NCBI GenBank assembly: GCA_003564155.1
Contig: PWOA01000052.1
Location: 1 to 36,212 of the forward strand
DNA length: 36,212 nt
Direction of reading: 5' to 3'
Origin: Candidatus Cloacimonadota bacterium
GTDB taxonomy: Bacteria > Cloacimonadota > Cloacimonadia > Cloacimonadales > PWNZ01
The translations under genes and the position numbers were made by a program. The notes under the pieces were generated by a model. The model had not been told where the DNA came from, ran no database searches, and saw only the letters and a list, made by a program, of their open reading frames with translations. Positions 1-36,212 of the stretch are shown here, in pieces. Positions within the stretch are counted from its first letter, which is position 1. Every line of letters begins with the position of its first letter.

Positions 1-54
1 ATTTCGTTCCTTTTAGTTGTCCATTTTAGAAAAACACTCGCTCGAATCTCATAG
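1..54 (+). CDS. Possible C-terminal tail of the IS transposase (partial)
   Basis: Frame 1 is open from the window edge to TAG at 52-54 and reads ISFLLVVHFRKTLARIS. The other two plus frames stop within 30 bases. A short hydrophobic-basic tail just inside the right terminal repeat is what an IS transposase would end with. Seventeen residues are too few for a family assignment, so the support is position relative to the terminal repeat rather than homology. Confidence 0.35.
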   Translation: MSFLLVVHFRKTLARIS

Positions 55-121
55 TCTTGGTGATTACTGTTAGTTCCAAATGGATATCTGCATGATATGA
101 AAATCGTTTTTACACAGTCTC
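1..121 (+). mobile_element. Right end of an IS1182-like insertion sequence
   Basis: The bases ending at 121 read TACACAGTCTC. Their complement GAGACTGTGT plus A-rich bases matches the sequence starting at 35923 at ten consecutive positions, then at four of the next five. That second copy lies in front of a transposase start, so both are read as terminal inverted repeats of one IS family. The orientation fits: the transposase would run left to right, end near 54, and be followed about 60 bases later by the right repeat. The element breaks an envelope gene on its right. The family call rests on the transposase start at 36099; most of this copy lies outside the window. Confidence 0.6.
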
Positions 122-576
122 ATACAGAGAGTTGAGTTCCTGATGAAATGACGATATGATAATGCCTTAACCCCCGATGTCTGAACTAAAAAGTCGTTGG
201 GATCTAGATGGCCAAACCACTGTAAAGACCTCAAAAACTGAGCCGGATCAAAGTTTAACTGTTGTTTACCAAGCCGTAATTCCAATTGAAAGGTTGCATA
301 ACGAAACCATAACCGATACATTTCCGAGTCTAATTCGGCATCTTGGTTCAGATTGAACATTGCCCGGACATTAGCTGATAAGGTTTTATCAGATATCCGG
401 TTGCTTTACGAAAACTCCGGAACAGCAAACAGATTGTTATTAAAAGAATCACCAGCATAAAACCTCTTAAGGGAAGTTCTAAACTGCAGTCAAGCTCAAT
501 AGGGTTAAAAGGTGCCTTGAATAGTATGAATAATGCTGTAATTATTAACAGTTTCATGATCAATTTGCCTAAACAT
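122..576 (-). pseudogene. Decayed outer-membrane beta-barrel gene, cut by the IS
   Basis: Read on the minus strand, the fragments form one broken protein. A possible signal peptide (MKLLIITALFILF) starts at ATG 557. Another frame then carries LKRFYAGDSFNNNLFAVPEF, a TAA stop, and later DKTLSANVRAMFNLNQDAEL and ELRLGKQQLNF up to the IS at 121. The phrase ELRLGKQQLNFDPAQFLRS with a following WFGHLDP resembles outer-membrane barrel proteins of FCB bacteria, which are rich in alternating polar and aromatic strands. A strong AAGGAG precedes a different ATG at 576 in another frame, which suggests at least one more frameshift near the start. With at least one frameshift, one stop and an IS insertion, the gene is dead. 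It lies downstream of the efflux operon in the same direction and may have been its last gene. Confidence 0.55.
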
Positions 577-597
577 TAATACTCCTTGGTCATATTT

Positions 598-1272
598 TTA
601 ACTAAATGCCTTATGCATGTGTTCGGTATGATAGAGTTTTATACTTCCTTCAGGAGCACCCAAAATACGTTCCATCGCCATTTGGTAAATGTCCGTCATA
701 TACATAGCTTTTTCAGCCGGAAGTTTCATGTTGTGTTCTTTAAAAAGTGATATAATTATATCGTTAAGTACTGAACTCAATTTTATGATCATTTCAGCGA
801 TACCATCGGCATGTTTAATTTTGAACAGACCCTCAGCAATACCCTGTTCAATGACTTTTTTTAACATAGGTGCTAAAGTTTCCACGTTCTTTACCTCCGT
901 CTTATGTCTGATAATAAGATATTTCGGATCCATCAGCACCCGATAGATTAGGTGTAAGGTTTCTTTCATCTCAGCTTTCACTCTGACAGCTTTTTGAAAT
1001 ACTGAGTTAATCTTTTCAACAGCATTGAGATTTTCATGTTCAATTATGGGTATCATCTGGTCTATGATATCTTTGTTTCTTTGTTCGATGATAGCATCCA
1101 AAAGGTCTTCTTTTGATTTAAAATAGTAATAGAAAGCACCTTTTGATATACCAATCGTTTCGACAATAAGGTTTACCGAAGTATCCTCATAGCCTTTTGT
1201 CAGAAAAAGTTGCAAAGAGGTTTCCATTATCTCTTTTTTTCTTTCGTCGTAATCTTTTGATATTCTTACCAT
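598..1272 (-). CDS. TetR/AcrR-family transcriptional regulator
   Basis: A 224-residue protein with the usual TetR size and layout. An N-terminal helix-turn-helix spans about residues 12-58 and ends in the hallmark GISKGAFYYYFKSKEDLL (41-58). A helical ligand-binding and dimerisation domain follows. GAAGGAG five bases before the ATG fixes the start. It is the last intact gene of the minus-strand group RND transporter, LolA-like protein, barrel, regulator, so it is probably co-transcribed with the genes it controls. The likely target is the triple GAC-type repeat at 6302-6345 in front of the transporter; binding there is inferred from location and from the GACCGTCGGT-like half-sites common for this family. 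The ligand is unknown; a membrane-active or lipid-like compound would fit the neighbours. Confidence 0.88.
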   Translation of the reverse strand: MVRISKDYDERKKEIMETSLQLFLTKGYEDTSVNLIVETIGISKGAFYYYFKSKEDLLDAIIEQRNKDIIDQMIPIIEHENLNAVEKINSVFQKAVRVKAEMKETLHLIYRVLMDPKYLIIRHKTEVKNVETLAPMLKKVIEQGIAEGLFKIKHADGIAEMIIKLSSVLNDIIISLFKEHNMKLPAEKAMYMTDIYQMAMERILGAPEGSIKLYHTEHMHKAFS

Positions 1273-1373
1273 TTTTTCTCCTTCAATTTATGATTATAAT
1301 ACTTAGTTTTCGTGATAGCTCTTTACATTCTGCCGTAAAACAACCGGAAGTTTATGAAAGGTTCTGTTTTTCA

Positions 1374-2687
1374 CTAAAAATACCACTTGCCCGATAGGTA
1401 AATTTGCGGTCTTCCAACATCTATTTTGATTTCTTCGCCATCTTCATCAAGCCCCAATGTGAACCTGCCGTCAAACTCACTTTTCCTTTTTCCAAGAAAG
1501 GCAGAACCTCCCAATTCCAGTTCAAAATCTTGAATAACCGGATAGGTTAAAGAAGGAAACAAGACCGTACTTTGGTCATTTAAGTTTTTCAGAGATGAAA
1601 AGACTACCCTGACATCATCATTTAGAATCATGAAGTCGATGACACTCACCAGATAATCACGGGCTGCCATACCACCTCTCAGGCGTAAATTGACATCATA
1701 ATTATCAGGATCTTTTTCTCCTCTACCTCTACGGTGATATTCAACCTGCAACCCTAAATTGCCGAATAACTGATAATGAAATCCGAAAGCAGCATTAATA
1801 GATTTTTCAGTTGTCATTTCTGCATTATCAAAGCTAACAGCCGCCTCTCCATAAATAGTAACTCCACCAACAGAACCGGTGAATTCCAAAGCAGCATTAT
1901 CTTCGATTACCAACTCTGTTGGTAAATCAGCTTGCTGATGTATCTCTAAGGAGCGGATATAGCCAAGACCAAAATCCCAAGCACCAATAAAGCTTCGCAA
2001 TCTTAATCCTAAGGGGTGGTCCTTGAAAGTGGTTAATTCAGTTACAACTTCTAATGATCTGTCACGGTCTTCAAAGCCCAGATATCCTTCAAATGCCCAG
2101 TTGCGATGGATTGTCACACTTGGTGAGAGAGCTACTAATCCGGGAGGTTCGATCCCAGCTAAGTCACTAAGATAGGAAGGGTTAGCCAAGTCTGTGGGGT
2201 TAAAAGCATAAGCTGTTCCCCAAGCGATTGGTTGTTTTCCTATTCTCAAATCTAACAATCTATAACTGAACGACCCGTACACATAATCAAACCTAAAACC
2301 GGGCGAATTCCTGTTATTCATAATACGCAGCATTTCCGTACTAGTGGACATACCTATCATTTCTGCACGTACAGAAGGGTCGGCAACACCTCGTCGGTCT
2401 AGGTATGCTCCATCAACAGTAACAGATAGGTTGGAGGAGGGTTCGAAAAATGACCTCAAACGTAACAGATTTTGAAAGCCGGTACGTAAATCAATAGAAT
2501 CCGCACGGCGCGGGAAAACTGTCAATGCAGTCGTTTCGAGATACCCTGATATTTCAATAAGCTCTTTATCGTCCCAACTGTTCCATTCATTGTTACTACC
2601 CCAATCATCAGCCGATAAATTAAAATAAAATATATTTATCAGCAGAATACCTGCTGCTGCAATCATTATAAGTCTATTTTTTATCAT
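1374..2687 (-). CDS. Outer-membrane beta-barrel protein of the RND/LolA-like operon
   Basis: A 437-residue protein with a signal peptide (about residues 1-26, hydrophobic run IMIAAAGILLINIFYF), then many alternating polar/aromatic stretches and a terminal aromatic residue (KWYF), as expected for a membrane-embedded barrel. Phrases such as LLDLRIGKQPIAWGTAYAFN place it near the DUF1302-like and porin-like barrels that often accompany MMPL-type RND pumps and LolA-like proteins; I cannot settle which family. GGAG seven bases before the ATG supports the start. It follows the LolA-like gene by 36 bases, so it is probably the outer-membrane part of an envelope transport system. The substrate cannot be read from the sequence. 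Confidence 0.75.
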   Translation of the reverse strand: MIKNRLIMIAAAGILLINIFYFNLSADDWGSNNEWNSWDDKELIEISGYLETTALTVFPRRADSIDLRTGFQNLLRLRSFFEPSSNLSVTVDGAYLDRRGVADPSVRAEMIGMSTSTEMLRIMNNRNSPGFRFDYVYGSFSYRLLDLRIGKQPIAWGTAYAFNPTDLANPSYLSDLAGIEPPGLVALSPSVTIHRNWAFEGYLGFEDRDRSLEVVTELTTFKDHPLGLRLRSFIGAWDFGLGYIRSLEIHQQADLPTELVIEDNAALEFTGSVGGVTIYGEAAVSFDNAEMTTEKSINAAFGFHYQLFGNLGLQVEYHRRGRGEKDPDNYDVNLRLRGGMAARDYLVSVIDFMILNDDVRVVFSSLKNLNDQSTVLFPSLTYPVIQDFELELGGSAFLGKRKSEFDGRFTLGLDEDGEEIKIDVGRPQIYLSGKWYF

Positions 2688-2723
2688 TATTAAGCTCCTG
2701 TTATTTTCAGACAGAGAAATAAA

Positions 2724-3491
2724 TTATCTGTAAAAACGGTTAGGATGGAATAAATCATCTTCAAGAGGTATATTCCACTCTACATCCGCTAATCTTATCT
2801 CGGTTCGTGAATTATTCTCGAAATTCTTCATAATCAGATGAGTAGCAACACTTCTACCGTCTATCTGTCTTATTTGTGAAGCTGCCAAATGTTTCACCAT
2901 TTCCGAACTGCTGTAGTAGTCAATCTGTATCGGTATATATAAATCCTTATCTATATGAAACACCAGCTTGCTGTAATGACTGTTCTCATCTAGAGGCATT
3001 GCAGAAATCTGCCACATATCTGATGATTCTAACACCAACTCAAAACCTCCATAATCCGTAGTGAATCCTGAGCCGCCCATATCTTCGTAACTGAAGTCTC
3101 CCCCAACTCCACCAACAGAACCACCTCTATCACCTGACCCAATGTTTCTCACTCGTCCTGTCGAGGGGAAGAAGACTCTTATGACACCTTCAGAATCTAA
3201 TACTCTCAAGCCTCTGATATTCCTGGGAGTTACAAACTCCATATGAGATTCATTAACACCCCGTGCATACGTTATCATACGAATCTCTCGATCATGTTCT
3301 TCAGCATCCAATGTTCTGAAGATACGCATTGTCATTCTGCTTCGGGCTGTTTCCGGAGAACGCTGCTCATCCACCAACTGCATAATTTCATAAGGTGTTT
3401 TTGCTGCAAGTTGTACTGATGTCAGGCCACCAATGATAATCAGTACCGTCATCATCTGTCTTATTTTTCTATTACTTGTACTTGTCTTCAT
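2724..3491 (-). CDS. LolA-like periplasmic 'outer membrane lipoprotein-sorting' protein
   Basis: A 255-residue exported protein: a basic N-terminus, a hydrophobic stretch ending near residue 30 (SVQLAAKTP), and a LolA/LolB-like fold. Family-typical parts are the opening YEIMQLVDEQRSPETARSRM, the MTMRIFRT strand, a segment on changes made visible by VFFPSTGRVRNI, and a glycine-rich loop GDRGGSVGGVGGDFSYEDMG. Family members pair with RND/MMPL transporters and are thought to carry lipidic cargo across the periplasm; that role is general family knowledge. AGGAGG lies eight bases before the ATG. It sits 29 bases after the transporter gene and 36 before the barrel gene, consistent with one operon. 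Confidence 0.82.
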   Translation of the reverse strand: MKTSTSNRKIRQMMTVLIIIGGLTSVQLAAKTPYEIMQLVDEQRSPETARSRMTMRIFRTLDAEEHDREIRMITYARGVNESHMEFVTPRNIRGLRVLDSEGVIRVFFPSTGRVRNIGSGDRGGSVGGVGGDFSYEDMGGSGFTTDYGGFELVLESSDMWQISAMPLDENSHYSKLVFHIDKDLYIPIQIDYYSSSEMVKHLAASQIRQIDGRSVATHLIMKNFENNSRTEIRLADVEWNIPLEDDLFHPNRFYR

Positions 3492-3520
3492 TTCTTATAA
3501 CCTCCTGTAATAGTTTTCTC

Positions 3521-6274
3521 TTATTTTTTATGTATAAAACTAAGTAAAGCTGGAAGGGTTATAACTGTTGCTAAGAAGCAGGTACCAATCCCTATAAAGA
3601 GCAGTGCTCCTATTGATGTAATCGTTGGCATCATCCCGACAACCGCTAATGAACCGAAACCTATCATTGTTGTTAATGTTGTTAACAAAACTGCTTTACC
3701 GCTATATCTTAAAGTTTTTTCGATATCTCCATTCTCATGCCTGTAACGGTGCAGTATGTGCATAGCATCGTCTGTACCTATTCCAATCAACAAAGGTAAA
3801 ACTAACCCGGCAGTCAGTGTAAGTTGAGTACCGGTTAAAGGGAGTACTCCGAACAACCATAAGATTCCTAATACTACCATCACAAATGCCAAAATCACAT
3901 GCTTAATATTTCTGAATATTAAGAATAGCAGGATAAATATAACTATGGCAACATATATCCCGGCACGGGCTGCTTCTGTAAATATTTCAGTTATTAATTC
4001 AACATAAAGAGGGACTGACCCTGTAAGCCCCGGATCTATCTCGGTGAGAGAACGGTGATATTCCAGAATTATATCACTCCCTTGCTGCGTTTCTGCCGTA
4101 GGAAGAATCATTGCCATAAACGTGTCGTTGTTTCTCGAGATAAACTGCTCTCTCAATTCTTGGGGAATATCTTCTATGACAGGCACTCTGTCGACAGTCA
4201 TATTTTGCTGTTGGGCTTGCATCTTAAGAGCAAAAGCAGCATCCAGCTTTGCTAACATTGATGCATTGTTATTTTTGTCATCCCCAATAACCGCAATAGC
4301 TTTTTGAAATGCTTCCCTCCCCGGCTCTCCAACCTCTGCTCCGATAATTTCTCTTATCATGGCATCACGTCTTTGTACGACCATGTTGTCTTCTCCTAAA
4401 CCGGCAACTGCTAAATCGCCAAGCTCTATGATATTCCACTCCAGCCTTTGAACTTCAGACAGAAGCATCTCTACATGCCTGTCCGTTCTGCCTGAAATTC
4501 TGTCCAGACCGGCTATGTCATCAGCTTTCCCCGGTCCTGCAGGTCCTCCTGCTGCTATAATTTGTAAACGGTCTTCTTCTTCGTCCTGAGGTGGGAAGAA
4601 ATCTGAAGCAGAAGCAACTTGTGCAACAAGATGCTCTTGGCGAAACTTATTTGTCCTCTCTCGCAATTCCTCAATAGAATCACTAATGGAAAAAGATACA
4701 AAAGGAGCAACTTTCATCCTATCGATTATCTGCTGCTGGGTTATCGTTATGGGATGATTTTTGGGTGAATTGTTCATCGGGTCATAGTCAATTATATTTT
4801 TTGGCAGAGCGTATACCGCTATTATCGTCAATATAACCGCTAATGAAAGGGCAATAATCGGATGTTTTTCTATCCTCTTACCAAGCTTAGCCATGAAGGT
4901 AAAATCAATCATCGGCCGCCATTTAGATTTTTTCAACTCACCACTGCCACCAAACAATACGATTAGTGTTGGTAATAGTACTACCATAGATAAAAGGGTT
5001 AATAACACTCCCATACCTGCAACGATACCAAATTCGAAAATTGCAGGAGAACTGGCAAACACTCCCAATGCAAAAAAAGCGCAGGCAGTAGTTATACCGC
5101 CTAGTATTATAGGTGCACCACCTGCTGACATGGTGCTGTGCATTGCTTTGTAAGTGTCTTGTCCTTTCAAGCGGAAATCATCGTAATTACTTATTAAGTG
5201 TATCCCGAAATCTATTCCCAAGCCGAGTAAGATTACAGCAAAAATTGAAGTGATCATCGTTATCTGCCCAAAAGTTATTGCTATTGCACCCATACTGATT
5301 ATAATACCGATTACCAGAGTCAAAACAGCAAGCATTATCTTACGGATTTTCGTAAACGAAAATAAAAAAAGCAATATTATCAGAAGCAAAGCGATCAAAG
5401 TCGGAAGCATCATATCGGAACTGACCCCTTCATGACGGGCAACAATCCAGGCTATTTCGCCTCCAAGACTAAGCTTGACATCTTCTAACTCTTGCTCCAC
5501 CTGATCAAGTATAGCCCTGACACCATTTACGGAAGCATATATCAAGTCTATCTCTTCCGGTTCATACGATGGTACAAGGCTGAAAGTCAGCATATCCTCT
5601 GCCGGAGACCAATTATACTGTTCACCTACAAAAATGCTTTCTAAGATCTCTTGAGCCAACTCATCCCAATACTCCTGAGAAGCCGATTCATCACTGCTGA
5701 GTGCAATGTTTATAGCATTTACCAGTCGCTCAAATCCTGCCAGAGATGCTACACCATTCCATTCATCCTGATTGGTCGTAAACTCTTCATCATCCTGTAA
5801 AACGACATCTTCCAGAGTGTCATTCAATATAGTTAAAGCACCTGTCAAACTCCTTTGCTCTAAAAGTCTTTGAAGATCTTTCATATTGTTAATGTCCTCT
5901 GTTAGCATCAAGCCCCATTTCATGGGATATTCAGCATCGCGTTTCAGGTTTATCGCTTTGAACAGACTTGAAAGTTCTTCATCTTTTCTGACTCGTTCTT
6001 CTATCAGGTGAGCTGCTGTAACAATCTTCTCTTTGTTCTCACCTTCTACTACAACAACTACTGTGTTGGTAGTGCCGAAGGAATCCATAATTTCTAAAAA
6101 CCTGCCAGACGTCGGATTATCTTTACTTAATAAATCCTCTAAGTCAACTACTACTTCAATATTACTGCTGGCTATTACACTAATAACAATCAGCAGAACA
6201 AAGACTGTAATTACCAGCCACCATCTCTTTAGCGCCAAATCAGCAAGCCAATAAGTAACTTTTTGTTCTTTCAT
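3521..6274 (-). CDS. RND superfamily (MMPL/SSD-type) inner-membrane transporter
   Basis: A 917-residue protein with the duplicated RND plan: one membrane segment (about 19-36), a large periplasmic loop, five segments starting near 288, then a second loop and a second set of six. The two membrane repeats carry matching signatures, GLGIDFGIHL near residue 352 and GIGTDDAMHI near 833; their acidic residues are the expected proton-relay sites. The length suits the MMPL/HpnN-like 'predicted exporter' group rather than tripartite AcrB pumps, which are about 1030 residues. No membrane-fusion protein is present; a LolA-like protein and a barrel follow instead, which suggests lipid or hydrophobic cargo movement between membranes. 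AAGGAG lies nine bases before the ATG. The operator candidate at 6302-6345 lies directly upstream. Confidence 0.9.
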   Translation of the reverse strand: MKEQKVTYWLADLALKRWWLVITVFVLLIVISVIASSNIEVVVDLEDLLSKDNPTSGRFLEIMDSFGTTNTVVVVVEGENKEKIVTAAHLIEERVRKDEELSSLFKAINLKRDAEYPMKWGLMLTEDINNMKDLQRLLEQRSLTGALTILNDTLEDVVLQDDEEFTTNQDEWNGVASLAGFERLVNAINIALSSDESASQEYWDELAQEILESIFVGEQYNWSPAEDMLTFSLVPSYEPEEIDLIYASVNGVRAILDQVEQELEDVKLSLGGEIAWIVARHEGVSSDMMLPTLIALLLIILLFLFSFTKIRKIMLAVLTLVIGIIISMGAIAITFGQITMITSIFAVILLGLGIDFGIHLISNYDDFRLKGQDTYKAMHSTMSAGGAPIILGGITTACAFFALGVFASSPAIFEFGIVAGMGVLLTLLSMVVLLPTLIVLFGGSGELKKSKWRPMIDFTFMAKLGKRIEKHPIIALSLAVILTIIAVYALPKNIIDYDPMNNSPKNHPITITQQQIIDRMKVAPFVSFSISDSIEELRERTNKFRQEHLVAQVASASDFFPPQDEEEDRLQIIAAGGPAGPGKADDIAGLDRISGRTDRHVEMLLSEVQRLEWNIIELGDLAVAGLGEDNMVVQRRDAMIREIIGAEVGEPGREAFQKAIAVIGDDKNNNASMLAKLDAAFALKMQAQQQNMTVDRVPVIEDIPQELREQFISRNNDTFMAMILPTAETQQGSDIILEYHRSLTEIDPGLTGSVPLYVELITEIFTEAARAGIYVAIVIFILLFLIFRNIKHVILAFVMVVLGILWLFGVLPLTGTQLTLTAGLVLPLLIGIGTDDAMHILHRYRHENGDIEKTLRYSGKAVLLTTLTTMIGFGSLAVVGMMPTITSIGALLFIGIGTCFLATVITLPALLSFIHKK

Positions 6275-6301
6275 AATAAATCTCTCCTTGCGGTTGTGAC
6301 T

Positions 6302-6345
6302 GACAGTTGGCCTGTACCGACCATCGGTTTAGACTGACCGTCGGT
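6302..6345. promoter_or_regulatory. Three-site operator candidate for the TetR regulator
   Basis: Three related ten-base boxes occur at an exact 17-base step: GACAGTTGGC at 6302, GACCATCGGT at 6319 and GACCGTCGGT at 6336. The second lies in a near-perfect palindrome (ACCGA-CCA-TCGGT, 6316-6328) and the third contains ACCG-T-CGGT. Their position, 28 to 72 bases upstream of the RND start, and the presence of a TetR gene at the operon's far end suggest autoregulation. TTGACA motifs on the minus strand just upstream (6344-6385) may supply the promoter, but I see no convincing -10 box at the right distance. Confidence 0.6.
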
Positions 6346-6353
6346 TGTCAATA

Positions 6354-6700
6354 TTTTCATATAGGTTTTCTTGTCAATATTTTTCGGTTATTTTTACTCT
6401 GACAGGAATGATATTGTCTTGGTAGCTATGCTAATCACCTATTTTACGAGGGGTGATTATTGAAAGATAAGAGCTGAAGATTTTACTCACAAATTTTCAG
6501 TAGGTCTGCTTGCTACGGATTTTTCTTCTAAGTCCATTTTAGGTGGACAAGCTACCTGACGGACAAAGCAAATGGCATCAACATTTATCCATTGCAAATG
6601 CATGTTTTCAAACAATTAAGGGTCATATCCGACTTTTTTTTATTGACACAAAAGTTTAATTCCAAAAGTTCACTAAAAATGTTGCCTCTCAACAGGAGGA
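6354..6700. other. Divergent intergenic region between RND operon and TonB receptor
   Basis: No reading frame of note. It should hold promoters for both directions. Visible are an eight-base inverted repeat TAATCACC / GGTGATTA (6432-6439 and 6452-6459, 12-base gap) that could be a regulator site, and an imperfect repeat around GCAAATGG and CCATTGC (about 6568-6596). A TTGACA motif near 6653 precedes the receptor gene but lacks a good -10 partner. Confidence 0.4.
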
Positions 6701-6707
6701 GTTAAAT

Positions 6708-8942
6708 TTGCATAAGAAATGTATATTGGTTTTATTAGCTCTTATGTTGCTATCATTAGCATACAGCAAGGATAAAGTTTCGGTCAGCGGTTTCGTACGC
6801 AATAGTCATAACTTGGAAGCTATTCCTTTCGCATCTTGTTTCATTGAAGAAACCCGCCAAGGGATTACAGCTAATGAGAGAGGTTATTACGTTATTCCCT
6901 CTGTCAATCCGGGTGAATATCATTTAATTGTTCAGATGATCGGTTTTAGAGTAGCGAGAGTTCCATTGTCTTTAACGGATAGTAAGGTTGTAAATGTTGA
7001 GTTAGATCCTATGAGTATGGAATTAGAGGGTGTAAGAGTCAGTGCATCCCGACAGAGAGAGAGGGACGATGAATTTCACATTCCAATCAGTGAGATGAAG
7101 CTAAGTCCGGTTCAAATAACCGAACTCCCTCAAGTTGCAGAACCAGATCTTTTTAGAGCCATACAAATGCTGCCGGGAGTTAGTTCGGTATCTGACTTTT
7201 CATCGGGCCTATACATCAGAGGTGGTTCTCCTGACCAAAATCAGATTCTGCTTGACGGGATTGATGTCTATAATCCTTCACATTTATTAGGTTTTTTCAG
7301 CACCTTCAATGTAGATGCAATCAACACGGTAGATTTAATAAAAGGCGGGTTTGAGGCAAAATACGGAGGACGGCTTTCTTCAGTGATGAATGTCTATAAT
7401 CTTGATGGCAACAGGAGCCGTTTTGATGGAAACGTTAATATGAGCCTAATCACATCAAAAGCAACTTTCAGCGGGCCTTGGAAGAAGGGATCTTGGATGA
7501 TATCGGGCAGGCGTACCTATTTAGAATTACTGGATCAGATGGTTAAGGAGGATATTCCCGACTATTATTTCTATGACGGTCATATTAAGCTTAATTATGA
7601 TGTGTCGAGCAGTGATTTTATTCAATACAGTTTTTTTACAGGCAAGGATCAATTCCGTCTTGATGAAGGTATAGACCTTGATTTATCTTGGGGTAACGTA
7701 GCGAATGCCTTAAAATGGATGCACCTGTTCAATCCTAACCTGTATGCAGAGATGCTTCTAGCCCATTCATTTTACGGTTCAAATATTGAGATAGAAGTAA
7801 GCGATTTTTTGATGTTGAGGAAGAATCAGCTTTATGACCTGACGATGAAGACTAACTTTTCTTACCTTCCTTCGATTGAACATAATATTGAATTCGGCGT
7901 CGAGATAAAGAACTACAGGGTAGTTTTCAAATCTGAGATAAGTGATGAACAGTTCGATTTAGATTATCCAACAATAGATGAATCATCACTTTATTCTGCT
8001 GCTTATCTTATGGATAGCTGGCGACCATATCCTTTCTTTTTGTTAAAATACGGACTAAGATTAGAGCATTTTTCAGAAGGAAACTATTTCCGTATTTCTC
8101 CTCGTATCTCGACAAGATATGACTTTACAGACAGCTTTACCGGTTATGTAGCTTGGGGGCAATACTACCAATACCTGACCTTGCTTTTTCTTCCTGAAGT
8201 ATCTTTTTTTGATCTTTGGTTTCCCATAGACGGCAGTGTCAAACCTTTAGAGGCAGATCACTACGTGTTAGGCAGTGATATCAAGATTAGTGGTAATTTT
8301 AGTTTTAATGTAGAATTATACTATAAAAACATGCGGAATTTAACGGAGTTCAGACCGGAGATAGACTATGATTATGATCCAGATGGTGATTTAGATCAAG
8401 TATTTCATATAGGTAAAGGTGATGCTTATGGATTAGATGTTATTCTCAACAACGAGTGGCTAGGACTGGATGGGTTTATCTCTTATTCTTACGGAAAAAC
8501 GAGAAGAAAGTTTGCTGATTTGAATGACGGATTAAAGTTTCATCCCAAATTCGACAGAAGGCATCAATTGACGATAAATGAAAACTTCACTACCGGACAA
8601 TGGATATGGGGGCTTAGCTATACTTACGGAACAGGACAACCTATGCAGAGACCTTTAGGCATAATAGAAGGTGAATCTATTGACGGGTACCCGGAAGACA
8701 TAGTCCTCTACGGCAGACCCGACAGCTATCGCATGCCTTCATATTCACGATTAGATATCTCTTCGAGAAGGATCTTTTATAAAAATAACTATCTAATAGA
8801 ACCTTATATGCAGATTGTTAATGTCCTCACTAATAAGAATGCAAACAATGTTTACTATTATAGAGACGGCGATGAGTTTAAGAAAGCAACATCTAACAAC
8901 CTGCCTTTAATACCGAGTTTAGGAGTGAATGTAAAATGGTAA
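6708..8942 (+). CDS. TonB-dependent outer-membrane receptor with carboxypeptidase-like N-domain
   Basis: A 744-residue receptor. TTG is used as start: it sits eight bases after AGGAGG and opens a clean signal peptide (HKKCILVLLALMLLSLAYS); the first in-frame ATG would cut that peptide. Residues 24-105 are a CarboxypepD_reg-like beta-sandwich (VSVSGFVRNSHNLEAIPFAS). The plug follows, with LFRAIQMLPGVSSVSDFSSG and YIRGGSPDQNQILLDGI, then a long barrel ending in aromatic W. This architecture takes up ligands with energy from TonB-ExbBD, none of which is encoded here. It shares seven bases with the next gene, a DUF4249-like lipoprotein, a common pairing in Bacteroidota. The substrate is unknown; no glycan or siderophore genes lie nearby. 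Confidence 0.9.
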   Translation: MHKKCILVLLALMLLSLAYSKDKVSVSGFVRNSHNLEAIPFASCFIEETRQGITANERGYYVIPSVNPGEYHLIVQMIGFRVARVPLSLTDSKVVNVELDPMSMELEGVRVSASRQRERDDEFHIPISEMKLSPVQITELPQVAEPDLFRAIQMLPGVSSVSDFSSGLYIRGGSPDQNQILLDGIDVYNPSHLLGFFSTFNVDAINTVDLIKGGFEAKYGGRLSSVMNVYNLDGNRSRFDGNVNMSLITSKATFSGPWKKGSWMISGRRTYLELLDQMVKEDIPDYYFYDGHIKLNYDVSSSDFIQYSFFTGKDQFRLDEGIDLDLSWGNVANALKWMHLFNPNLYAEMLLAHSFYGSNIEIEVSDFLMLRKNQLYDLTMKTNFSYLPSIEHNIEFGVEIKNYRVVFKSEISDEQFDLDYPTIDESSLYSAAYLMDSWRPYPFFLLKYGLRLEHFSEGNYFRISPRISTRYDFTDSFTGYVAWGQYYQYLTLLFLPEVSFFDLWFPIDGSVKPLEADHYVLGSDIKISGNFSFNVELYYKNMRNLTEFRPEIDYDYDPDGDLDQVFHIGKGDAYGLDVILNNEWLGLDGFISYSYGKTRRKFADLNDGLKFHPKFDRRHQLTINENFTTGQWIWGLSYTYGTGQPMQRPLGIIEGESIDGYPEDIVLYGRPDSYRMPSYSRLDISSRRIFYKNNYLIEPYMQIVNVLTNKNANNVYYYRDGDEFKKATSNNLPLIPSLGVNVKW

Positions 8943-9862
8943 ACACTTATTGTGAAAAGATTATTAGAATCCTTTTAAGGTTATCTACCGGGGTGATAAT
9001 CTGGCCAGTTTTGTTTTCTTTAATTGTCACCTCCTGCGATAAGAATCCGGCAGAGGTCAGTCTTAAGTATGATTACTCATTGTATGCATATTTGATTGTC
9101 GGAGAATCTATTGATACCGACAAGCCGATCATGATAAAACAACTTTTAGACCCTTATAAACCGCTCAAAGATCAGGAGATAGGTGTAACCAATGCAAAAG
9201 TAACAATATATACTGTGGACAAGCCGGAAAGAGTATTCAATCTCGTGCATGATGCGAACGGTAACTATATCTCATTAACGAGTGACAGTCTGATCATCAG
9301 GCCTAATACAACCTACAAAATACAAGTCGAAATAGATCAACATATAATCACAGCAGAAACAGTAACACCTCCTCTGACAGTTTTTAGAAATGAACTAATG
9401 AGCGCTGATTCTTTGCACATGCCGGATGCTGATCTGCAATTGTTAAGAGAACACCCGCTGAAAGTAAGTTGTAATCCAGGAGAACAAAGAATAGTATATA
9501 TTGAGACCTACTGTCTTGAAGAATACAGTAACGCCCGATTTATATATAAGTACTTTGGCAGTGACTATCCTAAAGACCAAGAACAGTATGAAAGTCCGAC
9601 AGGTGGATTTCCGAGGAGACTGGTAGCAGTTGGGGTATATAGTTCCAGGGTGAACATAGATCCGGAGAACATTCTAATCACCGACTATGATTCGATGTTT
9701 TTCTTTTACGGCAGAAATCGTCTGATGGTGTATGTAATAGATGAAAACTATTACCAATCAATCTATATGACTAAAGGATGGGAAAAAGGAGGAGTTACAG
9801 GTGCTTATGGTGTGTTCGGTTCGGGGATGGGATCGGCTTTCTATGTAAATATTGGTGAGTAA
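8936..9862 (+). CDS. DUF4249-like outer-membrane lipoprotein
   Basis: A 308-residue lipoprotein: a long N-terminal signal with hydrophobic run and lipobox VTSC (Cys34), followed by a domain opening YAYLIVGESIDTDKPIMIKQ. That opening, the VTNAKVTIYTVD strand and the pattern 'SDSLIIRPNTTYKIQVE... AETVTPP' match the DUF4249 family, a partner of TonB-dependent receptors in FCB bacteria. The start overlaps the receptor stop (ATGGTAA), implying translational coupling. By analogy with SusD it may be a surface lid or ligand-binding subunit of the receptor; that is inference. No gene follows in the operon. Confidence 0.75.
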   Translation: MVNTYCEKIIRILLRLSTGVIIWPVLFSLIVTSCDKNPAEVSLKYDYSLYAYLIVGESIDTDKPIMIKQLLDPYKPLKDQEIGVTNAKVTIYTVDKPERVFNLVHDANGNYISLTSDSLIIRPNTTYKIQVEIDQHIITAETVTPPLTVFRNELMSADSLHMPDADLQLLREHPLKVSCNPGEQRIVYIETYCLEEYSNARFIYKYFGSDYPKDQEQYESPTGGFPRRLVAVGVYSSRVNIDPENILITDYDSMFFFYGRNRLMVYVIDENYYQSIYMTKGWEKGGVTGAYGVFGSGMGSAFYVNIGE

Positions 9863-10098
9863 CGTTCAGAAATCCTAGTCTCTTCAACAGATAGTCTATC
9901 AATCGTTTTTTCTCGTGTTTGATGTTAATTCCTTTAACGGGATTAGTAACAATATAACCATATTTATGACCTGATTCAGTATAGCTTCAAACGATATCAG
10001 GTAATGATATGCAGTATTAGAGAATAATATCAAAAGGTAAAAGATTGAAACTCTCTTCATAGAAGGCGTTCGATTGATAAAAACAATTCAGGATAACC

Positions 10099-10175
<77 letters not shown>

Positions 10176-10711
10176 TTCTCTTTCTACAAGTAACACTTAT
10201 CAAATATTTATATGCAACACTTTAATATTATTGCACCAAATAAGCATCAAAATATATCTGATAGTTTTCTTTTGGTCTACCAATTGCATATTGTTATCTA
10301 TGCGGAAATCTTTAGGACTGTTTCTGTCAAGAAAAACAGCTTAAGGATTATGTTGGATATTCTCGATGAAATAACAACGGATTTATGACCCGAATGAATC
10401 GAATTTATTAAAGTTTCATGTAGCCATAATGTTATGCGCAAACATGTTTAGGTCTTATCTTAAACATCTATAAATCCTTACATACTTAATACCTTAGAAG
10501 ATTCAGCTAAATGTTTGCTATATGATAAGAATAAGAAATATAAAGAGTGAAGATTAAAATAAGCAACAAAATAAACGTAAAACCGTCCTAATGGTAACTA
10601 CTTAATGCTAATATATGATAAAAGATGAAAGCCTTGTAATTGCTATAGTTATAAGGTTTAGAGCTTGTTTAGAGAGATATTTATACTGCTTAAGCAGGTT
10701 TCCTTGAATAT
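10176..10711. other. Gene-free AT-rich stretch between tRNA-Thr and tRNA remnant
   Basis: No frame with coding character on either strand. Two perfect palindromes stand out: AAACATGTTT (10440-10449) and CTGCTTAAGCAG (10686-10697), the latter 14 bases from the broken end of the tRNA remnant. The stretch is bounded by two related tRNA sequences in the same orientation, so it may be the scar of a small integrated element or of a recombination, but no integrase or other mobile gene is left. Confidence 0.4.
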
Positions 10712-10774
10712 ATTCGAACCCCCGACCTACTGATTAAGAGTCAGCTGCTCTACCGAACCAAGCTATTTTTTAGC
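10712..10774 (-). pseudogene. Truncated tRNA-Lys-like (CUU) remnant
   Basis: On the minus strand a tRNA starts GCTAAAAAATAGCT, has a D-arm TTCGGTAGAGC, an anticodon stem GCTGA/TCAGT with loop CTCTTAA (anticodon CTT, Lys), and a T-arm GGGGGTTCGAAT. It then stops matching: the CCCCC strand and the 3' acceptor are replaced by ATATTC. The 5' acceptor resembles the neighbouring tRNA-Thr (GCTAAAA plus two extra A), while the anticodon arm is typical of tRNA-Lys, so it looks like a hybrid. It cannot fold into a functional tRNA. Integrase targeting and tRNA-tRNA recombination are both possible origins. Confidence 0.75.
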
Positions 10775-11093
10775 ACGAATAAAACGATAGAATGAACACT
10801 TTTTGAAGTCAATTTTTCAATTCTTGTTAAGTGTATTTTTCTAATATCAGTATTATCCGACAAATCAGAGTGATTAGACTTACAATTTATCTAATGATCT
10901 TGAGACTTTAAGATATAAGGTCGGAATCGTGATAATCATGCATTATTGTACAGTAATTCGTTGACATTTAAGCGTTAAATTAATACACTGGGTAGTTTCA
11001 TAAATAATTATTCTTCAGATAATTAGCTTGATTTACAGTTTAGTTGGGTTTTTCTGAAGGTTTGAATAAAGAAGGAGATAATAATAAAATATA
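10775..11093. other. Intergenic region and leader before the SNF2 gene
   Basis: No coding frame is visible. The region carries the promoter candidate at 10961-10989 and a leader of about 100 bases that ends in AAGGAG at 11072-11077. The spacing from that site to the ATG is 16 bases, longer than usual, and no alternative in-frame start lies closer. Confidence 0.45.
10961..10989 (+). promoter_or_regulatory. Sigma70-type promoter candidate for the SNF2 gene
   Basis: TTGACA at 10961-10966, a 17-base spacer, and TACACT at 10984-10989 (four of six matches to TATAAT). It lies about 105 bases upstream of the SNF2 start and there is no other gene it could serve. Confidence 0.5.
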
Positions 11094-14000
11094 ATGGCTA
11101 GATTGTTTGGTAAAGAGTATCACAAAATCTCTAACACATGGTATTTTAAGGATATGATACTAATTCTGTCCAAGGACGAGCTATTATATCAACTATATAA
11201 AAACGAGCAAGGAAACGTTATCTTTAGATTTTTTGCCATCTCGCACAAGAAGAAACACTTTCCTCATGATTTATTCATTGTATATGATCCTGATACTTGT
11301 GAGGTAATAGAATTCAATTGTAACAGCTGTTTGAAACAAACAGCTGAAAATATTGAAATTGGCTGCAGTCATTATATTTCCGTGATAAACTACTGCTTTC
11401 AGTATCTTTCTAGCGATATTATTAACTATGCTCATACCACTCTTTATACTAATAATCTATTAGTGTATAATGAATTGTGGCAATCCGGGAGTATAAACGG
11501 TAAGATATATATAGAAAATATATATAATAAAGATAACAGTACAATAAGGTTTTATTTTAACGATTATCAAGATATCAATCTCTATTATATAGCTCTTCTG
11601 TTATCAGGTAGAGAGTTACCGGTAAATATGAAAAACAAGCATAGTTTGATCACCAAACAGATGTCATCTCTGACAGATTTAGAGTTATCTTTACTAAAGA
11701 TTCTTCAAAGTGTTAAATGTGCCCATAGCATCAAACTAAGGTATTGGACTATATACAAGAGAGACTTTGTCAAGACCTTTCCCTTCCTAATAGGATTGTC
11801 TTTATCACAAAAGGTTTTAATAAGAGAAACAAAAGAAAAACTAGATTTTAACGATGAGAAATATAATTTATCTTTAGTAGTAAGCAAAAATGATTCATAT
11901 AATTTTATAGATCAATCATTGATTAATTCGGGAAACAATCAAGTGAACTATTTCTCGGCAAATAAAGATCATGACAGTGACAAATTTAATACTGACATTG
12001 TATCCGGTAATACACAAGCATCAATTACAGGTAGTTGTTTTAAGGATTATCAATATGTTATCAAGTCTGCTACAAGATGTTTTTTTTCATCTTTTTTTGT
12101 TGGCAACCTAACCTACCTTTTTGTAGAAAACAAGGTATACTCTTTACGTCTTCCTTTTCCCAAACCTATTATCGAGCAGATATTTTCCGGTGGTTTCTAT
12201 TGTTCTCAAAATGATCTTATCTATTTAGCAACAGTAGTAACAAAACAATTGTCAACTACAGGTTATTATATAGATTTCGATGAAGATATTAAACTGCCCG
12301 AACATTTTATAAACCGTCCTCAAGTGATTTTTTATCTGCGTAAACCATCTGATACAGAGCTTCATGTTCGTTGTGTTCTAGATTATAAGAAAGAAAAACT
12401 ATCATTAGAAGAAATTATGTTAGATAGCAACTTAGTAGCTATCGATAAAGACGACTATCAAAAGGTGTGGTTTTATCTGCCATTTGACATTCGGAACCAA
12501 ATTTCTGAGTTCTTCAATAAACTACCACTACCTGATGAGGCAGGAGCTAAATATCAATCTGTTAGAGTATACAAGTCTATTGATAAAATAGACTCTTTGA
12601 AAAAAGCATTTTATGAAAATATCAGGAATGACTGGATAGTTGATTTAGATGATCAATTAAAAAATGAATTCATTTATCAAACGGAACTAAATCCCTTGAT
12701 AACCATAAAGCCTTCCGACTATTCAGATACTAACAACTATGAATCCTTGGAATGGTTCAATTATGATATTGAATACAAAGTATTTAATGTAACATATACC
12801 CATGAAGAGATGAAAGGTTTTTTTCGCAGCAATGAAAAGTATATGAAACTGCCAGATGGTAAGCTCGTATATTTTCCCAACAAGGATACGTTTGAAGAGA
12901 TAGATAGTCAAGTATCACGCTTACAGATTTATGACAATAAGAAGCTTAATAAACTGAGTTATTATAACCTTTCCTATTTATATATACTTGCACAGAATCA
13001 TGAACGAATCAGTATTGAAGGTAATAAATATATAGAAAAAATGTATGAATCATTATTACGTCGTAAATCTGAAACTGTAAAAGAAGTACCAATAACTCTA
13101 CACAATGTTATGAGAGGCTATCAAAAAGCAGGATTTAGATGGTTGGAAATGCTGCAAAGGTATCATTTAAATGGGATTCTTGCTGATGATATGGGTTTAG
13201 GGAAAACGTTACAAACAATATCGATATTAGTTGATTATTATTACAATTACCATCAGAATAATATATCTAACAACAGTCAGTCAGACACTAAAGCGATTTC
13301 TTGTCCAACTCGTTACTCTTCGTTGGTAATATGCCCTAAAACTTTGCTTTATAATTGGGCTACAGAAATCGAAAAATTTCATGCAAACCTTACCTATGTA
13401 ATTTATGAAGGACATAGACAAGACCGAGAGGCTATTTTAGATGGAGTAGCTTTGGACGATAATGATCCTAATGGTAAAAGACAAGTTAATATAATTATTG
13501 TTTCTTATTCGTTAATTCATTCAGATATTGATATTTTTACAAAGTATAAATTCGGATATGTAATTTTGGATGAAGCACAGCACATAAAAAACCCACTTTC
13601 TCTGAGAAGTAAGGCAGTGAAAAAGCTAAATAGTCAATATAAATTAGCTCTTACCGGAACTCCTTTAGAAAACAATATTATAGAATTGTGGTCTATTTTC
13701 GATTTTCTCTTACCGGGCTATTTAGACACTTTACGAAATTTTAAAAAGAATTTCGGCGGATTAGCAAGAGATATAAACTCCCGCGCAAATATCAATAATA
13801 ATGCGAAAATATTAACAGAAAGGCAACCAGTTTCATTGCAGAAATTAATTTCTCCATTTCTATTAAGACGAAATAAGACTGATGTTTTGATGGAACTTCC
13901 TGATAAACAAGAACAAATTCTGTTTTGTAGAATGTCTTCACAGCAAGAAAAGATGTATTTAAAAATAATAGCAATGGTAAAAAGAAATTTATTGAGTCTT

Positions 14001-14648
14001 AACCATGAAGGGAAAAAACCTTTTGAAAAGCACTTGTATTTCAATGTATTAGCTGCACTTACCCGTCTAAGACAGATTTGTAATCATCCCGGGATACTTA
14101 AAAATGAATTGTTGGGGAAAAGTAAAGTATCCGGTAAGTTAGAATTAATCTGTGAATTAATCCAGGAAGGTGTCGATAATGGACGTAATATCCTTGTATT
14201 TAGCCAGTTTGCAACAATGCTAAGAATAATTGCCAAATTGTTAATTGATATCCACATACCATTTGAGCATATGGATGGTAATTCGTCAAACCGTCAAGAA
14301 ATTATTGGAAACTTCCTAAACAATCAGAAAATACAAGTGTTTTTACTCACACTAAAAGTAGGTGGTTTAGGGTTAAATCTAACAAAAGCCGATACTGTTA
14401 TTCTTGTTGATCCATGGTGGAATCCGATGGCTGAAGATCAATCGATTGATCGTGCTCATCGTATCGGCCAGAAAAATAAAGTAATGGTTTATAAAACTAT
14501 CACAAAAGGAACTGTAGAAGAAAAGATTCTCCAATTACAAACTCGTAAGCGCGATCTATTTAATCATGTTATTGAAAATAATCAGGAGATTATCAATAGA
14601 TTAACAATAGAAGAAATAAAGGATTTATTTGAATATAACCGAAAGTAA
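11094..14648 (+). CDS. SWI2/SNF2-family ATPase with SWIM-like zinc motif
   Basis: A 1184-residue protein. Near residues 75-100 a SWIM-like metal motif is seen (CNSC, then GCSHY). A long middle region without clear motifs resembles the bacterial SNF2-associated part. From about residue 670 a full two-lobe motor follows: Walker A DDMGLGKTLQT (about 698), Walker B DEAQ (about 825), LTGTPLEN, and in the second lobe VGGLGLNLT and DPWWNPMAEDQ with RAHRIGQ (about 1104-1125). All ATPase motifs are intact. Such enzymes translocate on double-stranded DNA and remodel DNA-protein complexes; the cellular role of the bacterial SWIM-SNF2 group is poorly defined. It stands alone with its own promoter and terminator candidates next to a tRNA remnant, with no methylase or nuclease partner. 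Confidence 0.92.
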   Translation: MARLFGKEYHKISNTWYFKDMILILSKDELLYQLYKNEQGNVIFRFFAISHKKKHFPHDLFIVYDPDTCEVIEFNCNSCLKQTAENIEIGCSHYISVINYCFQYLSSDIINYAHTTLYTNNLLVYNELWQSGSINGKIYIENIYNKDNSTIRFYFNDYQDINLYYIALLLSGRELPVNMKNKHSLITKQMSSLTDLELSLLKILQSVKCAHSIKLRYWTIYKRDFVKTFPFLIGLSLSQKVLIRETKEKLDFNDEKYNLSLVVSKNDSYNFIDQSLINSGNNQVNYFSANKDHDSDKFNTDIVSGNTQASITGSCFKDYQYVIKSATRCFFSSFFVGNLTYLFVENKVYSLRLPFPKPIIEQIFSGGFYCSQNDLIYLATVVTKQLSTTGYYIDFDEDIKLPEHFINRPQVIFYLRKPSDTELHVRCVLDYKKEKLSLEEIMLDSNLVAIDKDDYQKVWFYLPFDIRNQISEFFNKLPLPDEAGAKYQSVRVYKSIDKIDSLKKAFYENIRNDWIVDLDDQLKNEFIYQTELNPLITIKPSDYSDTNNYESLEWFNYDIEYKVFNVTYTHEEMKGFFRSNEKYMKLPDGKLVYFPNKDTFEEIDSQVSRLQIYDNKKLNKLSYYNLSYLYILAQNHERISIEGNKYIEKMYESLLRRKSETVKEVPITLHNVMRGYQKAGFRWLEMLQRYHLNGILADDMGLGKTLQTISILVDYYYNYHQNNISNNSQSDTKAISCPTRYSSLVICPKTLLYNWATEIEKFHANLTYVIYEGHRQDREAILDGVALDDNDPNGKRQVNIIIVSYSLIHSDIDIFTKYKFGYVILDEAQHIKNPLSLRSKAVKKLNSQYKLALTGTPLENNIIELWSIFDFLLPGYLDTLRNFKKNFGGLARDINSRANINNNAKILTERQPVSLQKLISPFLLRRNKTDVLMELPDKQEQILFCRMSSQQEKMYLKIIAMVKRNLLSLNHEGKKPFEKHLYFNVLAALTRLRQICNHPGILKNELLGKSKVSGKLELICELIQEGVDNGRNILVFSQFATMLRIIAKLLIDIHIPFEHMDGNSSNRQEIIGNFLNNQKIQVFLLTLKVGGLGLNLTKADTVILVDPWWNPMAEDQSIDRAHRIGQKNKVMVYKTITKGTVEEKILQLQTRKRDLFNHVIENNQEIINRLTIEEIKDLFEYNRK

Positions 14649-14741
14649 CTTATCATCTGCTCATTGATCACGTAACATTTTTAAAGCTAAAGAAAAACTA
14701 TGGGATCAGACTTAATCAAATTATCTAATTGTACATAGTAT

Positions 14742-14775
14742 AATCTTAGACGATTTCATAAGATTCTTTTATTTT
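14742..14775 (+). terminator. Terminator candidate of the SNF2 gene
   Basis: A seven-base perfect stem AATCTTA (14742-14748) / TAAGATT (14759-14765) with a ten-base loop, followed by CTTTTATTTTATG. The stem is AT-rich and therefore weak, but the T-rich tail and its position 95 bases after the stop fit intrinsic termination on the plus strand. Confidence 0.4.
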
Positions 14776-14848
14776 ATGTAGGCTTAAGCTGGCAATTGAG
14801 TTGTTTATATATAAGAGTAACTTGGTATATATTATACATAAACATAAA

Positions 14849-14877
14849 AAGGTGGATATCGGAAAGATACCCACCTT
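14849..14877 (-). terminator. Intrinsic terminator of the minus-strand thiol/secretion array
   Basis: Twelve-base arms 14849-14860 (AAGGTGGATATC) and 14866-14877 (GATACCCACCTT) pair with one mismatch around a five-base loop. On the minus strand the stem is followed by a T run (TTTTTATG), so it works for the gene ending at 14907 and probably for the whole array behind it. Confidence 0.8.
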
Positions 14878-14906
14878 AAGAATGTTATTGAGTATTTTAT
14901 GTCAAT

Positions 14907-17177
14907 TTATTTTAACAACATAATTTTATGGTTAAATCGTTGATCTACAGTGATGAAACTTACAAAATAGATCCCGGAAGGAACATAAGTTTCATTACTA
15001 TCCTTACCATTCCAGAAAAACTCTGTTTGTTTTGTGACCTCGTTATTAACCAGTGTCTTGATTAACTGTCCTTTTGCATTAAATATACTTAGATTAATAG
15101 GATCACTTTTATTATAAGTGATGTTATTAAGTGATATTGTTATGTTAGGATTGAATGGATTGGGATATGCAGAAATATTCAAACTATCATCAGGACGATT
15201 AACAATAAAATCATCTTCAATAGATAGCCAATATTCAGCACTTGAACCTCCAAACGCGCCCATATCATTAATCAAAGTCCCTTTAGCCGGATAAAGGGCA
15301 AATCCCGGATTAGCCGGATCTTCAGGATCATTATACGTTGATGCCGGATTGCCGGCATCAATACATGGCGACTCATCTTGCAAATTCCATATGGCATTTG
15401 AAGCGTCGTATGCATATCCAATTCCTTCAGAAGCTTTTTTGAATAAGGGGTCTTTATCAATGATATTTACTCCACTGAATCCATCACTGATATTACTGTA
15501 TTCTGCTAATGTTATAGCCCCTGTTAAGTCGGACACTATCGTACCTTCACCTCGAATAATAGAATTTCTGATATTAACATAAGAACTGGAGTTAAGGATA
15601 TGAAATCCAGTTTCAGCAGTATAATTATTGTGTGAAATTGTATTATTGATCAAATCAGCTGAAGAACCCATTTTAATAAATAATACGGCAGCAATTTGAC
15701 CGGTGTTGTTAACAAATATATTGTTATTTATATTGAAACTTGACCCTTCAATTTCGACAGCACCGACTCCACCGGTACTTCTATTGTTAGCAAAGAGGTT
15801 ATTCCTTAATATGGTATTATTAGAGCTAATAATCTTTAAGGCACCGGCATATGGACCTGTAGCTGAGTTATTCTGAAAAGTATTATTCAAAATCTCAACC
15901 CGGGAATTTTCGATACGAAGAGCAGTTTCCGTAGCATCACTGAAGATACAATTGAGAATTTGATTATCTACATCACTATTATAAATCCTTAAACCTTTCC
16001 AACCATTTTCGGATGAGAACATTATAGGCTCTTGTCCCAATGCATTAGCAGTTAGTTGACCTCTTACCATAATTAAACTATCATCTATCTCAATTTCTAC
16101 ACCGGGTTCAATAATTAGAAATCCATTGTTAGGTATAGTAACATCACCTACAATTTTATAAGGTCCGTATTGCTGTTTCAATATCCCGGTTATGCTGCCA
16201 TAAACATTATCCGGTTCTAAAACAGTGATATAGTCTTCCATTACCAATACAGCATCGTCTTCACCATCGGATATTTTTAGTGAGACAGTATATGTACCTG
16301 GCTGATCGTAAATAAAATATGGATTTTTTTCTGTACTATCAATTTGCCCGTCCCCATTCAAATCCCATTCTCTGGTTTCTATATCACCTTCAGGTAATGA
16401 ATTATCAGTGAATTGAACATGAAGGCTGGGCGGACCTTGCCTTACATTAGCAGCAAACATGGTAGTAAGCCCTTGGAAAGACTCCTTAGCAGCTTGATAA
16501 ACTACCGGATCATCTTCATCCATATGTTGCACAAAAACTATAGCTGATACTCTCTGCATGTCCCAAGATTTATCGATGGGATGATTTTTGGTAAACGTTC
16601 TTGACTGACCGGTAGATCGTAACGGAAACGACTCAGCATGGTAGGATTTTACAGATGCAAAGTAATCGGGATTCATTATCCCTGTCAAATCATATGTTAG
16701 AACAAAAACCACCGAATTAGTTGAGTCTGCTAAATTTGCCGTCATCAACACATCAGCATTGACCACCAATTCATTTTGATCATTAATATTTAGATCAATG
16801 TCGATACTCATAGGACTGGTACGATTTACTATTTGACCATATGCATTAGCATAGCTATTATAAACATTGTCACCACCGCCAATAACCGATACATTGCCAC
16901 CAAAACGAGCATGTGGAATCCCTGCAACTTCGTAGAGACTTCTACGTGCTATGTTTCCGGGGCTAGTATGAGTTCCGTCTATTTGCCATATTAACGGTAT
17001 TAAGTACGGAAAAGATTCATCATTTCCATGCATATCATTCAACGCCGACCGCGCTGATGGACACCACCCGCAGGTAGTTGCCGTGAATACTTCTCCAAGG
17101 ACATAAGTCTGCGTAGCGAAGACTATTGATGTCATTATGAGAAGCATAATAACTGTTGACAGTAATTTCTTCATCAT
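14907..17177 (-). CDS. Secreted Omp28-like thioredoxin / PKD / beta-helix protein with C-terminal sorting domain
   Basis: A 756-residue exported protein. The signal peptide spans about 1-21 (STVIMLLIMTSIVFA). An Omp28-like thioredoxin-fold domain follows with FTATTCGWCPSA; the redox pair is Cys36 and Cys39. A PKD domain lies near 245-325 (REWDLNGDGQIDS, PGTYTVSLKI). A right-handed beta-helix with many N-rich turns (ILNNTFQNN, NTILRNNLFANNRS) covers about 340-610. The end is a FlgD-like sorting domain: YPNPFNPNITISL, IFNAKGQLIKTL, PSGIYF, last residue Lys. Two ATGs are in tandem; GGAG spacing favours the second, at 17174. It is the last gene before the terminator at 14849-14877. Likely surface-exposed or released; whether the thioredoxin part is active outside is unknown. 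Confidence 0.82.
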   Translation of the reverse strand: MMKKLLSTVIMLLIMTSIVFATQTYVLGEVFTATTCGWCPSARSALNDMHGNDESFPYLIPLIWQIDGTHTSPGNIARRSLYEVAGIPHARFGGNVSVIGGGDNVYNSYANAYGQIVNRTSPMSIDIDLNINDQNELVVNADVLMTANLADSTNSVVFVLTYDLTGIMNPDYFASVKSYHAESFPLRSTGQSRTFTKNHPIDKSWDMQRVSAIVFVQHMDEDDPVVYQAAKESFQGLTTMFAANVRQGPPSLHVQFTDNSLPEGDIETREWDLNGDGQIDSTEKNPYFIYDQPGTYTVSLKISDGEDDAVLVMEDYITVLEPDNVYGSITGILKQQYGPYKIVGDVTIPNNGFLIIEPGVEIEIDDSLIMVRGQLTANALGQEPIMFSSENGWKGLRIYNSDVDNQILNCIFSDATETALRIENSRVEILNNTFQNNSATGPYAGALKIISSNNTILRNNLFANNRSTGGVGAVEIEGSSFNINNNIFVNNTGQIAAVLFIKMGSSADLINNTISHNNYTAETGFHILNSSSYVNIRNSIIRGEGTIVSDLTGAITLAEYSNISDGFSGVNIIDKDPLFKKASEGIGYAYDASNAIWNLQDESPCIDAGNPASTYNDPEDPANPGFALYPAKGTLINDMGAFGGSSAEYWLSIEDDFIVNRPDDSLNISAYPNPFNPNITISLNNITYNKSDPINLSIFNAKGQLIKTLVNNEVTKQTEFFWNGKDSNETYVPSGIYFVSFITVDQRFNHKIMLLK

Positions 17178-17251
17178 TTCTCCTTGATTTGTTTAACAAA
17201 TTATTATCGCCTTTATTTGTATAATACTACATCCAATCAAATATAGTATCA

Positions 17252-18883
17252 CTATTGAATATTTCTAACAACTCTTAATCCCATAAAACTGTTACCTCTG
17301 TATGGGAATGCATTCAATCGAGATGCAACCCTATGGTTTGCTGCACTATGTGCCCAACTTCCACCTCTGATAATCCGAAAACTACCTGTGTCGGGTCCTC
17401 GAGGGTTATTTTCAGGACTATTCTTATAATAATCTTCACAATACCAATCCCAACACCATTCCCAAACATTACCACTCATGTCGAAAACTCCTGCTCCATT
17501 AGGAAGCTTTAAGCCAACCTGATTGGTTCTTTCGCCGGAGTTATCACTATACCAGGCAACATCACTAATCTTATCGCTTCCGGTATATTCAAAATCCGGA
17601 ACATTTGTTCCCGATCTAGCTGCATATTCCCATTCCGCTTCTGTAGGTAACCTGTACCCATCAGCTTCCCAATTAGCCTCAACCATATTCCAGTAACGAT
17701 CATTAGTCATAAAAGGGGGATCTCCCCAATCGTCCGGATCTGTAGAGTCTTTTATTTTATATACCGGTGTTAAATTTTCTAATTTACTCCTTCTATTGCA
17801 ATATACAAGTGCCCAATACCAGGTTACACCGTCAACCGGCAAGTTATTATTGTTGTTAAAGCTTGAAGGGTTATCACCCATAACTGCAACCCACTCTTCT
17901 TGTGTTACCTGATATTGTCCGATATAAAAACCATTTAATGAAACATTATGAACAGGTTTTTCATGAAATCTACCGGTATCATTAGAATCTCCCATCCTAA
18001 ATAATCCCGGTGGCATCATAATCATTCCCGGGATATCAGCATAATCTATAATATATGTGGCTTGTACAATTTCACTTGGCAGCCAACTGGATTTGAAAGC
18101 GATAGCTTTAATAGTCTTGTCTACCGGCACAAGTATTGGGTCGGTATATTGATTCGAAGCAAATGTAGGTTCATCTCCATTAAGAGTATAATGAATATTA
18201 ACATTTTCGGTATCATGAGTAATTTCTACAGTTTGAGCTTCATCGTATACTCCATAAGGGGGATCAAACCTTGGGAGAGCAAGTTTAAGTTCGAAGATAC
18301 CGATTGCAGTTTCACTTGGTTTTATGTCAGGCTTGAAAGCTTTAGCTCTTAACGTGGTTATAGATGTTATGGCCACAGGTTCAGTGTAGATTGGAGATTC
18401 TTCAGTAGGCTCTGCTCCGGTTGTAGTATAGTGAATTTGAACATCGGGAGTAGAGGTTAGAATTTCTATCTCTAAAACCTCTTCATATCTCCCCGGAGGT
18501 GGATAAAAATTAGGTTTGCTGACTTTTTCCTCTTCACTTTGTTCTACAGAGTAAACTCCTTTAGATATATTGCTAGGTATCCACCCCTTTTTAAAAGATC
18601 TAGCACTAATAACTTGAGTAGAATCAATAAAGATCGGATCATTGTATAAGAAGGATTTTTCGGTTGGTTTTTCTCCATCTATTGAATAATAAATATCAGC
18701 ATTTCCATTTTCGCAAAGTAGTGAGACTAAAACAGAGTCTACATAATTACCGGGTTCGGGATCAAAAACGGGACTCTTGAGTTGAGATTTAGGTTGCGTG
18801 GTCTTATCATTACAAGATATAATTGTTAACAATATTAGTAACATGGGTAACAACGTTACAATAGTTAATCTTAATCTTAACAT
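17252..18883 (-). CDS. Lipoprotein with three chitobiase-C-like repeats and an FGE/SUMF1-fold domain
   Basis: A 543-residue lipoprotein with lipobox TIISC (Cys24). Three repeats of about 75 residues follow (near 36-110, 122-197, 206-276), each with the pattern 'F.P.PG.Y', 'IYYSIDGEKPT', 'I.AR.FK', the chitobiase/beta-hexosaminidase C-terminal type found as a spacer in surface proteins. Residues about 283-541 are an FGE-sulfatase (SUMF1) fold: PPGLFRMGDSNDTGRFHEKP, GQYQVTQEEWVAVMG, RLPTEAEWEYAARSG, SGNVWEWCWDW, IRGGSWAHS. Where active formylglycine-generating enzymes carry two catalytic cysteines after GGS, this one has WAHSAANHRVASR, so it is unlikely to be an oxidase. The start has only a weak AAGGG site. 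It belongs to the same minus-strand array. Confidence 0.85.
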   Translation of the reverse strand: MLRLRLTIVTLLPMLLILLTIISCNDKTTQPKSQLKSPVFDPEPGNYVDSVLVSLLCENGNADIYYSIDGEKPTEKSFLYNDPIFIDSTQVISARSFKKGWIPSNISKGVYSVEQSEEEKVSKPNFYPPPGRYEEVLEIEILTSTPDVQIHYTTTGAEPTEESPIYTEPVAITSITTLRAKAFKPDIKPSETAIGIFELKLALPRFDPPYGVYDEAQTVEITHDTENVNIHYTLNGDEPTFASNQYTDPILVPVDKTIKAIAFKSSWLPSEIVQATYIIDYADIPGMIMMPPGLFRMGDSNDTGRFHEKPVHNVSLNGFYIGQYQVTQEEWVAVMGDNPSSFNNNNNLPVDGVTWYWALVYCNRRSKLENLTPVYKIKDSTDPDDWGDPPFMTNDRYWNMVEANWEADGYRLPTEAEWEYAARSGTNVPDFEYTGSDKISDVAWYSDNSGERTNQVGLKLPNGAGVFDMSGNVWEWCWDWYCEDYYKNSPENNPRGPDTGSFRIIRGGSWAHSAANHRVASRLNAFPYRGNSFMGLRVVRNIQ

Positions 18884-19009
18884 AGTTAATTACCCTTGCA
18901 AAAACCTGAATCGAGTTTACCATAATTCATTTGAGTTATCATCCTTAATTTTGATCGCTGATTTTTCAGAGTTTAAAAACTGGCCTTATAATTGTTGTCA
19001 AGATAAATA

Positions 19010-21043
19010 TTATCTTATTATACTCAATTTCCTGCTAATATTAGTTACCCCGTCACTAAGGAGATATAAATATATTCCATTAGAAACATTATTCCCACTA
19101 ATATCTTTTCCATTCCAAATAACATAACCATATTCTTCTTCATATAGTGGGAGCTCTTCAAAATCTTTTATTACTTGACCTTTAATATTATAAATCTTCA
19201 AAGAAGTTTCGTTTATTCTATTTTCAGATACCTGATACGAAATCTTAAATCCTGCAGACCGATAATCTGAAGTAGCATTAGAAAAATAAGGATTAGGGTA
19301 ACCGGAATATAATTGTAATTTATTATCGATCTCTGGTAATATTTCAATAGTGATATCCGTAACTTGAAACCAGTTTAATATGTTTAACAAAATCTGTTGC
19401 CTATCTTGATAATTATCGATACCTTCAATGCCAAATGCTAAGTAAACTAAGTTTCTTTCCAAGGAGCGAACAGCGCCACTTTTGTTATTATCATAATGAA
19501 ATATTTCAACTCCTTTGTGTTCATCCTTAACCGAAATATAACTAAGTACATCTTGATTATCAGCACTATCTCCATTATTTAGAGAAATGGTAATATTTGA
19601 ACTTATCGGATCTTCATAAACACCGGTAAGTTTATAGTCATCATTATTGACAGCAACCAAATATGTGTTGAGATAATTCCCCATAAAATCTATGTCGTTA
19701 TAAATATCAGATTCAACTAAATCGTGACTAATATTCTGTCCGGAAAGTAGAAGATCATTCCCTTTATCTAAATGTCTTTTCAGAAAGGATATTTCTTTTT
19801 TTGATAGAGCAGGTTCTCTTTCTCCGCTAATCCAAATGACTGTATTAACGTCCACATCCTGTCGAATATCCGACATTGTTGTACACCAAGTCCCAAATGA
19901 ATAACCATTTTTTTGAAGAGGTTCTTCAATATAATACTCATAATTCTCCCATCCATCACCATCAACTACGAGTATATTAACATCATGTGTTATAAATCGT
20001 GCCGGTATAATATAGTCTTCCATTGACTCGGATTGAACGAGAAAGTGGTAATCAATCATGCCACTACTTTCCGGGACTATATTGCTATGAAAGCTTGTTG
20101 CCTCTCCATCGTTGAGAGTAAAGTCCTTAGGTCCGAAATAGCAACTTCCATGATCATCACAATATGTAAGAAGCCATCCTTCAGGCGCATCATCAATTAA
20201 TACTTCAACAGTTAGATCTGAGGTTGCTCCAAAATTATAAAGATAAAAGTATTCTGCTTCGAACAAACCGGATGAAGGTCCAACATCAATTCTTGGATGA
20301 GTGAAAACTGCTCTTAAGTGATGAGGATAGTTATCATAAGAAGAAGTTGCTTGGATTATTTCATCATTATAAATGACATAAGAGACTACTTTCAGATCAT
20401 TAGTTGAATAATCTTCGTTTAATGTAAATTTAGCATCTAAAATCAAAGGGCTATTCAGATTAGTAAGGGAAAAGTTAAATTCGACGATATCTCTGGCTAA
20501 ATTAGTCACATCTGCAGTTACATTATCTTCTACCAACACGAACCGTATTAAAGCATTATCAAACGTTTTATTTTTTGATAATAGGGTTAACTCTACTTCG
20601 GTTTCACCGTTTTCTAAATCAAATAATTTGAAATCCATCTTTATCGGAGTAGGTTCATAGTATTGTTTCTGAACCAAATAATCATAAGGTTTACCGCTCT
20701 CTATCGGTAATTTTGTATTAGATATTCGAGATTTATTATTTACAAATAACGAGGCATAACTAAAATTATCTTTACCATCGATGAAGTTATCAACTGATGC
20801 TGATGAAAACTTTTCCTTAACGGTAGAGTGATAATACCTTATAGGCAGGAAAACTTTTTTATTGTATCTATCGGTCAGATAGTTAATCCCTTGATAAGCT
20901 CTATTATTATCCTGATTATTAACTGAAGGGAAAAACTCCGCAACTATTGTTCTGGGATAATGACTTATAATATCATCTGCTGTCAAAAGACCTACATAGG
21001 TCATTAATACAATAAGAATGACGGTAATTACATAAACTTTCAT
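19010..21043 (-). CDS. Secreted protein with a cysteine-less Omp28/thioredoxin-like domain and C-terminal sorting domain
   Basis: A 677-residue exported protein; signal peptide about 1-22. The beginning, RTIVAEFFPSVNNQDNNRAY, aligns by pattern with the thioredoxin segments of the other two Omp28-like proteins here, but the CxxC is replaced by NQDN (about 43-46). Further parts are a middle region of beta-sandwich character, and near 345-530 an alpha/beta segment opening VNILVVDGDGWENYEYYIEE, with LSGQN, resembling class I glutamine amidotransferase-like folds in FCB surface proteins. The end is a FlgD-like sorting domain: YPNPYFSN, IYNIKGQVIKDF, GIYLYLL, last residue Arg. GGAGG lies four bases before ATG. 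It follows the barrel gene by 61 bases. Role unknown; a non-redox binding or chaperone-like part is one possibility. Confidence 0.75.
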   Translation of the reverse strand: MKVYVITVILIVLMTYVGLLTADDIISHYPRTIVAEFFPSVNNQDNNRAYQGINYLTDRYNKKVFLPIRYYHSTVKEKFSSASVDNFIDGKDNFSYASLFVNNKSRISNTKLPIESGKPYDYLVQKQYYEPTPIKMDFKLFDLENGETEVELTLLSKNKTFDNALIRFVLVEDNVTADVTNLARDIVEFNFSLTNLNSPLILDAKFTLNEDYSTNDLKVVSYVIYNDEIIQATSSYDNYPHHLRAVFTHPRIDVGPSSGLFEAEYFYLYNFGATSDLTVEVLIDDAPEGWLLTYCDDHGSCYFGPKDFTLNDGEATSFHSNIVPESSGMIDYHFLVQSESMEDYIIPARFITHDVNILVVDGDGWENYEYYIEEPLQKNGYSFGTWCTTMSDIRQDVDVNTVIWISGEREPALSKKEISFLKRHLDKGNDLLLSGQNISHDLVESDIYNDIDFMGNYLNTYLVAVNNDDYKLTGVYEDPISSNITISLNNGDSADNQDVLSYISVKDEHKGVEIFHYDNNKSGAVRSLERNLVYLAFGIEGIDNYQDRQQILLNILNWFQVTDITIEILPEIDNKLQLYSGYPNPYFSNATSDYRSAGFKISYQVSENRINETSLKIYNIKGQVIKDFEELPLYEEEYGYVIWNGKDISGNNVSNGIYLYLLSDGVTNISRKLSIIR

Positions 21044-21104
21044 ACAACCTCCATTTTTTAATGTTATAATATACTCAACAAACTACGTTCATTTATCACA
21101 GAAT

Positions 21105-22547
21105 CTAAAACCTGGTAGTTAGATTAATCTTAAGTCCCTGAAATGGTGACGTGTAAAAACATTGACCACTTCGACAGACTTTACCACCTTTTTCTTCTCC
21201 GACAAATACTTTCATTTCAGTATGAGAAAATGGTCTAACTGTAAATTCTAATCCAAACCAAGTAGGTGGATCGTTACGAATATCGTCAATAGACTCTATT
21301 TTAGTCTCAGCATTCAATGAAAGCGAGAACTTATTGAAGAATATATCATATTGTAAAAGTGGATAATAGTTTGTAGATTCAGCATTGTTTAGTTTTATAT
21401 TCTCTACTTTAAACTGACCTCTTATATGTGATGCCCGGCCGAAAATATCTAAATCAAATGTCAGAGCCGGAGTAATTTCTTTAAACCACTCTTTCCTGTC
21501 TTTATCAAGAGCTTCAAATTGAGAGTATTCAAATCCTAAAAGGAATGAACTAAAATCTTTAGTCCCTTCTATAAACAAATCACTTTGACGAATATCAAAG
21601 CCGGTATTCCATGCTTCTGAATAAGTCACGGATAATGATGTTGTCATTGATGGATAATATTGGAAACCAGTTAATAATCCTTCTTCATCATAACCGGGAT
21701 CTACTCTCTCTGATAAAGGCTCTTCGCTCGAATTAAGACTTGGTAAATCATTCATCCGATAGTTAAAATTGCTGTATTTTTTATATCCTAGAGTCATGGT
21801 TAATGGGCCTAAATATTTATTTGCATATCCATAAATTGCTTGCCCTTTGACTGTTCCAGCAATATTCCGATACAGTTTTGTTTCTGCATATTCTCCTGCG
21901 ACATCAAATGAATGATACGAAATGCCAACTCTACCTCCCGCGACTAAGCGTGTACGGTAACGATCGTCAAATCTTCTTTCATTTAAGGACAGTAATGAGA
22001 ATCCGAAACTTATATTATCGAGATAAGTTGATGTAAGATCAATACCCCCTACAGTATCATTCTTATTATCGTCAATTTCATTAGGCAAAGATCCATATAA
22101 TGTTTTGATTGTTGCAAGTTCGGATCTGATTTGGGTTGATAATCCATTGAGAGTCGTATCCCATTCATAAGTTTTATCTCGATACGAACGAAGGATTATA
22201 CCATTACCAAAATAATCATTAAATGATCCTACTCTAATCCTCATTCCAGACAAGTTTGTTGCCAGATAAAGCTTTTCGGCTTGATATTGAATCATTGTCG
22301 GACTTAAATCCTTGACAGAGTCAAATTGACTGTATTTCGGCAAGTTAGCGGTAATACTTAATCCAATTTCAATATTATCATAATTTATTCTTAAGTTAGC
22401 TTCATTATGAAAAAAAGTAGAAAGAGAATCTTTTGCGTCCCGATAAATAAACTGAGCTTCATTAATACCTGAAATTGAAATGTCAGCGTAATTTGGTACT
22501 GACATTAAAAAAGAAATTAAAATTAATAATGGGATAAATCTAGTCAT
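21105..22547 (-). CDS. DUF6029-like outer-membrane beta-barrel protein
   Basis: A 480-residue protein with signal peptide (PLLILISFLMSVPNYA) and a barrel of alternating strands ending in Phe (INLTTRF). The segment LSGMRIRVGSFNDYFGNGII and following RSYRDKTYEWDTTLNGLS recall the DUF6029 family, outer-membrane proteins of Bacteroidota. Two cysteines near the end (CRSGQC) could form a disulfide. The start ATG lies five bases after the TlpA-like gene's stop, and its weak AAGG site overlaps that stop, so the two are translationally linked. In this array it is the only outer-membrane channel, so it may be the surface anchor or passage for the neighbouring exported proteins; that is inference. Confidence 0.72.
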   Translation of the reverse strand: MTRFIPLLILISFLMSVPNYADISISGINEAQFIYRDAKDSLSTFFHNEANLRINYDNIEIGLSITANLPKYSQFDSVKDLSPTMIQYQAEKLYLATNLSGMRIRVGSFNDYFGNGIILRSYRDKTYEWDTTLNGLSTQIRSELATIKTLYGSLPNEIDDNKNDTVGGIDLTSTYLDNISFGFSLLSLNERRFDDRYRTRLVAGGRVGISYHSFDVAGEYAETKLYRNIAGTVKGQAIYGYANKYLGPLTMTLGYKKYSNFNYRMNDLPSLNSSEEPLSERVDPGYDEEGLLTGFQYYPSMTTSLSVTYSEAWNTGFDIRQSDLFIEGTKDFSSFLLGFEYSQFEALDKDRKEWFKEITPALTFDLDIFGRASHIRGQFKVENIKLNNAESTNYYPLLQYDIFFNKFSLSLNAETKIESIDDIRNDPPTWFGLEFTVRPFSHTEMKVFVGEEKGGKVCRSGQCFYTSPFQGLKINLTTRF

Positions 22548-22552
22548 CTACC

Positions 22553-23041
22553 TTAACCTTCAATATTATTTTTATACTCTTGAATTATTTCTATTAGTTT
22601 ATCTTCGTCTCCTCTGGAATAACCCGTATGTTCGAAGATAATCTCACCATTGTAACCTAAAACAAATGTATGAGGTACGGTTGTAACTTGATATCTTTCC
22701 ATAACCTCTTGGTTAGTATCGAATAAATTTATCATCGTATACTTTTGAGAACGAATAAGAGATTTTGCTCTATTGACAGATCGAGGGTTATCAATGCTTA
22801 TTCCTACGACTAATATCTCATCGTATTCATTGTTTATCTTTTCTAATTCAGGCATATATCTCATACAAGGCACACACCAACTAGCCCAAAAGTCTATTAT
22901 TATTATTTGGTCTCCAATTATATCATCATATAATGATATTTCCCTGTCATTTATATCAAGTAATGTGAAATCACGAGCTAATTCTGCAGAGTTTAAACCT
23001 GTTGCTAACATCAAGGTTATTATCAAAGCTATAACCTTCAT
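22553..23041 (-). CDS. TlpA/ResA-like periplasmic thioredoxin
   Basis: A 162-residue protein with signal peptide (about 1-19) and a single thioredoxin fold. The active site is FWASWCVPCMRYMPEL with Cys56 and Cys59, and the cis-proline region is TTVPHTFVLG. WCVPC is typical of TlpA/ResA reductases, which keep partner thiols reduced in the periplasm and receive electrons from DsbD or CcdA. DsbD lies two genes upstream in the same direction, a plausible electron donor. GGAGG lies six bases before the ATG. No cytochrome c maturation genes are near, so the usual ResA role is not indicated here. Confidence 0.9.
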   Translation of the reverse strand: MKVIALIITLMLATGLNSAELARDFTLLDINDREISLYDDIIGDQIIIIDFWASWCVPCMRYMPELEKINNEYDEILVVGISIDNPRSVNRAKSLIRSQKYTMINLFDTNQEVMERYQVTTVPHTFVLGYNGEIIFEHTGYSRGDEDKLIEIIQEYKNNIEG

Positions 23042-23110
23042 AATTTTCCTCCAATTTTCTTGCTGTTATTTTAATTATAATTTCATTACATATACAGTTT
23101 ACTGCTGGGG

Positions 23111-24253
23111 TTATTTATCAACTAATAACTCGAATTCTTGTACATTATAAACTATACATGTTTCTTCATCATAAGGATAGTCAATGTTTTGTATCCATAA
23201 AATCAATGCTGGATTATTTATAAGTATGTCTGGTACTGTTATTTCCAGATTTAAGTTTGCTACTCTTTCTCCGTTAAGTGCTTGATTCGGAGAAAACATG
23301 TCTTCTAAAAGAGAAGTATATTTATGATTAACGACTATATTCCTAACCGTTTCTCCAGCTGCATTTTTGGTTGATGACTCTTTTTCTAATAAAGCATATT
23401 TCAGCTTAACATTATCTCCCACCTCGACATTTGTTTTGACATCTAAACTAAACGATACTACGTTTTCTGAAATAGAATACTCGAAACTGTCTAAATGGAA
23501 ATTGGCTTCCTTGCCAAAATATTCAGAAATTCCGTAATTATACTCAACATAGCTATTAGCTTCCGAGCCACCGGTTATTCTCGTTGAACCTTGAATTATC
23601 CCGACAGGTAATGAAGAAACATTATAGTAAGAAGCAATGTCTTCATTCCCGAAATCATATTTATCCATACGGTGATATTCTATATAATAGAAATTATCCC
23701 TATATTGCTGTTTTAATGAATGTAAAGCTGCTTCAACGTAGGGACAGTTTGGGCACCAAAGAGCTGTAAATAGTTCTACCAATACTCTTCTCTCCGGTGA
23801 TTCGATCGCATCTTGTTGATTACCAATAAACAGATAGTTATTCTCTTGAGATGAGGTATACTCAACTATTGTTGTGTCAAGAACTGTCGTTATATCTTGT
23901 TTATTATCTGTGCCAAAAGCTAAAATACTATACGTAAAACTTAAGTTACTATAGTCTGTTGATTCGATACTGACAAAGAAGCTATCAGGATAATTCAGCA
24001 CTATTTTTTCAAAGTAATCGGCAACTGCTTCCTTATCTTTTCCATCGTTTAGATACTCATCTGAATAGTATTCCATAATAGAGTTGACATCTTGTTTTTG
24101 AAATGAAAACTCCAATTGAAGGGTAAAATCATTTAATCTATCTTGGTAGTGGTTATTTTCTTGATATGGTTCAAATTTATTGTCAAACCGATTGCAGGAC
24201 ACGGTTATTGCTAAAATACTAATTATTGCCCATAATTTCATTATTAATCCCAT
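23111..24253 (-). CDS. Omp28-like lipoprotein with thioredoxin-fold domain
   Basis: A 380-residue lipoprotein: lipobox TVSC (Cys20), then a helical-beta region about 35-135 that could be an NTF2-like fold (tentative). A thioredoxin-like domain follows with RRVLVELFTALWCPNCPYVE (Cys167, Cys170) and a cis-proline region SSLPVGIIQG. The last 130 residues form a beta-sandwich as in Omp28-type proteins. GGAG five bases before ATG 24253 supports this start over the ATG at 24241. It sits between DsbD and the TlpA-like gene, so it is probably a membrane-anchored partner in the same thiol relay. It lacks the sorting domain carried by its two exported relatives and is likely held in a membrane by its lipid. 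Confidence 0.82.
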   Translation of the reverse strand: MGLIMKLWAIISILAITVSCNRFDNKFEPYQENNHYQDRLNDFTLQLEFSFQKQDVNSIMEYYSDEYLNDGKDKEAVADYFEKIVLNYPDSFFVSIESTDYSNLSFTYSILAFGTDNKQDITTVLDTTIVEYTSSQENNYLFIGNQQDAIESPERRVLVELFTALWCPNCPYVEAALHSLKQQYRDNFYYIEYHRMDKYDFGNEDIASYYNVSSLPVGIIQGSTRITGGSEANSYVEYNYGISEYFGKEANFHLDSFEYSISENVVSFSLDVKTNVEVGDNVKLKYALLEKESSTKNAAGETVRNIVVNHKYTSLLEDMFSPNQALNGERVANLNLEITVPDILINNPALILWIQNIDYPYDEETCIVYNVQEFELLVDK

Positions 24254-24333
24254 CTTAACTCCAAATATCTTATATTAAGTAATTGCCTATGTGAGGCTAA
24301 CCAATTAGTCATTCAAGAAAAAATACTTCCCTG

Positions 24334-26031
24334 TTATTCAACATCTTCAAGTCTGTCAAGTACATTAAAAACCATTCTTTTCGTAATTATTTCCGGTAAA
24401 ATAATTGGTTCATCTTCATCGGGCAAATAAAACACATAAACTGGAACACCGACTCTGTTATATTTTTGAATCCATTGAGCTATTGTTTCGTCATAACTCG
24501 TAAAATCAGCAATAAAAAGTTCAACTCCTTTCTCCTGAAAAGCTTCTTGGATATCATCTGTGAAAAGAACTGTTATTTCGTTAGTATAGCAAGTCGTACA
24601 CCATTTGGCAGTAAAGTCGATAAAAACAGGTACACCTTCTTCTCGTAATTCTTCTATTTTGTCAGGATCGAAAACCTGCCAGTTACCATCAACATGATAG
24701 CTATCGTTATCAATGATATTACTATTTTCATCAAATGAGAGTGTACTAATGCCGACATTAATTATGATTAATAAAGCAAAAACAAAAGCAATCCACTTTT
24801 TTAAGGGTTTCACATCAGGTCGTACATATCGACCGATTATTCTAAATGATATTCCCAAAGCTAATAAAAAGAATAAGAATGATAAAAGTTCTCTTCCTCC
24901 AATCTGATGATGTAAAACTTCCAACATTTTGATCGCCCAAAAGAGCAATAAAAAACCCATTAATTCTTTGAGTACATTCATCCATTCACCCGGTTTGGGT
25001 AGTTTTTTTACAAAATTGGGTTTTATCGCAATTACAATAAATGGTATTCCCATACCAATACCAATGAAAATAAACATTAATAAGATTGTAAGTGGTTTCT
25101 GGGCAAAAGCAAAGGTTAAAGCTGCTCCTAATATAGGTGCTGTGCAGGGAGTACCTAATAATACAGCAAAAATTCCCATAAAGAAAGCACCTGTTAGCCC
25201 ACCTTTATTTGAAAGTTTTCCAGCGACTGAAGGGTCCGGCGCTACAATAGTAAAAACATCAAACAAAGAAAGTGCAAAAACAAAAAGTATGGATGTCATG
25301 ACTATAACAAAAGTAGGATTTTGAAACTGGAAACCCCAACCGACCATCTGGCCAGTAGTTTTTAGAGCTATAATTATGACGGCCAGTATTAGAAAAGAAA
25401 AAAGAATCCCTAAGCAATATACCAAGGAGTTCATTGTTATTTTTTTTCTGTCGGATTGACTTTGATTAATCAAGCTGAAAGCTCTAAGTGATAATACCGG
25501 TAATACACAGGGTGTTAGATTTAATATGAAACCTCCCAACAAAGCGAATATCAGATAAAGCAATAATGGGCTGCCGGTTTCTCCGGGCAATACTTTCAAA
25601 TCTAAAATCAAATCCTGCTCATCAGGCATTATGCATGTTCCTGTCTCATCATAACAAAGCTGATAAGCTGCAATAACACTCAGTTTATACTCGCCGGGAT
25701 CTACGGTGGAACTTATATTAATTGATCGTTTTAAGATTGATTCACCGAATAAATGGATAAAACCATCATCCCACAGTTCACCTTCCGGATAATCAATCTC
25801 TCCAAAACTAAAACCTGCTTTGGGTTTGATTTCAAAGAAAAAATACTCTTCCTGGAGTATCTGGTGCATTCCTTCCGGATAGATATATCTCACTTCAACT
25901 CTACCACTACCACCAGCTTCTATTTCCGGAGGATATATGTTAGCTTCAATTATTGGTTGAGGCGCGAAGGCATTTAAATTAGCAAAATATATAATAATCA
26001 ATACTAAACTACTTATTTTAAAATATTTCAT
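24334..26031 (-). CDS. dsbD: Thiol:disulfide interchange protein DsbD
   Basis: All three DsbD parts are present, so electrons can pass from cytoplasmic thioredoxin to the periplasm. After the signal peptide, the N-terminal domain has the pair in QLCYDETGTCIMP (Cys126, Cys133). Then come eight membrane segments with NLTPCVLPVL (Cys175) and LLGTPCTAP (Cys296). A C-terminal thioredoxin domain follows with DFTAKWCTTCYTNE (Cys478, Cys481). I chose ATG 26031 because AGAGG precedes it by five to six bases and it opens directly on the signal sequence MKYFKISSLVLIIIYFANL; the frame extends ten codons further to ATG 26061, which has a weaker site. Length is 565 residues, normal for DsbD. It heads the minus-strand array and has a promoter at 26308-26336. 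Confidence 0.93.
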   Translation of the reverse strand: MKYFKISSLVLIIIYFANLNAFAPQPIIEANIYPPEIEAGGSGRVEVRYIYPEGMHQILQEEYFFFEIKPKAGFSFGEIDYPEGELWDDGFIHLFGESILKRSINISSTVDPGEYKLSVIAAYQLCYDETGTCIMPDEQDLILDLKVLPGETGSPLLLYLIFALLGGFILNLTPCVLPVLSLRAFSLINQSQSDRKKITMNSLVYCLGILFSFLILAVIIIALKTTGQMVGWGFQFQNPTFVIVMTSILFVFALSLFDVFTIVAPDPSVAGKLSNKGGLTGAFFMGIFAVLLGTPCTAPILGAALTFAFAQKPLTILLMFIFIGIGMGIPFIVIAIKPNFVKKLPKPGEWMNVLKELMGFLLLFWAIKMLEVLHHQIGGRELLSFLFFLLALGISFRIIGRYVRPDVKPLKKWIAFVFALLIIINVGISTLSFDENSNIIDNDSYHVDGNWQVFDPDKIEELREEGVPVFIDFTAKWCTTCYTNEITVLFTDDIQEAFQEKGVELFIADFTSYDETIAQWIQKYNRVGVPVYVFYLPDEDEPIILPEIITKRMVFNVLDRLEDVE

Positions 26032-26300
26032 CCATACCTCTGTATAATTTTTTTTGACCATCTTCTAAGAAGTACGATATTTTGCAACCTTTTTTAAGAA
26101 CTTATTACCATGATCTCTTCTCCAGAAGTTGATTATCAAGAACTTTTCTTGACAATTTTTTACATATTTTTTTTATTAATTTCATAAGTATTAGATATAT
26201 AATATTCTGAATGATCATCAACCGTGATGAACAAAACATGAACAATATACTATCAAATGCTAATGTTGATAATTCATTGTTGATTAAACAGATAAACAAA
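26032..26300 (-). promoter_or_regulatory. Long 5' leader of the dsbD array with stem-loops
   Basis: If transcription starts just after the -10 box at 26308, the leader is about 270 bases. It contains TCAAGAA-ctt-TTCTTGA (26136-26152), a perfect seven-base stem with a three-base loop, and CTTCTAAGAAG (26062-26072), an 11-base palindrome just above the start. A 67-codon minus-strand frame crosses it but starts at TTG without a ribosome site, so I do not call it a gene. Regulatory function is only a possibility. Confidence 0.35.
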
Positions 26301-26307
26301 TTGAGCA

Positions 26308-26336
26308 ATATTATCAGGTTCTTAAGTTAGTGTCAA
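26308..26336 (-). promoter_or_regulatory. Sigma70-type promoter of the dsbD array
   Basis: On the minus strand TTGACA (26331-26336) is followed by a 17-base spacer and TAATAT (26308-26313), five of six matches to the -10 consensus. It is the best promoter match I found in the window and points at dsbD and the six genes behind it. Confidence 0.7.
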
Positions 26337-26375
26337 TTATATGTATTTAAAGAAAAGTACTTAGGGACGTTTCGG

Positions 26376-26403
26376 TGTTAACACTGCTAATTCAGTGTTA
26401 ACA
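26376..26403. promoter_or_regulatory. Perfect 11-base inverted repeat upstream of tldE
   Basis: TGTTAACACTG (26376-26386) and CAGTGTTAACA (26393-26403) are perfect inverted copies around CTAATT. Each arm also holds the palindrome TGTTAACA. It lies 16 bases upstream of the -35 box for tldE and 40 bases upstream of the dsbD promoter, so it could serve either gene. No T run follows on either strand, which speaks against a terminator. Confidence 0.55.
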
Positions 26404-26418
26404 TTTAAAAATAACTCA

Positions 26419-26446
26419 TTGATAAATTAGAAATAATACGTAATAC
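26419..26446 (+). promoter_or_regulatory. Promoter candidate of tldE-tldD
   Basis: TTGATA (26419-26424), 16-base spacer, TAATAC (26441-26446), 45 bases before the tldE start. Five of six and four of six matches to consensus. Confidence 0.55.
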
Positions 26447-26490
26447 TTATTAAAATCAATTCACAACTTACATCAGAAAGAGGAGATGGT

Positions 26491-27825
26491 ATGAAAAGTT
26501 CTTACGCTGATTTTTTCGCGGAAATCATTAACCACTATCAGGAGTTGAAAATAGCCTTTTCTTTTCAGGATTGGGGAACCGATTTTCTCAGGTTTTTCAA
26601 CAGTGAGGTTAATTACAACATTACCAAAGATAATCTTAATCTTAAAGCTCAAATCTACAAAGGAAAGAGAAGTTATTCTTTTCAAATGGATAGTCCTACA
26701 GAACAAGATATTATTCAAACTATCGATAATGCGATTTTGTTAATTGACAAACTACCTGAAGATCCTGATTTTGTCGATTTGGAAGATAACATGGAAACAG
26801 TTGCTGAAATCCCCAAAGAGAATAATATTGAGAAAGTTTCTTTAGCGAGAAAGATCAACATTCTCAAGCAAATATCCGATGCAGTCAAACCTTATGATTA
26901 CAATATTTACGGAACTTTTATATGTAACTATTGTACTCAATATATAATCAATAGCAATGGTGTAAATAAAACAATGGTTAATTCGCCTATTATGTTAGAA
27001 TTGAAGGCTATGTCACAAAAAAATGATGTAACTGTTATTAGTTCATTTGGCGGAGAGGATATTAATGACTTTAATCTTGAAAACTTTATTAGTGAGCTTA
27101 TTGAAAAGATTAAGATTGCTCGCAATGATATTATCGATGTTCAGCCTGACAATTATGAAGTTATTTTAGCACCAAGTAGCATTGGACAACTTGTTGCATA
27201 TCTGGTATTTGTTGGTATGAATGCAATTTCTTATGATAAAAGGCAAAGTTATTTTGAAAATAAGATAGGAGATAAAGTTTTTTCAGATATTATCACTATA
27301 ATGGACGATCCCAGCTTTCCCGGTTTGATTTCAACAGATTATAATTCTGATGGTCATATTTATAAAAAAAATGTGCTCGTTAAGAATGGTACCTTCAAAA
27401 AATTCTTAGTTAATAATTATTACAGTTATAAAACGGGTATGGTGAAAAATGGCGGAGAAGGTCAATGTCTAGTGCTGGATAAAGGCAATACTACACTCAA
27501 TAGTATGATTAAAGGTATAAAAAAAGGATTGTATATTTCTAACCTTCACTACATGAACTTCATAAACCCTAAAGAAACTTCGGTTACCGGATTAACACGA
27601 GATGGTACTTTTTTAATAGAAGATGGAAAAATGACAAAGGTAGTAAATAATCTGAGATATACCGTAAAATTAGTTGATATATTAAAGAATATTACCGCCC
27701 TTGAAAATGTTTGCCATATAATACCAAACTCTGGTAATTATGGAGCTTTTTCAATTAAAAGTGCAGCAATGCCTCACGTTAAAGTATCTTCTTTTAAAAT
27801 CACATCATCTACTGAAACTATATAG
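26491..27825 (+). CDS. pmbA: TldE/PmbA-family peptidase subunit
   Basis: A 444-residue member of the TldD/PmbA family. Family-typical parts are a central NYEVILAPSSIGQLVAYL, a later LVKNGTFKKFLVNNYYSYKT, and NPKETSVTGLTRDGTFLIEDGK. At the place where TldD has HExxxH this protein has PSSIGQLVAY, so it lacks metal ligands, as expected for the E subunit. The TldD-TldE heterodimer is a metallopeptidase that degrades or trims unfolded peptides and takes part in the maturation of some modified peptides. GAGGAG lies five bases before the ATG. The partner tldD follows after 47 bases. No peptide precursor gene was seen nearby, so a general proteolytic role is the default reading. Confidence 0.88.
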   Translation: MKSSYADFFAEIINHYQELKIAFSFQDWGTDFLRFFNSEVNYNITKDNLNLKAQIYKGKRSYSFQMDSPTEQDIIQTIDNAILLIDKLPEDPDFVDLEDNMETVAEIPKENNIEKVSLARKINILKQISDAVKPYDYNIYGTFICNYCTQYIINSNGVNKTMVNSPIMLELKAMSQKNDVTVISSFGGEDINDFNLENFISELIEKIKIARNDIIDVQPDNYEVILAPSSIGQLVAYLVFVGMNAISYDKRQSYFENKIGDKVFSDIITIMDDPSFPGLISTDYNSDGHIYKKNVLVKNGTFKKFLVNNYYSYKTGMVKNGGEGQCLVLDKGNTTLNSMIKGIKKGLYISNLHYMNFINPKETSVTGLTRDGTFLIEDGKMTKVVNNLRYTVKLVDILKNITALENVCHIIPNSGNYGAFSIKSAAMPHVKVSSFKITSSTETI

Positions 27826-27872
27826 CCGGACTTGGCTTTTTTAGACAGTATTAACTCAAAAAGGATGGAAAA

Positions 27873-29309
27873 ATGAAGAAATTAGTCTACGACATAATCA
27901 GCAAATTAGATCTTCCCGATATTACTTTCTCTGATGTACGGCTTACATCAACCGATAGAAAGTTTATTTATTTCGAAAAAGGAATCTTAAAAAGATTAGG
28001 TTCAATTATGGATTCCAATGCCTTAGGAATAAGAGTATTAATTAATGGTTGCTGGGGATTTTCCGGCACTAATGATTTTAGCATAAATTCGATAGATAAA
28101 TGTATAAAAACAGCAATAAATAATGCTCGTTTGGGCAGTAAATATAAAATCAATAAAGTTAAGTTTTTCCCTATTGATCATTCGGAAATCAATTATATTT
28201 ATAAACCGAAAGAAGATCCATTCCTTATGGATGATGAAGATATTATTTCGTATTGGAAATCGATTGCTAAGAAATTGTACGGAGAAAAAATAGTCTTTTC
28301 ATATGCTAAATGTCATTTTTACAGACAGTACAAAATCTATGCTAATTCTGAAGGTACTGTTGCAGACACCATTGTTTATGACACATTACCATCTATAGAA
28401 GTATATGCTTCGGACGGTAAACAAGTGATGAGTCGAAATTTTCCCGGTCATATGGCAGCTAAAAGAGGTGGCTTCGAAGTAGTACGAGATTATCATTTCC
28501 CTGATATGTGTGAAGTAATCATTAAGGAAGCACGAGAACTGCTTAAAGCACCTACAATAACTGAAGAACGAGCTGATATAATCATTGCTAACGGACATCT
28601 GGCTTTACAATTACATGAATCAGTAGGTCATGCTACCGAGGCAGATAGAATATTTGGCATGGAATTATCATATGCAGGCAAAACTTTTGTTAAGCCTGAA
28701 ATGTTAGGAAAATATAAATACGGATCTGATATTTTGAATATTTATAGTGATAGTACTGATCCTGATGGAATAGGATTTCATCCTGTAGATGATGAAGGAG
28801 TTCCCGGTAAACGTGTCGACATAATCAAAGATGGTGTTCTCGTAAATCAACAATCTTCTCGAGAAACAGCACATCGTTTAGGTTTAGAACCTAGCTCTAA
28901 TATGAAAGCGTCATTCGGGGATGATATACCATTAATTAGGATGAGTAATCTATGTATTGCACCGGGAAAAGGTACTCTGAAAGACTTAATAGAAGATACT
29001 GAAAATGGATACTTATTAGACTACACGAAAACATGGTCAATAGATGACAATAGAAATAACTTCCAATTTACGACAGAAATAGGATGGAAAATTCAAGACG
29101 GACGAGTAGTGGGAATCGTTAGAGAACCGACTTACTATGGTATCACAAAAGAATTTTGGAACTCATGCGACTGGATATGCGGACCCGAAGAATGGGGTTA
29201 CCACGGTACATTTAGTTGTGGTAAAGGTGAACCGGGACAAGCAATGCATCTATCGCACGGTATAGCTCCTGCACGATTCAAAAATGTAGTCTGTAACGTA
29301 AGAGCTTAA
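27873..29309 (+). CDS. tldD: Metallopeptidase subunit TldD
   Basis: A 478-residue TldD. The metal motif HESVGH (His248, Glu249, His253) is intact in the segment LALQLHESVGHATEADRIFG, and the third ligand lies in SCGKGEPGQAM (Cys449). Other family marks are VDDEGVPGKRVDIIKDGVL, SSRETAHRLGLEPSSNMKAS and a GIVREPTYYGIT strand. It forms the active heterodimer with TldE, encoded just upstream. AGGATGG about six bases before the ATG gives a moderate ribosome site. Length and order are normal for the family; nothing odd is seen. Confidence 0.93.
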   Translation: MKKLVYDIISKLDLPDITFSDVRLTSTDRKFIYFEKGILKRLGSIMDSNALGIRVLINGCWGFSGTNDFSINSIDKCIKTAINNARLGSKYKINKVKFFPIDHSEINYIYKPKEDPFLMDDEDIISYWKSIAKKLYGEKIVFSYAKCHFYRQYKIYANSEGTVADTIVYDTLPSIEVYASDGKQVMSRNFPGHMAAKRGGFEVVRDYHFPDMCEVIIKEARELLKAPTITEERADIIIANGHLALQLHESVGHATEADRIFGMELSYAGKTFVKPEMLGKYKYGSDILNIYSDSTDPDGIGFHPVDDEGVPGKRVDIIKDGVLVNQQSSRETAHRLGLEPSSNMKASFGDDIPLIRMSNLCIAPGKGTLKDLIEDTENGYLLDYTKTWSIDDNRNNFQFTTEIGWKIQDGRVVGIVREPTYYGITKEFWNSCDWICGPEEWGYHGTFSCGKGEPGQAMHLSHGIAPARFKNVVCNVRA

Positions 29310-29628
29310 CATAGTTACATCATGATAGCAATATAATATTCAATCACTTACAGGGGAAGATAATGGTTTAGAGTTGTTTAATAACGTTTATTCCTTCTAA
29401 CCTATTCTCCCCTATTTTCATTGGACTTATATAGCTAATCCTCATGCATAATTACACAATAATTATTGATCTTTTATTCAAGAGACGATAATTTAGTTTC
29501 TTGGACTTGTTTGGCTTGTTATTGATCTTAATAATTTATATGTTGACTATTTTCCAGTATTTTTACTCTCGTTAGAGTATAGCAATATAGCTATAAATTT
29601 TTATCTAATGGAGTAAGATGGAGTAAGG
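29310..29628. other. Intergenic region before the SpoVG-like gene
   Basis: No coding frame. It contains a short stem TACTCT-cgtt-AGAGTA (29564-29579) and, at 29608-29627, an exact tandem copy of ATGGAGTAAG that doubles the ribosome binding site in front of the next gene. A TTGACT at 29543 lacks a clear -10 partner. Confidence 0.4.
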
Positions 29629-29916
29629 ATGAAAGTTAGATTTAGAGATATAAGTCGCGGTATAGTAGAAGCAAGAGCTAGTTTAGAAATAGTTTCAGGT
29701 ATCATAATAAATGAAATAACGATTATTAAGAAAGGTGATAATATTGAAGTAGAACTTCCCCAAAAAAGCTTTAGAGATAAAGATGGGAAAATACACTTTG
29801 TAGATTTAGTAACTTTTGAAAGTGAACAAAAAAGAATAGTTTGGTGTATGGAAGTAAAGGATGAATACATCAAATGGCGTGAAAAGAACAAACCAGTTTT
29901 AGTCTACAAAAATTGA
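29629..29916 (+). CDS. SpoVG-like small protein, putative nucleic-acid binder
   Basis: A 95-residue protein with no signal or membrane segment. The pattern 'ARASLEIVSGIIINEITIIKKGD' and 'IEVELPQKSFRDKDGKIHFVDLVTF' resembles the SpoVG family (about 85-95 residues), small regulators that bind DNA or RNA; the 'LPxKxxxDxDGxxxxD' core is the best match. Identity is modest by eye. Two tandem GGAG sites precede the ATG; the nearer has five-base spacing. hflX starts 17 bases later with a weak site of its own, so its translation probably depends on this gene. Confidence 0.6.
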   Translation: MKVRFRDISRGIVEARASLEIVSGIIINEITIIKKGDNIEVELPQKSFRDKDGKIHFVDLVTFESEQKRIVWCMEVKDEYIKWREKNKPVLVYKN

Positions 29917-29932
29917 TTTTGGATTCAGATAT

Positions 29933-31246
29933 ATGGAGAAAACAAAAAAGGCAAAACAAAGGGTATTTTTGATCGGTTTGTATACTGGAGAGGGCAAAAG
30001 AGATGAATACAATCTGACGGTTGACGAATTAGAGCATTTAACTAAAACAGCGAATGCAAAAGTTGTTGGAAGGTTTGTACAGAGCCTATCAAGACCTAAT
30101 TCGAAAACGTATATTGGAAAAGGTAAGATTCTTGAGATAAAAAATAGAGTAGTCGAAGAAAATGTCGATACCTTAATTTTTAATGACGACCTAACTCCTG
30201 CCCAAGCCAAAAATATTGCAGAATTAACTAGATGCAGTATCGTAGATAGAACTGAACTTATTTTAGATATCTTTGCTATGCATGCTAAAACCAAACAGGC
30301 AAAGATGCAGGTAGAATTAGCATTATTAGAGTATAACTATTCAAAACTAAGAAACCTATGGCAACACTTTTCTCGTATCGAAGGCGGTATAGGAACACGA
30401 GGACCTGTTAGAGGTCCCGGTGAAACCCAGATCGAGCTTGATCGAAGAGAAATACAAAAAAAGATCAGTCTGCTCAAGAAAAAAATAGTTGAAATTGAAA
30501 AAGTTTCCTTAGTTAAGCGGAAGAAAAGGAAGAGCTTTCAGAATGTTGCGCTCGTTGGCTACACAAATGCCGGCAAATCAACACTATTTAACAAGCTTTC
30601 CGATGAAGATCTCTATGTTGCAAATCAATTATTCGCAACCCTTGATTCTACTTCTCGAGCAATAAATTTAGATCCTAAACATAAAATTATTATTTCTGAT
30701 ACAATCGGTTTTATCAGAAAACTACCCCACACACTTGTGTCATCATTCCATTCAACATTGCTTGAAGTTACTGAAGCAGAACTACTTCTTCATGTTGTAG
30801 ATATCTCACAAACAAATTGTGAAACCAATATTAAATGTGTCAATGAAGTGTTGACTGAAATTGGTGCTGAGGATAAGGATGTGTTGTATGTCTTTAATAA
30901 ATCCGATTTGGTTGATGATTTAGACGGGAAATTTAGAAAAAAACGTTTAATGTTGAACTATCCAAACTCTGTATTTATTTCCGCAAAATTTGATGAAGAT
31001 CTTAAAAAAGTATCCAAATTAATCCTCACATACTTAAATAATGTGAAATATGAAGAAACTGTGAAAATACCTTTAGAAATGGAAAAATTAATCGATTTTA
31101 TTATGCAACAAGCTGATGTAAAAGAGAAAACAATTGATCAAGAGAATTCCACTGTCACGATGAGAATTCAAACAAAAAAAGAACTATTAGCCAATATCAG
31201 AAAACAGATTAAAGATTACAAGCAGATTAAGTATATTAATAAATAA
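29933..31246 (+). CDS. hflX: Ribosome-associated GTPase HflX
   Basis: A 437-residue HflX. The N-terminal domain has SRPNSKTYIGKGKILEI and DDLTPAQAKNI, followed by the family signature GIGTRGPVRGPGETQIE with DRR. The GTPase domain carries G1 GYTNAGKST (about 209-217), G3 DTIGFIRKLP and G4 NKSD. A helical C-terminus ends the protein. HflX binds the 50S subunit and splits stalled or heat-damaged ribosomes. It lies 16 bases after the SpoVG-like gene and 18 bases before an aminotransferase, so the three probably form one transcript. The start ATG has little ribosome-site support, consistent with coupling to the upstream gene. Confidence 0.95.
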   Translation: MEKTKKAKQRVFLIGLYTGEGKRDEYNLTVDELEHLTKTANAKVVGRFVQSLSRPNSKTYIGKGKILEIKNRVVEENVDTLIFNDDLTPAQAKNIAELTRCSIVDRTELILDIFAMHAKTKQAKMQVELALLEYNYSKLRNLWQHFSRIEGGIGTRGPVRGPGETQIELDRREIQKKISLLKKKIVEIEKVSLVKRKKRKSFQNVALVGYTNAGKSTLFNKLSDEDLYVANQLFATLDSTSRAINLDPKHKIIISDTIGFIRKLPHTLVSSFHSTLLEVTEAELLLHVVDISQTNCETNIKCVNEVLTEIGAEDKDVLYVFNKSDLVDDLDGKFRKKRLMLNYPNSVFISAKFDEDLKKVSKLILTYLNNVKYEETVKIPLEMEKLIDFIMQQADVKEKTIDQENSTVTMRIQTKKELLANIRKQIKDYKQIKYINK

Positions 31247-31264
31247 AAAAATAGATGGAGGTTT

Positions 31265-32473
31265 ATGATGGTTAAAGATCTAGAGTCATTATTATCGGTT
31301 AATTCACGAGGTATGAAAAAATCTCAAATTCGTGAGTTATTAAAATTAACTGCAGATCCAAGTATAATTTCATTTGCCGGAGGATTACCTGCAGCAGACA
31401 CGTTTCCTGTAGAAGAACTTACACAAATTATCAATGATGTCATGTCAAAAGAAGCACATTTGGCTCTCCAATATGGGGCAACTGAAGGAGATACTCTCTT
31501 GAGAACTCTTTTGGTGGAACGTTATCGTAAACAGGGATTTAATATATCACTTGAAAATCTTATTATCACCACTGCATCACAACAAGCATTGGATTTAGTT
31601 GGGAAAATATTTATCGATAGAGATGATAAAATTATAGTTGGATTGCCATCCTATCTTGGTGGACTTAGTGCTTTTGCTAATTATGGAGCAGAAATGATAG
31701 GCATACCTTTGGATGAAGAAGGTATGGACTATACGAAGCTAAAACACGCACTCGAAGATCTTAATTCTAAAGGAGAAAAACCAAAGTTTATCTATATTAT
31801 ACCCGATTTTCAAAACCCATCAGGGATAACTATGAGCGAAAAACGCCGTCTTGATATTCTCGAGTTAGCAAAAAAGTATGACGTTCTCATAATAGAAGAT
31901 AGTCCCTACAGAGAACTACGTTTTGAAGGTACTGAAGTACAAACTCTTTATGCTCTAGATAATACTGAACAAGTATTAACTTTGGGTACTTTTTCCAAGA
32001 TTTTTGCCCCAGGATTCAGGATCGGCTGGGTAATAGGAAACAAAGAGATACTTGATAAAATTGTAATGGCTAAACAAGCCACGGATCTCTGCACACCCCC
32101 TTTTACCCAAAGAATAGTTGCTCGATACATTGAGAAAGGTTATTTAGATAAAAACATTGAGAAAATAAAAATAATGTATCGTGAGAAAAGAGATGTCATG
32201 CTAAAAGCTTTCGAAGAATACATGCCTCCTCAAATTAAATGGACTTGTCCTGAAGGTGGTTTATTCCTCTTCTTAACCTTACCTGACCATTTGGATACCA
32301 GCGAGTTGTTTATTGAAGCTATTAAAGAAAAAGTTGCCTATGTTGTGGGTACAGCATTCTACTGTGATGGTGAAGGCAAGAATACTATGCGTATTAACTT
32401 CTCATATTCATCCAAAAAAATGAATGTTGAGGGAGTTAAAAGATTGGCTGATGTTATAAAAAAATATCTGTGA
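31265..32473 (+). CDS. PLP-dependent class I/II aminotransferase (2-aminoadipate/KAT II-like)
   Basis: A 402-residue fold-type I PLP enzyme. Typical parts are ISFAGGLPAADTFP, LQYGATEGDTLLR, IPDFQNPSGITMS and the PLP lysine in TLGTFSKIFAPGFRIGW (about Lys245), with RINFSYS carrying the substrate-carboxylate arginine. These resemble LysN, kynurenine aminotransferase II and MocR-type catalytic domains; no DNA-binding domain is present. Substrates of this group are broad (2-aminoadipate, aromatic and branched amino acids), so none is assigned. GGAGG lies three bases before the first of two tandem ATGs. A 13-base hairpin follows the gene. Confidence 0.88.
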   Translation: MMVKDLESLLSVNSRGMKKSQIRELLKLTADPSIISFAGGLPAADTFPVEELTQIINDVMSKEAHLALQYGATEGDTLLRTLLVERYRKQGFNISLENLIITTASQQALDLVGKIFIDRDDKIIVGLPSYLGGLSAFANYGAEMIGIPLDEEGMDYTKLKHALEDLNSKGEKPKFIYIIPDFQNPSGITMSEKRRLDILELAKKYDVLIIEDSPYRELRFEGTEVQTLYALDNTEQVLTLGTFSKIFAPGFRIGWVIGNKEILDKIVMAKQATDLCTPPFTQRIVARYIEKGYLDKNIEKIKIMYREKRDVMLKAFEEYMPPQIKWTCPEGGLFLFLTLPDHLDTSELFIEAIKEKVAYVVGTAFYCDGEGKNTMRINFSYSSKKMNVEGVKRLADVIKKYL

Positions 32474-32503
32474 TCGATTTAATAAGGGTTATATTTATTT
32501 TAT

Positions 32504-32537
32504 CAGCACGATGAGATATTTATTTCTCATCGTGCTG
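32504..32537 (+). terminator. Perfect 13-base hairpin after the aminotransferase gene
   Basis: CAGCACGATGAGA (32504-32516) pairs with TCTCATCGTGCTG (32525-32537) without mismatch around an eight-base loop. It lies 30 bases after the stop. There is no T run on the plus strand after it, so it may be a transcript-end stabiliser or processing hairpin rather than a classic intrinsic terminator. Confidence 0.55.
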
Positions 32538-32626
32538 GTATTCACCTTATAGATTTATCTTGATAAATCATATTGTATATCGTTTTGAATATCGCATTTA
32601 TGGCGAATAAATGAGATGGAGGATTT

Positions 32627-33310
32627 ATGAAAGGAAAGAATATTGACAATCTAATCAATCAAAGAGAACTAGGCAAATATCTTGATATATTACCAGGGTT
32701 TATTCATAATCTTAATACACCTATAATGAATATTTCCGGAAGAGTAGAGCTGATACAATACAAAAATCCCGAAATAAAAAGCGCCCAATCTATTCTCTCA
32801 CAAATCGATAAAATCAACCATTTAGTTGATAGCTTGAGAACATTTGTGGAAACTGAGAAATTAACCGAACCCCAACAGATAAGTATTGATGACTTTCTTG
32901 AAAGATTTTTCATGTTTCTTACTTTTAATGTCCGATTTAAACACAACATTAATATTACAAAAGATATCGAAGCAAATCTAAACATAAATTCAATACCTAA
33001 ATATTTTTTCAACCTTTTATATGAAATATTCAATCATAGTATTCAAAACATACCCAACAAAGGTAACATTAGGATTAAGGTGTTACAAGAAGATGAGAGA
33101 ATACTTTTCGAGATTATCAGAGATGGCGAACCATTCTCTCAGGAAGATATGACTTTAGCATCAACTAATCTTGATGATATAATAGCTGAAGAGACGTTTT
33201 CAAGCCTAGAAGTTATAATATTTTTGGTCAACAGATTAAAGGGAATGTTTAAGGTTTCTAATAATTCCGATCAAATGACGTATTTATTCAGTATCCACCA
33301 TATGTCATAA
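32627..33310 (+). CDS. Degenerate histidine-kinase-like protein
   Basis: A 227-residue soluble protein without sensor or membrane part. Residues 14-70 look like a HisKA dimerisation helix pair with GFIHNLNTPIMNISGRVELI, the His27 region corresponding to an H-box. From about 115 an ATPase-like fold follows: FNHSIQNIPNKGNI resembles an N-box, and EIIRDGEPFSQEDM stands where a D-G-x-G motif is expected, but the glycine-rich lid is missing; LEVIIFLVNRLKGMFKVS replaces GLGLxIV. Nucleotide binding is therefore doubtful. GGAGG lies five bases before the ATG. It has no response regulator beside it. It could be a phosphotransfer protein, a pseudokinase or a scaffold. Confidence 0.65.
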   Translation: MKGKNIDNLINQRELGKYLDILPGFIHNLNTPIMNISGRVELIQYKNPEIKSAQSILSQIDKINHLVDSLRTFVETEKLTEPQQISIDDFLERFFMFLTFNVRFKHNINITKDIEANLNINSIPKYFFNLLYEIFNHSIQNIPNKGNIRIKVLQEDERILFEIIRDGEPFSQEDMTLASTNLDDIIAEETFSSLEVIIFLVNRLKGMFKVSNNSDQMTYLFSIHHMS

Positions 33311-34095
33311 TTGATTATTTGGTTTAATGATTCGAGAGATATTAACAGATTCTGATTATAATCTAAAGATTTGGAACTTACAATGCAAAATTAAATTAGC
33401 ACTACGTCTGTTTTGTCATAAAGAGATGTGATATCACAGCTATTGTTGATTGTTATATCAGCCAATTTTTATTCTTAGCTCATCGGAAAGTCGACTTTTC
33501 ATGCGAAATTTAATCTGCTTTGCAGCAGTACTTATACTACTTCCAATACAACCTGTAAATCACCCGTATTATTAAAGTAAACCTATACCCTTCTGGATCT
33601 GAGAAATAACTCCAATATTGTCATTTTTGTTTTCCAAATACACGATATGAAGATTATGTCAATAGTTCGATAACGTTCATTCCTGAAAATTGAGTTGAAA
33701 GGTTGGCTGTTTAATCTTATTGCCTCGCCAAAGAAACCGGTAACATTGATACCATTAATAAAATAACTACTAGAGACTATTAGCTTCTTAAGTGAAATAC
33801 TACATTCCCAAACCATATGTCCTCCTCGTAGTTGTTACACTCAATACCATAACAAATGGATTGCTTGTCGGGTTACGATTGATAATCTTACTATTCATCA
33901 AACAATATCGTTATTATAATTGCTTACTATAGCAATTATCATGCTTATATGTGACTGTTAACCATGATTTACAAATTTGTTTTATTAATGACCTTTTGCC
34001 TAATATAGTTTTATAGAATCATGTCTTTTCAATCAATTTATCAACTGTTTTCCCCCACCGGTTAATTTTGATTAAATAGATGTCACATATCTTTC
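33311..34095. other. Long sparse intergenic region with several palindromes
   Basis: Only one small frame (33583-33816, minus) has any coding support. Perfect palindromes are GATTATAATC (about 33353), TGTGATATCACA (33427-33438) and AAAGTCGACTTT (33487-33498), plus an eight-base inverted repeat ATAATTGC / GCAATTAT (33916-33923 and 33932-33939). No RNA gene or terminator with a T run was recognised. It separates conserved genes from the broken surface-protein gene and may hold remnants of lost genes. Confidence 0.4.
33583..33816 (-). CDS. Small hypothetical protein with a strong ribosome site
   Basis: A 77-residue frame on the minus strand. GAGGAGG lies four to five bases before the ATG, one of the best sites in the window, which is the only reason to list it. 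The product (MVWECSISLKKLIVSSSYFI at the start) has no signal peptide or known motif, and is rich in Ile, Ser and Phe; its end (ELFLRSRRV) is basic. It might be the beginning of a larger gene lost by frameshift. I recognise no family. Confidence 0.3.
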   Translation of the reverse strand: MVWECSISLKKLIVSSSYFINGINVTGFFGEAIRLNSQPFNSIFRNERYRTIDIIFISCIWKTKMTILELFLRSRRV

Positions 34096-35922
34096 TTACT
34101 TCAACAGCATCATCTTACGCGTTAAAGTCTTATTCTCCGTCTGTAACCGGTAAAAATAGATTCCTGAAGGCATCTGTCGGCCGCCGGCATCTTCTCCCTT
34201 CCAGACAAGGGTGTGGTAACCTGCTCTGAAATATCCCCGGGCAAGAGTATTTACCAGACGCCCTTTAATATCATAGATATCTAACGTAATATCACCACTA
34301 TTGGCTACAGAAAAATCGATTATTGTATCAGGGTTAAAAGGATTTGGATAATTACCTTTTAAAGTTGTAACAGCCGGTAATAACGGCTGCTCGGCTAAAC
34401 TTTTGGTTCCTGTGGTGAACGACCAGACAGGACAGTCTATAGCATCGTTGCGATTCATTAATACTGAATGATAAGTTGTTCGTTCTCCGGTTGATCGGCT
34501 CTTGAGACTTCTTTCTTCATGACTCACATCTCTATCTTCACCTCTTTTACTTCTTCTTTGCTTCATATTCAATGCTTCATAATTCATATTAGAGTCTATT
34601 GTGCTAGGAATTACCTGCCAATAGTAAGCAGTATTTTTTCCCAATTCTTGAGAAATGGTGTATGAAAATACTCGCTGGCCAAATGTATAATCTACCCATT
34701 CATAATGATGTTCATCTTCAAAATCGCCCGTAGTATTAATATATACTCTGAAACCAACAGGATGTATGTAATAACCATCATCTTTATAGCTCCAACTTAA
34801 CTGTTGTAAATCTATTAAGATATCCTCTGATTTATCAGGTGGATCGGGATTGGTTGCCGGCAGAGGATAGTTGGGATCGGGTGCTGTAGTAAATGACCAT
34901 ATCTCAGGATCTTCTGCATCGCCTCGATATAATGTTTCCGCCGAATAGCTTAATCTTTCTTCGCCTCTTCGTCTTTCTCTTTGTTCACTGCTCGTTCCGT
35001 AAACATCCCTATACGGATAGTAGGTAGTAGGAATAACTTTCCAGTAATAAGTAGTATTGTGATCCAAAGAGGCTCCTGTCTGATGGCAGTAATGACGTTG
35101 TTCTTCTTCAAAATAAAATGCCCAAGTAAACTCATCGGATTCGTCAAATTCGCCGGTAGTATTCAAATAAACTCTAAAGCCGACCGGATTTCGATAGTTG
35201 CTATCGACAATATAGTCCCAGGAAAGATAAAGATGTTCATTAGTAATATTAACACTATCTGCCTGGTCTACTGGGTATGGATTGATTGCCATAGATGGAC
35301 TGGTGCTATATTGCCATCTGAGAATAGGATAACCGTTATTTACGTAAAACTCGACATCTTCATCCCATATATCATCAAAATCCCAGTTTACATAGACATC
35401 ATCGTCAAATATATAAGTCATTTCGGAAGTGCTTCTACCTTCACCTGCAACACTATCTTCCTGACCGGAATTGTCTACATCCCAGTAGCTGTTTGTAAAA
35501 ATATTGTCATCGCTTCCGGATAAACCAACTAAACCGCCTAGATTCACTTCTCCTTGAACATTACCTGTACTGAAACAGTTTTGTACCGTAACCCGATCAC
35601 GAGTCGATCCGATCAATCCCCCTACAGATAAACCCCCAACAACACTTCCTGTACTATAGTTATTGTTTATATCTACAATATGAGTTGCATATCCTATAAG
35701 ACCGCCAACACTATTAAAACCGTTTACCGGCGACCGACTATAACACTTATTTAAGGTCCCATTATCATTAAATCTACCTACCAAACCACCGACATTAGCA
35801 ATTCCCTTAACAGTTCCCTTGCTTTAACAATCATTTATAGCTAAATGCCGTTCCGATCTGCCAATTAAACCGCCAACTCCATTTTCACCATTTACGTTAG
35901 CTAAACTATAATTCTTATATAC
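34096..35922 (-). pseudogene. GLUG-repeat surface protein with sorting domain, broken by a stop codon and an IS
   Basis: The minus-strand frame is coherent from the IS junction at 35922 to the stop at 34096, about 608 codons, except for one TAA near 35824 inside a GLUG repeat, where the repeat pattern (C-Y-S) predicts Tyr. Repeats of the type 'GGLIG...NCYSTGNV' fill the first part. Two related Fn3-like domains follow, each with NPVGFRVYLNTTG or HPVGFRVYINTTG, TYYWKVIP or AYYWQVIP, and WSFTT. The end is a FlgD-like sorting domain: NYPNPFNPDTIIDF, IYDIKGRLVNTL, PSGIYFYRL, last residue Lys. The 5' part of the gene is missing beyond the IS. An internal TTG at 35784 could restart translation, but without signal peptide the product would not be exported. 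Confidence 0.82.
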
Positions 35923-36212
35923 GAGACTGTGTGAAAATTCCTCATAATTTCATAGAGGCTGAAACTCCTCCACTTTCAATCATACTATTTTACTTGATAA
36001 TTATGTAAGATGACCTAAGAAAATGCTTGACATAATAACCGTATCTTGTAGTAATACTATATATTTAGACAATACAATTAGACAATGGGAAACTGAAAGT
36101 GAGCTATATTTTTGGAGAAGATAGAACCCAGAGCACGATCTCATCTCTTGATGAGCAATTAAGCCCGGATAATCCAGTTAGATTAATCGATTTACTGGTA
36201 GACAAACTCCTA
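35923..36212 (+). mobile_element. Left end of an IS1182-like insertion sequence (partial)
   Basis: The left terminal repeat starts at 35923 with GAGACTGTGTGAAAA, matching the inverted copy that ends at 121 (14 of 15 bases). About 175 bases later a transposase frame opens and runs off the window. TTGACA at 36027-36032 with a weak -10 (GTAATA or TAATAC, 18-19 bases downstream) may be its promoter. The element sits inside the GLUG-repeat gene. Confidence 0.75.
36099..36212 (+). CDS. IS1182-like transposase, N-terminal part
   Basis: GTG at 36099 opens 38 codons up to the window edge: SYIFGEDRTQSTISSLDEQL, then SPDNPVRLIDLLVDKLL. The pattern 'L.PDNPVR.ID..VD.L' near the N-terminus is the opening of IS1182-type DDE transposases. 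The frame is closed by TAG at 36066, and no in-frame ATG lies between that stop and the GTG, so GTG is the likely start. The catalytic residues lie outside the window. Confidence 0.7.
   Translation, partial: MSYIFGEDRTQSTISSLDEQLSPDNPVRLIDLLVDKLL

Follow-up and report, generated by a model that had tools for sequence, protein, structure and literature searches.

A Conserved DsbD–TlpA–DUF6029 Gene Core in Cloacimonadota as a Candidate Thiol Module of the Outer Membrane and Cell Surface

Results and Discussion

The DUF6029 outer-membrane barrel was found to have a dedicated partner, a TlpA-type thioredoxin, as shown by gene adjacency and by natural gene fusions. In Cloacimonadota both genes belong to a conserved five-gene core which, in our favoured interpretation, encodes a DsbD-fed thiol module setting the redox state of the barrel and of surface proteins, a proposal to which we give about an even chance of being correct.

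Gene Organisation in the Window

The window is the whole stretch of Candidatus Cloacimonadota DNA that was analysed (36,212 nucleotides). Seven ORFs run on its minus strand from 26061 down to 14907 in the transcription order DsbD, CPNC lipoprotein, TlpA, DUF6029 barrel, protein 5, FGE-fold lipoprotein and CGWC protein, with intergenic gaps of 80, 69, 5, 61, 126 and 74 bases (Table 1). This agrees with a previous sequence-only reading of the same DNA, in which seven genes on one strand with gaps of 5–126 bases and a clear terminator were described; the 12-pair stem of the latter came out on top of our scan. The promoter regarded there as the best of the window does score 10/12 with TG, but it is weak evidence because 103 promoter-like sites were obtained in the scan versus 76 ± 9 in shuffled sequences.

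Table 1. Features of the gene run and their coordinates in the window.
Feature	Coordinates	Strand	Basis
DsbD, 575 aa; C-x6-C in a putative N-terminal domain, NLTPC/LGTPC in the TM domain, WCTTC in the C-terminal part	24334..26061	-	DsbD_TM 93 bits, Thioredoxin_7 50 bits, motifs; heads most homologous operons
Omp28-related lipoprotein of thioredoxin fold, with lipobox C20 and CPNC as active site	23111..24253	-	Thioredoxin 26.8 bits (cut-off 23.5); Omp28_seleno 34.7 bits, under cut-off; practically every orthologue has CxxC
CPNC active-site codons of the lipoprotein	23744..23755	-	Translation
Periplasmic TlpA/ResA-like thioredoxin of 162 aa with signal peptide and CVPC	22553..23041	-	AhpC-TSA 62.6 bits; adjoins DUF6029, or forms one gene with it, in different phyla
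CVPC active-site codons of TlpA	22865..22876	-	Translation; CxPC in 78/80 operon TlpAs
DUF6029 outer-membrane barrel, 480 aa	21105..22547	-	PF19494 69 bits; AF2 model of a fused homologue, pLDDT 91, ~24 strands
Invariant C-x4-C of the barrel (CRSGQC), last loop, predicted extracellular	21159..21176	-	77/77 aligned barrels, sole conserved Cys columns; 30/30 in a second phylum
Protein 5, 677 aa, with a Trx-like fold that lacks CxxC, W-x4-C...C in an Ig-like domain, an alpha/beta domain and a sorting tail of type A	19010..21043	-	AF2 pLDDT 88; alignment A3; PDB matches of the family profile's tail include PorU and further T9SS CTDs
W-x4-C-x5-C motif of protein 5 (WLLTYCDDHGSC), conserved pair	20141..20176	-	57/59 genes at the same position; no variation of N, W, C, C in A4
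FGE-fold lipoprotein with three CHB_HEX_C_1 domains; within the gene run, not conserved	17252..18883	-	Domain matches; absent at this place in other Cloacimonadota loci
Omp28-related protein with a CGWC Trx-like domain, PKD and beta-helix domains and a sorting tail of type A	14907..17177	-	Domain matches; similar CxxC + tail proteins after the core in several genera
CGWC active-site codons of the last gene	17061..17072	-	Translation
Terminator-like stem, 12 pairs, T-rich tail	14849..14877	-	Outranks every other stem of the scan by a wide margin
Promoter-like TTGACA-17-TAATAT	26308..26336	-	10/12 with TG; many such sites by chance

Elsewhere in the window, a TldE/TldD (PmbA) protease pair is encoded on the plus strand (26491–29309), divergently from the operon. 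An MMPL transporter, a LolA-like protein and a 437-aa protein without Pfam match share a single strand at 1374–6274, with a TetR-like regulator just beyond, and at 6708–9862 a TonB-dependent receptor with a CarbopepD_reg domain is followed by a 308-aa probable lipoprotein.

The Conserved Five-Gene Core

Comparison of the window with 60 relatives (61 Cloacimonadota loci in all) showed the order DsbD, thioredoxin-fold lipoprotein, TlpA, DUF6029 barrel and T9SS-tailed protein 5 in 54 loci, 49 by strict count and five in which protein 5 also matches the lipoprotein profile because of its own thioredoxin-like domain. The remaining loci are rearranged or carry a TlpA-barrel fusion, except L100, which is without a recognisable lipoprotein and protein 5. 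Scattering of the genes in homologous genomes, named in the sequence-only reading as the observation that would speak against an array, was not the case. Adjacency of DsbD to the core was found inside Cloacimonadota only. The homologues in named genomes, which place the window in a Cloacimonadota MAG, were all from Cloacimonadota save two labelled Armatimonadota; the operons of L166 and L169, which bear this label, are Cloacimonadota-like and the bins are probably misnamed.

Of the seven-gene array proposed earlier, these five genes are conserved and the other two are not part of the fixed unit. The FGE-fold gene, rightly assigned as such (FGE-sulfatase domain, 172 bits, and three CHB_HEX_C_1 domains), is a local insertion: it is missing from this place in the other Cloacimonadota loci and was rejected as a system member on that ground. 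Its identity as GldK was also rejected (88.8 bits against a cut-off of 350). The CGWC Omp28-like protein encoded by the last gene, with PKD, beta-helix and Por_Secre_tail domains (sorting domain 31.8 bits, above the cut-off of 27), has counterparts in several genera, not in all, and is optional. A T9SS-tailed CxxC protein follows the barrel in only about 28/61 loci, and a surface CxxC protein was therefore rejected as a fixed component; the automatic count was 26, which includes a spurious CxxC in L102 and leaves out loci whose tails went undetected, such as L078 and L095. In L131 (12773–14257), and also in L086, L098, L099, L111 and L113, protein 5 is followed by a protein of ~490 aa with a C-terminal TlpA domain.

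DsbD and the Thioredoxin-Fold Lipoprotein

DsbD is supplied with electrons by cytoplasmic thioredoxin and hands them to thioredoxin-type proteins of the periplasm. The assignment of the first gene to DsbD was borne out by the TM domain with its cysteine pair (DsbD_TM, 93.3 bits; NLTPC and LGTPC) and by the C-terminal thioredoxin CxxC (Thioredoxin_7, 50 bits; WCTTC); the N-terminal region, a putative immunoglobulin-like domain, scored 22.6 bits with DsbD_N, against a cut-off of 25, and contains CYDETGTC. No VKOR or DsbB was found in 40 Cloacimonadota genomes, and control genomes gave matches.

In L088, L094, L103–L107, L114, L115, L117 and L118 the first operon position is taken by another DsbD type (WATWCKNC), weakly similar to that of the window, an apparent in-place displacement of DsbD. 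Two NCBIfam matches are selenoprotein models, and the low-scoring DsbDs were for this reason inspected for selenocysteine, which was rejected: the genes are intact, CxxC is used and not UGA frames, and a second DsbD type stands at the same place. In L074, L079, L082, L101 and partly L075, which retains one, the usual full-length DsbD is not beside the core; a 135–155 aa protein resembling the DsbD N-terminal domain alone and a protein of ~287 aa, possibly the membrane part, are encoded nearby, and four of these five loci carry a TlpA-barrel fusion.

The description of the lipoprotein and the CGWC protein as Omp28-like holds at sub-threshold level only. With the models tested (PF11551, NF033782 and NF045500) the scores were 16.7 bits against a cut-off of 34.9 for PF11551, 27.1 against 150, and 53.5 and 34.7 against 200 for Omp28_seleno.

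The DUF6029 Barrel and Its Partner TlpA

The protein described as a DUF6029-like barrel matched DUF6029 itself (PF19494, 69 bits, curated cut-off 27), a family of many phyla whose function is not known. When barrels from Cloacimonadota and other phyla were aligned, two cysteine columns only were conserved, both in 77/77 sequences, within a GG-x-x-C-x-x-G-x-C motif near the C-terminus; the same C-x4-C was present in 30/30 barrels of a second phylum. The last 33 residues hold 11 of the 27 invariant positions of alignment A1 (p = 1.3e-7). This cysteine pair, overlooked in the sequence-only reading, is the strongest feature of the array.

The AF2 model of a natural TlpA-barrel fusion (L174; pLDDT 91) showed a TlpA domain at the N-terminus, followed by about 24 strands as read from the strand list, in which short turns and long loops alternate. 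Both cysteines are in a small hairpin of the last loop (residues 614–629). The C-terminus of such barrels is on the periplasmic side and, from the parity of strands and turns in the modelled list, we infer that the C-x4-C lies on the outer face. The TlpA domain of the model was closest to ResA in the PDB, and the nearest solved large barrels were 24-strand ushers (FimD), with low TM-scores.

TlpA itself, correctly named in the sequence-only reading, showed an AhpC/TSA-type thioredoxin fold with CxPC (62.6 bits; CVPC), and this motif is retained in 78/80 operon TlpAs. Its gene is directly upstream of or fused to the barrel gene in 60/61 Cloacimonadota loci by automatic count, and on gene-by-gene reading TlpA is upstream also in the sole exception, L084. 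The two adjoin or are fused in 69 of the 70 non-edge loci of named genomes, that is, those with enough sequence. Outside Cloacimonadota the same holds for 23/28 loci counted automatically and for 25/28 on adding L231 and L235 (TlpA upstream), and in a second phylum for 25/30. The sample outside Cloacimonadota comprised 165 genomes of different families, of which G131 and G279 share a phylum, so that phyla are slightly fewer than genomes. Since TlpA-like genes are a small minority of any genome, the pairing is beyond chance. The two are joined in one gene in some Cloacimonadota and in two or more further lineages (L220 and L229), and the TlpA–DUF6029 pairing extends to other phyla. No literature tying DUF6029 or Omp28 to TlpA, or DUF6029 to thioredoxins, was found in a search that covered subscription journals little and in which the family turned up in one paper, as a possible polysaccharide porin (PMC9603273).

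Protein 5 and the Type IX Secretion Context

Protein 5 had been taken for a cysteine-less relative of the Omp28-like proteins. This identity was rejected: in the window it has three cysteines, two of them in a W-x4-C...C motif of an Ig-like domain which is kept in 57 of the 59 genes directly after the barrel, longer-spaced motifs missed by the pattern and evident in the sequence being included; the other two are unrelated genes. N, W, C and C are invariant in the 16-row alignment A4, and the pair and the sorting tail are all that is constant in the protein. The thioredoxin-like domain at its N-terminus carries WCxxC in one large family, has degenerated in the window lineage and is missing from others. 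For protein 5 of the window, AF2 (pLDDT 88) predicted the alpha/beta order of a thioredoxin-like domain at residues 33–128, together with Ig-like domains, an alpha/beta domain and a sorting domain; a fold search gave low-TM multi-domain matches only. The sorting tail scored 20.4 bits in the window, under the cut-off of 27, orthologues passed (45.8 and 52.1), and the family profile retrieved T9SS C-terminal domains from the PDB, that of PorU among them. The W-x4-C...C Ig-like domain, for which Pfam gave no match, may not have been described before. Its profile gave three matches in 28 genomes outside the phylum, two of them near the barrel locus, numbers too small to build on.

Cloacimonadota have been named among the phyla that may have a T9SS (PMC11285876). 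PorU was found in the window's genome (624.6 bits), and SprA in 19/19 relatives at least 90% complete; the window's genome, at 83% completeness, gave no SprA match. The placing of the sorting-domain proteins at the surface is reasonable because a T9SS (SprA, PorU) is encoded in the phylum. Among the 165 non-Cloacimonadota genomes, 22 had both DUF6029 and SprA, 25 SprA alone and 112 neither, and SprA was not detected in 6 of the 28 with DUF6029 (Fisher p = 1.5e-9, odds ratio 16, values which shared ancestry can inflate).

Proposed Function and Alternatives

In the DsbD-fed module, DsbD would carry cytoplasmic reducing equivalents into the periplasm, as is established for DsbD, and these would pass to the soluble TlpA and the thioredoxin-fold lipoprotein. 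TlpA would set the redox state of the single invariant C-x4-C of the barrel, and the lipoprotein and TlpA would also act on, or proofread, the cysteine pair of the T9SS-exported protein 5. Reduction or isomerisation is the most likely direction, because DsbD is present and DsbB/VKOR were not found, and the most likely site would be the periplasm, before or during assembly and export; a tethered TlpA is possibly active later at the barrel mouth. The thiol path from the inner membrane to the surface drawn in the sequence-only reading is partly supported by the conserved gene order and the T9SS context, but a hand-to-hand relay through the barrel wall is unsupported because the barrel has only one conserved cysteine pair, predicted on the outer face. 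TlpA may instead act before or during assembly, or may reach the outer loop from within or under the pore.

The conserved barrel pair could be a plain structural disulfide. On the main rival explanation, which we consider possible though rather unlikely, TlpA and the lipoprotein would serve assembly only, as DsbC-like proofreaders of structural disulfides in the last hairpin of the barrel and in T9SS cargo, with no relay to the surface and an unrelated transport role of the barrel. One conserved pair per barrel is in line with this, as is the position of the C-terminal hairpin, by established knowledge the region of entry into BAM, and the activity of the E. coli LptD barrel depends on assisted disulfide formation (PMC10567701). 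Against it, the fusion of TlpA with the barrel points to a lasting role, DsbB/VKOR as a source of oxidation were not found, and a structural disulfide would seldom require a private enzyme in many phyla.

A more far-reaching form of the proposal, in which barrel and TlpA would be a thiol conduit across the outer membrane, analogous to MtrA/MtrB, appears improbable; the thioredoxin, in or at the mouth of an unplugged 24-strand barrel, would deliver electrons to the outer C-x4-C for the reduction of disulfides of T9SS-displayed proteins or outside substrates. It is very doubtful that the barrel is a porin for polysaccharide or another solute, with the thioredoxins adjacent by chance or for general envelope upkeep: DUF6029 similarity was found by HHpred among Wzi-like barrels near OPX genes, for which a polysaccharide role was proposed (PMC9603273), but TlpA is paired with the barrel in several lineages and fused to it, the C-x4-C is invariant, and no OPX gene was recognised within the window. 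A seven-gene relay that includes the FGE-fold lipoprotein and a cysteine-less relative has the common strand and the short gaps in its favour and is scarcely credible, the absence of the FGE gene from other loci contradicting one part and the conserved cysteine pair of the supposed cysteine-less protein another.

Relation to Known Systems

The favoured DsbD-fed module resembles cytochrome c maturation and the reductive Dsb pathway, where DsbD acts with TlpA/ResA/DsbE-type thioredoxins, in that a DsbD with three cysteine pairs, the first in a putative N-terminal domain, would feed a CxPC TlpA whose fold is nearest to ResA; it differs in that the partner is an outer-membrane barrel with T9SS-tailed proteins and not apocytochrome or DsbC. 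Barrels with a partner or plug are known from LptD/LptE and MtrA/MtrB, which likewise combine a large outer-membrane barrel with a dedicated periplasmic partner, in the present case a thioredoxin.

HBP35 of Porphyromonas gingivalis is exported by the T9SS and has measured thioredoxin activity (PMC2907840). It combines a CxxC thioredoxin-type domain with a T9SS C-terminal domain at the surface, as do the CGWC protein and the WCxxC forms of protein 5 in other genera, and by this analogy it is a precedent for surface thioredoxins, although the domain architecture differs. Paraprevotella 00502, an Omp28-related T9SS protein that recruits trypsin and for which a thiol role was not reported (PMC9477747), is like the proteins described here in being Omp28-related, T9SS-tailed and at the surface, the present ones scoring under the Omp28 cut-offs.

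Conclusions

The thioredoxin partner, the invariant cysteine pair and the link to type IX secretion give DUF6029 its first concrete, testable function. The presence of a thioredoxin gene beside or fused to the barrel gene in many unrelated bacteria suggests that the redox state of outer-surface cysteines is under cellular control. If surface cysteines are actively set in this way, thiol control, usually described as bound to the periplasm, would reach the outer membrane and the surface of many anaerobes.
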